Below are positions 1 to 64,000 of a stretch of DNA of 64,000 nucleotides, one piece after another. The DNA comes from Trachythela sp. YZ-2020 (lineage: Eukaryota > Cnidaria > Anthozoa > Malacalcyonacea > Clavulariidae). Numbering within the stretch: position 1 is the first letter of the stretch; each line of letters opens with the position of its first letter. The translations under genes were made by a program, and so were the position numbers. Under the pieces are notes generated by a model. It worked only from the letters and a program-made list of their open reading frames with translations. It did not search any database and was not told the DNA's origin. Where the stretch lies: positions 2,041,501-2,105,500 of the forward strand of contig JADLSH010000355.1 of the NCBI GenBank assembly GCA_016169945.1, read 5' to 3'.

Positions 1-41
1 ACTTTTTAGGTCCTTGTATGTTGTAACCACATTATACCCAC

Positions 42-961
42 CTTCGCATGTTAAACCTTTGAAGCCATTTCTACAACGACATTCGTATCTTGTTTTATGA
101 TCCACACAAGTCGAGTTATTTTCGCATGGCTTGGAATAACAGTGATCCGTGTCTTGACAATGAATTCCTTTAAAACCAGGTTTACACACACAATGTGATC
201 CAAACATGGTGAAGGCAAGTGTAGCATCGTTACGACATGGATTTTCTGAAATAAAAATACTTATATGATATATTAAACTAAACTAAACTAAACTAGATTA
301 ACTCTATTCACACTGTATAGCTCTATCAGTTCTAATCTGTTCTTCCTAGAAGTCCAGTAAGGGCCATTACTTCTTGGTGCAGTGTTGCTGCAGGAGACGA
401 TGTGATTCATCTAAACACATAACTTAAACTAAACTAGAACAGACAGCTGAGCTTTCTTTATACTGGATAGCTCTACCAGTGCTGTCTCATCTATTCTTTC
501 TAGAGGTGACATCCATAGAGAATGCAAAGCAATTTAGACTTGTGCTTATCTCAATCGTGTGAACCAAGCTTAAATCACAAACCTGTATAAATATGGATAT
601 GAGCAGTCTCCTTTTCTTTAGTCGAATCAAGTTGTAAACGTTTTGATGCATTTCTTAATCTTCTGCTATCATTCATTCCATCTTTAATTGTATCATTGCG
701 ATAACTTCGTTTAATATCAGCCAGACCAACGTTTCTTATAGGATGTGCACTAGTCGATGATCCAGTAATTGATTTGCCATTGCCAGCGGCTGTCGATCCG
801 TTATTTAAAGCATTTTGAACGGTTTTAACTCCAACACTCGTGTAGCTGCCATTTTGGATGGGTGTCAAAGAGGTTTGCGCGAACACATTGTTCGTAAACT
901 GTAGTAAAAATACAATCAATTGAACGTTTATATATTTAACATAGCTGGTTTTCGTTGTCAT
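42..961 (-). CDS. EGF-A: secreted EGF-repeat protein, 5' end only
   Basis: Two exons are visible: 583..961 (start codon at 961) and 42..245. The gene continues past the left edge. Exon 1 encodes a hydrophobic segment at about residues 13-28 (signal peptide) and a Ser/Thr/Asn-rich, then basic linker. It ends in phase 1 at ACAG|GTTTGT. Exon 2 (68 codons, TTTCAG acceptor, GCGAAG|GTGGGT donor) encodes two EGF-like modules in one exon. The first keeps only four cysteines (no C1 or C3); the second is a complete six-cysteine EGF beginning DTDHCYSKPC. The same truncated module followed by a DRNYC module occurs in EGF-B, but there on two exons, so these genes look paralogous. Probable extracellular adhesion or matrix protein; partner unknown. 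The junctions are read directly; the family role is inference. Confidence 0.8.
272..512. repeat. Dispersed copies of the 114-bp repeat family, EGF-A intron 1
   Basis: Two diverged units carry the landmarks of the satellite at 48.5 kb: TAGCTCTATCAGTTCTAA, a GTCCAGTAAGG box and a runs-of-CTAAACTAAA box. They lie in the first intron of EGF-A. Confidence 0.7.
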
Positions 962-2308
962 TTTAGGATGACATATTGTTCACGCGTGGTTAGGCAAGAA
1001 AGTTGTTTTGTTTTTCGAAACTGCAGGTTTTATCAGTGCGCCATTGAACCCGACTATAGGAAATCGGAGTTGTTGATATCCGTAAGCACAAAATAGATAG
1101 TTAGGCGACGTTTCAAGCGAAACATTTCGTCAGGAGAGTATAAAGAACAGCGCTTTCCTATAGCTAAATCGTGGCCGAGTTTAAACAGTTACCGAGCATG
1201 AACTAACAAGTTACATCTCTCAACTCTTTTCCGTTCTTAAGCAAATAAAATTTCCTGGCCAGTGCTACATGAATTAAAAATTTCAATATCATTGTCGAGA
1301 GTCTTACTGGTATGGGAGAGGGAAGGGAGAAAAATGTTCAATACTCCTTAACTTTACCCCTTAGTGTTAGAACTTTCCTACAAACAGGTAAACCCGTCTA
1401 GCATTAGACAAGTAAACTACGCTGGCGCTATAGAGAGTAAAATGCACATGCTTCTACCTTCATAATGGAAAGTATTTGTATAGTGAAGTGTTGATGGCAA
1501 CAGCAGTGCACATGTGTCTTTCAGCTACGCAACCGTGGTTTCCTTACTGCAATATACAGTTGTCTGATTATATTTCCTCCTTAGTCCATGCGAGAAGAGT
1601 GCTTTCAGTTTGACTCAACCAAACCCCACAAGTTTTCTCAGCAGGTTTCCACCTGTAGTAAACCTTAACTAAAACCGGATGCTTAGAGAGAACAGCTTAG
1701 AACTGATAGAGCTATCCAGTATAAATTCAGTTAGTTTAGTTTAGGTTACCTCCTGTAGTAACACTGGACCAATAATCCAGTATAAATAAAGTTAGTTTAG
1801 TTTAGGTTTTCCCCTGTAGTAACACTGGAACAATAAGGGATGACCCTTACTGGACCTTTTGGAAGAACAGTTTAGAACTGATAGAGCAATCCAGTATAAA
1901 TATGGTTAGTTTAATTTAGGTTTCCTCCTGTAGTAACACTGGACCAATAAGGTACGACTCTTACTGGACCTCTAGGGAGGACAGTTTAGAACTGATTGGG
2001 CTATCAAGTATAAATAAAGTTAGTTTAGTTTACGTTTCCTCCTGTAGTAACACTGGACCAATAAGAGATGACTCTTACTGGACCTCTAGGAAGATCAATT
2101 GAGAGAGAACGGTTGGAGTAATTCAATGCCCTTACTTGGACTTCTAGGGAGAACAGTTTAGAACTTATAGAGCTCTTCATTATAAAAAGGTTTGCATTAT
2201 TTTATTCACCCTATCAAATATGATATTTACACTTTAAATTTCCAACTCGAGAGTCATAACCATTCAGTTATTTTAGTCATCTAGCTATTGTTTTATATTT
2301 AATCTTAT
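962..2308. other. Spacer between EGF-B 3' end and EGF-A 5' end
   Basis: About 1.35 kb without a supportable gene. The right half (about 1677-2190) holds four to five inverted-orientation units of the 114-bp repeat family (CCTCCTGTAGTAACACTGG, GATAGAGCTATCCAGTATAA). The EGF-A promoter should lie just above 961, but I see no convincing TATA element. Confidence 0.6.
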
Positions 2309-5300
2309 TTATTTTTGCGCCACTTTAGATCGTCTGTAGTAGTAGTTATAGTTTGTCGGTGGTAATGGTGGTGGTGCCAGAGATGTGGTTGGCGGTGGGG
2401 AAGGAATAGCTCCTAAAGTGACAGGTGGGGAAGGAGGAGGTCCTGTAGACGATGGTGGTAGTGGAGGTGGAGCAGGTAGTGGGGAAGGGGGTGGGGCAGA
2501 GGGGAGGGCCGTTAATGGTGAAGCAACAGGTGTAGGGAGATTTATAACCGGGGGGAGTGGAGAAGGTGCGGGAGGAGGTGCAGGTGAGGGTGGGGGTGCA
2601 GGTGTGGGTGCAGGTGGAGGTGGGAGTGCGGGTGAAGGTGGTGGCGGGTTTGGGGGAGGGGGTGGAGGAAGGTTTGGGGGAGGGGTAGGTATATTAGGAG
2701 GGAGTGTGGGTAAAGATAATGAAGACGTAGGAACAGGGTTAGTAGGAAGAGTAGGAATAGAAGTAGGCTTAGGAGATGAAGGTTTAGTAATTAAAGCAGT
2801 AGTTGGCGACGTAGTCGGTGTGATGGATGATGTTGGTGTCACAGTTTGTTCCGTTCCAGTACTTTGTTCTGTCTCGGGAAATATGAGCGCTAGTATTAAA
2901 AGAAGAAATTAAATTTAAAAAAAATTAAAACTTTAAATTTTATTTATCTCAGCGTAAGGACAATAGCCAATATACTTTATTGCATTATATTTGATTGCAT
3001 GTTAAGAATTATTCTGTAATGGTTTAACAAATTTTCTGCTAGTGCAACTTGAATACAATTTTACTCTTATGACAGAGTGTACTTTTTAAAATCTTTAATG
3101 ATTTTGCGCGAGTTAATTAATGTTACTATTATATATTTTTAAGTTCTAACAGTCAGCATTCATAATGTTTAGGATGCCTTCAAGCATATTAATCGGTCTT
3201 TAATCGCGCGCCACGAGACAGGATTATATCTTAGCATATTTCTTCGTTCATTTGTGGACTTCAATCAACCAATTTGAACGGATGCTACATTAAAATTTTT
3301 AGAAAGATTTATGTAAAGATTGATACAAATAGTAATAGGGAATAGTAAGAGAAAATAGAGGATTCCTTACCCATACATTGATCTCCTTTAAATGTATAAC
3401 CATCCGTGCACTGACAAACATTTTGAAAACATTTCGCATTTGATGGACAAGTCTTGCAGCTTGATGACCCACCGGCTATAGGGAGAAAATGCATCAAGTA
3501 GATATGAATTACAATATTCAATAAATATAGTTTACCGCAAGCATATACAAGAGTACCTTCAACGCAGTGGAAACCAGTTCCAATATATCCTTTCTTACAT
3601 CGACATCTTCCTGCGATACACAAAGCTTGTGCGTCACACTTGGAGCATTTGTCAACTACAGAAAGGAAGTAATCAGAGTAGTTAAAAATCTATAATGTAA
3701 TTTCATGTTTTGGCTCAGACTGGATCAGATTGGATCAGACTGGTTAGGGTCGGTTCAAATCGGATCAAATCGGATTAAAATCGGATCAGATCGGATTAAA
3801 ATCGGATCAGATCGGATTAAAATCGGATCAGATCGGATTAAAATCGAATCAGATCGGATTAAAATCGGATCAGATAGGATCAAATCGGATTAAAATCGGA
3901 TCAAATCAGATTAAAATCGGATCAGATTGGATTAAAATCGGATCCTTTGTCAAACGGGTCCTCTGTTAAGGCCACCTCTACGTGATAAACGTAATAAACG
4001 AAACTGAAAATCGCTCGCGCATGTATTTAAACAGGAAGACGCACTCACCCTCGCAATGAGCTCCAGTGAACTGATCTGGACAGTTGCAGTCATAACCTCC
4101 AACGACAACCTGACATAACCCGCCATTTTCGCATGGATTCGGATGGCAAACCTCTTTCTTCGGCGTGTTACCAACTGGTGGGAATAAGCGAATATGATTA
4201 GTCGGAGTTAATAGGGAGCTTAAGATCTACAACGCCAACGTCGACGACGCGGCCCTTCTTTCTAACAATGAAGTTTTTCGCTTGTAATAAAGCAATGGAA
4301 AAACTTGTAGTTCCAAGAGAATTCTCGACGTCGTCTCTGTCTTGTTAACGACGCCAACCAGAGCATTTTTACGTCCTCAGGACGACGGCAAGTCAGAAGG
4401 ATGAATAGCTGCATTTCGCGTTTGTTTTTACAGCCTGCATTGTAGTCGATAACTGCAGTTGAAACGTTTTAAAAGTCATGAATAAAAAGCTGTGAGCTAA
4501 AACAAGAACGTTGTTCAATCACGGTCTCTTTATATTCACATATTTATATGGCGTTGTCGACTGCCGCGTCGTCGTAGATCTTAAGCTCGCTATTGTGGCT
4601 ATTTGAAGGCCTGTTGACACGATCCGACGTATGTGATTTACTGGATCTGCTGACAAAGAGTAAGGCTATTGGCTCATACCTTGCGAAAAGTGCAGTTGTT
4701 GCCGTATTGTGTGAAATCACATGCGTCAGAAGAAAATCGGATGCGACAAATCTGATCGTGGGAACAGGCTTTAACAAAGTCAAGTTGAAATTATCACCGA
4801 AAGTAGACGTTTTCACTTCGAAGCCCTCTCGGCCAGTACAGCCAAATAGATTTTCCAGAGACGCCGCCCAAGACAAAAGCTGTTGTCAAATGATGATTGA
4901 AAAGTTGAGTACTTCGATAGGCATATTTTAATTCAGCCAGTCTCAGCTACATGTTATGATTCAACTGCAATTCTATCCCGAAAATCTCGCTTAAAATCTT
5001 CCACACGATAAAAGCTAATTAAGATCACTGCAAAGCAAACACCTTTGATAATCATGTAATTATCCCGGTTATTGATATGTGCTGAAGTACTCACTGGCGG
5101 TAGGATCTTCTTCACATCGTGGTCCAGTGTATGGTAACTTGCAATGACATTTCCTTAGTTTATCTTCCACATAGCAAGTACCGGCATTCAAACATGGGTC
5201 AGGAGAACAACCGTCTAAAATACAAGATAATATTTGTAAAGATACCGTACGTATACTGGATAGCTCTATTAGTTCTAAACTATGCTTCCTAGAGGTCCAT

Positions 5301-8300
5301 TAAGGGCAATCCCCTAATGGTCCAGTGTTACTACAGGAGGAAACCTACACTAAACTAACTATATTTATACTGGATAGCTCTATCAGTTCTAAACTGTTCT
5401 TCATAAAGGTCCACTAAGGGTCATCATTTATGGTCCTGTGTTACTACAGGAAGAAACCTACACTAAACTAACTATATTTATACTGGATAGCTCTATCAGT
5501 TCTAAAATGTTCTTCATAAAGGTCCAGTAAGGCCCTGTGTTACAACGGGAGGAAACGTAAACTGAACTCCCACTTTTTAACTGGATAGCCGTATGTTAGT
5601 AAAGGAGAGTAATCCCTTATTGAACCAGTGTTAATACGAAGGGTCTTCGCTCGAAACGTCGAAGTTCTCATTGTATATAGATTGATCCAACGCAGCAACA
5701 GTATTTCGTAAAGACACTACCTACGCTGGTACCACACGTTAAACTTAACTAACTCTATTTATACTGGAGAGTTCTATCAGTTCTACACTGTTTTCTCTTG
5801 AGGCCCAGTAAGAAGCATTTCTTATTGATCCACTGTAAGGAAGAAACAATGAAACATGCAACTAAACTACCTTTATTTAAACAGGATAACTCTTTAAGTT
5901 CTAAACTGTTTCCGCTAAAGGTCCGGTTATGGCAATCATATAGTACAGTGTCTGGAAACGCGGCAAACTTGAAAGTTTATAGCCATGTCTGTGGGTTAAT
6001 GTTGAGGGTGTACTGAGAGTGCACGTTTTCTTTGTTTTACAAATGTTAATATTCAGCTGCAGGGATTTTATTTGCTGCTTCCTTCATTATGCTAGGAGAA
6101 CAATGTGTTTACTGAGCGTGAAGGTGCACAAACATGAACAAAAACATAGAACAAAGACACTGTGTTATAGGGACTATGTGGCAACCAAGCGGTCAAGCAA
6201 GGGTCATTCCTTACAGCTCCCGTGTTACTACTACAGGAGAAAACCTAAACTAAACAAACTCCACTTACTTATCTCGCAGCTATTTCCAATCCAAGGCGAG
6301 GGACAAGCACACTCATACTGACTATCGCTAAGCCGTCTACACGTCCCCCCATTTTTGCATGGTTTGTTCAAACACGGCGAGTATGCCCCTAGTGTAAAAT
6401 AGATATGTTTACATTGGGTTGAATGGCTTAACCAATAATAATGATTGGTACTGTACATCCTCTATAAGCCAGTTCGGAGTTTCGAGGGGAGTCTATTATA
6501 GGGGAAGTCTATTATAGGGGGAGTTTATTATAGGGGGAGTTTATTAAAGGGGGAGGGCTTATATATATGGGAGCTTATTAGGGGGGGCTTATTGGAGAGG
6601 GCAGCTTATTAGATATGGGAGCTTACAGTATTAAGGAGGAGCTTATTAGAGGGGAAGCTTATTAGAGAGTGGAACTTATTAGAGGGGGAGCTTATTAGAG
6701 AGGGTAGCTTATTAAGAGGGTACAAGCTTATTGTAGGGGCGAGCTTATTATAGGGGGGAGGTTATTATAGGGGGAGCTTATTAGAGGTGGGAAATTTCAC
6801 GGTACCTTAATGTTGTCATGCATCGATTTAGTTACAAAATCAGTCTTGTTTTAATCTGATGAATTGAAATACTAGATCATAACTTACTTGCTGCCAAACA
6901 CTGTCCTTTTGGGTTAAGGGTAAATCCTCCAGGGCACACACACTCTCCAACAGCATCACAAATCAAATCCGCCGTGTTTGGACCTGATGCCTTTTGACAC
7001 TTACAAGCTACAAAATAAGATCAGAAAATACTACCATTGACACATTGTAAGTAATATAGAAAAATTTAAATACCTTGGATATTGATCATTATCAGTTCGA
7101 AAACTTTAAGAAGAGATTTAAACCCACATGACGTATATAGGTGTTGTTACAGTGTATACATTAACGATCATTATATTATATGAAGTTGGCACTGACAGAA
7201 AAGTAATGTTTTTTCATTCTTTTTTATTATGTTTACCACTCTGAGGTGGACGGGAAGCCTTCACAGGTTTTACAACCCAATTGACAAAGGTTCCGAGGGT
7301 TAGTTAGTGTTTAGCAAAGTAGGAAAACCGACGTACCCGGCGAAAAACCTCAAAGCACAGGAGAAAATCAACCAATCTCAACTTTACACGAGTTTATCAA
7401 GCACAGGGACATTACCTAAATTTTTTCAGTATGGACTTCAAAATTTTTCCCAGTGATATGTACTTGTTCAAGGTCCTATATATAGAATCACTTCAGGTAC
7501 GCTATTGTTAGTTTAAAACTTACTTTCACAAAACTGTCCAGAAAAGCTCCCTTTGCATTTACAAGCAGGTTTTCCATCCTCATTGATGCATTCTCCATCA
7601 TTTAAACACGGGTTAGGAAGACATGAGTCCGTTACTGAAAGATTTTTATATGAAAATAGAAGTGAGACTAAATGTTGAAGGATTTTTTGTAGGTGGAAAT
7701 TTTCGAGCGAAAATTATGTACATATCTTAGACCTAACCAGGAGCAGTTGCGATAAATGCAACTATAGTTTTAACACGAGAATTTCGCTTACTTTTTTCAC
7801 AATCTTTTCCACTGAATTTGGATGAGTGGCAGACACATCTGTAATCAGCATTCTGTAGAGCCACACATTGACCTTTATGACTGCAAGGACTTGGAACGCA
7901 AGGATTCTTTTCTATAAGGAAAAAGTACGACTTTATGAACGCATTAATTAAAAAGAATTAAAGTAAGAAACCTTAAAACTAACCCTTGGGCACTGAACTG
8001 AACTGAACTGAACTGAACTGAACTGAACTGAACTGAACTGAACTGAACTGAACTGAACTGAACTGAACTGAACTGAACTGAACTGAACTGAACTGAACTG
8101 AACTGAACTGAACTGAACTGAACTGAACTGAACTGGATTAAGCCTTGCTTATCTTCGCAAGTATTCAACAACAGCAAGAAGGAAGCAAGGAAAATTAAAC
8201 GTACCTTCACATTTAGAGCCAGAATAACCGCCGATACAAAGACAGTCATAACCACCTTGCGTGTTTTCCTTACACGTAGCACCGTTCTTACAGGGGTTCG

Positions 8301-11300
8301 GATGACATAACCGAGCTTCACCTGGTAGAAAAGAATATTAAACTGCATTTATTGACAAATTAGGAGCCCGTTACGTTGACAAGTTACAAGCCGATGATAC
8401 ACGAATATACTCGCCATTATCTTTGTTTTGTTTCCCCAAACATGTATATATGTCTTGAACCAGTGTAGGTGGCGTCTATACACAATATGCTTCGGGTCTT
8501 TAGGATCAAACTACCTGAAATTTCAACAAGAACTTCGACGTTTCGAGCGAAGGCCCTTCGTCTGGAAGTTAGTAGACACAGGCGAAGAGCCTTCACTCAA
8601 AATGTCGAAGTTCTTGTTGAATTTTTCAGGTAGTTAAATCCTAAAGACCCACACAACATACATGTATATGAACGATGTTTACTATATAGTATTTTATTGC
8701 GTCCAACCCAAGTCGCAAGAGGGGAACATACGAACTAAAGTCTGTAATTGTTCTGTTTAACCATTTTGACATCAAGCATGCATAATAGACAAATTTGGCC
8801 AACGCTGTTTACATCGTTGCTACCCAATTCACAACTTTGCATAACCCACATGCCTAGTTACTATTATTCTAGTTTGCGAAAACATCGAATAGAACAAAGG
8901 TGACTAAGCATTACAATTATGTATAAGAGCTATTCACTCTTGTAGATCATTGTCATGCTTTAAGTAACCTTTGTTCTATTTGATGGTCTCACAAACTAGA
9001 ACAATAGTGAGTTATTCAAAGTTGTGAATTTGGTAAAAACAAGCGTCATCAAATACGGAACTCTGTATAGACTTACGTTCGCAATGAAATCCATCTCCTT
9101 TATAACCTGGGTTACAGATACATGTATTATTTATACACTTGGCATACGGATCACAGTTCTTGCATACATCAACTACAAAACAGAGTGCAAGATAAATGTG
9201 AGTTGGTTTAAAAAAAAACGTGAACAGTACAACTATGGACATAACTAGCTGAAACCATTCGTTCCGTTTTACACAATTCAACGCTGCATTGCTAAGTTCC
9301 TTCTTACCACAAGTTGCGCTGTTAAAAAACTCACTCCCCAATTCAATGTTGAATTTGGTATGTTGTCCCCCACATTGTCTGAACTAGGGAAGAGGGGGTC
9401 ATGAAGTCTGACATGTCAATGTGTATAAACTTTGCAGTGTTTCGTGTGAAGGAAAGTTAGTGATAGGTAAATAGTGTCCCCAATTAGCTATTGTAGCTAA
9501 ACACATTGACACTTTAATAAAGTTTTCATTCATTCATTCATTCGGTCAAATAGTGTCCCCAATTAGCTATTGTAGCTAAACACATTGACACTTTAATAAA
9601 GTTTTCATTCATTCATTCATTCGGTCTGAACTGTTTCAAGATTGTAGTTAGTTGTAACCAAGTAAACGAACACCTCAAACTGCACCTTGCTTTTACGATT
9701 AAATATATTCACATGCTCCAATTACAATACCGTCAACATCACGTCGGTGACAGAAAATTTTGAAACCAACAGAATCTGAAATGTCTCTAAAACAATCATT
9801 TACCATACCTTCACAATTCAAACCCGAGAAGCCAGGACGACAAATACACAGATAATGTAATGATCCATGGTTCCATTTTGAAGGATAACCATTGTATCCA
9901 CTGAACGAATCCACACAGAGAGCACCATTGAGACAGGGCCGGATGTGGCAGGGATGTGGAACTAAAAAGTTGAAAAAATTGTATAAATACCTGAACAATT
10001 CATTTGTTTTTTGGAAAAAATTAGTATATATTTATTTGATAAGCATCGGATCTTTAGGATCACACTACCTGATCAAAATCTTCTGGGGCCGGCTGTACGA
10101 AGGCCGTTTAGGTTAAAAGCAGTGGCGTGCTGGCTTGTGTTCGCCAGGGGAGGCCAGCTGGAAATTTGGCGCCCCCTTGTAATATGTGTATGGTTGAGCC
10201 TGTTATACGCGATACCTCTAGGTGGGTCCGGGGGCATGCCCCCCCCGGAAAATTTTGAAATTTAGAGTCCCTGAAATGCTATTTCTTGCGTTTTGGGTGG
10301 CGATTTGACGGAATTCTGAGAATTATAAAACATCGTATAAAATAAAAATGCGCAAGAAACAACACATTCAGGAGTTTGAATAAATATATAATTCATAGAG
10401 ACTTAGTTTTTTTCTTAAACAAAGAAAAGTAGACGGCGAACATTCATGAAGTAGACGGTGAACTTACCAGTGGTCGTAAGCCAAATCAGTTAACATTTCA
10501 CAATTAACAATTTACATCCTTTGAGATATTACAGACTGGACAGTAATGCTTGTAGTTGTCGGTAGGCTGGTGAATTGTTAATCCTCGTATAAGTCGTATT
10601 CCGACTAACAGAACCCAAATTAAGCGCGCGTATTAGCACTTTGAACAGTGCTTGCGGCAGTGCGGTAGTAAGTAATGCGATATTGCAATAGCCAACCTAA
10701 GAAAACCTGGCATATCGGAAATCACTAATATTTATCGGATAAGTTTCATCAGATAAACGACAATGTATCTATTACTTAACAATCTCAAACTCTTTTTCTC
10801 TCGTTGGCTCATCGGATCTGACAAAATTCCAATTCGGATTAGCGCTTTTGTGTGATTTGTGCAATTTCGGCGCCCCATTTATGTTTTGACGCCCCCTAAA
10901 AAATCTTCGCTGGGGGGGCCATGGCCCCCCGGCCCCCCCTGCCAGCACGCCACTGGTTAAAAGGCGGATCGTGCATTTTGTGAATGACTGAACTTAAATC
11001 TTATGCACTTAATATGTAGTTGCAAACATAATTGTTCCATTAAAGTTGAAAAAGTTTAGCTTGATTGCTCGATGAATGTATAGACTTGATCGATATTCTC
11101 GATTTATCCACCGGGTAGGCTAAACGGGCTTCGTACAAAAGGCCCCTGATCTCTAAACGCGGATTTTCATCGGTGTAAGCAATACAGTATATGGCAAATT
11201 GTATTATTTGCTTTGATGACACATCTGGGACCAACATTTTACGACAGGAGGAAACTAGAGTACACGAAGAGACCTACAGCTGTTATTTGTGCCGTCAAAA

Positions 11301-14300
11301 CTAGAAGCAAATTTTCAACAGAGAACTCCATCTTTGTAGAAATCGATGGTGAAAGGTACGTGGACTTGAATCATTCTTTTACAACACTCCATAGTAGAAA
11401 GATTTGAGAGCCAAAGAATCCGAACGAAAGGAGGAAACGGTGGATGAATGCAAGGAAAGTGAGAAGAAGGGTAAGAACAAGTGGAAAAGGGGGAATGAGG
11501 GAAGAGTTAGCCACGCAGGCTAGGGAAGAGTGGGATTGGAAGAAACCCTGGTTGCAGAAGACAAAGGCACATGCACGCATAATCTCCGCAAGATATAACG
11601 TGCACAAGCAACTTACTTTCGCAGACATCGCCTTTAAAAAGTGGAGGACACAAACACTTAAAATGACCAGACTCCACAGAGCATCGTCCTTCATGCATGC
11701 AGGGGCTTGGATGACAAACATGTTCTGAAGCAAAGAAAGGAATACAGGTCACCAAACAAGTTATTGGTGGGTTTTAGTAATCCTTACGGGGCAACAGATG
11801 GTGACTTGACATTCAACATCATAACTGATGTACTTAAGGATTTGTAAGATCAAACTACCTGAAAATATAACAAGAACGTCGAAGTTTCGAGCGAAGGTTC
11901 TTCGTCTGGGATTAGTACCACTTTCTGTTAAATATCTGCTAATACAAACTTGTTATCGTCCTCTCTTTGGCACAGCACATCTTTAAACAACAGTTGAGCC
12001 AAAGCGAGTACAATTTTGAGTTTGTAGTAGCGGACGTTAAGCAGAAAAATTTCGTAGTCGTAGTCGTATTCAATCTAAAGCTCCCTAGTACCTAACTAAC
12101 TTCGCTCGAAGTATATATATTTTTCAGGTAGTTTGACAATAATAATAACAAAGTTATGTAAAATATTCGAAGCGCCGTACAGTCTATCAGCACTATTCTA
12201 CTGATTAACTAATTTAAAATGTTGTTGTCTTAATTAAGAAAGATTAAAAGCGTTCCTAAAAAGAAATGTCTTTAATTGTTTTCTAAAAAGAGAAATGTTT
12301 TCACTCTGTCTAATATTTAATGGCAAAGAGTTCAAGACTCGCGGAGCAGCATGTGCAAATGCTTTGTCTCCTACTGTTTTAAGTTTAGTGGCAGGAACTT
12401 CAAGAAAACCTTGGTCACCATTCCCCTATTAGACTAACTTTTGAACTAGGAAATTGTATCAGTACAGCTGGAAAGGGCATCCTAAGTTTAGTAAAATTGC
12501 AAGGTTTGGTTGCGAAATGTCGTAAAATGTGAAAAATATAGCGCTGTGAAGTTTGTAAATTTTGTATATTTTTGTATTACGCGCGGAAAACGGTTACCAC
12601 TTTTTTTAAAAGGGAATGGTCCATTGCTGGCCAATTTTGGTGTCAACAACGCCGAGTCCCAATGTAAACAAACCGGCAACGTCCGTTTGTTTACATTTTA
12701 AACATGCTATATTTAAAAAAATATGATGTGTTCTGGTTCGCTATGCTTTAAATAAATACAGATTCGAGTTTCTGATTTAGAAGATGTCGAATTTTAGTCG
12801 AAACAACGCGAAATTTGGACATAGTTTACATCGCGGGACCCCCCATAGCACATGCGCAGAACGGACTTTACATGGTCTTTAACTAAAAGTTACTACTTGG
12901 ATCACATTGTCAACTTCGACTTCAAGGTATTGTTTAATGTGCACTCAAGCAGATTTGGGAAGTGTCTATTCAAATTATATTGCATTGTGTTAGGAAATCG
13001 TACCTCCACAAAATTCACCAGTGAACCCAGCTGAACACGTGCAGTTGAAACCCTCATCATGCTCCAAGCACGTGGCACTGTTTAAACATGGCTGCTGGAA
13101 ACATTGCCTCTCCTCTGAAAATGACCAGAAACGATTAGCAACAATAATAATGATACTATTCGTTATTTATACAGGTTTACTTCTTCAGCATGAAAATAGA
13201 TCTATTTCAACAATGGGCCCTATCATAAATATTTCAACACTGTGCTGACAGTACTGTAATGTATTATAACACTTCACGGAGAAGGGAAGCCAGATCTTTA
13301 GATTTCTCCCTGTACACACGTAAAAACGCACAAGCTGTAACAAACTAGCAGCGAGCTTGTACCAATGCTGTTTCAGGACGTGTTCGCACTGCTTGTTCTC
13401 AGCGTGTTGACAAATTGTCAACGGCTTGTTGACAAATTACTACAAGGTTGTTGACTCAACAGACTTGTTACGAGTTGTTCCAACAACTTGTTATCGTCCT
13501 GCGAATTCAACAACTTCTTAACAAGTTGTGAGTGACAACCTTGTAGCAACTTGATAAAATGACAACATTGTTACAACTTGTTGACAAGCTTGCTACAAGT
13601 CTGTTGCGAACACATCTTGTTGACAAGATGTGAGGTTCTTACCTGTGTAGTAATACTGGATCGATATGGGATGGCCCTTAAGTACAGGAGGTCTACGTAG
13701 GCCACTTTAAAACTGATAAACACCATTACTTGCCAGATCAAACAGAGTAAATCTTCGGCTATATTTTACCTTGACATGTGGGTCCTTTATACTCAGGCTT
13801 ACATAAACAGATAGACTTTCCACCTCGTTCTTCACAAGTCCCCGCGTTTTTACATGGACTGGGCTTGCATTTGTCAACCACTAAACAACATATAAAGGGG
13901 AAATATCAGATATCTTTACGTAGCTTTCACTAAAGGCCCTGTCAAACGAGGATGAGTGTTGATGAGAGGTGGCAAGTGAGAGTTTGCATGAGAGTTTCAT
14001 CAACTCTCATGCCCCGGTCAAACGAGAACAAGAGTTGCATGAGAGTCGCGACAGAAGTAATTTAGCGCGCGAAACGGAGCCCTGAGAATAATTTTAAGAT
14101 TTTGGTATAAACAAAGTGTTTAAATTTCCATCTTAGCTTTTCTTGTTATAGACACAGTCATAACGTGTTATTTTGTTAAGCTAAATCTTATAGCAAAACG
14201 CTAGTCTAGGTTGTTTGAAATTCTTATGCAACTCTCATGACCGGTCAAACGAGAAAAAGTTGATGAGAGATTTGAACCAACTCAAAGTTGATGAGAGTTG

Positions 14301-17255
14301 ATGAGAGTTGATGAGAGTTGATGAGAGTTGATGAGAATTGGCGGTCAAACGCTAGCGAGAGTTGCAACTTTCATCAACTCTCATCAACTCTCGTTTGACC
14401 AGTTTGACCAGTGCTTAAGAACTATCGTGCAGCAGATGGTAGTCAACCAGTAATTACCAGAGTCAGTTTCAACATTTCTGATGTTGATCACTATGCATGC
14501 ATCTGCTACCATATACCTGCCACCGAAACCCAATAATTGTAAGAAATATCAATAAAGGCGTCTTCACACGATTCTCCTCCTGACGTATGTGATTTCACAC
14601 AATACAGCAACAAGCCAACAACTACACTTTTCGCCAGGTATGAGCCAATAGCCGTACTCTTGTCAGCAAATCCAGTAAATCACATACGTCAAGAGGAGAA
14701 TCAGCTCCGACAAATCGGATCTTGTGAAAAGGCCTTTAGAAAACATTCATATACGAACAAACCAGAATCATACATTCGCAACGTTTTCCCTTGTTCCCAG
14801 AACCACAGATACACTGGAATCCTTCGTCTTCATCAGATATTGTGCACGATCCTCCGCTTTTGCATGGGTTAGGCTGGCAAGGGTTTTTCTCTGAAACAAA
14901 GAAAAACAGCTTCTGACTTCGCGTTATTGACATGATTCTTCTCAAACTCATTAATAATTCATGAGCAAAACACAAAGGAAACCACCACCGTATCGTTGTC
15001 TTGATACCACGGTAATAAACACCCATAAATTAACTCAACTTTCGCGTTGAATTTCTCTTTAAATACTGGTTTGTTTGAGAAGCTATATCATACACGAGAA
15101 GGAGTTTATTATAGTGATTTAAAAACACCTCAAAGTATGTTAAAAAACTCGGCTAGCGCCTTGTTTTTCAACACACTTTTCATTGTTTCAAATCACTATA
15201 ATAAACTCCTTCTCGTGTATGATATATTACTTCCTTCATTGTTCATTACATAATTGGATCAATGGCTCACACCGAAGACATATACAGTATACACGATTAA
15301 GATCTTCTTCGAACGTTTCGACTATAATCAACCGGACTTAAAAAATAAAAACGGAAATTTCGTCATGACATTGGAATGGTCAATTGTGATCTTCTCCTTA
15401 CCTTCGCAGTGATTACCCATGAAGCCTCGCGCACACAGACACTTATATCCATTCACCATCTCCTCGCACGCGCCATTGTTCTTGCAGGGGCCTGAGGAAC
15501 AGTAGTTCCTGTCTTGAGAGGGAGGAACAAAATTGATTAAAATAACATTTGGAGGCACAATACTAGTGAAAATGACTTCTTTCCACGGCAAACTATCGCA
15601 TAACGCCCGAACTCCACGAGCCCATGTTCAGTGTGTTTACATCACGACCTGTACAACGTTTTGCTTAATCTCAGTAATCTCAGTCAACAGGACTGACTGA
15701 GACCGTTCATTATTGAGGAGGAAGGGTGAGACGGTTGGTTTCGAGGGGGGGGGGGGCTATGCTATGATAAAACTGTCACTACATTTCCATTTATTCAAGA
15801 TTATGTACCGGTTGTTTAGTTTCATCTTGCTCTCATGTTGAAATTTAAAATTTTGATATCATTTTTAAATGGACATTTTTAAATGGATATTGAAATCGTG
15901 AGGGGAAAATGTTGAATCTCAACAAGGGTAGGAATGAATTTGTGTCCAATGACAAGAAGGTGGGCAAAAAATAATCAATTGTCTAATTGGGATGGATCAA
16001 GAAAATATTTTTAAATCGACATTGAAATATTACGGACCCACTCCCTGCGATCCAGTTACCCACACAGTGAACATGATGCACCGCGGAAATAAAATGATGA
16101 TTTAATAAAAAATTACCTTGGCAATTTTTCCCTCGAAATTCTTTAGGACAAATACAGATGTAGTCATGATGGACCTCGGCGTATATCCCACCATTCAGGC
16201 ATGGGTTTCTGTGAACTAGAAAATGAGACATTTTAACTGCAACTAAAGTCTTTAAACTGACCAAGGACAGGTGAGCACGGTGTTGGTGAGCACGTTCATC
16301 TGCTGTTTGCCTCTGTTACGGCGGGGAGGGGGGAGTGGGCTTCAATTCCCGATGTATACAACTGTCTGGCTATTTGATTTCGCCTCAGTCGCATGTGAGA
16401 CGAATGGTTCCATAACAGAGTAATACATTAGCTATCAACCGAGCCATATTTTAATATTATAAATCTATGTATGTGATGCATGATTTAAATATTTTATCCT
16501 TTCCTCGTCCCGTTGTTCCTTAACTTGCACATCACCCTGTCTTTTCACTGTGAACTGTGAACTGTGAACTGTTCCAATATTTCACATGTTCTTCATGTGA
16601 CAGAACACGTGAAACTTAAATTTCACGTGTGAAAGTTCTGAATCTCACATGCGAAATGTTCCAATTCTACACAGAATTTCACATGTGAAAATGATACGTG
16701 AAATTTTCGTAAGGGAAAACATAACGAGAGCCGTACAATTCTATGGTACTTACGATCTTTGTGGATATGGAAATGCTGTACTTTCAATTGGTTTGGCACC
16801 TCCACAGGAACGGCAATAGGCTTAGCAACGTACTCGACACGTGTCACAGGGTAGGGCTGTGGAACATAGTTCATACGTCGATCTAAATATGGCTGATCTT
16901 CAAACTTATTCACGGGAAACGGTTCAGGAATGGACACGAAATTGTCTCGCTTCTGGCCATTCTTATCCACGAAACCCTTCTTCATTGCATTGACTCGCGT
17001 CTTAGCTTTGCTAAAGTACGACGTTGTGGCCTTAATGCTCTTTAGCTTTCCAGTATCTTGACTCCCAAAATGACCTTTTGAGCTAGATGGAATCTTGTGT
17101 TTTAAACTGTTCGCCTTGGTATTGTGCTTTAAACTTTTTGCGTCTGTAGCACAACAATTATAAGACGGCACCAAAAGTAGACTGCATACAATAAAATATC
17201 CAAAAAAGTACAGATTGAATTGTCCAGCATTCCGCACGAATCCAGCCATTTTCAT
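2309..17255 (-). CDS. EGF-B: secreted protein with 17 EGF-like modules and proline-rich tail
   Basis: Nineteen exons, predicted 1008 aa: 16754..17255, 16117..16215, 15402..15512, 14774..14890, 13770..13880, 13004..13114, 11617..11724, 9809..9961, 9077..9172, 8205..8321, 7792..7911, 7524..7634, 6888..7007, 6269..6388, 5095..5214, 4049..4174, 3557..3655, 3371..3475, 2309..2889. Start is ATG 17255; ATG 17249 has a stronger context and is also possible. Residues 15-30 are hydrophobic (signal peptide), followed by a Lys-rich linker ending HFHIHKD. All 17 EGF exons are phase 1-1. Module 1 lacks C1 and C3. Module 7 has a long C3-C4 loop. Modules 8 and 16 are of the short C-x2-C-D type. Module 12 has shifted cysteine spacing. 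The last exon is proline-rich (runs of PPPP/PPAP) ending NYNYYYRRSKVAQK, with AATAAA overlapping the stop. No DSL, LNR, Ig or transmembrane segment was seen. Probable secreted adhesion, matrix or ligand-like protein; not a recognised orthologue. Confidence 0.85.
3705..3946. repeat. 21-bp minisatellite in EGF-B intron
   Basis: About ten units of GATCGGATTAAAATCGGATCA with small variation, between exons 4049..4174 and 3557..3655. Confidence 0.85.
4217..4590. mobile_element. Short inverted-repeat element (MITE)
   Basis: Ends are inverted: GAGCTTAAGATCTAC near 4217 and GTAGATCTTAAGCTC near 4575. The inner CGTCGACGACGCGG stretch is also mirrored. No coding capacity. It lies just upstream of the EGF-B exon 4049..4174. 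A related GGGAGCTTTAG-ended element is at 60.7 kb. Confidence 0.7.
5246..5830. repeat. 114-bp repeat family units in EGF-B intron
   Basis: Four to five units with TATTTATACTGGATAGCTC and TTACTACAGGAGGAAACC landmarks. They are interrupted at about 5640-5690 by a fragment of the CTCGAAACGTCGAAGTTCT foldback family. Confidence 0.75.
6474..6790. repeat. Purine-rich GGAGCTTATTA minisatellite
   Basis: Degenerate units of about 15-18 bp (GGGGGAGCTTATTATAG and variants) in the intron beside the exon 6269..6388. Confidence 0.8.
7990..8135. repeat. (AACTG)n microsatellite
   Basis: Nearly perfect pentanucleotide array of roughly 28 copies in an EGF-B intron. The minus-strand reading frame through it (repeated FSSVQ) is an artefact. 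Confidence 0.95.
8494..8655. mobile_element. Foldback MITE, CGAAACGTCGAAGTTCT family
   Basis: Inverted arms: TAGGATCAAACTACCTGAAA through AACTTCGACGTTTCGAGCGA on the left, mirrored by the right arm ending in CAGGTAGTTAAATCCTAAAG. Related pieces occur near 5650, 11838-12140, 20170-20305, 55130-55215, 58080 and 60890. Confidence 0.75.
9469..9624. repeat. Tandem duplication of a 78-bp unit ending (CATT)n
   Basis: Two adjacent, almost identical units (AATAGTGTCCCCAATTAGCT ... TTTAATAAAGTTTTCATTCA) each ending in CATTCATTCATTCGGTC. The AATAAA plus (CATT)n ending looks like the 3' tail of a non-LTR retroelement. Confidence 0.75.
10083..11149. mobile_element. Older inverted-repeat element split by a hAT-like MITE
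   Basis: Outer ends are inverted: GGGGCCGGCTGTACGAAGGC on the left and GGGCTTCGTACAAAAGGCCC on the right. Removing the insertion at 10120-10955 leaves a core of roughly 230 bp. A related inverted copy lies at about 29100-29255 (TTTAAGCTAAACGGCCTTCG). Confidence 0.65.
10120..10955. mobile_element. hAT-like MITE with 8-bp target duplication
   Basis: Terminal inverted repeats CAGTGGCGTGCTGGC and GCCAGCACGCCACTG are flanked by GTTAAAAG on both sides (10112-10119 and 10956-10963). A CAGTGG-type terminus with an 8-bp duplication is typical of hAT elements. The 836-bp interior has no supportable transposase ORF. Confidence 0.9.
11838..12140. mobile_element. Foldback MITE copy with internal extra sequence
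   Basis: Left arm AAGGATTTGTAAGATCAAAC with CTACCTGAAAATATAACAAG, and right arm TATTTTTCAGGTAGTTTGAC. The interior carries a CGTAGTCGTAGTCGTATTC stretch of the GGGAGCTTTAG element family, suggesting nesting. Confidence 0.6.
12490..12700. repeat. Half of the TTGCGAAATG palindromic family
   Basis: AAATTGCAAGGTTTGGTTGC through TTGTATTACGCGCGGAAA matches one arm of the palindrome at 26866-27108. It lies in an EGF-B intron. Confidence 0.7.
13313..13649. mobile_element. MITE of the TACACACGTAAAAA / ACAAGTTGTTG family
   Basis: Begins TACACACGTAAAAACGCACA and ends with the reverse-complement-like TTCTTACCTGTGTA. The body is runs of CAACTTGTTA/TAACAAGTTG. Other copies are at 23895-24168 and 26184-26473. 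Confidence 0.75.
13930..14413. mobile_element. Inverted-repeat element built of TTGATGAGAG units
   Basis: Starts near GGCCCTGTCAAACGAG and ends CTCTCGTTTGACCAGTTTGA. Arms contain tandem TTGATGAGAG on one side and CTCATCAACT on the other, with GGTCAAACGAGAA boxes. Two further copies are at 53335-53600 and 59130-59370. Confidence 0.75.
14565..14715. repeat. Dispersed repeat with inverted ends (CTGACGTATGTGATTTC)
   Basis: CCTGACGTATGTGATTTCAC at the left and TAAATCACATACGTCAAGAG at the right are inverted. A diverged inverted copy is at about 4615-4760. Confidence 0.65.
15086..15226. mobile_element. Short MITE with about 35-bp inverted ends
   Basis: ACACGAGAAGGAGTTTATTA followed by TAGTGATTT is mirrored by AAATCACTATAATAAACTCC. 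Only about 70 bp separates the arms. Intron of EGF-B. Confidence 0.85.
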
Positions 17256-19508
17256 ATCCAAATGAGCAACTCATTAACCAAATTGCTATAACGATTTCAT
17301 TTCTTCATAGAATTGTTTAACCATTTTCTCTTTGCCTGCGTGAGTGATTCTGTAAATCTGTCACAAACAGACAACGCGATTCCTCATTAAAATCCTATTC
17401 CTGAGTAACTAATTAACATAAATTGCATCCACTTATCCAGACGCACGGACCCAAATAATATCTACAAAAGGACAAATTGCATATAGTAAAATTAAGTCAA
17501 AGTTAATGTAAACGCTTTGTGATTGTTTTTACTGGTAGAAAGTAACGAATAATACAACCTAACAGGTACTAGCTTTTTGTAAACCGTTCAAAAATGGCCG
17601 GCAATTGAAAAGATTTTGCCATGTACATTTCAATGCTTTAATTTCGAGTAAAAGAGTAATAGATTGTTTGTGGGCCTAATTTTGGCTTGTGATTGAATGC
17701 TAGCTCGTTAATGCTTGCCTAAATATAGCCTTAGGCTGTCTGGAAATGTAAAATTTGTAAAACTTTTAACAAGGTCAATTACGAGTTCTACAATATATAA
17801 GAAATATAATACACAGTATTTTTTCGCACTTAGTAGGACAGAATAAGAGAAACATTACGTGTAGCTCTGAGCACTATTAAACAATGAAAAGAAATGAACA
17901 CTACAGTAACATGGAAAGGGTATATATCAAAGAACTGGCAGCATTTCTTTGATACAATAAAGTTATTCAAACTCTCAAAATTAATTTCGACAGGGCAAAC
18001 AGGTTAATGTAATGATGAAATAACAAACATGCATGCACTCCTATATACATAAACTCATAATTTTAACACTCACGTTATATCATCGAAAAAGCCAAAAAAG
18101 TTTTGCAAGACTTTCAAAGGAATTGATTTTTGAATAAGATTAAAGCTCCATAAAATTACCTGTAGTTTCCTAATAGAGAACACGGTAGGTGGGGCAAGCT
18201 ATATCTGATCTCAAATGTCCCGTTGATATCAAATCTACAATAGCATTTAAAGACAAAGAGAAATTTGCGAATAAAGATCTAGAGCTTTTTCTGTCAATGA
18301 GTCCCAAAAGAGTATCTCTATCAGTTCTAAACCGTTATCTCTAGAGGTCCAGTAAGAGCGACCTCTTATTGATCCAGTGTTACTACAGGTGGAAATCTAA
18401 ACTAAACTAACTGTATTACTGGATAACTCTATCAGTTCTAAATTGTTCTCCTTAGAGGTCCAGTAAGGAACACCTCTATAGTAGAGGTATATATATTATA
18501 GTAAGAGCCGACCATTAATGATCCAGTGTTAATTACAGAAGGACACCAGTGTACCCAGGCCAGAAATGTTTGGTTATTTAGACGATAATATCTACTTATG
18601 TGACATTATATATATCAATTTTATGATATAGGATTTATTATATTTTAAACAAATCAGTTAAATATGCGGTTTTATGAAACTTTTTATTAATATTCCATAT
18701 GTATAGAGAAGTTTATCGAATAGAAGTTTGTAGTTGATATATATAGTATACTTTTCAGCATCTTATTACTGACAAATTCAGTAAATTCGCCAAATTGTTT
18801 ATGCACGGTTAAAAGTAGCTATATGAGTATGGGATATTCATGTACCTTTTAGAATAAACTTTGTATCCAATTTAATAATAGATTAAGTTTATTTTCGACA
18901 AAGCACAAAAACGGATATGTTTGTTAATGTTCGCATTATAGGGTGTTATACAAAGCCTTAAAAGTTACATTCCGTTTAATGATAAAGAGTGATGTTATCT
19001 GCATATAAAATCAGTGAATAACTGATTACTTTCTAAAAGATAATAGATATGCTGATCTAAATACATAGCATTTTATCTCATTTAAAAAATGAATTAAATG
19101 ACATTTAACTTAATCGTTCTAAAATGTTCGAATTATTTCGACCAAAATCATGGATTAGTTATGAGTATTCTGAGTATATGTACCATCATCTGAACATTCT
19201 AACTCATCCACTCGTTCGCATCCATCAGAAGAAGAAAATCGCACCTAAAATCGCAGCAAAAATCGCCCGTGTGAACTGGCCTTAATACTCTGAAGGTCAC
19301 ATGCATGGTAGACATGTCACGCTGATTTTGGTCAAAATATTTCCAAAGCTACGAAGGTTTTAAGATTTCTTTCTTCGATGATGTTTTATTTTTGACCTGG
19401 CTGCTTTCATAATTTGTGACCTGCAAAATTTAAATTATATATTTTAAAATTTTACATGATTAATTAACCCATTAGCTTGCAATGCGCCCAGATGCGCCCT
19501 ACTTTAGT

Positions 19509-19548
<40 letters not shown>

Positions 19549-20433
19549 AGTAGGGTACTGCCAGTTAATGGGTTAACAAAACTATCTGCCAGTGTCTCTT
19601 GTTAACCCATCAGCTTGCAAAGCGCCCAGCTGTGCCCTATTTTAGTATTCTACTCTGTCTAACGCCAGACGATTTTACTTGTCAATGGTAGGGTACTGCC
19701 TGCAGTTAATGGGTTAATTTCGCCTTTACAGTTCAATTAAAGAACACTATTTCAGTTATAATAATTTACTGTATTTACTTATTAGGCCTACTATATAGAG
19801 AATATTACATGGTTGCGCGAAAATATGGAATTTATTTCGAGTGTCGAAGAGAATATTAGGTTTTTGATTGGCTTGCAAAAATGATATTTTCACACGTAAA
19901 AATATCGTATTTTTTACGTGGGTTTAAATACGATTTTATAACACTTATGTTTATATAATAAATGTATTTATTTATTTATACGAATAGTTATTCATTAAAT
20001 TGGTTTATTTGATGGTTACAAATACATAAGGTGATGTCATTTACTTGTTTACATTCTATAGATTATAGTTGATGATCCTCTACAGTTGTTAAAATTAAAT
20101 ATATTTCCTTGGATAAAATCTTGAATATGTGGTTTCAGTGTTGGGAGCGATGAAAGACAAACTTGAGAGTTTGTAGGATCGAACTACCTGAAAAATATAC
20201 CAAGAACTTCGACGCTTCGAGCGAATGTCCTTCCTGTGAAGTCAGTGCAAAGGGCCTTCCCTCGAAACGTCGAGGTTCTTGTTGAATATTTCAGATAGTT
20301 TGACTCAGTAATCCCTCAAGTGTACCTTTCCTTAGACTCTATCCGAAAGCTACTGCCAGTATTGGGGGCTACAAACTGGAATGGACTACTTTATATCGAC
20401 ATGGGCAATTATAAAAAATAGAGAAAGTAGTGA
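17256..20433. other. Spacer between EGF-C 3' end and EGF-B 5' end
   Basis: About 3.2 kb with no supportable gene. It contains about two units of the 114-bp family (18300-18545), two adjacent short MITEs (19462-19720) and a foldback copy (20170-20305). The EGF-B promoter should lie in 17256-17600; I see no clear TATA element. Confidence 0.65.
19462..19720. mobile_element. Two adjacent ~110-bp MITEs with TTAACCCATTAGC ends
   Basis: Each unit runs from TTAACCCAT(T/C)AGCTTGCA to CTGCCAGTTAATGGGTTAA or a close variant and shares TCTGTCTAACGCCAGACGAT. A third, inverted and diverged copy is at 40128-40240. Confidence 0.75.
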
Positions 20434-23400
20434 TTACCTTTTGCGGGTCATACATATATTGCCATAACATTGACTGGGTGGTGGACATGTTGAATACGAA
20501 CAGTACGAAGTCGGGGGTGGTGGTGGGGGTGGTGGAGGGGCTGGGGTAGCTGTTGGATGAAAGAAAATACATTTTACTTATGAAACTTTCTTTCGATCCA
20601 CTTACGACTAATTTTGGACATAGTCAATCAAGCAGTGGCGGACACTAGGGGGGACCAAGGGGGGCGACCGCTCCCCCTCCAATAATTTCTCGCTGAGTAA
20701 CAAAGTTGTATCAATGGTTTTCAACCACGAAAGCCTTGATAGGCTACTATTTAACTAAATTTGCATGAAATTTAAGCAAAGAAGGTTTTAAGAACTGAGA
20801 TTTGCAGCAACAAAAGGGTGGTTATATGTTGGCAACCTAAGTTCGCACCCCCAATATTTCGCGAAGTGTCCGCCACTGCAATCAAGATATTGTCTGGAAA
20901 CTCTTCTATCTTTTTGTTCATGTTTATGCAAATTAAACTTGGGTACGCGGTGAAGACAATGAATCTTTGTCACAATGAAGCAACCATCCAATGACATCAT
21001 CTGCTCAAATCACTCAACTGTACTGTTGAAATATTGATAAGCAAAATTCAAAAGATTTGTGCACGGTGAAGTTATCTTAACATGTATTCAAGCTCATTAT
21101 AGATGCTTTAAAGTTTGCCGAGTTTTCAAAGCATATCTCGCTTGACTATTCGTTCATTAAAGTCCATTTCGAGACTCGAAAGTCTATAAAATATACACGT
21201 TAAATTGACGGCTGATCGTTTTACTTACGCAAAGAACAGGTTTGGCCATCACCCACTAGTGGAAAAAGACAAACACACGTTCCTTTCTTACATGTGGCCT
21301 GGGAACTACAACTGTCACATCCACTATCCGAGTCTAAGAAAGTAAACATATATAATTATGAAAGAAAAATCTCGCAAAAATCACGACGTGAGAACTAAAG
21401 AGAACAGTGCGAACGAAGACTTTAGCAAAGGGGCACAGCAGACGCAAGCAGCATAAGCTTGATGTATATTATCATAAGGGCGAGTTTAACACAGAGTTTA
21501 GGGTGCAATTCATGCGAACAAAATTGAGCCACGCTTAAAATAACTTGAGTTAGATATCCCTACCTTTCAAACATTCATATCCGTTTCCTATGTAACCTGT
21601 CCTGCACTTGCAATGACCGCTGACACAAATTGCATGTGGATCACATTTTTCGCATTCGTCGACTAAAAATATTTACATAACGCAATGTGAACTTTTCACG
21701 CTCACTAAGAAGTAAAGGTCCAGCACGGAGTCAACTGCGCATGCTCACACTTACTTTCGCAATGAGGTCCTTTAAATCCCGTGGTACAAATACAGTCGTA
21801 TCCAGGCCCATTTTCACGACATGTCCCAGCATTTTGGCACGGGTTCGGGTGGCATTGCGACTTAGGAGACTGGGCTTGAACTATAGACAAAAGCAATATT
21901 GATAATCAGCCAGAATATATAATGAACTCACTTTACGCATCCTCACGCATCCTGGAAAATCCCAACGCATCATCACTCCACCTCACACCCTCAGCATCCC
22001 CGCGCACCCCTTTGCACCCTCACACGACCTCGCGTCCTGCTCAACCTCATTCAAGTCACATTACCTCACTCCATGCCACTCTACTTCACACCACCTCGCT
22101 CGACCTAAAACCATCTCACTCTACCTCGCTCCACCTCACACATCTCACACCATTTCACTTTCTCTCACTCCACCTCATACCATCTTTAAACCACCTCACC
22201 CTACCGCACTCTACCTCACACCACTTCATTTCCCCTCATTTCACCTCACACCATCTTAAGCCTCCTCACACACCCTCACTCAAACTTCGTCGGACCACTG
22301 ATCTGAAAACAAGGACTGGATAGTGCATCTTCCATGCATAAATGAAGCCAATGGCGGCCATATCGGTGTGACCACAACAAATCTACTGTGGTGTTGGGGA
22401 CATGTTTAAAGAGGTTCTAACATGTTCTAGTTATTGGTGGGAAAGGAAAAATATTGTCTCGATAAGACCTCTCAGTGGCCTCTCTTTCTTCCTAAATTTG
22501 CCGGTGAATAACTAATGAGGGCACACCGATATGGCCGCCATAAGCCTCATTATGTGGTGTTTAAAACGTTCTAAAACTCATTAGAAGAGATGTTGGAAGC
22601 TATATTTTTCACGTTGCATAGAAAAATATATTTGCTTCATAACATAACTAATTTAAACAGCTAACCATTTGACTAGTCAAGAATTTGACAGATTTAAAAA
22701 TCTGATCTCATTAAAAATATTCTGGCTTCAAAATTGGCTCATTGAATTCAATAGGATGCTCTATCCAGTTCTAGTTTCAGATCAGTGCGTCGGACACTTT
22801 ATCGAAGATCACAAATCTGATAGTCTAATTTCCAATGCTATATTCTATTCTAAAAAGTTATAATGCAATCCCTAATACTGTTACCTTGGCAATAATCACC
22901 AGAGTAGCCCTGCGGACACTGACAGGATGGTTTGTTGCTGGCCACGGAGCAAACACCATTGTTCTTGCAAGGGTTTGGACTGCAGGGATCCGCTGCTCCA
23001 ATCGACTGAGTGTCCTCTGCAAAATATTTAGGACGTTAAAAACACTACTATTATTCACTTGTTTGCGCAATGAAGTAATAACCTTGTAGTTCAGTCGCCA
23101 ATGCAGGTAGTATCTACAATAAGCTCTCGTCCATATGGGTGAATGTCCATATGGGTAAAATGTCCGTATGGGTAAAATGTCCGTATGGGTAAAATGTCTG
23201 TATGGGTAAAATGTGCGCATATGGGTAAAATGTCCGTATGGGTAAAATGTCTGTATGGGTAAAATGTGCATATGGGTAAAATGTGCGCATATGGGTAAAA
23301 TTCCGTATGGGTAAAATGTCCATATGGGTACGTAAAATATTCATATGGTAAAATGTCCATATGGGTAAAATGTCCATATGGGTAAAATGTCCATATGGGT

Positions 23401-26400
23401 AAACTGTCCATATGGATAAAATTTCCATATGGGTAAAATCTCGCGCGAAACGATATTTCTGTTGTTACAATTTTCATTGGCTAGATAGCTATCTATTTCC
23501 AACCGAAAATCGCAAGACAAAAGTATATAGTCTCCGTTTGCACAACAAATTTCCCTTTAGAAAACCGGTGTTAATTACCTTGTTCGCAAAATTTTCCATC
23601 ATAACCTTCAGGACACTCGCATCGTCCCGGTTGATGACAAACACCCCCATTTTTACATCGGTTAGGAGTGCACGGGTCTGCAGCTGGAAAAGATAGACAC
23701 GGTTTGATAGAGAGAGAACACAACCCCCGTGTCCCCGCATTATAACACTGCCTGAAAAACTTATCTATATTTTGAAACAGGGAAGGTGACAGCTTAATTG
23801 GCAGGTGCTCACGAACGCTGGTGATGGAGTGACGTGCGAGCTTTCATCGAGGCAGCATGCATAAGCATTATGGAAGATACGGCAATGCCCCGCCAGTACA
23901 AACCTGCAGCAGACTTGTACCAATGCTGCTTCAACAACTTGTTATCAGGATGTGTTCGCACTGCTTGTTACCAGCTTGTTGACAAGTTGTCAACGGCTTG
24001 TTGACTCAACAGACTTGTTACAAGTTGTTCAAACCGCAACTTGTTATCGTCCTGCAATTCAACAACCTGTTAAGAAGTTGTGAGTGACATCCTGGTAGCA
24101 ACTTTATAAATAACAGCATTATTACGAACACATCTTGTTGACCAGATGTGAGATTTTTACGTGTGTAGTCGGGGTAGCGAATTTTAGATTGGGTCAAGCC
24201 TGTCAAGAAATTTTTCGAAAATAGAATCGCATATCTATTGTCGGAGAGGTCTCCAAAGGCCCAATTATATCATAAATGCATACAATTTTCCCCATTGAGA
24301 AGGAACAAAACGAACAAACGAGAAATAAATATCTTCAACTGCCTGAAGGCGACTGACAATCTGCCATAGCAAAACGTTAGAACAGCTATTCTATATTTTC
24401 TTGATAGTTGTTTTGCCTTGATAACGAAAATTGGCACCTCCTGTGCAAGAGTAGGGCGTGTGGACACCAAGGTAGATATTGATCACCCATAAAGCATGGT
24501 TTAAATTAATATTCACATCCCTTTACATGTCCAGTTAAACAAAGAAACTCGCCACCAACCTCCACCCTGCTCGATTTCGCATCGTTTCTCGGCCGTTTCG
24601 AGGTATCCTTCATTACAGACACAGCGGCCTTGTTCACAATGAGCATGCTCAGCACATTTGGCACATCTGTCGACTTGAGATGTAAGAAAAAAAGTTTTAT
24701 GAGAGATAGCCACTGATAGGAGACTTATAATCAGACAACTGTATATTAATGCAGACCCTGGTCGCAAAGGTGAAAGGCATATGTACTAGCCAATGTACCA
24801 CCAACAGCCAGACCATATTGAGAGTCTACGTCCTTTTAAAGATTATTTCATACCTTCGCAAAGCTTTCCTTCAAACTGCTGAGCGCATGCGCAAACAGCG
24901 GCATTGTTTTCCTCTCGGCAAGTCCCGCTATTTTGACATGGGTTTGGATTGCATACGTCACTTTCTAAAAATAGACAATTGATATCATTCCATATTGTAT
25001 ATTTGAAGCATTTCTTGACTGTTCGGGTAGAAGAAAAATATACATATCATTAATATTCACAGACAAACACAAACCACAACAAAGACAGCATGTCAGTTGT
25101 ATTGTTGTTAACACAATCGTGTAGTCATGGACCAACGACTAAGCATTAACTTTTGATTAAATTTAAACACGCTGGCTCAGACTTCCTCAAAGCCCGTTTT
25201 TCGCTAGGACAATTTCGAGGATTTCGAACCTTTAACGAGAAGTTCATGATTTGCACAAGATGCAAACTCGGCCAGTTCCTGGTCCAGTAGTGCCATCGTA
25301 CTTGTTAAACCATTGCGTTCATTTGTTTTCTCAAATCTCGAGTTTCAAGATGGAATTTTTGTAAGCAAATTCATAGTGTCGACTGCTCATCGAAATGACG
25401 TCGGGATAAAATTGCAGTTGAATTATGCATAACATGCAGCTGAGACTTGAAGAATTAAAATATACACAGAAAAGTACTGAACTGTTCAATTATCCATTTG
25501 TGTTTCACATATATAGCGACAATAGAACTGTCATTACATAATTTTTCTACTAGCATATTTTGTCTTCTGTGTAAAGCAAAAGAGAGAAAGGTGAACTTAT
25601 AAAGGGAATATATTGTATAATTTAAAGCGAGTCAACAGTGCGGAAACTAATTGTTATGCATAACTTTGATATGCATATCTAATTCTCCCAGCTTCAGCTA
25701 CATGTTATTATTCAGACTCAAAACGCGTCATTTGGATGTGCAATTGACTCTATGAATTGGCTTATTCGGAGTCTGTTTCAATGTTTCATATTTCATTTTA
25801 TTAAGTTATCGTCAGGTGATGGATTTTACCTGAACAGTCATCGCCTTTAAAGCCTCTCTTGCAGGAACAGGAGTAAGCTTGAGTTGATGGAACACAGACA
25901 CCTTCATTTTTACAGGGGTTAGGAAGACAAAACTGACGAACTAAACAAAGAAAAAATATTTACAGAATTTGCTCAGCTCACTCTCCATCAGGCCTTTTCA
26001 GAACCCGATTACTACGCTGAACTGTTCAAAACATGATAACCAGACAATCCTGGATCATCCTCAAGCTTTAATCCTCTGATTGCTGGACGGTCAACGCTTT
26101 TAACGTAGTTTTGTTGTGTAGCGGATGAGAGTAGATCCCGTAACCCTAACCCCCAGGTCTCTCTTGAATCATGTTTGTTTATAAATCTCACATCTTGTCA
26201 ACAAGGTATGTTCGCAACATGCTTGCTACAAGGTTGTCACTCACAACGTGTTAACAAGTTGTTGAATTGCAGGACGATAACAAGTTGTTGGAACAACTTG
26301 TAACAAGTCTGTTGAGTCAACAACCTTGTAGCAAGTTGTCAACAAGCCGATGACAACTTGTCAACAAGCTGGGAACAAGCAGTGCGAACACATCCTGATA

Positions 26401-26589
26401 ACAAGTTGTTGGAACAGCATTGGTTACAAGTCTGCTGCAGGTTTGTTACAAGTTGTGCGTTTTTACGTGTGTACAACTCACCTTGACAGAGAGGACCAGT
26501 GTAACCAGCAGGACAGTCACAATCAAAACTTTCACCTGCCTCAACACATTTTCCAGAATTCTTGCATGGATTGGGATGACAAACATTTC
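20434..26589 (-). CDS. EGF-C, 3' part: EGF modules 9-17 and proline-rich C-terminus
   Basis: Exons: 26482..26589, 25830..25940, 24854..24964, 24560..24673, 23579..23683, 22885..23016, 21755..21880, 21564..21662, 21229..21333, and a last exon from 20549 with an in-frame TAA at 20434-20436. All internal junctions are phase 1. Module codon counts are 36, 37, 37, 38, 35, 44, 42, 33, 35. The final exon encodes a polyproline run then a short Cys-rich tail (TSYCSYSTCPPPSQCYGN). An alternative donor at 20438|20437 (AAAAG|GTAATC) could lead to a further exon, but the immediate stop makes termination here the simpler reading. No start exon exists just upstream of 26589. The module order matches EGF-B modules 9-17, so this is best joined to the exons at 47704-57003 as one gene. 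The donor of exon 24560..24673 could alternatively be four codons earlier in the same phase. Confidence 0.8.
20633..20878. mobile_element. hAT-like MITE with 8-bp target duplication
   Basis: Ends CAGTGGCGGACACT and AGTGTCCGCCACTG are flanked by CAATCAAG at 20625-20632 and 20879-20886. It is 246 bp, non-coding, and lies in the last EGF-C intron. Confidence 0.92.
21937..22290. repeat. CCTCAC-rich low-complexity tract
   Basis: Pyrimidine/adenine-rich degenerate repeats of CACACCACCTCACTC type in an EGF-C intron. The open plus frame through it is compositional. Confidence 0.8.
23131..23440. repeat. 17-bp minisatellite CATATGGGTAAAATGTC
   Basis: About 18 units, some with CGTATGGG or CGCATATGGG variants, in the intron between exons 22885..23016 and 23579..23683. 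Overlapping minus frames (YPYGHFTHM repeats) are artefacts. Confidence 0.92.
23895..24168. mobile_element. TACACACGTAAAAA-family MITE, left end missing
   Basis: Right end GATGTGAGATTTTTACGTGT plus GTA. The body consists of ACAAGTTGT/CAACTTGTTA runs like the copy at 13313. Confidence 0.65.
26184..26473. mobile_element. TACACACGTAAAAA-family MITE beside a splice donor
   Basis: The right end GTTTTTACGTGTGTA lies within about 8 bp of the splice donor of the EGF-C exon 26482..26589. On the minus strand the intron reads GTGAGTTG and then the MITE. Confidence 0.75.
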
Positions 26590-26865
26590 CTAGAAACGAT
26601 AGAAAACATTCACTAGCTTGTTTACCATCAAAATACAATTAAACGATAGTATGTTAAATATCATCTTACAACACAAGATGACTTGAAATATGTAATCTGA
26701 TGTTTCAGACGTCATTGCGATAGTAGAGATAAGTTGCATTAGCAACTACTTCGAGCGAAAATTGTATATATATTTCAACAATAAACAATTTGCATTATAG
26801 ACTAAATTTTGTTCTAGGCAAGGAGAAGGGAATCAATCAACAGCTACAAAGAACATAATAAGATT

Positions 26866-27108
26866 AGTAAAATTGCAAAGTTTGGTTGCGAAATGATGTA
26901 AAATGCGGAAAATATAGCCTTGCAAAGTTTGCCAATTTGTATACTTTTGTATTACGTGCGGAAATTCCTACCATTTTCGGCTCAAATGTGGTAGGAATTT
27001 CCGCACGTAATACAAAAGTATACAAAATTTGCAAACTTTGCAAGGCTATATTTTCCGCATTTTACAACATTTCGCAACCAAACTTTGCAATTTTACTAAT
27101 TTTAGTAT
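26866..27108. mobile_element. Near-perfect 240-bp palindrome (foldback element)
   Basis: The left arm begins TTAGTAAAATTGCAAAGTTT and the right arm ends AACTTTGCAATTTTACTAAT. The centre is ATTCCTACC-ATTTTCGGCTCAAATG-GGTAGGAAT. It lies in the long EGF-C intron. A single diverged arm is at 12490. Confidence 0.85.
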
Positions 27109-27732
27109 GTTCTTTCCGGCAATATCCTTTTTTTGCCTAGATCAAGAATTAGTCTATAATGCAAATGGTCTATTAACCAGGAGCAATTATGAAAAATGCA
27201 ACCACCTATAGGCCCTCTGCCTGGCAGGAAGAGCAGGAAACCTGTGTCACAGAGGAGATACATACAGAGGTCTCACTTCATGTAAAACGCTAATGTTTGA
27301 GCGTAACCGATTCCTAGCCAGTGCGCTAAGTAGAGGCTATCACCCCCGAAACCTTCAAAATGACGGGCATTTTTTAATTTTTACACGTAGAAATACCGCA
27401 AGTTAACTATTTAATGTTGTTAATCAGAACTTCAGTCAAGGTAAACCGTTATAAAGTAAATAACAAGGGTCTCTTATGCCGGTTATTTTCCGAAAATATC
27501 GGCCGCCATCTTGTTCGGGGGGGGGGGGTGAATGCCTCTCGTTACCGCACTGGCTAGGAACATGGCGGCCAGCGATAATTTAAGAAAATAAAGAAAAAAA
27601 ACAAATTCCGGAGAATTTTGTCATTTTGAAATTCAAAATATGAATAAAACAAGACGAGTTTGAGAGACTGTAAATTTTCCTGTCTGTTTCTAGTCTGTGC
27701 CTGTGTCCCTGTAATTAACACGGTGCAGCCCT

Positions 27733-28757
27733 CAGGGGCGTACATATCCATTTTGGCTGGGGGGGGTGAAGTTTCGAAATGAGACCGACTCATAAATTCA
27801 GACCGACCTCTCACCCGCCCCGCCACCCCCCCTCCAATTCTAAATCTAAAAGTCAATTGAAAAATTACGTGTGCTGCTCCAATCCAGGTTGGAAAACTTG
27901 CATCCACTCGCAGCTACGGACAAATTTAAGGTTCACAATTCGGATCTGAAATTAGCGTTGGTCGCTGCTCGCACCCCCGAGGCGCCACCATGGTTGGCGC
28001 CGAACGAAATTTTTTTTGAGATTTGCAGTCTAAAAGATAATCGGAAACGGCCTTTTCAGAGTCAGAAATATACTAAATCTTAAAGGAGAAAAGGATATTT
28101 ACTTAGATCTGTGAATAACTATTGTGAATAACTCGCAGCTCGCATCTGATTACGGGTCTGCTCGCACCTACGCGTAGTGAAAATGCATGCATGTTTTCCA
28201 ACCTGGGTCCAATAAGTTGAATGGCAACACAATTCAATAAATATGTACACACATACTAATGACCACCTTGTATAAGAAAAAAAGTATTTTATATCTAATT
28301 ACACTAATTGGAAATTGAGCAGAAACTTGTTCTCTGACTTTCAGTTACATTGAGTACGACGCATGAGAATTCATGTCATACTGCCTTTAGTTTTTAGAAA
28401 TTACGTACACAGTGCTGTCAGTGCTAAAACTCTTAGGTGCTAAAATTATTAGGGACAGGATTCACAGACTTGAGTGGTGTCGCTAGTATCATAATGAAAA
28501 TTTTGAGTGGAGGCTGATCAAGACAGTTTATCTCTCCAAAGATTGAAACAGGATATTTGGCAAACTTTATATTTTAATTAATGCAATGATTGAAGTCGGT
28601 CTCTGAAACTATTTAGCCAGTCTCGCATAGCATTACGTGGCATAATGCGTCCAATTTAACAATGAATATCTTGAGACCGACTGCAAATTTTGAGACCGAC
28701 TGGATCATGATCTCTGGGGGAGGTGTACCACACCCACACCCCACATTTACGCCCCTG
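27733..28757. mobile_element. hAT-like non-autonomous element, about 1 kb
   Basis: Ends CAGGGGCGTA and TACGCCCCTG with flanks GCAGCCCT and GCAGCGCT (7 of 8 match). Internal GAGACCGACT boxes lie near both ends. No transposase frame seen. Confidence 0.65.
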
Positions 28758-29314
28758 GCAGCGCTCTGACTTAAATCTAAAAAATGGCAGTCAATGCCCA
28801 CGTTGAATGGCTTGTAATAAATTCGTTTAAATGTCAGTTTAAACGGGTTAACTTCAACTTCTCGGAAATCGATTCAAAACGGCTGTATTGCAAGTAGATA
28901 GGATTCCTTCTGCATAGTGAAGAACATTACCTGCACGTGGTAGCGACTGTAACAAAGAGTGGATTTGAACGGCTTGTTTTGTCACGTTTGGCCTTGCATA
29001 TGTGGCTTAGTACGTTCAAACGTGTGCCGAACCAGGGGGCAGTTATTTCCAGTTAAACACGTTTTGCTGCACCTATATATGCGGAACCTAACGTAAATGA
29101 ACTATGTCATTTACACTTGAATAGAACAATTATATTTGCAACTACATATTAAGGGCATAAGATTTAAGTTCGGTCATTCACCAAATGTGTGAAAGTGTTT
29201 GGCTTATCAACCGTTTAAGCTAAACGGCCTTCGTACAACCGGCCCCTGGTAATTAGAAAAGTTTAATTCCCGCCACAAGTTCATCAAGGAATAATTAATC
29301 GCTTCCGGACGCAC

Positions 29315-29420
29315 GCACAATAAAGCGTATGCACGTCTCTGTTCGTACTATGTTTAAAACAGCACGCACGCTAAGTACGAACTCTTGCACGCACACTAAG
29401 TACGAACTCTTGCACGCACA
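29315..29420. repeat. Left flanking repeat of the 29-33 kb gene block
   Basis: GCACAATAAAGCGTATGCAC continuing to about 29349 is inverted at 33149-33182. Next come two direct copies of CTAAGTACGAACTCTTGCAC that recur in the same orientation at 33437-33517. The mixture of inverted and direct repeats is unlike a simple MITE. Confidence 0.75.
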
Positions 29421-29648
29421 CCCCTGTTGACGTCATATGGCGGGAAAATAAATAATGACGTCACTTCCCTCGCTGGATGGGGGGGGGGGGGTAACCTACT
29501 AACGCAATATCAAAAAAGTAGGATCGTGCATAATCATCATTAATGCGTAGTATGCCCAACTCCTTACAATAAAATTTCTTACTTATTTGAAATCCATCCA
29601 TATCTACGATGCCGATTATGTTTTTTATGTCTGCCATTATGGTTACAT

Positions 29649-29876
29649 TTGTATGTGTGTGTGTGTGTGTGTGTGTTGACTTTTCCTAAAAGGCATCGTT
29701 TCTTAAAGAGGGAACTGCTTGCTTTAGGCGAGGTGTACGTTAAGAGTAATGGGTACCCGTCTATTTTGGAAAAGAGACGTTTGATGGGGCAGTTTGGGCT
29801 AACGAAGATGGAAGTGGCTGTCTGGTTTCGAAACAAACGTTCACGGGAAAGACGCAAATTGCGTTATAAAAGATGA
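29649..29876 (+). CDS. Homeodomain-like protein in a repeat-flanked block
   Basis: A 75-codon frame ending at 29876. The last ~60 residues fit a divergent homeodomain: helix 1 around FLKRELLALGEVYV, loop SNGYPS, helix 2 ILEKRRLMGQFG, turn LT and helix 3 KMEVAVWFRNKRSRERRK. W48, F49, N51 and R53 are present; position 50 is Arg and 52 Lys. The N-terminus reads through a (GT)n microsatellite as VCVCVC. The true coding exon may instead begin at an acceptor TTTTCCTAAAAG|G near 29693, or the start may be in an unseen exon. It would bind DNA in the nucleus. It is not assignable to a named class, and the location between transposon-like repeats suggests a captured or element-borne gene. Homeodomain call is good; gene structure is uncertain. 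Confidence 0.65.
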   Translation: MYVCVCVCVLTFPKRHRFLKRELLALGEVYVKSNGYPSILEKRRLMGQFGLTKMEVAVWFRNKRSRERRKLRYKR

Positions 29877-30116
29877 GAACATTTATTGAACTTTATTATT
29901 TACATACTCAAAACATTGTTAACGAAATATTATTTACGTAGAACATAAAAACAATTCATTATTAAAAACAGTATATGTATTATTAATGTTAAAAACAGTA
30001 TGTGAACAAAATTCATGTAAGATCGCGTACGTACGCGTACGTTGTCGTTGTATGTACAATTGATTTACGTAATATAATTGAGAACTATTGTTAATTAATT
30101 TGATTAAAAATATTGT

Positions 30117-30474
30117 TTATGACTGGAAGTCCAGGGTTGCGAGGTCATTATCGTTTAGTAACGTGTTCAGATTTATTTCGTCAAATAGTCCAAAATCCAG
30201 GTTTAAGTCAAGGTTCAGGTTCGGATCCAAGGGGGAAAGGGTATCGTTAGCTTGTATTAGTGACGGGACCACGGCTGTAGGTACGTCTTGAAGAGGGGAT
30301 GAAAATTTATCGATTTTGTCAGCATATATATGTTTAAATTCGTCTGTCACCATTGGGTGTTTTTCTGATACAAACTTGTAAAATGCACGTAGTTTAGATA
30401 ATTCGTCTTTTTTTCTTCTGGCGACTATTCTTTACACGTTGTGCTGCGCGTTGAGCATATGTTAACTTTTCCAT
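30117..30474 (-). pseudogene. Small basic/acidic transcription-factor-like ORF, frameshifted
   Basis: Reading leftwards from ATG 30474, a basic stretch (YAQRAAQRVKNSRQKKK) is followed within a run of seven A by a shift to the frame that continues as KLRAFYKFVSEKHP and ends at 30117. In the original frame a stop follows shortly. The downstream part ends in an acidic/hydrophobic stretch (LNLDLNLDFGLFDEIN) resembling an activation domain. The basic region loosely recalls a bZIP basic segment but no leucine zipper is evident. Possibilities are a broken copy, an assembly error in the homopolymer, or functional slippage on A7. It converges with the homeodomain ORF and diverges from the gene at 31009. 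Confidence 0.5.
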
Positions 30475-31008
30475 GATTTAAAAAACTTGCCCAAACTTAA
30501 GGTGAAGGTCAAAACGTTTATTTAAATAAAAAAGAGCTTCGTTACTATGGTTGCGTACGTGCGCATAGAATATATAACAGCGAAACAAATGATATTCTTT
30601 TCATTTGTGTTTACTCTACGTTTGAAAGGAGAACGAAACAAAGCATTTTGGAGTTCAATTATGGATATTGTGAGAAAAAGGGTTTGGTGAGATTTTGTAG
30701 CAGTTGTCTGGAAATTCTCTAAAGCTTCTGTGGAGCTTCTGTGGAGCTTCTGTGAAGCTTCTGTGAAGCTTCTGTAAAACTTCTGTGGAGCTTCTGTGGA
30801 GCTTCTGTGGAGCTTCTGTGAAGCTTCTGTGAAGCTTCTGTAAAACTTCTGTGGAGCTTCTGTGGAGCTCTCACAATAGGTTTGTGGGCATGCTTTAAAG
30901 ATCATTAAATCTCCCCCACCATCGTTAGGATTTGTTTTGTGTATAAATAGTCGTGTATAGCAAAGAATTTGCTTATTTTACATTAACATTCGTAAGACGA
31001 GCACTAAA
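30475..31008. promoter_or_regulatory. Divergent promoter region with 12-bp repeats and TATA box
   Basis: Separates the start codons at 30474 (minus) and 31009 (plus). It contains about 12 tandem units of GCTTCTGTGGA/GCTTCTGTGAA (30716-30866) and a TATA element TATAAATAG at 30942-30950, 59 bp above the plus start codon. A start site near 30975 would fit TATA spacing. Confidence 0.55.
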
Positions 31009-31584
31009 ATGAACAGTCAGTACTACGGAAGCTATAGCCTTGTAAGGCATGACGACGACACCAGTGAACATGAGGAAAGTCCTATGGAAAGCCATACCGA
31101 AGATGAAAGCCATACCGAAGATGAGAGTAGCATCACGACTGGAGAGTGTGATGAAGACAGTTCCGATGAGGAAATCGATCCCTGGGCTACATTGATCGAC
31201 GACGCAGCATCCAAGGTTCGGGCACAGTACGAAGACATCTTACAAACACTTCTCATGGGGGGTCATGAGGAAAGTGAAGCGAAACAGAAAGCCTTTGCCA
31301 AAATTCTACCCCTTTTGCAAAATGAATTGGCCGATGTCTACATGGATAACCTGACGTGGATGAAACAACTAAAGAAAGATCCAGTACATAAGAAAATAAT
31401 GCAAACAAAGGAAACACTTGTCGAAAACGATGACTTTGATCCAGAAGAAGCTTTGGAAGCAGCTGTTGATAAGAGAAAGTTTCTTATAAAAAAGCTTTTA
31501 AGGTGGCTCGATATAGTAATCACAAAAACCTTATTCAAGAATCGCGAAAACAGAACTTCATACTCTATGAACAAATCCGTGTGA
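31009..31584 (+). CDS. Acidic 191-aa protein of a repeat-flanked block
   Basis: Intronless frame with its own TATA box. The N-terminus is Asp/Glu/Ser-rich with two copies of ESHTED. The middle (IDPWATLIDDAA) and a long helical region include TWMKQLKKDPVHKKIM and NDDFDPEEALEAAVDKRKFL. A basic tail follows. No signal peptide or membrane segment. I recall similar multi-copy hypothetical proteins in cnidarian genomes but cannot name a family, so the function is unknown. It lies 0.5 kb from the divergent basic/acidic ORF, and both sit between the GCACGCAC repeats, suggesting one multigene mobile or virus-like element. Confidence 0.6.
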   Translation: MNSQYYGSYSLVRHDDDTSEHEESPMESHTEDESHTEDESSITTGECDEDSSDEEIDPWATLIDDAASKVRAQYEDILQTLLMGGHEESEAKQKAFAKILPLLQNELADVYMDNLTWMKQLKKDPVHKKIMQTKETLVENDDFDPEEALEAAVDKRKFLIKKLLRWLDIVITKTLFKNRENRTSYSMNKSV

Positions 31585-32249
31585 CCATTTGTGCGTGCGA
31601 GAATATTAACGAAATAACTTACAAAATGATCTGACGTAAGCAGTTGTTCGCGCCATCTCGCGTCATTACGCGTGTTATATACCGTTTCATGTCAATTGCT
31701 GACGTCATTAAAAAATTCCATTTTTGAAAAACAATGCGCTATATCTCATTATTTTGTCCGGTGACCTATGTTCAAATTTTGCATGCTGTATTGCACCGCA
31801 AAAATCTTTCATTCTACCAAAAATAAAAAAATTCGGTAATGCCAAAAAAATTTTATCGAAGAAAACGACATTTTTGCCTTTTTCAAAAAATGGCATTACA
31901 GAATTTTTTTATATTTTGCTTATTGTTAGTCTGTCTTGCAAGTAAAATAATGCACGAAAAAAATTTGGGGGTCACCGTGCTTAAAGTCCAACTACACGAG
32001 GCCATACGAACACCAATAGGTTTTCGAGGTTTACGAACACCAATAGGTTTTCCACTTTTGATTTGTTCACACTTCACAATGTGCACACATCATAGTTTCA
32101 AGAGTGTTAAAAGAAGGGGTAACATCAACTCGCTACTTGCATAAGTACAATGATTAAGATTGTTCATCTGAAAGTTTATTCTTGAAATATTCCACAAATA
32201 TGTCTCTCCTCGTAGGAACAGTTTTGTACGAACAATTTAGTAATAATAT

Positions 32250-33125
32250 AATATATAATATAATGAATTTGTCACTTTGTACATGATACAAACTAATTAA
32301 AGACAAATAAAGACAGATTAGACAAATCGTGACAGGGGAAAGGAACAGGACTCTCGTCCCAATTGACACCTAACCCCTATAAAGACGTTAAATATAAATA
32401 CAGATAAAGAACAGGTAATAACACATTAGTTATAACAACTTATACTAAGATTTGAATCGTGACTATAAAGGTACTGAACGTTTACACACTGCGACTTACC
32501 CACTACGCAGATTACAATTATTCAAAATCAATTTGGAAATCATGAGTCAATTTATATAACATTTTTGTAAATATGATGAAAATGGCCGGATGATGGTTCA
32601 ACAAATCGTAATGTGTAGACGATGATCACGTAGTACCCGGAGGTACGTAATGCGATAACTTGGTAAAATACAAATTATGAAGATGAGACTTGAAAATACT
32701 TAAAGAATTGGAGGATTGACAAGAGACGGTAGAGTGTTCCATAGTTCAACCGTTCTAATGAAAAAAGAATTTCTAAAATAGTCCTGCTTGTGTTTAATTA
32801 TAAGATTATAGTTGTTTTTATCATAATTTCTTGATTGGTATCCAGGTTCAAAAGTACAAATATATTTGTTCACATCCGTAGTAATTGCTCCAGTTCTAGA
32901 TTTAAAAAGTAGGCATAAGTCTGAGATCTCTTCTGAACTCGAGAGGGAGAATCTTGATCTTCATGAGTCTGTCGGCATACGTTAGGTCCTGTGGATAGTC
33001 GAGAATAAACTTAGTTGCCCTCCGCTGGACATTTTCGACTAGTCTCTTATGCTTGATGGTATATAAGGTGACCATAAGTTGCTGGCATATTCTAGAATGG
33101 GCCTCACGAGAGCGCAGAATATTAC
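32250..33125 (-). mobile_element. 5'-truncated, decayed LINE (C-terminus of reverse transcriptase ORF)
   Basis: On the minus strand from 33125 the frames read RALVRPILEYASNLWSPY, then after a shift LVENVQRRATKFI and later NSFFIRTVELWNTLP. These are typical C-terminal motifs of CR1/L2/jockey-type LINE polymerases. At least one frameshift and loss of the 5' part make it inactive. The 3' part is AT-rich untranslated sequence. It abuts the right-hand repeats of the gene block. Confidence 0.8.
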
Positions 33126-33520
33126 GAACAGAGACGTGCGTACTGTTTAGTACGAACAGAGACGTGCGTGCGCTTTATTGTGTTAATCCATGTGTTAATT
33201 TATGCATGCAGTAAACCAACGCGGTAGTTGAGGGAATAGTTTATAATAGTATGTATTCTGTATTCAAACAATATTACTGGTGAGAAAGGAATATTATTAG
33301 AGATGAGAAAGGAACATTTTGCGTAAATGTACACTAACATAGTTAATATTAAGTTGTATAATTTAAATATCATCTACTATATATTTATGAACAGTGCATG
33401 AATAAAAGCGTCGCTTAGGTACGCAAGGTACAATTACCTCTTGCACGCACACTAAGTACCAACTCTTGCACGTACGAACTCTTGCACGCACACTAAGTAC
33501 GAACTCTTGCACGCACGTTA
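33126..33520. repeat. Right flanking repeats of the 29-33 kb gene block
   Basis: Inverted match to the left end at 33149-33182 (GAGACGTGCGTGCGCTTTAT), then about 250 bp of AT-rich DNA, then direct copies of GCACGCACACTAAGTACGAA at 33437-33517. Confidence 0.7.
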
Positions 33521-35400
33521 TCGATAAGCAATTTTCGCAATTTAGGTTTAGATTTCACTATGACTTGAAGATAGGGAAAACTCTTTTAAAAACCAACCAG
33601 ATCTCAGTATACATGTCTTCGTAGACGTCCGACCCCTGAGTAGCTACACATTAATATTCACCATGCGTAAATACGCTCATTAGTCGCTGGGACACTGTGC
33701 CCACTACACAGCGACTCTATGTTTCGGCACGCATTTTTAGCCACAAAATGACTTACGTCATTACTATCGGGACCGTCGAATATCGTAGGATGATGACTTT
33801 GAGCGCTCGTATCTTTGGCGCCCCTCATCCAAAACGGACGAAAATACCACCAATCGATTCAGCAAAAAAAACTGTTCTTGGCTAATGCCAAACAAATCGC
33901 TAAGCACATTGTTTTACAGATCTCCGTGAGTTTTAACCTTAGTAATCTGGTATATTTATTATATCGGTAAACTAATTATATATTCAGTACCTTTGGTCGA
34001 TTATAACTTCTGTTTTAAAAACCGTGTGATTTTCGCTAATACACCGTTTCATAGAGCTTTAAAAACAGTACCTACTGACCAACTTTCAAAGAAAAACAAT
34101 AAAAATTGACAAAGTTACGGCGAAATTTGAAATCTTAGCGTGCGGCCAAACTGGACTTTCAGACAAAAACAACCGGAAGAGGCCCAAAGACCATGTTGCT
34201 ATGGTTTTTAAGTGGCCGGAATGAATTCCCCAGGGTAAAATACCCTACATAAGATATTTTTGTCGTGACTGAAGCGCTTACTACTCAATATATTACTTTC
34301 ATGGATTGTTGTTTTTTATTCTGTTTTGTTTACTGTGAACAACTATATTTTGGGTTTTCATCGTGTATATAATTAGAGACAATAGTACATAAAACCTGTT
34401 TTTCATATATCATAATTAATCGACGATAATCGCAAATGCATTTGCGTGCTTGTGACTTCTGTCGAGCTCGTGTAAGAATGTATGCCAAGTATGTTAAGAT
34501 CACACTCAGAAAGATATAGGTACAATTTGGCATTTCTCTCCCAAACTGTTGTGGCTATATGGGGACTAGGTGGTATGTAATATTTATATGTGGCGTGTAA
34601 ATACTGCTGTTTACTACAACCTTTATTCCCAAGTATAAAAGATTAAAATCTGAAGGTTTCACAATTGTTTTAAAAATTGCTCCATGGGCTATAGGCCCTC
34701 ATCCCTCTATGCACAATTGTGTAGGAGCAATATTAAAGTTCATACACTTATTATTAGCATGACAAAATTACTGGATGCTGATTGGTTGAGAGGAGTACAA
34801 TTATTTCATTAATTGTACTGCAGTACAATTAATGATTTTCCCAAAAGAAACAAAATGGCGGAAATTTTGTCATGCTAATAATAAACAAGTAATCATGCGA
34901 TGTTGCTCGTACAATTAGGGATTAATAGTACTCGTGATGTTTGAAAATGTTGCCAAATTGGACTCGCCCCGGCGGCTCGTCCAATTTTGGCAAAATTTCC
35001 AAACATCACTCGTACTATTAATCCCTAATTGTACTCGCCATCGCATGATAACCTATACTAATAGACCTCTTGTATTAATTGACCCATGGAAAAGAAGTTA
35101 CAACTTTTTAATTACTTTATTAAATGAAATTATACAATTGTGCAAATACGCATGAGCAGATACATGTACGCTTAGCGTACCTATTTTTCATCGTGCCTTT
35201 ACTCAGGAATCACTCTGAATACTAATTACTTCCGCCGCTTACCTACTATCGAAAATAATAATAATAAATAATAATAATAAATAATAGAAATTAATATATT
35301 AGCGAGAGATACATTTTGGTGTAATATAGAAAGATTCCATGATTCCAAGATTCCAGATTCCATGTTTTACAGTTTACCTGTAAATAATTGTGTAATTTGG
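33521..35400. other. No gene seen; one palindrome
   Basis: AT-rich sequence without a supportable ORF. A long inverted repeat spans about 34903-35050 (TACAATTAGGGATTAATAGT ... ACTATTAATCCCTAATTGTA) with a CCCCGGCGG centre. A smaller one at 34755-34885 is bounded by TTAGCATGACAAAATT and its complement. Confidence 0.6.
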
Positions 35401-36412
35401 GCAAATTCAATTCAATTCAATTCAATTTATTATTTGCCACAAAAAAATACATCAGAAGTTGTATATACAAAGATAATAAATGTGGCGAGGAAACCCAAAT
35501 AGAAACCATAAGGCTTATTAAATTATGGGCTTCCTCACTTATAATAATTACAATTTATAGAGTAGTACGTACAGTGGCAGTCAGAGGTACACATAATCGT
35601 AATTAACATATAATTATCCTATTTTCTGATAAAGTTTTTTTACAAACGAGAAAATAAAAAGTTTTTTAATTTGAATGTAAATTGTGAAAGAGTTAGGGCA
35701 TTGCGGATATCACTACTGAGCGTATTAAAAAAACTTGGCCCTTGATAGGAAACTGAAAATTGTCGTATATTTGTTCTACACAATGGTACATAGAGCAATT
35801 CAGAGCTTCGCAGATTATAATCATGCACTTGATTCACTCGTAACATCCAAGTTTCAAAATTTCGAGGAAGCATATTGTTCATGAATAAGAACATAAATTT
35901 GGCCAAATTGAAAAAGTAAATATCTTTAAATTTAAATATTCGAAGATCTTTAAATAATGGATCAGTGTGTGCATCAAATGCTGCCTTGCTGATCATTCTT
36001 ATCACCCGTTTTTGGAGCAATAAGAGACGATTTAATTTGGAAGGGTATGTTGAACCCCACACTGTTACACACTTACACAGTATTGTAAATAAGGATAAAC
36101 AAGTGCATAATATAAAGTACGTAGAGCTGAATTGGGAAGGCAAAAACTTGATCGATATATTATACCAATTGAACGAGATATTTTGCTGGCAATATGAGAA
36201 ATGTGAAGTGTCCAAGACAAATGTTCATCCAGAATCACTCCGAGGAACACAACATGATTAGTACGCTCTAATTTATGATCATTTATAAACAACGGCAAAT
36301 CGGTAATTTGTCTCTTTTGCCGTGGTTTAAAAATAATATAATTTGATTTCTTTATGTTTAACGATAATTTATTGGCTTTAAATTAATTAATAAGCTCTTC
36401 CGATGACATCAG
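35401..36412 (-). mobile_element. 5'-truncated LINE with (TTGAA)n tail
   Basis: Minus-strand frame reads KANKLSLNIKKSNYIIFKP, HVVFLGVILDEHLSW, a YYALVYPYLQYCVSVWGS segment and YQGPSFFNTLSSDIRN, ending in TAA at 35640. These are LINE reverse-transcriptase C-terminal motifs. The 3' end at 35401 is a TTGAATTGAA microsatellite tail. One in-frame stop replaces the usual Trp before FKANKLSLN. The 5' truncation point lies within about 20 bp of the start codon of the next plus-strand gene. Confidence 0.85.
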
Positions 36413-36420
36413 CATTCAGC

Positions 36421-39400
36421 ATGTCGGGAGTACAAACAGAAGCCAAGGTGGACGATCTTAAACGAATAATCGCCGTTCAATACAGGGAAATTTTGCTCAA
36501 AAACGAGCGGCTAAAAGGACTTGAAGACTTAACAAGAATTTGCAGTCAACTGGAAGAAAAGCGGCAGAGTTGGAAGACCAGGGCGGACAATAATGAAACT
36601 GCTCTAAGACGAGCAGAGGCGAGGATCGCATATTTGAACAAGAAGCTTGGTATAGGGCCTCAAACGGCTTCTGATATCGATGTAGTAAATCCTGGGGTTT
36701 CAAGAAAGGATTTCGACGCAGTTACCAAAGAAAATATCAAGTTAAAAGAAGCTTTGGAACATATAGTACCGACAGAATTGGGCGGTAAAGATGTAGTTGT
36801 GGTAAGTATGTCGGAAAATGGCGGTCAATGCCTTGGTTGAATAGCTTGTATTAAATCTGTTTAAACGTCAATTTGAACGGGTTTAATTTAACCTATTTTG
36901 ACCCTATCTAAGAAAGATAGAATGGAAAGCTATGGATAGGTTTTTGGGCGCTTTTAATGAAACAGAAAAATGCAAATTTAAACTAGAAAGTTCGTTGAAT
37001 TATTTGGACTTTTGGAGAATAAAAAATTTAGCGAAGCGAAAACTGGGAAATCCCATTCCCAGAATTCCATGATGCAGAGGTACTTCCCCCACAACAGGTT
37101 CAATCAGGTTTGGTTTCTTTTTACGGTAATAATCTGTATTCCTGTTATGTCTTGTATTGGAACTGGTTTTAATTACAATGCCGAAGAGCTATTAAAACAC
37201 GCCGGGTCAGCAGAGGCCAAAATTGTACCATCTACTTGAAGGCAAATTCGCGGGTATTTGCGGGTATCAAATGTCATCTTAATACCATTCGTCTGGCGAC
37301 TGACTAGTGTATTTACATTATATTTACGCGCATATTGTGGAGGATTTATGCAACGCGCAGATAAATAAATAAAAGGGCTATCAAGACAATGTTCTAAGCT
37401 TTCGTTGCATATCAAACTTGTCGACTAATATTTCAGTAACATAGCCGAAAATGTTCGATATTTTGTTGATATTTTGCGCCTACTAGGCGGTTAAGAATGT
37501 TGTGCCAATAAATTGCCTAATTTTCGCTTCAATAAACTTTTTCTTGGAGCAAGTTATGAATGCACAATTATGGCTGATTATTAAATGAATATCACACGAA
37601 GAATCGTATGTTTTTTGTTTTCAGTATTATTCATATATTTAGCCCAAAATACGTCTGCCGTGCCATGAATATTTGTGTTAGCGATATGTTAATATTCATA
37701 TTTTAATGTTATATTCCTTGTTGCCTGCGAGCAACAATAGACCAGCTACAACTACATTTTCGACACGCCACAATAATATGATCATAGATAATTGTTATTC
37801 AAATACAGAAGTAAAAAAATTGTATGGAAAACGCTTGCGTACAAGACGTACAAGCTTGACCACGGATAGTTCTGTGATAATCACAAGACACGAGGTCTGA
37901 ACTCTGAAGCGCAATAATAGCGTGTAAACGATCTTAAATTTTGGAAAATTCAGACAAATATACAAAAAACAAAAAACATACGATTCTGGTCCTGTGATAT
38001 ACCAAAAACCAATCATGATTACATCCTCTATACTCACATGTGGAAAAAGTTTTATGAAGCCAAAATTCTGTTGGAAGGTTTCTTCCGTTGCCTAAAGGAG
38101 CCTACATTTCCCATAACCTTTCTCATTTAACGGCTGAACATTTGTGTAGTATATTTACTATCAATCGAAAGCGAACAGTCTGAACGTTTCTATTGTCTCG
38201 CTTATAGATCTGTACTCTGTAAGTCTGTATCGAATTTCCATGAGAAGCGCTCTTTTATATGATAGTTAGCTGGTCACCAGACTTCTGCTCTATGACGCGC
38301 ATTTCTCTGGAATTTTTGGCTTCAAATCGATGACACAATTTTGGCCTCTGCTGACCCGGCGTGAAAGGATGTTTAAAGGCTACCGTTTCCATATATGAGA
38401 CCTCTAATGAGGGTCCCCTATACTTCTCGTATAATTAACAGTTATTCTACGAACTCGAGTTGTATATGAGCTGATAGCCGACGAGGCGCGATAGCGCCGA
38501 GTCGGCTATCAGTCATATACAACAAGAGTGAGTAGAATAAGTGTTTTATTATATACACAAACTCTGGATATGAACAGAACATTTTGGCATATTTTTTTCA
38601 AGTAAAACTTGAATTTCTTCTTCATTTAATTGTTCAAATCTGCCAGCCATTTTTCTACTTTTCTCTACTAGCAGGATATGAGCTATTATTATACTCTCAC
38701 ATTCTTTCACATATAATTGACCAATCATATGTCATTGATAGGATCACGTGCCTGTCCGACATTTTACGATGTAGGACAGGAGCATATTGGACAGTAGCTT
38801 ATCGCCGCTTTTTTCCTTGTTTATCTCACCTTTTTACATGTTTTGTTAATTTTAAACACAAAACAAACGGTGGGGCGAAGTAATGTAAAGCAAAGAAAAG
38901 GATTTGGAAAATTGAAGTTGTTTGTTTTATCAGTTTTGTTTAAAAATAAAGCGCGGGAAAACATGTCTTTGAAATTCAGTTGTTTACAACAGGTCGAAAG
39001 GTTAGTATGGCCAATTAAAAAATTAAAATCGGAAACCGAATGTTGGCGGCCATTGTGTTTCAACATGCCTTTCGTTGCCGTGCAACTACAAGAGGCACAC
39101 AAGTCTTGAAGCCCTGGATAGGCGTACGAGTTCCGTTTAGGCATCGAAGTTAAAATGGCTCTTAACTGTGACTATTTCTTGCGCAGACAAAATGTGTGAA
39201 ATGGAAAACAACCTTTTAACCCGTTTTTGAAAGGAGAAATATACTACTTACGCTATTAAAAAATAAATAATAAAAAAAATAAAAATCCGCCCGCCCGCCC
39301 CATGTTTTTCAAAAAATCTGATGAAAAACTAAAAATTTATTTTAATTGGCCTATATGAGTTCTTTCTCTGATTTAAATCATGTCAAATCGTCTTAAATAG

Positions 39401-42400
39401 ACTGAAAGGTAGTTAGTATTATTAAGGTACACTTTTGCTTTCTATAAAACTAGTTTATTTACTTTTTGTTTTCGTCGAGTTTTCGTAATTTAAGCAAATT
39501 CGCGGCCGAAGTGCCACACAAGTTTTCGCTGTAGTTTTATCGCATTGTTGTTGCATTATACTCTCGTTTACAACGTGTTCTTGTGTTATAAATGTTTTGT
39601 TCGATATAATAAAACTCCTATTGGATTCATCTTCGCCCAATATGGCAAAATATTAAGTCTCGACTTGCAATATTGGGCTCGACCTTCGGTCTCGCCCAAT
39701 ATTGAAGTCTCGACTTAATATTTTGCCATATTGGGCTCAGAAGAATCCAATAAGATATAATATCCTGCTAGTAGATAACCAATCAGATTGCAGAATACCT
39801 CATATCCAGAGCTTGTGTATATAATAAAACCTAATAAACGATTAATTCATTTTACATGCATATGAAAATAATATCTTTTTATTTATCTTTAACTTGAAAG
39901 ATTAACATTTCTGAGTTTGAAAGGCATTCAACTTGTGCTTTGTCACAGTTTCTTTCCTCCACTCTCTATCTTTCATGCCTTGAAATATTTAAAGCAATAT
40001 CTAGAATGTATCCGGAAAGATTCTGTTATTCATAATCAAGCGAATCAAACAATACCTAAATGCATTTGAATGGACAACCCACTGTGACTTTATCTTAATT
40101 TGTATCGTATATAAAAGTAATAAATTATTAACCCATTAACTGGCAGTACCTTACCATTGACGAGTTATATTGTCTGCCGTTGGACACAGTAGAGTACTAA
40201 AGTAGGGCGCATCTGGGCGCATTGCCAGCTAATGAGTTTAAAATTTTGTATGCCTTAATCATGTCTAGAGGTCCACAATAGGCTTCTTAAATCCGGCTCC
40301 ATATTTTCTCTCGTTCCCGCAATCCTGATAGCTTTTCTTAGTTAATCTCGATCCCGAATAGTATTAATACAACTAGGGCTCTCATGCAAAAGCAAATTTA
40401 CAAATTCCCTGGCAAGGGCTCTGAAATTCCTCAGTTTAAGTGAGTTTTCCCTAAAATTCCTTAAATTGCTTCATTCATTCACTTTTTTGTGACTTCTGCT
40501 CAATGACTTCATTATTTGTTTACAACTTATTAAATGAACTACATAACAGCTAAAATTGTGCAATTCACCAAACAGTCACACTCTAATTTTCAGGCAATCA
40601 TGCCCAACATGTGAATACAATTCATGTTTGCGTAGGGTAGTCCGGGTGTCAGGTTTCTTGAGAAAATTGGAGTCACATAAACGCCATTTCCTGCACTTCT
40701 GAGCAGTTGAAAAAGACATAAAGTGCACAAATCATTGTCTAAAGGGGGTAGATACTAGGGTTGATACCTTGCAAAAAAGGTAACAATTTGCCACTTAACA
40801 CTTTTTACCATTCTTATGTAGAAAAATAGAGAGCTCGATGAACTGGTTACCACATTGCAAGATGATCGCGCACATCGTGTTCACCATATCAAAGCCAGTA
40901 GTGAAGACGATCTTGCTGCAAAAGTTAATGAGCTCACAAAGCTAAACATGAAGTTAGAGCGATCTATGAATGCAAAACAGGTTTTCTCTGAAAAATTATT
41001 GAAAGAGAACAAGAGGCTGAATGATATTGTGGAAACACAATACAAAAATCAGGTTGTACAAAGTCGGGATGTTCCTGATGGACAGGCAGTCAGCGATGAT
41101 ATGAACGTGAGTTGTGTACAGTTAAACTACAATAGGGCTTTTGATTTACTTAGTTTGAATCAGTGCTTTCTATCAGGATGGGAGCATATATAGGACTGCT
41201 TCCTCCTATGACCAGCTTATAGTCCATAAACTAACTTTCACCTAAACTAAACTAAAGTAACTTCATTCATTCATATAGGATAGTACTATCAGTTCTAAAC
41301 CGTTCTTCCCTGAGGTCTGATTAAAAACATCTCTTGGCATGCAGTGTTACTTGTACAGGATAAAACTGGGGTGTCCTGAGAAAACCTAGAAGCACTTTCC
41401 CATGCAGGGCTGAGCCAAAATTATAATCAGACAATTGCACTTTACAGGAATCAGAGGTGAAAAGGTCATGCACTAACCACTGTGTCTTCCACACCCATAT
41501 TAATAGACTGGTCATTTAAGGATTAGTTTAAGGGTAATAAATTTCTGTAATAAAATTGCGGACGGTTGTTGATATGGAAATTGACACAATTTGTGTGATG
41601 GTATAATTTAGGCACAGGTGACTGAAACCACATCTGTTACTGCAAAAAATGGTTTCACAAATGAAGAACGAGAGGCATTGTTGAAAGAGATTGAAAGAAA
41701 AAATAAAATTTTATCAGAACAAGAAGCAAACATCCATGAATTATCAGCAATGTCTAGAATGCATCCAGAAAGATTCAAAAATCGAGCGAATCAAACAATA
41801 GCTAATGGCATTTGAATGGACAACCCAACCATATCTTAATTTTTTAGTATATGAAAGTAATCAATTATTAATCTAACGTTTACAATGTCAATGGTTGATT
41901 GATTAAGAATTTGAACTAAAGGGCACCATCGAAACCGAAAAACATTACCGAAACCAGCAGATGGTTGTCAACTTCAGAAGTGTTAACACTTTTCGCAAAA
42001 AGATTAAACTAAATATCGACTAAATCTTGAATATAATTGCACCCACATACAAGGTCACTAAATTAAAATAATCAACATTAACTATTTTCTCACTGTGAAG
42101 TGTGACCTACGAAATTTACATGCAATGTCAATTTAGAGCAAAGTGATAATCCTTACTTTGCATCTTACAAATGCTGAACTTATTTAGCTAATTGGAGTTA
42201 TTTCAAAAGATTTTCAGAGTTTTTAATATATATATATTACATACACCGTTTGTTGAAAACCTACAGGTGCTGACCTGCTTTCATTTTAGATCAGCAACAG
42301 TGCCGCATTTGTGCAGGAGCATTAGAAAATTCTGGCAAAAAAACAAATTTAACAATATTTAGCACTCAAAATCTAAAATATGATACATTTTTGCAGGCCA

Positions 42401-45400
42401 ATTTTGAAGTTTTTAATTTTGCTCGCAGCCACTAAAAATAGTTATGAGTCATTTTTTTAGCTACTTCTGAGGCCTGCCACCATCTGCTGCACGATAATGC
42501 TTAATGAAATCCACCCAAATCTCACTGTATACTGCACTTTTTATGTAGGAAAATCGAGAGTCTGTCACTACTTTGCAAGATGATCACCATAGCAAACAAT
42601 TGGAAACAAAATTAGTCAGTAACGAACTAGACAATCCGGCTGCAAAGGTTAATGAGCTAACAAAGCAAAACATGGACGTAAAACAGGTGAAAGAGAACAT
42701 GAGGCAGAATGATCCTGTGGAAAACCATAAAAAACTACAGGTTGTAGAAAGCCAGGGTGTTCCTGATGGACAAGCCACGGGGGATTATATGAACGTGAGT
42801 TGTGTTCAGTTAAACTAGAGTAGGGCTTTTGATTTACTTAGTTTGAATCAGTGCTTTATATCATTGATGGGAGCATACATACAGACATGCTTCCTCCTAC
42901 GACCAGCTTTCGTTTGATTCGTCATTGAAGCAGACAAATGAGAGTTTGCCTGCACAAACCATCTTAAACTAAACTAATTTCATTCATATACAGGATAGCA
43001 CTATCAGTTAGAATCAGACAATTGCACTTTACAGGAATCAGAGGTGAAAGGCACATGCACTAACCACTGTGTTTCCATTAAATTGCGGATGGTTGTTAAT
43101 GTGGAAATTGTCACAATTTGTGCATAATTTTGACACAGGTGACTGAAAACCCATCTGGTACTCCAAAAAGTGCTATTTCAAACGAAGAGCGAGAAATATT
43201 GTTGAAACCCAATGAACAAACAGCGACTAAACACCAAGAATTCCAAAGAGAGAATACAGAGTTGAAGACCCAACTAAAAAAGATTAACTCACAATTAAGT
43301 GAAGCTAAAAAGAAAAATAACCATTGGCGAAAGAATTGTGTTGAGCTCGCCGGGAAAGTTGCGAGCTTGAACGGAAGCTACGAAAGGCTGGAAAGGAAGC
43401 TACAAGAATCCGAGGAACACATTTCTTCATTAAAGCAGACGAATGAGGATTTGTGCGCACAAGTTGCTAGTGTAAGTATATTATATAACATAGGTGTATT
43501 TTAATTCTATGGATATATATATATATAAGTAACAAAAATGGGGCAATTCTGGAATAAAACTAACAAGTAATCTTCGAAACTGCTTGCAAAAAAGGTTAAA
43601 TTTTGATGTTTTACTCGTAGTTTTACAGTTTTAAACATGGGATTGACTGGCGAATTTATGAACAAGGCCTTGTATTTGAAAAAAAATCAATATTGAATTT
43701 TCCTTTCAGCTGAAAACGTACGAGGCTGACTTCAAGAACGAACGTGAGGATAAAGAAAGGCTCCAGAAAAGATTAAATGAACTGCAACAAGAAAGCGAAC
43801 GCCTGGTAAGTGAAAACCAATCACATATGGCAACAGTAAGTCATTTAGAAAGTCAAGTAAGGAATACTTTTAATAAGTGGGTTTCACTAAGCACTATCGT
43901 GCAGTAGCCTTGTATTTGAAAAAAATCAATATTGAATTTTCCTTTCACTGAGTTGAAAACGTACGAGGCTGACTTCAAGAACGAACGTGAGGATAAAGAA
44001 AGGCTCCAGAAAAGATTAAATGAAGTGCAACAAGAAAGCGAACGCCTGGTAAGTGAAAACCAATCACATATGGCAACAGTAAGTCATTTAGAAAGTCAAG
44101 TAAGGAATACTTTTAATAAGTGGGTTTCACTAAGCACTATCGTGCAGTAGCCTTGTATTTGAAAAAAATCAATATTGAATTTTCCTTTCAGTTGAAAACG
44201 TGCGAGGTTGACTTCAAGAACGAACGTGAGGAGAACGAAAGGCTCCAGAAAATATTAAATGAAGCACAACAAGAAAGCGAACTCCTGGTAAGTGAAAACC
44301 AATCACATATGGCAACAGTAAGTCATTTAGAAAGTCAAGTAAGGAATACTTTTAATAAGTGGGTTTCACTAAGCACTATCGTGCAGTAGCCTTGTATTTG
44401 AAAAAAATCAATATTGAATTTTCCTTTCAGTTGAAAACGTACGAGGCTGACTTCAAGAACGAACGTGAGGAGAACGAAAGGCTCCAGAAAATATTAAATG
44501 AAGTGCAACAAGAAAGCGAACGCCTGGTAAGTGAAAACCAATCACATATGGCAACAGTAAGTCATTTAGAAAGTCAAGTAAGGAATACTTTTAATAAGTG
44601 GGTTTCACTAAGCACTATCGTGCAGTAGCCTTGTATTTGAAAAAAATCAATATTGAATTTTCCTTTCAGTTGAAAACGTGCGAGGTTGACTTCAAGAACG
44701 AACGTGAGGAGAACGAAAGGCTCCAGAAAATATTAAATGAAGCACAACAAGAAAGCGAACTCCTGGTAAGTGAAAACCAATCACATATGGCAACAGTAAG
44801 TCATTTAGAAAGTCAAGTAAGGAATACTTTTAATAAGTGGGTTTCACTAAGCACTATCGTGCAGTAGCCTTGTATTTGAAAAAAATCAATATTGAATTTT
44901 CCTTTCAGTTGAAAACGTACGAGGCTGACTTCAAGAACGAACGTGAGGAGAACGAAAGGCTCCAGAAAATATTAAATGAAGTGCAACAAGAAAGCGAACG
45001 CCTGGTAAGTGAAAACCAATCACATATGGCAACAGTAAGTCATTTAGAAAGTCAAGTAAGGAATACTTTTAATAAGTGGGTTTCACTAAGCACTATCGTG
45101 CAGTAGCCTTGTATTTGAAAAAAATCAATATTGAATTTTCCTTTCAGTTGAAAACGTGCGAGGTTGACTTCAAGAACGAACGTGAGGAGAACGAAAGGCT
45201 CCAGAAAATATTAAATGAAGCACAACAAGAAAGCGAACTCCTGGTAAGTGAAAACCAATCACATATGGCAACAGTAAGTCATTTAGAAAGTCAAGTAAGG
45301 AATACTTTTAATAAGTGGGTTTCACTAAGCACTATCGTGCAGTAGCCTATATTTGAAAAAAATCAATATTGAATTTTCCTTTCAGTTGAAAACGTACGAG

Positions 45401-46320
45401 GCTGACTTCAAGAACGAACGTGAGGATAAAGAAAGCCTCCAGAAAAGATTAAATGAAGTGCAACAAGAAAACGAACGTCTGAGACGTGAAAACCAATCAC
45501 GTCATTTAGAAAGTGAAGTAAGGAATACTTAATTAGTGTGTTTCACTAAGCACTATCGTGTGATCAACTGGCAGTTATCAGATTGAGAAAATACCGTTAA
45601 ATCGTTTAATAAATGTAGTAGTCTTGTATTTGGTGACAAATAAATAGAAATTATGGTGATGCAGTTTAATTTTATTGCACGAGAGCAAGGCTCCCAGGCC
45701 AAGGAGGTATTGGTGACGTAATTATCGTATTACAGGACTCGGAATGGTACACGTCGCATTTCTAGAAAATATTTTAGTTGTTACGTAGCTGCATGTCAAT
45801 AGGCTGTATAGAAAAAATCTGCTGACGCATGCCATCCAATTTTACTGATAACTCGCATGTCTAGTTACCACTGTTATAATATTGAAGTATGGAATCAAAC
45901 AAACTATATAACCAAGCATTTAGATTATATATGTGGGTGAATTGGCAAAGCGCATAAACACGTGTTAGCTTATTAGATGTTAGAGCTATCGTATCGCGTA
46001 CTTGAAATAGAATACTTATATACAGTATAACTGTTAATATAACACAGTATTTCTTATTAAAAAGGGTTGCAGACACCCGAACGGCTAACCTTACTAGTAT
46101 AATAAAACCAATAACTCAGAATGTTGTATTATTCATGCATGATTATTTTGTTCTTAGTTATACCGTTAACGTTCTTAATAACCACACATTGTTTGCATTG
46201 CAGGACCGAAACCGACAGGCCCGACAGCCATTTATCGAGTGTCCGTATTGCTCTAGAAACTATCCATATCGACATCTCATTGAAGGCCACCTTCAGGATT
46301 GTATCAGGAATGTGTTATAG
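36421..46320 (+). CDS. NEMO/optineurin-type coiled-coil protein with eight UBAN-like exons and C-terminal zinc finger
   Basis: Predicted exons, all phase 0: 36421(or 36403)..36801, 40822..41106, 42549..42794, 43139..43471, then 43710..43856, 43953..44099, 44192..44338, 44431..44577, 44670..44816, 44909..45055, 45148..45294, 45386..45517, and 46204..46320. Counted from 36403 this gives 846 aa. The N-terminal half is Glu/Lys/Gln-rich coiled coil. Each repeated exon carries YEADFKNEREDKERL or a variant, matching the D-F-x2-E-R...E-x-L core of the UBAN motif, which in NEMO, optineurin and ABIN proteins binds linear ubiquitin chains. The last exon has C-x2-C-x12-H-x3-C, the exact spacing of the NEMO zinc finger. 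Family members act in the cytoplasm in NF-kB and autophagy signalling. One UBAN is usual; eight tandem copies are not. Exact orthology and exon use are inferred. Confidence 0.75.
36802..40821. other. First intron of the NEMO-like gene, with palindromes and a MITE
   Basis: No internal gene supported. It contains a palindrome at about 38440-38530 (GAGCTGATAGCCGACGAGGC / GAGTCGGCTATCAGTCATAT), another at 39618-39765 (GCCCAATATGGCAAAATATT mirrored), an inverted TTAACCCATTA MITE (40128-40240), and at 39990-40100 a decayed copy of the sequence that ends the exon-3-like segment at 41750-41850. Confidence 0.6.
39990..43200. repeat. Tandem segmental duplication of NEMO-like exons 2-3
   Basis: Exon 40822..41106 and exon 42549..42794 are homologous (shared LQDD, AAKVNELTK and VPDGQA segments and the same AAC|GTGAGTTGTG donor). 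The segments starting at 41618 and 43139 share CACAG|GTGACTGAAA and a NEERE motif. A third remnant of the unit lies at 39990-40100. The duplicated unit is roughly 1.5-1.7 kb including intron. Confidence 0.8.
41618..41815 (+). CDS. Possible alternative terminal exon of the NEMO-like gene
   Basis: The exon homologous to 43139..43471 but with no donor: it runs in frame (NEEREALLKEIERKNKIL ...) to a TGA at 41813-41815. If spliced after 40822..41106 it would give a short protein without UBAN exons or zinc finger. If skipped, the full protein is made. The acceptor could be 41612 or 41618, both in frame. Confidence 0.4.
   Translation: MTETTSVTAKNGFTNEEREALLKEIERKNKILSEQEANIHELSAMSRMHPERFKNRANQTIANGI
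43710..45540 (+). repeat. Tandem array of eight UBAN-encoding exon units (239-bp period)
   Basis: Each unit has a TTTCAG acceptor, a 147-bp exon (132 bp in the last) and a ~92-bp intron. Units 3-7 are nearly identical at exactly 239-bp spacing and alternate between two types: B (TCEVDFKNEREENERLQ; units 3, 5, 7) and A (TYEADFKNEREENERLQ; units 4, 6). Units 1, 2 and 8 carry EREDKE. Unit 2 has a TTTCACTGAG acceptor. Units 1-7 contain three in-frame donors (after CGCCTG/CTCCTG, GCAACA and AGTCAA); unit 8 keeps only the last. Confidence 0.95.
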
Positions 46321-46457
46321 ATGGACGCTCAATTTTCATAGGATTAATCATACGTTGTTACTTGGCCAACTTTAACTTTCTTCAACTCAAAACCGGCTTG
46401 GAAAACCGCACTAGTCGCTTAATTGTCTTATAGAGGTTTTGCACCATCACGTGCATG

Positions 46458-46463
46458 AATAAA
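46458..46463 (+). terminator. Polyadenylation signal of the NEMO-like gene
   Basis: AATAAA about 140 bp after the stop codon at 46320, the first such hexamer downstream. Confidence 0.5.
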
Positions 46464-46846
46464 TTCCAAAATCTCTAACGTACAACCTATAAAACTGGCT
46501 ACTTAACATGTTTTGTGTGTCATTATAACAAGTTTCATAACAAATTTCAATTATCCCTCGAGAGTTAAGAAGGTTTGAATAATTCATATTGCTGACTTAC
46601 AGGTAAGCATTATTTTCAAATGCCGGTTAAAAGCAACATCATTTTCCAAACCTAATGCAAAAAACTCAATTCTACGGTCAAAAATTGAATGGCATTTACT
46701 CCCGAAAGCTGGGTTTTACTGCAGGTTCTATTGAAATTTGTATGGAATAGCTTACCAACTGAACTTCGAAATTTGGTTAGCTTCTATACAGACTCACACA
46801 CGGCAACCATGTAAATCAGTATTTTTTTTGTTCTTTGTAAATACTA

Positions 46847-47017
46847 GGCCTGCTCTGGCACGGTAACTCGCCTTAACTCGCCGCGAGATAATGCGAGTTA
46901 AGGCGATTTAAGGAAAAATTGGGACTTTGAGAAATGCGAGTTAAGGCGATTTAAGGAAAATTGGGACTTTTAACCGATGCGATTTAAGGCGAGTTGAGGT
47001 CCCAGAGCAGGCCTAAT
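46847..47017. mobile_element. MITE with TAGGCCTGCTCTGG ends
   Basis: Left end TAGGCCTGCTCTGG and right end CCAGAGCAGGCCTA are perfect inverted repeats. The interior has three units of GCGAGTTAAGGCGATTTAAG type. Confidence 0.85.
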
Positions 47018-47343
47018 ACTGTAGTATTACTTTTATTTGTTTCTTCTTCTATATTTTTTACTGATGTTTCTATATATACCATGTCTAAATAAAGTTTCAA
47101 TAAAAAAAAAATACAATACAATATATGTTTTCGAGATTTGATTCGATTTGATTTGATATAGTTCAAGTTGGCTAATGTAATGTCAATGGACAAGCAAATT
47201 ATCTTGGCGAAACTTGACCAAAGGTTTGCTTCATCCTATGACCATGTCCATGCACCTTTCATTTAATAGACCATCATAGAAACTAAACTAACTTCATTCA
47301 TACAGTATGAATGAATATGTGCTAAATACCGACCATGTTATAC

Positions 47344-47514
47344 AGGGTGTATAAAAAAAACTGAGACCTTTAGAAATTATCCTATTGACTTTTAATTAAC
47401 TTCTCCGTGCATAAAATTACGCACCCATGGGTTCAGTGTAGTACTCAGGCATTCAAATTATAACAATAAGGTGAATTTCTAAAGGTCTCAGTTTTTTTTA
47501 TACACCCTGTACAG
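47344..47514. mobile_element. Mariner-like MITE
   Basis: CAGGGTGTATAAAAAAAACT and AGTTTTTTTTATACACCCTG are inverted ends that continue into CTGAGACCTTTAGAAATT. TA flanks both sides, as for Tc1/mariner insertions. Confidence 0.88.
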
Positions 47515-47703
47515 TAAGAAGCAAACCCGAACTTCGAGGCCAATTAATAAATCCGATCAGTACACTACGTCTTTGTTGTGAGGGGGGTCCTGGAGCTTAT
47601 TAAAGAGGGGGCTTATTTGAAAGAGGAGTTTAATAGGGGAGGCGTGCGGCTGTAACCGTGCTACAACGGAGCAGACAAGAAAAAAATGTAAAATTCTACT
47701 CAC

Positions 47704-50700
47704 TGTGACAACGCTTTCCGTCACCATGGTAACCTCCTTTGCAACGACATCTGGTCCCAATACAATCCGCGAAGAAATGACAATGACTGCAAGAATCATC
47801 TGAAAAACACAACGACATTTCTTTTTAGATCGACAAGCTCTAGATTTCAGAGGGAGGAGAAATATATCACCAGTGAGGGCAATGATCGTAGAGTATTGTT
47901 CATAAATAGCCGAACTCTGCGTTCGCGGTGCAATTGCATTATATACGGACATGAAACGCATACTGACCGCGTTTCTGTTAGGTTATTTCTGTAATCTGAG
48001 CAGTATTATACTAAGAAAAAACGTGTAGTGCTTTGTTAAATACCTGGACATACGCTAATGTCTTAGGATAGGATAGGTAAGGTAGTGTAGTGTACGTAGA
48101 TGATGGTGATACCCTGCTCTATATCTCAGTGTACCTTACCTTCACAATGTATCCCTTAGTGCCCCGAGGAACACTTGTGATAATATCCATTAGTGTACAT
48201 AGATACCTGCCCTATACCTCAGTGTACCTTACCTTCACAATGTGCCCCTGAGTACCCCGAGGAACACTTGCAATAATATCCATTAGTGTACATAGATGAT
48301 GGTGACACCATGCTGGCGTCAAGGTGATGATAGTGGACAGCGGTCGTGTCTATGCAAGTACCACCATTCAGACAGGGGTGAGAGATACATGGAGTCTCAT
48401 CTGAAACATAAAAATATGACATTTTAGGACTCTCATCTAAAACAAAATTTAGTGAAAAAATTAGTATCGCGAGGGCTGTAATATCTCACGGTTCAAGCTT
48501 TCACTGGTGCAAGTAGGTCATTATCGATTGCTATTTATCTGTTTTGTTCTGTTTTGTCACTTTATTCATAGTACATTGCCCTATCAGTTCTAAACTGTTC
48601 TTCCTAGAGGTCCAGTAAGGACCATCCCTTATTTGTCCAGTGTTACTACAGAAGGAAACCTGAACTAAACTAACTTTATTTATACTGGATAGCTCTATCA
48701 GTTCTAAACTGTTCTTCCTAGAGGTCCAGTAAGGATCATCCCTTATTGATCCAGTGTTACTACAGAAAGAAACCTGAACTAAACTAACTTTATTTATACT
48801 GGATAGCTCTATCAGTTCTAAACTGTTCTTCCTAGAGGTCCAGTAAGGGTCATCTCTTCTTGGTCCAGTGTTACTACAGGAGGAAACCTAAACTAAACTA
48901 ACTTTATTTATACTGGATAGCTCTATCAGTTCTAAACTGTTCTTCCTAGAGGTCCAGTAAGGATCATCCCTTATTGATCCAGTGTTACTACAGGAGGAAA
49001 CCTGAACTAAACTAACTATATTTATACTGGATAGCTTTATCAGTTCTAAACTGTTCTTCCTAGAGGTCCAGTAAGGGTCATCTCTTCTTGGTCCAGTGTT
49101 ACTACAGGAGGAAACCTGAACTAAACTAACTATATTTATACTGGATAGCTTTATCAGTTCTAAACTGTTCTTCCTAGAGGTCCAGTAAGGGTCATCTCTT
49201 CTTGGTCCAGTGTTACTACAGGAGGAAACCTAAACTAAACTAACTTTATTTATACTGGATAGCTCTATCAGTTCTAAACTGTTCTTCCTAGAGGTCCAGT
49301 AAGGGTCATCTCTTCTTGGTCCAGTGTTACTACAGGAGGAAACCTAAACTAAACTAACTTTATTTATACTGGATAGCTCTATCAGTTCTAAACTGTTCTT
49401 CCTAGAGGTCCAGTAAGGATCATCCCTTATTGATCCAGTGTTACTACAGGAGGAAACCTGAACTAAACTAACTATATTTATACTGGATAGCTTTATCAGT
49501 TCTAAACTGTTCTTCCTAGAGGTCCAGTAAGGGTCATCTCTTCTTGGTCCAGTGTTACTACAGGAGGAAACCTGAACTAAACTAACTATATTTATACTGG
49601 ATAGCTTTATCAGTTCTAAACTGTTCTTCCTAGAGGTCCAGTAAGGGTCATCTCTTCTTGGTCCAGTGTTACTACAGGAGGAAACCTAAACTAAACTAAC
49701 TTTATTTATACTGGATAGCTCTATCAGTTCTAAACTGTTCTTCCTAGAGGTCCAGTAAGGGTCATCTCTTCTTGGTCCAGTGTTACTACAGGAGGAAACC
49801 TAAACTAAACTAACTTTATTTATACTGGATAGCTCTATCAGTTCTAAACTGTTCTTCCTAGAGGTCCAGTAAGGGTCATCTCTTATTGATCCAGTGTTAC
49901 TACAGGAGGAAACCTGAACTAAACTAACTATATTTATACTGGATAGCTTTATCAGTTCTAAACTGTTCTTCCTAGAGGTCCAGTAAGGGTCATCTCTTCT
50001 TGGTCCAGTGTTACTACAGGAGGAAACCTAAACTAAACTAACTTTATTTATACTGGATAGCTCTATCAGTTCTAAACTGTTCTTCCTAGAGGTCCAGTAA
50101 GGGTCATCTCTTCTTGGTCCAGTGTTACTACAGGAGGAAACCTAAACTAAACTAACTTTATTTATACTGGATAGCTCTGTCAGTTCTAAACTGTTCTCCC
50201 TAGAAGTTCAGTAAGGATCATCCCTTATTGGTCCAGTGTTACTACAGGAGGAAACCTGAACTAAACTAACTATATTTATACCGGATAGCTCTATCAGTTC
50301 TAAACTGTTCTTCCTAGAGGTCCAGTAAGGACCATCCCTTATTCGTCCAGTGTTACTACAGGAGGAAACCTGAACTAAACTAACTATATTTATACTGGAT
50401 AGCTCTATCAGTTCTAAACTGTTCTTCCTAGAGGTCCAGTAAGAGTCATCCCTTATTGATCCAGTGTTACTACAGAAGGAAACCTGAACTAAACTAACTA
50501 TATTTATACTGGATAGCTCTATCAGTTCTAAACTGTTCTTCCTAGAGGTCCAGTAAGAGTCATCCCTTATTGATCCAGTGTTACTACAGAAGGAAACCTG
50601 AACTAAACTAACTATATTTATACTGGATAGCTCTATCAGTTCTAAACTGTTCTTCCTAGAGGTCCAGTAAGAGTCATCCCTTATTGATCCAGTGTTACTA

Positions 50701-53700
50701 CAGAAGGAAACCTGAACTAAACTAACTATATTTATACTGGATAGCTCTATCAGTTCTAAACTGTTCTTCCTAGAGGTCCAGTAAGAGTCATCCCTTATTG
50801 ATCCAGTGTTACTACAGAAGGAAACCTGAACTAAACTAACTATATCTATACTGGATAGCTCTATCAGTTCTAAACTGTTCTTCCTAGAGGTCCAGTAAGA
50901 GTCATCCCTTATTGATCCAGTGTTACTACAGAAGGAAACCTGAACTAAACTAACTATATTTATACTGGATAGCTCTATCAGTTCTAAACTGTTCTTCCTA
51001 GAGGTCCAGTAAGAGTCATCCCTTATTGATCCAGTGTTACTACAGAAGGAAACCTGAACTAAACTAACTATATTTATACTGGATAGCTCTATCAGTTCTA
51101 AACTGTTCTTCCTAGAGGTCCAGTAAGAGTCATCCCTTATTGATCCAGTGTTACTACAGAAGGAAACCTGAACTAAACTAACTATATCTATACTGGATAG
51201 CTCTATCAGTTCTAAACTGTTCTTCCTAGAGGTCCAGTAAGAGTCATCCCTTATTGATCCAGTGTTACTACAGAAGGAAACCTGAACTAAACTAACTATA
51301 TTTATACTGGATAGCTCTATCAGTTCTAAACTGTTCCCCCTAGAGGTCCAGTAAGAGTCATCCCTTATTGATCCAGTGTTACTACAGAAGGAAACCTGAA
51401 CTAAACTAACTATATTTATACTGGATAGCTCTATCAGTTCTAAACTGTTCTTCCTAGAGGTCCAGTAAGAGTCATCCCTTATTGATCCAGTGTTACTACA
51501 GAAGGAAACCTGAACTAAACTAACTATATCTATACTGGATAGCTCTATCAGTTCTAAACTGTTCTTCCTAGAGGTCCAGTAAGAGTCATCCCTTATTGAT
51601 CCAGTGTTACTACAGAAGGAAACCTAAACTAAACTAACTATATCTATACTGGATAGCTCTATCAGTTCTAAACTGTTCTTCCTAGAGGTCCAGTAAGAGT
51701 CATCCCTTATTGATCCAGTGTTACTACAGGAGGAAACCTAAACTAAACTAACTTTATTTATACTGGATAGCTCTATCAGTTCTAAACTGTTCTTCCTAGA
51801 GGTCCAGTAAGGACCATCCCTTATTCGTCCAGTGTTACTACAAGGAGGAAACCTGAACTAAACTAACTATATTTATACTGGATAGCTCTATCAGTTCTAA
51901 ACTGTTCTTCCTAGAGGTCCAGAAAGATTCATCTCTTATTGATCCAGTGTTACTACAAGGAGGAAACCTAAACTAAACTAACTTTATTTATACTGGATAG
52001 CTCTATCAGTTCTAAACTGTTCTTCCTAGAGGTCCAGTAAGAGCCATTCCTTATTGATCCAGTGTTACTACAGGAGGAAACCTAAACTAAACTAACTATA
52101 TTTATACTGGATAGCTCTATCTGTTCTCTATCGGTTTAACCACACAAAAGAAAACAGAGAGAAAGCATGCATTGTTTGGTAGAGTCAAACTGCGGGAAGC
52201 ACTCTTCTCACATGCGATTGAAGCAACTTAATAATTAGGCAACTTCACATTGCAGGATGCGAACCCCAGTCACAGAGGTGAAAGGCACGTGCCTTTATTT
52301 GGCACCAGTTATTATTATTTGTCGTATGTAATTTATCTTTTTACGAAGATAAGAAGTGCGCAAAAACGACAACATACATTCACAATTATTTCCATGATAA
52401 CCGACGCCACAAACACATCTGAAAGATCCACGTTCTTCTAAACATGTTCCCGAGTTCTGACATGGAGTCGGATGGCAAACATGATCTGAAAACGTCATAA
52501 GATCCATTTAGACACTTTATATCACTCTCTATATCGTAATATCTTTTGATAGTAATCCTAAACTAAACTAACTTTATCTATTTATATTGAATAGCGCTGC
52601 GAAATCTTAATTAGTCTTTTCCCTGATGGCCCAAGTAAGACTCATCTCTTTAGTCATCGCTTATATTGGTTTAAAAACTATAATTATAGCTTAATATTTG
52701 TACTGGACAGCACTATCAGTTCCCCCTAGATGTCCCCCCTAAATAGCGCTGCGAAATCTTAATTGGTCTTTTCCCTGATGGCCCAAGTAAGACTCATCTC
52801 TTTAGTCATCGCTTATATTGGTTTAAAAACTGTAGTAGCTTATTTGCACTGGACATTACTATCACTTTCCCTAGACGTCCAATAAAGACGGCCAATAACT
52901 TATTGTTCCAGTGTTACTACAGGAGGAAACCTAAACTAGCACTCGTTTCTCAAACGACTGAGGCGAAATAATAATCAAACAACTGCACATTGCAGAAATC
53001 GAGAGATAAAAGCCTCATACACTAACCCCTCTTTGCCGCCTTGCCACACAACCCTAAAGTAAGAGAACAACTTTACATGCACTAGCTTCACACTGTACAT
53101 ACCTTGACAGTTGATTCCACTATAATGATATTTACAATTGCATTTATATCCTCCAGGTTCTTCAATGCAAGTCCCTCCATTCAAACATGGAGCAGAGAAA
53201 CAATTACTTCGTTCTATACAACACAAAAAATATAATTTGTATGCATCATTTCCTAAGAACACATGCACATTTTATTCATAAGTCAAGTGAATATTTTGAC
53301 CTTGTATATTGTCTTTCCTATAGAAGCGTTTAACTTGTTTTAGAGTTTTATCAACTCTCAAGCCCCGGTCAAACGAGAACAAGAGTTGCATGAGAGTTGA
53401 CTGGATATTACCACGCGTACCGGTCAAACAAGCAAAACTCTCATGAACTTTCATCAAAATTTGAAGCAGCTCAAAGTTGATGAGAGTGCAAGAGAGTTGA
53501 TGAGAGTGCATGAGAGTTGATGAGAGTTGACGAGAGTTGATGAGAGTTGGCGGTCAAACGCTAGCGATGGGACTCTCATAAACTCTCATAAACTCTCATT
53601 GTCGATGTAAAGGTCAACTGTCTCGATTAGCCCCTATGGTTATTACAGTTGGCCTGCACTATACTGTTATTTAATTTTCTTTTTGTAAATATTTCCCTTG

Positions 53701-56700
53701 TAATTGTTAATAGTGCTTAATAAAATTTGTTGTTGTTGTCGTTCTCGTTTGCCCTGAGTTTCAATCCTGCAAAATACATAGTAGCATAAAATATACTAAA
53801 GCAAGTTCGCTTACAGGTATGTAAGCTAGGCTCATAAGTTCGTATTTTCTTTTATAATGTATCCTTATCAATCAATGATTTCAAGTCCCCTTAACTAACC
53901 ACTAAAAGCAACGTAACGTTATGCTCCTTCAATATGCACATTGTATCCACAGTTGTTCCTTACCTTCACAAGTCACTCCCTTGTATCCTAGAGGACATGT
54001 ACATTCGTACTTAGTCCCCTTCTCAATACACAACGCTCCATTTTTACAGGGGTTAGGACTACACTGGTTCACCGCTAAAATATAAAATAGATTGAAACGA
54101 TAGTTTAAGGTAACGATAGTGACCATAGTAGATAATAGGAGGATACATATCCCTTACCTTCACAACTTTTCCCCTTGTACCCCTCCCTACAAGTACATTC
54201 AAATCCATCAAGGTCATTGGTACCCGTACATATCCCTCCATTACGACAGGGGTTAGGGTGGCACTTGTTCTTGTCTGAAAATATACAGTAAAGTTGAAAT
54301 TATCCTCTACTTACGCTTTATGACCAGTGCTGGATTATCTAAGGTGCAAAAGGTGGCATTTGCCCCAAGCCCCAGATTATGGCAGTCCCAAAAAAACATG
54401 TGTCAGTGAAGTATGACTAACGAGACTAAACCTCTACATAACAGCTAAACAGGAGCGTTAATCTCTTCCATAGACAAATTTGGCTAACACTGTTTACATC
54501 GTTGCTACCAACGATGAAGCCAAAGATGGCGGAAATTGACGTCCAGTGCCAGTCCTTTTTTATTGTTTTGGTCTGCGCGGTTTGCACAAGCTGGCAAGGA
54601 GTCGGTGCCAAAATTTCGTGTTTTTACTTCGACTAGAACAATAACATTATTATTTTATCAACTAATAACTTGATTAGCGACACGATCTGTTAGAAAAAAC
54701 TGGAATTAGCTGGAAAAAATGATATGAAAACTGTTTATGACCTTCATGAGTTTGGACGTCAATTGCCGCCATCTTGGCTTCACTTTTCCTATGGGTCGAA
54801 CATTAGAAGTTCTTACTTCAGATATATATGGAGCTCAGTGTTATGGCCAAGCACTGACGTACCTTCACAAGTGGATCCTTTAAAACCAATAGAACACGTG
54901 CATTCGTATCCAGTCCCTACATCGTAACACGATCCACCATTTTTACATGGGTTAGGTTCACACTGACTTCGAACTACAAGTAAAAGAGGTAGTTACGGCC
55001 AAAACAAAGACAGTTTATTGCCTATTTTCGAAGGATTACTATACCAAAAAAATTGTCATATTTTTCAACTAGTTTGTTCCTACAACCCTCGAGATTATTG
55101 TTAAACGCTACAGTGAACTGAATTAGTGAAGGTCCTGAGACTAACTTCCAGACGAAGGGACTTCGCTCGAAACGTCGAAGTTCTTATTGTATTTTTCAGG
55201 TAGATTGATCCAAAAGACCCGCTGTATTTCTATATGGACGCTACCTACACTGGCACCACACGTTCGAGATAATATCACAGAAGAATCCAGTGACAACTAT
55301 GGTAAACCTCAAGAAGTCTTGCCGCAATCTCCGGAATAAAATGGTTAATCATATGACACTATATTCACCGTGTATCGCCAAGCCTGTTTTATGTTATTCC
55401 GACATTATTTTATCCAAGACTCGTTTCTCCAGCCACCTTTCCCTTTTAAGTCGTTGTTTACGTTATAAAGCCATTCCTAATGGCTTTAAATCGCCTTTTA
55501 AGTCATATTTTCACTCGCCTAATGTCCGCCATGTTATGTCCCGTCGCGTCACGAGGGCTTGCTCTGAACCATAGTCGGCGTTTGATGCGCATTGCCATTG
55601 AAACTATTTTTGTCTATTCTTATATATACAGCAAGGTTCATAAAAGAGGCGTCCATGTCTTACCTTCACAGTGAGATCCCATAAACCCAGCCGGGCACGT
55701 ACACTCGTAACCCTTGACAACCACAGTACATGTTCCCGCATTCTGGCAGGGATTAGGATCGCAAGCCACTGGGACTAGAAAAAATAAGAAACACCAAAAT
55801 TAAAATCTACAAAACAGTGGCTGAGGTCGGTGCTGCTGAACGGAACTGAATGCATGCTGGATGGCGAGGGGATAAGACTGATGTGAATGGTGAGATGGGG
55901 AGTCTAAGGGTTTCACTGAGGGACAAAATGAAGAACGAGGAGATGAGAAGATGTGGGGTAGTAGAAATTGAAGGTGAGAGAAGCAAGGCTGAGATGGTAT
56001 CGATACGAAAAAGGAATTAAGTAGAGCCGCCCAGAGACATCAGAGACCTTGCGATGCATGGCGGCAATGTGATGACGAAGGCTATTACTGCAATGAAATT
56101 TATAATATTTTAGAAAAGAAATGAATAATCAAAATCCAACGGGAGTTTTAGACGTCGTTCTCGCTCAGTTAACAACAGCAAACCACAGATTTTTACGCGT
56201 TGTCTGCATTTCAAGCCGTAAGAAGTGGTTGTCAGCAAATTGGCGCAGTACTAAAAAGCAGAACTCTTCTCAACAATAGCATAGAATAGAAGTCCTCAAA
56301 CTGTATTGAATTCATACGGTTGATAATATACGACAAGTGTGTTAAATTGTCGACATTCTAAGCATATGTAAAGGCCCCAAATTCATTTAGCTTGTGAAGA
56401 ATGGTCGAAAGGGACTTCTACTTAGACGTAGGCGCGGAAGTAGAGAGTAATTTTGACAGAAAAACGTGTCAGCCAGTTAAGGTCGCAACTGTAGCTGAAT
56501 TAAATTAAGTGTCTCAGCAGGTATATTTTATTGAGAGAAGTTATAATATACAACTCACGGATCGTAATCATATCGATATAAGACCATACATGTCATTACA
56601 AACATAAGAAAACAATAACACTGATTGTAAACGTATCATTCTATACTTAAAAAGCCCCTATAGATGTTCACAAGCTGAACGCCAATATTAAGATTAATAT

Positions 56701-57003
56701 ACACTACATCGACTAACTTGCATGATGGTGTACGACGAGATGACGTATCGGAGGTGGCTTTAAGATCGGATAATTAGCAACATCAAAAGGTCGATACATA
56801 TACTGCCGTTTGATAATCTCTGTTCTTCCATCCTTTGAACCCAAATCTAACTTCGTCTTAACATCATTCCCTTTTAAACTATCTCGCTTGCTTTGTAACC
56901 TATTAGCCTTCTTGTTGACCCCATGAAGTGTTCGTTTCCCGTCGATTTTTCCGTTTACAACCAGTATTACACTCAAGCCATAAAGCACCCACAATAAATT
57001 CAT
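47704..57003 (-). CDS. EGF-C, 5' part: signal peptide, basic linker and EGF modules 1-8
   Basis: Exons: 56718..57003, 55664..55774, 54863..54973, 54158..54274, 53964..54074, 53103..53213, 52378..52485, 48233..48400, 47704..47799. Exon 1 starts ATG 57003 with hydrophobic residues 2-17 ([14 protein letters not shown]), then a Lys/Arg-rich linker ending HLVVHHH, and a phase-1 GTTAGT donor. Module codon counts are 37, 37, 39, 37, 37, 36, 56, 32. Module 7 has a His/Met/Ser-rich expanded C3-C4 loop. Module 8 is a short C-x2-C type. The final exon ends in a good donor (CACA|GTGAGT), so the gene must continue leftward. The next minus-strand EGF exon is at 26589. Joined to 20434..26589 the protein is 781 aa with 17 modules. 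Secreted; function unknown. Confidence 0.82.
48090..48225. pseudogene. Broken tandem copies of the 3' part of an EGF exon
   Basis: Downstream of exon 48233..48400, its 3' half plus donor is repeated at about 48128-48215. The minus frame has the same YTNGYY and CSSG landmarks, but a TAA interrupts it and one Cys codon is lost. A shorter fragment (GTAGATGATGGTGATACC) precedes it near 48095. Confidence 0.75.
48540..52130. repeat. 114-bp satellite array, about 31 units
   Basis: Direct tandem units measured at 114-bp spacing (ACTGG at 48684, 48798, 48912 ...). Landmarks are ACTGGATAGCTCTATCAGTT, CTTCCTAGAGGTCCAGTAAG, CAGTGTTACTACAGGAGGAA and AACTAAACTAACTTTATTTA. The left part shows a 456-bp (four-unit) higher-order pattern; the right part (about 50400-51750) is homogeneous with AGAGTCATCCCTTATTGATC. 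It fills the EGF-C intron between modules 6 and 7. Confidence 0.95.
52560..52930. repeat. Diverged duplicated repeat next to satellite
   Basis: Two copies of AATAGCGCTGCGAAATCTTA ... ATCGCTTATATTGGTTTAAA (about 52570-52680 and 52741-52830), then a weak 114-bp-family end (TTACTACAGGAGGAAACC). Confidence 0.75.
53335..53600. mobile_element. TTGATGAGAG inverted-repeat element, second copy
   Basis: Contains CCCCGGTCAAACGAGAACAA and ACCACGCGTACCGGTCAAAC shared with the copy at 59130, tandem TTGATGAGAG, and a mirrored AACTCTCATAAACTCTCAT end. Confidence 0.75.
55130..55215. repeat. Single arm of the CGAAACGTCGAAGTTCT foldback family
   Basis: CTTCGCTCGAAACGTCGAAG then TATTTTTCAGGTAGATTGAT, matching arms elsewhere in the window. 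Confidence 0.65.
55800..56700. other. EGF-C first intron, left part; nothing identified
   Basis: Non-coding sequence with one purine-rich stretch (about 55870-56010). No repeats of the window's main families were recognised. Confidence 0.5.
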
Positions 57004-58386
57004 AGCGAGGTCTTTTCTAGACCCAAATATAACCAGAGAATTACATTGGAATCTTGAAGGAATATAGAAAACAAAGCTAGTTTAAACTTGGTACGCCGAC
57101 TCGTTAATATATTAATGAAATATTGATTGTAGTTAGCTGAAGTAAATGACGCGTAGAAGCTGTCGATAAAAGCAAAAACAAAACAAATATGTCTTTAAAG
57201 TCCTGCTATCGTTTCTTACTAGTTTAAACTATGTAAAAATTAGCCGAGATCTTTTCTATTTGAAAGAAGATTGGTTTTGCCCTAGGAAATATAATTTCTC
57301 CACAAGAAAGAACTTTTTATGGCTCTACCAGTTGTTTATGCGGGTGACGAATTGTTATAGATAACAAATTTGAAGTAAAGCACTTTTAAGATGATCAACC
57401 TGCATCGATTATAAATTTCTTCCTAATTTTCTTAAATATCGCCGGCGCTTTATATAATTAGTTACATTGTCTTTGAATGAATCAATTTAATTGCCTGATA
57501 TAAACTTTAAAGATGATATCTCAAACGTGAGTGTCCATTGAAGAATGAAGAATGTAGGTAGTGTTCTACAATAAGCTGTCGTGATTGTGTTCACACTGCT
57601 TGAAATGATTAAAATCACTTCGTAATTTTCGAGAGGTAGTTCAGTTCATGGTTAGTTTACATTACAAAAGGTTAAGTAATGACAGTGTCGTTTTCGAACG
57701 AAAATGTGTCTTTGGAAGAGGTTAACACTGACATACAATTTGATCAAAGCTTAGTTTTATCAAAGAAACTTCGATAGTGTAAACCAAAATAGAATTTTGT
57801 ATTCGAATACAATCCCCGTATACCCATAGATGCCCTCTTCACCACCCACAGCTATATTTGTTACATTTAAAATTTTTGTTACATTTTAAAACTAGCATTT
57901 TGCACGCCATGTTTTGAAACACGTCTATACTGATTGTATACAAAACGCAAATGTTGTGGGGTCTAGAGTGCATAGCCGAAGTATTCGACTACAACAAGCT
58001 GCAATGGTTTGTGTCTGAACTACGCAATGAAGACTAGAGACATTTTGAAGGAGGTCAATGCATGCAGACGATGTTTTTAATCCCGGCCCCAGACGGAGGG
58101 CCTTCGCTAAAAACGTCAGCTTTTCAAATATTCTCATGCAGGTTGTTCAGACACGAACCACGGCAGTTCTAAACCACAAAAGACCATCAGCTAATAAACT
58201 CCCTAATATAGCACCCGTCAAAAAAGTTTGGAAAAACAATGAACTTTGCAGGTGGATTAACCTTATCAGCGTGATATGAAGAAACTTCAAAATATTGACA
58301 ATTATAAATCGCTTTTTTGAACACTTTTTGCCAGAATAATAAACAATGAGGAACTTACATAAAACGCCAAGCAAAAGTTAATAAAT
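57004..58386. promoter_or_regulatory. Head-to-head spacer between EGF-C and EGF-D
   Basis: 1.38 kb between divergent start codons at 57003 (minus) and 58387 (plus). It must hold the 5' flanks of both genes. No convincing TATA box was seen on either side. A fragment of the foldback family (GGGCCTTCGCTAAAAACGTC) lies at about 58095-58145. No ORF is supported. Confidence 0.55.
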
Positions 58387-61300
58387 ATGGGCTTCGATAA
58401 AGTCCATGTTTTGAGTAAATGGATTAAATGGAAGGCAATCGGGTTCGTTTTAATCGGATTACTAAATGTCGGACTTAACATAGGCCACACAGTGAACAAA
58501 CAAAATCAAAGATCAAGTTTTGATAATGGCAGTCAAGATAAAGGAAAACGCAATGTACTTTATAACTACGCGACAGACCGACCTCGCGTGCCATTAGCAG
58601 GCTTTCACCAGCCATCATCAAGCTCGAGGAACAACATAGCGTCCTTAGTGGCTCAAAAACAACACTTAGCTCAACTTATAAAGTACCGGCAGTATTTAAC
58701 AAAGTTGTACTCCAAACGAAGGTCTGATATAGACGCCCCGATACTACAAGGAGATATGCCTGATTATAAGGATAAAGAATACGAGAATTCTCCTGAACTT
58801 TTAACCGATACTCAGTTGAATGATGCTGTTGATGTCAACAAAAAATATGGCCCCAGGATGATAGGGTTGAATTATTACACGAAAGATGTGTTGCCGGCAG
58901 ACCATGTTATTTTGCCACATCAAGACTACCACAGCCCGATTGAAAGTAATCTAGATTCACTGCAGGGTTATCCGCAGTATCCTCAAGCGAGGAACGATGA
59001 AGATTTGAGTCAGCCAATTTTGTCAAAAGATGAATCGGAGGTTGAGAGGTTGATTGAGATGGAGAAACTGCGAGAACTTGAAGTATTAAGAGGTACACCG
59101 ATTCAATGAAATCTCAATTTTAGTTAGCAAGTGAGAGTTTGCACGAGAGTTTCATCAACTCTCATGCCCCGGTCAAACGAGAACAAGAGTTGCATGAGAG
59201 TTGACTGGATATTACCACGCGTACCGGTCAAACGAGCAAAAACTCTAAAATTTGAACCAGCTCAAAGTTGATGAGAGTTGATGAGAGTTGATGAGAGTTG
59301 ATGAGAGTTGGTGGTCAAACGCGACCGAGAGTTGTAACTCTCATTGACTCTCATCAACTTTGAGACCGGGACTTAAGTTCCTTGGTAAATTTGCACGGCG
59401 AATGTTCTTGATACCAATCAATACTTTTTCTTTCCAGAACAAGCGTACAGACATCTACGTTTTCACCCATGCCAAATGCACACATGTCAACATGGTCATT
59501 GTATATCCACAGGACGAGGTCATTATAAGTGTTCCTGTAAGCCGGGATATACAGGGTTACGGTGTCAATATGGTAAGAATTGATTAGATCTATCCACTCA
59601 GATCATCCATAACCAATAAGCATTATAATATTTTTGTCTCTCCACAGCACAACACAGAGCGTGTACCCCAAACCCTTGTATCAACGATGGCGTGTGTACA
59701 CAAGTGGAGACTGGGTACGAGTGTTCGTGCGCCGCTGGTTATCGCGGGAAAACATGTGAAGGTAATCTTGTTGAATACTTCATTTAACAAGGAATGAGAA
59801 AAGAGTTTTGAATTGATAGAGCTATCCATTATAAGTAAAGTCAGTTTAGTTAAGGTTTGCTCAATGTAGAGCCAACAAGGTCTACGATGATCTTACAGGA
59901 CCTCCAGGAAGAATAGTTTAGAACTGATAGAGCTATCCAGTATAAATATAGTTAGTTTTGTTTAGGTTTCCTCCTGTAGTAACACCGGGCATCTAGGGAG
60001 AACAGTTTAGAACAGGTAAAGCTATCCAGTATAGATAAAGTTAGTTTGAAAATAAAGATATTTCTATAGTGTAATTTCACTTTATTTCATTTCATTCTTC
60101 ATTTCAGAGGAGCTCCAATGTGAGAATCAGCCGTGTGAGAACGGGGGGACTTGTACCGAGCTGGACAATGGTTTCGTCTGCACATGCGCAAGAGGTTACC
60201 GTGGGAAAACATGTGAACGTACGAATTTAGAATCTATGTAGCCCATGTTATGTATTAGACAAAAATATGTCTGAAAGACTTTCTAAAGGGGTTTAAATCC
60301 AAGCCCATTCATACTAATTTGTGTGCTTATGCAAATTAAAGTTATTTCTCTGATAAATTGGTCTGATATTAGTAATGGAATTAGTCTGATAATAATTGTA
60401 TATATACCTTAGTTGTGTTAAAATTCACACGGTATTAGAATTCGCACAGACCATAGATGCGCGACATTTAAAATTGAGCAAAAATTAGTACCACGAGAAT
60501 GTAGATCAGTCCGTACATAATTAACAGTGGAAAATTAACCAAGATAAAAAAATATTTCTCACCATTTTATTTCAGTTGAAAATCCATGTCTGGTGAACCC
60601 CTGCCAAAATGGCGGGAAATGTGCAGAGGCCTCTGGAGGATATACATGTGTTTGCAGAACTGGATGGAGATGTAACGACTGTAGCTGTAAAGGTAATAGA
60701 GAGCTTTAGCAGTGACTACGAGTACGAGATTCGTCATTTTCGCGCCAAAAGCCTCGTACTCAAAAGCACGACGACTACGACTTTTGCGAGATGGCGTATG
60801 CAAACAACACGCGAAAATGACGAATCTCGTACTCGTAGTCGTACTCGTAGTCACTGCTAAAGCTCCCTAATAATAGAAACATCACAACGAATTTTTCAGG
60901 TAGATTGATCCTAAAGGCACAAAGCTATTTGTTAGCTAAAAAGTACTGTATATTCGCAGAGAAAATGCGAGCATAAATCTTTTCTTACTAAACATACCCA
61001 GAAGGCAACAAAGAAATGAATGAGAATATCGGTGAAGTGAAACGCGGGCCATGTTCACTGTTTTTCTGTGCGTACATTTCCACATAACATGGCTCTGTGC
61101 AGAAATTGCGTTGCAAGTTGCAGCAAAAATTGCCCGCGTGAAATGGCCTGTATTGTTTTATTGTCTTAGTTGACGTGGAAGCCAAAGTGAGGATGTTACA
61201 ACCCAAGCCTCCAGTGGACGAATGCCAGCCTAACCCCTGCTCTCATGGTGGGACCTGCTCACCCACCTCCTCAGGGTACATGTGTTACTGTGACGAGGGA

Positions 61301-63866
61301 TACAAGGGGGACAGCTGTGAAGGTAAGTGTGATGATGTTGTAGTTGAGGTGGTGCTATAGATTACTAATCTGCCGGCGTTTAGCTTATATGAAACTGTCA
61401 TGGAAACTCTTATCCTCGTTTAGACTGGGGCCAACAATTCCTTCACTAACCTATGTTTCCATTCCTCCCTCTCTTCACTAGCTCAAGATTTCTGTGCGGA
61501 GGCTCCCTGTATGAACGGCGGTTTATGTACTGAAGGTGACGGGGCATTCTTCTGCCATTGCAATCCAGGATTTAAAGGGAAAACCTGCGAATGTAAGTGG
61601 AATGAATACGTTAAAAGTTTTAACATCTTGGTGGAAAACCGCTCTCTCGTTCCTCTGAAGACTTGGACAACGAGTACGATTTTTTTCTGCTTAACGTCTG
61701 CTACTACAAACTCATAGTTGTACTCGCTTTGGCTCAACTGTTGTTATAAAGATGTGCTGTGTCAAAAAGAGGACGATAACAAGTTTGTATTAGCAGATAT
61801 TTAACGGGAAAATCTCGTAGTCGTAGTAAAATCGAAAGCTTACTACTGTGTTCGACCGCCATTTCGCGACTGGCCTAGACCTGTGGCGCATTGTATTATC
61901 TCAATTGATTAGGAGAAATGAACGCAGTTAAATTGACACTCCTAGCTTTTAGAAAACGATCTTTTGTTTCTGCATACCCCAAAGGAAGTGTTACACTTTT
62001 AAAGCCATGAATTTCCATAATATGAACTACATAAAGTATTTTCTCGTCTACAGCAACGGATTTTTGCAACCCCAATCCATGTCTTCACAATGGCGTGTGC
62101 GTGGTTCAAGAGAGTGGGTACAAGTGCAGATGTCTTCCACAATTTACTGGCCTAAACTGCGAAGGTACATTTTCCTGCCATTATCAAAATATCACAATTC
62201 ACCCCTGCAAGTATAAACCAAACGGAGAAATGTCACTGCCTTGTCTTTTTCATTTTAAAGCTAAGAATCCGTGCATTCCGAACCCTTGTACCAACATGGG
62301 GGCCTGTAAAAGATATGGAGCAAAACACGTCTGCGCGTGTCCAAACGGATTCACCGGATCTCGATGTCAAGGTAAGTAAAATTTATGGCACTGTCATTGA
62401 TCAATGGCTTCTCTAATCCAGGAGCTGCCTGGTCAGAGGGAAGGGAAGGCCTGGATAACAGAACTGCCATGAGTTAGCAGAGCAAATATTTAATTGGATC
62501 CGGGCTCCATTTTTGATGTGGTGACTGTTGAACTCTACAATGACAGTTAATCCACCTTTTGAGCTGTGCCCATCCACCCCCCTCACCCACCTCCCACACC
62601 ACCACAGGGTAAATTCCATCGGTTTGGGCGCAAGTTGAGTCACCGACAATCTGACTATGTGATAGGTAGTACTGGCCTACATGGTACCAGTAGCAGATCT
62701 TTTCACCCAACGTGACAGTACCTTTGACTAAAGATTTGTATACTTTTAGAGCAAGATCAATGTTTTGTGCATAGTCCCTGCAAGAACACTGGTAAATGCC
62801 GCTCTTTAAAAGGTGTTCTATCTTGCCACTGTCCGAAAGGGTTTACTGGACTCCACTGCGAATGTAAGTGATACTTGAAGGATGCACACAAGTAGTTATT
62901 TTTGTCCGTCCCACTGTGCCTCATCTCTATAATACTTGCATCAATAGTACGGTTTTTAAACAAGTCGTATGTGTATTGAGCCTTATGAGATCTTGTTTCC
63001 GAATGCTATTCAAAACTATTATGATATAGATGAAGCAAAAAAATCGGTTGTGCAGCGCGTCACACAGACATATGAGACAGACTTTCATCCCACAGAAATT
63101 GGAGTTAGATTATTATGGTGTCCCCGTCATGCTTGTTCCATAATTATATAAATGCACGTGTTTAAGAGTTTAAATTGACATCTTTAAAATTATTTATTCT
63201 TATTGGCGAAGCTTAATGAAGAAATATGATATTTAAACTATTGTATATAGCAAGCAACTGGACAAGTTAGAAATTACTTAACAAAAAATGAAAACCAAAT
63301 CCGAAACTATACGTGTTACTTAAATCATTGCCAGATCAAGAGACCCAAATAAGACGACAACATAAGTACAAGTCACACCATGTTTGGACATGGCTTTATA
63401 GTTTCCACTTTTCCCTATTTTTACTGCATTTTTCTCGATATTTAGTGAAAGATTTATGTGGACAAAATCCATGCGCAAACCGTGGTGTGTGTACGTCAAA
63501 CGGAATTTCCTTTCGCTGTCGTTGTTCTCTTGGGTTTACTGGGGAGTCTTGTAAAGGTACGTTGTACATTATGAAAATTGAATTTTTGAATTTCCCAACC
63601 TGGAATCGAACTCAAGCTTCTTGGCATATTATAGTTTTGAGTGTCTCACTCTCAGTCAAGGAACTGCAAGCTCCAGTGGTTATAGCGCTGTGAGACACCT
63701 CTATTAAGTTACGAATTATGCCATTTTTTATCAAAGGCGTTTTCTGTGTTTATAGAAAACGACAACTGTGACCCAGACCCCTGTCAAAATGGAGGTCGAT
63801 GTTCAAACAACGCTGGAGGATATCGATGCCATTGTGTGCAGGGATACGCTGGAACTCACTGTGAAA
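58387..63866 (+). CDS. EGF-D: secreted EGF-repeat protein, 3' end beyond window
   Basis: Exons: 58387..59092, 59438..59572, 59648..59761, 60108..60218, 60576..60692, 61170..61322, 61482..61592, 62054..62164, 62261..62371, 62750..62863, 63446..63556, 63756..63866, then a GTAAGA donor. All EGF exons are phase 1-1. Exon 1 (235 codons plus one base) encodes a hydrophobic segment at residues 18-30 (signal peptide or anchor), then a long polar linker with basic sites (YSKRRSD) and an acidic end. Eleven EGF modules follow. Module 4 has eight cysteines (ending WRCNDCSCK). Module 5 has a ~17-residue extension before its first Cys. Module sizes and order do not match EGF-B/C, so it is a more distant relative. 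Head-to-head with EGF-C. Confidence 0.85.
59130..59370. mobile_element. TTGATGAGAG inverted-repeat element, third copy
   Basis: Starts AGTGAGAGTTTGCACGAGAG and ends ACTCTCATTGACTCTCATCA. It lies in EGF-D intron 1, about 40 bp after the exon 1 donor, and is nearly identical over 80 bp to the copy at 53335. Confidence 0.8.
59810..60060. repeat. 114-bp repeat family units, inverted orientation
   Basis: Two to three units with TAGAACTGATAGAGCTATCC and GGTTTCCTCCTGTAGTAACA in EGF-D intron 3. Confidence 0.75.
60698..60868. mobile_element. MITE with GGGAGCTTTAGCAGTGACTA ends, abutting a splice donor
   Basis: Left arm GAGCTTTAGCAGTGACTACG and right arm CGTAGTCACTGCTAAAGCTC are inverted. Inner arms continue with ACGAGATTCGTCATTTTCGC and its complement. 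It begins about 6 bp after the exon 60576..60692 donor. Confidence 0.85.
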
Positions 63867-64000
63867 GTAAGATAATAACAGAGCATAGAGTATTCTTTAT
63901 ATGAAACAAAGTCCACACCAAATGACTGCCATTCTTAAGACCCACTCGGCCAGAGTTAAAGTCAATGGTCTTAACTCATTTACATGCTACCGCACGCGCC

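What the first reader, a model, noticed from the sequence alone, without database searches (positions are those of the whole stretch)
43710..45517. Eight tandem UBAN-like exons in one NEMO/optineurin-type gene
The sequence shows eight copies of an exon encoding D-F-K-N-E-R-E-x2-E-x-L inside a coiled coil, followed by a zinc finger with exact NEMO spacing (C-x2-C-x12-H-x3-C). Known family members normally carry one UBAN for linear ubiquitin. An array would be expected to raise avidity or chain-length selectivity, or to scaffold larger assemblies. I know of no described multi-UBAN NEMO-like protein, though I cannot search.
Basis: partly seen in the sequence, partly recalled or inferred. Interest (0 to 1): 0.9.

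Follow-up and report, generated by a model that had tools for sequence, protein, structure and literature searches.

The report
Eightfold ubiquitin-binding-like exon array, octocoral gene
An octocoral gene carries eight tandem copies of an exon that its sister genes mostly have once; five of the eight resemble the part of human NEMO, ABIN and optineurin that grips ubiquitin chains, so the gene could make a rod with several ubiquitin grips, but no transcript or binding data exist.

Summary
In detail: eight tandem exon copies at 43710-45517, motif in all eight, phase-0 splice sites, then a C-x2-C-x12-H-x3-C finger exon. The gene belongs to a coiled-coil family whose named database relatives (8 of 9) are octocoral. 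The same genome has 7 further UBAN-like exons at 6 places, none in an array; 6 of these 7 are 147 bp (49 codons). Forty-nine codons are seven heptads, so copies joined at that ancestral donor give one continuous coiled coil. A nine-row UBAN profile scores copies 1, 2, 4, 6, 8 well above 2412 decoys; copies 3, 5, 7 are weak (E 0.18, one decoy higher). Copies 3-7 lack the basic residue at the NEMO R319 position. So this is an array of UBAN-like elements: three well kept, two intermediate, three weak. Pfam's UBAN cut-off is not met. The NEMO finger spacing is not diagnostic: relatives have x11. Against function: linker exons lost, mostly nonsynonymous change outside exon 1, no transcript available. 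Most likely a recent exon amplification giving a longer, splice-adjustable ubiquitin-binding rod; drift in a relaxed paralog is a serious rival.

The parts
36421..36801 (+). Exon 1 (127 codons), N-terminal coiled coil, phase-0 donor
   Evidence: tblastn identity 60-78% to P0001-P0003 and 69-91% to paralogs; window-lineage dN/dS about 0.19
40822..41106 (+). Exon 2 (95 codons)
   Evidence: 263/273 identical to the L009 paralog exon; splice sites
41618..41745 (+). Broken copy of the following coiled-coil exon, cut by a dispersed repeat (41746-41871); probably not used
   Evidence: 124/128 identical to the start of the L009 exon, then repeat sequence
42549..42794 (+). Exon 4 (82 codons), diverged duplicate of exon 2, open frame
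43139..43471 (+). Exon 5 (111 codons), coiled coil before the array; lacks 33 nt (11 codons) present at the end of the L009 exon
43710..43856 (+). UBAN-like exon copy 1 (type A); in-phase donors after 43805, 43835, 43856
   Evidence: UBAN profile 25.5 bits
43953..44099 (+). Copy 2 (type A); acceptor altered to CACTGAG by a 4-nt insertion
   Evidence: 26.5 bits
44192..44338 (+). Copy 3 (type B: Tyr to Cys, Asn at the R319 position)
   Evidence: type B 11.8 bits, E 0.18; best decoy 12.0, next 6.8
44431..44577 (+). Copy 4 (type C: Asn at the R319 position)
   Evidence: type C 21.5 bits
44670..44816 (+). Copy 5 (type B, exon identical to copy 3)
44909..45055 (+). Copy 6 (type C, exon identical to copy 4)
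45148..45294 (+). Copy 7 (type B, exon identical to copy 3)
45386..45517 (+). Copy 8, ancestral-like (44 codons; 15-nt deletion against the paralogs; no extra donors)
   Evidence: 23.6 bits; 123/132 identical to L011; sister to copies 1-7 in the tree
44100..44191 (+). Example of the 92-nt inter-unit intron: first ~50 nt of the downstream intron joined to last ~42 nt of the upstream intron
46204..46320 (+). Last exon: C2HC zinc finger (C-x2-C-x12-H-x3-C), stop
   Evidence: predicted beta-beta-alpha, mean pLDDT 81 for the best model; fold neighbours include RAD18 and WRNIP1 UBZ, none significant

Best explanation
A gene of a coiled-coil family known here only from octocorals (coiled coil, UBAN-like exon, UBZ-like C-terminal zinc finger) underwent a tandem duplication whose two breakpoints lay in the introns on either side of the UBAN-like exon, making a 239-nt exon-plus-mini-intron unit; unequal exchange raised the exon from one to eight copies (unit structure and copy relationships shown by sequence; the exchange inferred). 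The exons are phase 0, so any number can be spliced in without breaking the frame (shown; usage unknown). With the ancestral donor each copy adds 49 residues = 7 heptads, lengthening one parallel coiled-coil dimer by about 73 angstrom per copy and presenting UBAN-like faces at regular spacing (inferred). Copies 1, 2 and 8 keep most core contact residues, 4 and 6 are intermediate, 3, 5 and 7 are weak, so the rod would offer several M1/K63-ubiquitin sites separated by weaker spacers, with the finger as a further ubiquitin contact (inferred). Its advantage would be avidity or reach along long ubiquitin chains, tuned by splicing (speculative).
For: Amplification: the array was found once in the genome (in 106 40 of 72 candidates were scored); all eight copies form one clade, support 95, copies 1-7 99; the mini-intron is a fusion of the two flanking introns. 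UBAN-like: CC2-LZ is the top Pfam row for the array (1.4e-5), though below its cut-off and hardly ahead of DUF1829 (1.9e-5); best PDB rows are TNIP2 and TNIP1 (E 0.049, 0.1); matrix score beats pattern-preserving shuffles, p 5e-5 for types A and C, 2e-4 for B; a 9-row UBAN HMM gives 21.5-26.5 bits to types A and C, best of 2412 decoys 12.0. Register: with +147 or +126 donors all eight copies share one heptad register, with +96 they do not. At 49-residue junctions the last residue is Gln (Glu in the paralogs), the residue at that place in all nine UBAN rows used. Frame kept: net length differences to the paralog exons compared are multiples of three.
Against: No transcript evidence. Pfam cut-off not met, and none of eight relatives scanned shows CC2-LZ at E 0.1. 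A profile of the family's own UBAN region does not single out UBANs: TNIP2 13th of 33 rows (E 0.031), optineurin 32nd (0.6), generic coiled coils above. Several relatives' sites score in the decoy range of the UBAN HMM (P0001 8.1, P0006 6.4 bits). Five of eight copies have Asn at the R319/R482 position; NEMO R319Q is reported to impair ubiquitin binding (PMC11854354, passages). Exon 2, copy 8 and the finger together carry 2 synonymous and 19 nonsynonymous window-lineage changes, as in relaxed constraint. Linker exons found in paralogs were not found in the window and 11 codons before the UBAN exon are missing. Copy 2 has a poor acceptor.
Confidence: 0.42

Rival explanations
1. Neutral exon amplification in a paralog under relaxed constraint: unequal crossing over multiplied the exon, splicing mostly skips the extra copies or the gene is weakly expressed, and the array has no special function.
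For: High nonsynonymous share outside exon 1; linker exons not found and 11 codons missing; broken exon 3 with a repeat at its end; three of eight copies score weakly as UBAN; an earlier stop trims the last four residues against the paralogs.
Against: Exon 1 lineage dN/dS about 0.19; no internal stop in any modelled exon; net indels multiples of three, though the exon model was chosen for open frames; donor consensus kept at all copies; the array's A-type exons score higher as UBAN than the single-copy paralogs tested.
Confidence: 0.3
2. The array is a set of alternative exons: type A, B and C variants and three alternative donors per copy are chosen one or a few at a time, changing the UBAN surface and rod length rather than adding sites.
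For: Among copies 2-4 all 8 variable sites lie in the first 96 nt and none in the other 143 nt (P 5.7e-4 for that boundary, 0.019 with the boundary at 147); all 7 codons hit change the residue; copies 1-7 gained two extra in-phase GTAAGT donors (8 random substitutions give two new GTRAGT sites in 1.5e-4 of trials).
Against: Signs of mutual exclusion were not looked for; the inter-unit introns (92-143 nt by donor) seem long enough to splice (recalled, not tested); both statistics were chosen after looking.
Confidence: 0.15
3. A structural coiled-coil repeat whose DFxxER resemblance to UBAN is coincidental or no longer functional; the array simply makes a longer rod.
For: Relatives and paralogs mostly have Asn or Ser at the R316/R479 position; family profile matches generic coiled coils as well as UBANs; array not among the six CC2-LZ places in its own genome; some relatives score in the decoy range.
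Against: The nine best of 3598 windows in the relatives and the window gene's upstream part are all the homologous site, in 6 relatives (P0009, where the segment is largely deleted, is not among them); A- and C-type copies exceed all 2412 decoys; the site precedes a C-terminal C2HC finger, as in NEMO.
Confidence: 0.11
4. Assembly artefact: copy number inflated in a tandem repeat.
For: Exons of copies 3/5/7 and 4/6 are identical.
Against: 1.8-kb array inside a 4.43-Mb contig of a 578-Mb, 396-contig assembly; distinct first, second and last copies anchor it. Reads were not available.
Confidence: 0.02

Closest known systems
NEMO (IKBKG) CC2-LZ / UBAN with C-terminal zinc finger
   Same: Coiled coil, DFxxER-type motif, C-terminal C2HC finger; Asp, Phe, Glu and Arg of the motif in all eight copies; 10 of 29 positions identical to copy 1
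   Different: The domain list read gives NEMO one UBAN (PMC11854354, passages); Pfam NEMO N-terminal domain not seen in this gene; array below the CC2-LZ cut-off; relatives' finger spacing is x11
TNIP2 / TNIP1 (ABIN-2 / ABIN-1) UBAN
   Same: Best PDB rows by sequence (5h07, 7eao; E 0.049 and 0.1); 12 and 11 of 29 positions identical to copy 1
   Different: One UBAN (recalled); the rest of the protein was not compared here
Optineurin UBAN and zinc finger
   Same: D474/E478/R479 equivalents present in all eight copies; C-terminal finger
   Different: R482 equivalent is Lys in 3 copies and Asn in 5; 7 of 29 identical; its finger ranks 33rd in the fold search
UBZ zinc fingers (RAD18, WRNIP1)
   Same: C-x2-C-x11-H-x3-C spacing in the relatives; predicted fold 1.1-1.2 angstrom rmsd from ubiquitin-bound WRNIP1 and RAD18 UBZ
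   Different: No significant E-value; the best row by E-value is a C2H2 finger of ZNF406 and by sequence SNAI1; the window copy has one extra residue before the His
Octocoral family proteins (Dendronephthya P0001-P0005, Paramuricea P0006, P0007, P0009)
   Same: Shared exons, UBAN-like segment and finger where the model reaches them (P0003 lacks both; P0009 keeps little of the segment and no finger)
   Different: At most two UBAN-like segments per protein (P0002, P0004, P0005); database names are golgin-, tropomyosin- or interaptin-like or hypothetical

Membership tests
UBAN (Pfam CC2-LZ, PF16516) | Profile match at or above the curated cut-off (35.3 bits) | tested here: not met
   25.8 bits for the array built with 32-codon units, 24.1 for one copy with its upstream coil, not listed for the 497-residue single-copy model; array not among the 6 genome places
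UBAN (Pfam CC2-LZ, PF16516) | Core DFxxER motif with the residues that contact linear ubiquitin (OPTN D474, E478, R479, R482) | tested here: inconclusive
   D, E, R in 8 of 8 copies; the R482/R319 position is Lys in copies 1, 2, 8 and Asn in copies 3-7 (contacts from PMC4999505, passages)
UBAN (Pfam CC2-LZ, PF16516) | Statistical similarity to known UBANs beyond coiled-coil composition | tested here: met
   for types A and C; type B only (E 0.18). Decoys were shuffles and reversals, not other coiled-coil families; one search is against
UBAN (Pfam CC2-LZ, PF16516) | Binds M1- (or K63-) linked ubiquitin as a parallel dimer | not testable with these tools
   needs protein
NEMO | N-terminal IKK-binding domain (PF11577) | tested here: inconclusive
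   Not listed for the 497-residue single-copy model at E up to 1; only a 12-residue sub-threshold match in P0008; genome search did not complete
NEMO / optineurin finger | C-x2-C-x12-H-x3-C finger | tested here: inconclusive
   Spacing met in the window but x11 in all 5 relatives aligned
UBZ finger | C2HC ubiquitin-binding beta-beta-alpha finger | tested here: inconclusive
   Fold similar to RAD18 and WRNIP1 UBZ without significance; profile search of the PDB gave nothing below E 0.2; binding not testable
Octocoral array-gene family | Shared exons 1, 2, UBAN-like 49-codon exon and finger | tested here: met

The most novel reading that the evidence does not exclude
The first protein with a true tandem UBAN array: a continuous coiled-coil rod with UBAN sites every 49 residues (about 73 angstrom), strong and weak sites interspersed, whose length is set by alternative splicing, acting as a chain-length-selective receptor for long M1/K63 ubiquitin chains in octocoral innate immunity or selective autophagy.
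Probability: 0.2. Interest if true: 0.8.

Novelty: new variant of a known kind. Interest (0 to 1): 0.5.

Why it matters
In the passages read, NEMO has one UBAN per chain and pairs two by homodimerising (PMC11854354, PMC4197637). A natural rod with several graded UBAN-like sites, beside single-copy sister genes in the same genome, would let chain-length selectivity and avidity be tested directly by comparing natural 1-copy, 2-copy and 8-copy proteins. It also exposes an octocoral family of possible ubiquitin-reading proteins now carrying golgin-, tropomyosin- or interaptin-like names.

Tried and rejected
Reading the array as the genome's NEMO or optineurin gene: judged unlikely, because the genome has other UBAN sites over the Pfam cut-off and the relatives found are octocoral proteins of another kind (each search scored only about 8000 candidates sharing most words). 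Using the finger spacing as proof of NEMO kinship: rejected. 32-codon exons as the default: set aside in favour of 49, from relatives and heptad register, though the +96 donor is a perfect consensus and may be used. Exon 3 as a working exon: set aside, since I saw no good donor by eye and a repeat runs through its end. Assembly error: judged unlikely.

Led nowhere: searching the database with the array region gave only three D. gigantea relatives already known; the family profile against the PDB did not separate UBANs from other coiled coils; the finger profile against the PDB gave nothing below E 0.2; NCBIfam gave only generic coiled-coil rows for two relatives; Rfam gave 0 matches in the window at gathering scores; the optineurin finger was not among the VIA-align rows. 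Genome searches for the NEMO N-terminal domain (PF11577) and PF16218 (OTULIN family, name recalled) did not complete, so NEMO proper and linear-ubiquitin machinery are untested here. The 10-kb stretch beside the C148:598560 exon-1 match (L026) showed exon 1 only. Structure prediction of the spliced array was not attempted, because joined exons are not read letter for letter from the window. In one search the exon-5 alignment failed (wrong end found) and was redone. In one search some codons are counted at more than one nucleotide, so its counts are approximate. In one search the window row leaves out exon 4, unlike.

Papers: multi-UBAN proteins were looked for in open-licence PMC only. 0 papers for 'tandem UBAN', 0 for octocoral + UBAN, 0 for UBAN + cnidarian + NEMO; some searches were read as listings only; two papers were read as passages and the passages describe no multi-UBAN chain. 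PMC4999505 and PMC11854354 were read as passages only.
Full report
OBSERVATION. All eight encode D-F-K-N-E-R-E-x2-E-x-L. Unit lengths are 243, 239 (five times) and 238 nt. The order of exon types is A1, A2, B, C, B, C, B, A8; copies 3, 5 and 7 are identical over the exon and so are 4 and 6, so a two-unit block was probably multiplied. The last exon (46204-46320) has C-x2-C-x12-H-x3-C and a stop. The modelled exons (1, 2, 4, 5, the array and the last) are joined in phase 0.

WHAT IT IS. A single-copy model of the protein found four relatives at E <= 1e-3 among 7998 scored candidates, all from Dendronephthya gigantea; an alignment search found nine at E <= 0.01: five D. gigantea, three Paramuricea clavata, one unnamed ENA protein. 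Both named species are octocorals (recalled), so I take the window to be octocoral. Database names are golgin-, tropomyosin- or interaptin-like or hypothetical. The window lies in a 578-Mb, 396-contig assembly. A 32-residue query gave 14 places there: the eight array copies and six others. Local tblastn on fetched loci added a second UBAN-like exon in L011, so seven such exons are known outside the array, in six loci. Six of these seven are 147 bp and end GAA|GTAAGG; the seventh (L012) is shortened. L009, L010, L014 and L016 show one each, L011 two. L014 and L016/L017 are very similar genes on different contigs (exon 1: 0 synonymous, 2 nonsynonymous differences; exon 2: 4 and 7), perhaps two haplotypes. 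A 239-nt DNA search found the array only once (40 of 72 candidates scored). Exon 1 gave ten matches, seven of them near full length including the window.

HOW THE ARRAY AROSE. The 92-nt intron between copies equals the first ~50 nt of the intron downstream of the single exon plus the last ~42 nt of the intron upstream, so a duplication with intronic breakpoints made the unit. In an exon tree all eight copies are one clade (support 95), copies 1-7 a clade within it (99), copy 8 outside. Copy 8 keeps the ancestral Arg-Arg-Glu after the core but has a 15-nt deletion.

UNIT LENGTH AND REGISTER. Copies 1-7 have three in-phase donors, giving 32, 42 or 49 codons. Relatives and paralogs carry the homologous residues up to codon 49, so the +147 donor is ancestral. 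The other two are new: against L009, 8 substitutions in nt 97-147 created GTAAGT twice; 8 random substitutions make two new GTRAGT sites in 1.5e-4 of trials (chosen after the fact). With 49 or 42 residues per unit all eight copies share one heptad register; with 32 they do not. At a 49-residue junction the residue four before the Tyr is Gln, as in the nine UBAN rows used; the paralogs have Glu as their last residue. I take the 49-codon unit as most likely; this is inference.

IS IT A UBAN? For: CC2-LZ is the top Pfam row for the array (E 1.4e-5, 25.8 bits) but below its 35.3-bit cut-off, and DUF1829 follows at 1.9e-5 (25.5 bits, over its own cut-off of 22.2), which shows how little such scores mean for repeated coiled coil; for one copy with its upstream coil CC2-LZ is again first (5.2e-5; next CENP-F 2e-4), and for the 497-residue model it is not listed. 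The two best PDB sequences are TNIP2 and TNIP1 (E 0.049 and 0.1). A position matrix from NEMO, optineurin, TNIP1 and TNIP2 scores copies A1 and A2 at 57 and 59, A8 55, C 51, B 39; the best nine of 3598 windows in the relatives and the window gene's upstream part are all the homologous site; against shuffles keeping the hydrophobic pattern p is 5e-5 for A and C and 2e-4 for B. An HMM of nine UBANs, five mammalian rows and four from this genome, gives 23.6-26.5 bits to A copies, 21.5 to C, 11.8 to B (E 0.18), 21.5 and 17.3 to the two paralogs tested, and 17.5, 15.0, 8.1, 6.4 and 5.4 to the sites of P0005, P0004, P0001, P0006 and P0004 that were listed; the best of 2412 decoys is 12.0, the next 6.8. 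Against: a profile of the octocoral family itself ranks TNIP2 13th of 33 and optineurin 32nd, below generic coiled coils; eight relatives scanned (P0003 left out) show no CC2-LZ at E 0.1. In optineurin E478 contacts R479 and R482 of the partner chain, and D474 contacts distal ubiquitin (PMC4999505, passages); NEMO D311N/G, E315A and R319Q impair ubiquitin binding (PMC11854354, passages). By the alignment, all eight copies keep Asp, Glu and Arg at 474/478/479; the 482 (NEMO 319) position is Lys in copies 1, 2, 8 and Asn in copies 3-7; B copies also change the Tyr to Cys. I therefore predict three well-kept, two intermediate and three weak sites.

IS THE GENE ALIVE? Exon 1 looks constrained on the window lineage (4 nonsynonymous, 6 synonymous unique changes, ratio about 0.19); exon 2, copy 8 and the finger together have 19 nonsynonymous and 2 synonymous. 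Net length differences to the paralog exons compared are multiples of three (exon 1 none against L026; exon 2 -18, +9, +3 against L009; exon 4 -57 against L010; exon 5 -75 against L009; copy 8 -15 against L011; last exon -81, +3 against L009), though the exon model was chosen for open frames. Linker exons between UBAN and finger seen in paralogs were not found in the window. Among copies 2-4 all eight variable sites fall in the first 96 nt and none in the other 143, which suggests either diversification of the core or a copying history that I cannot resolve. So relaxed constraint and rapid adaptive change both remain open.

OWN-GENOME UBANS. CC2-LZ matches six places in the assembly, two over the cut-off (C33 and C148:1904879), none at the array or at the paralog loci. 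Translations there read, for example, QMIVYKEDFEKERKDREKLHEEKEKYKHKL and QISVYADDFANERSDRERIQADREAQKERL, which I read as canonical UBANs. The array family thus looks like an extra, divergent UBAN-like lineage rather than this animal's NEMO.

VERDICT. A real, recent exon amplification, found once in an octocoral genome, in a UBAN-like gene; multi-UBAN function is plausible but unproven, and the count of good UBAN copies is nearer three to five than eight.

Noticed in passing
window 48581-52127: Satellite of 31 copies of a 114-bp unit; arrays of similar unit length and wording at 1774-2094 and 5252-5532.
   Followed up: no
window 40822-41745: Exon 2 and the broken exon 3 are 96-97% identical to the L009 paralog while exon 1 has dS 0.215 to it: recent segmental copying or gene conversion between paralogs.
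   Followed up: partly
L011 (C148:1473000-1482900) and proteins P0002, P0004, P0005: Other family members carry two UBAN-like segments; in L011 each UBAN-like exon has its own copy of the preceding coiled-coil exon, a different route to more than one UBAN.
   Followed up: partly
L012 (C148:2023000-2032900), about 12 kb before the window: Diverged family member with a split exon 1 match and a UBAN-like exon cut to 32 codons.
   Followed up: no
nt 158-198 of each array unit (e.g. about 44110-44150): The inter-unit intron holds, near its start, a stretch that also matches 33 other listed places in the genome: the end of a dispersed repeat.
   Followed up: no
window 63292-63693: EGF-like exon (PF00008, E 1.6e-6).
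   Followed up: no
L027 (C33), L029 and L030 (C218): A UBAN-containing 288-residue open frame and two similar UBAN genes on one contig in the same genome; candidate TNIP-like genes.
   Followed up: partly
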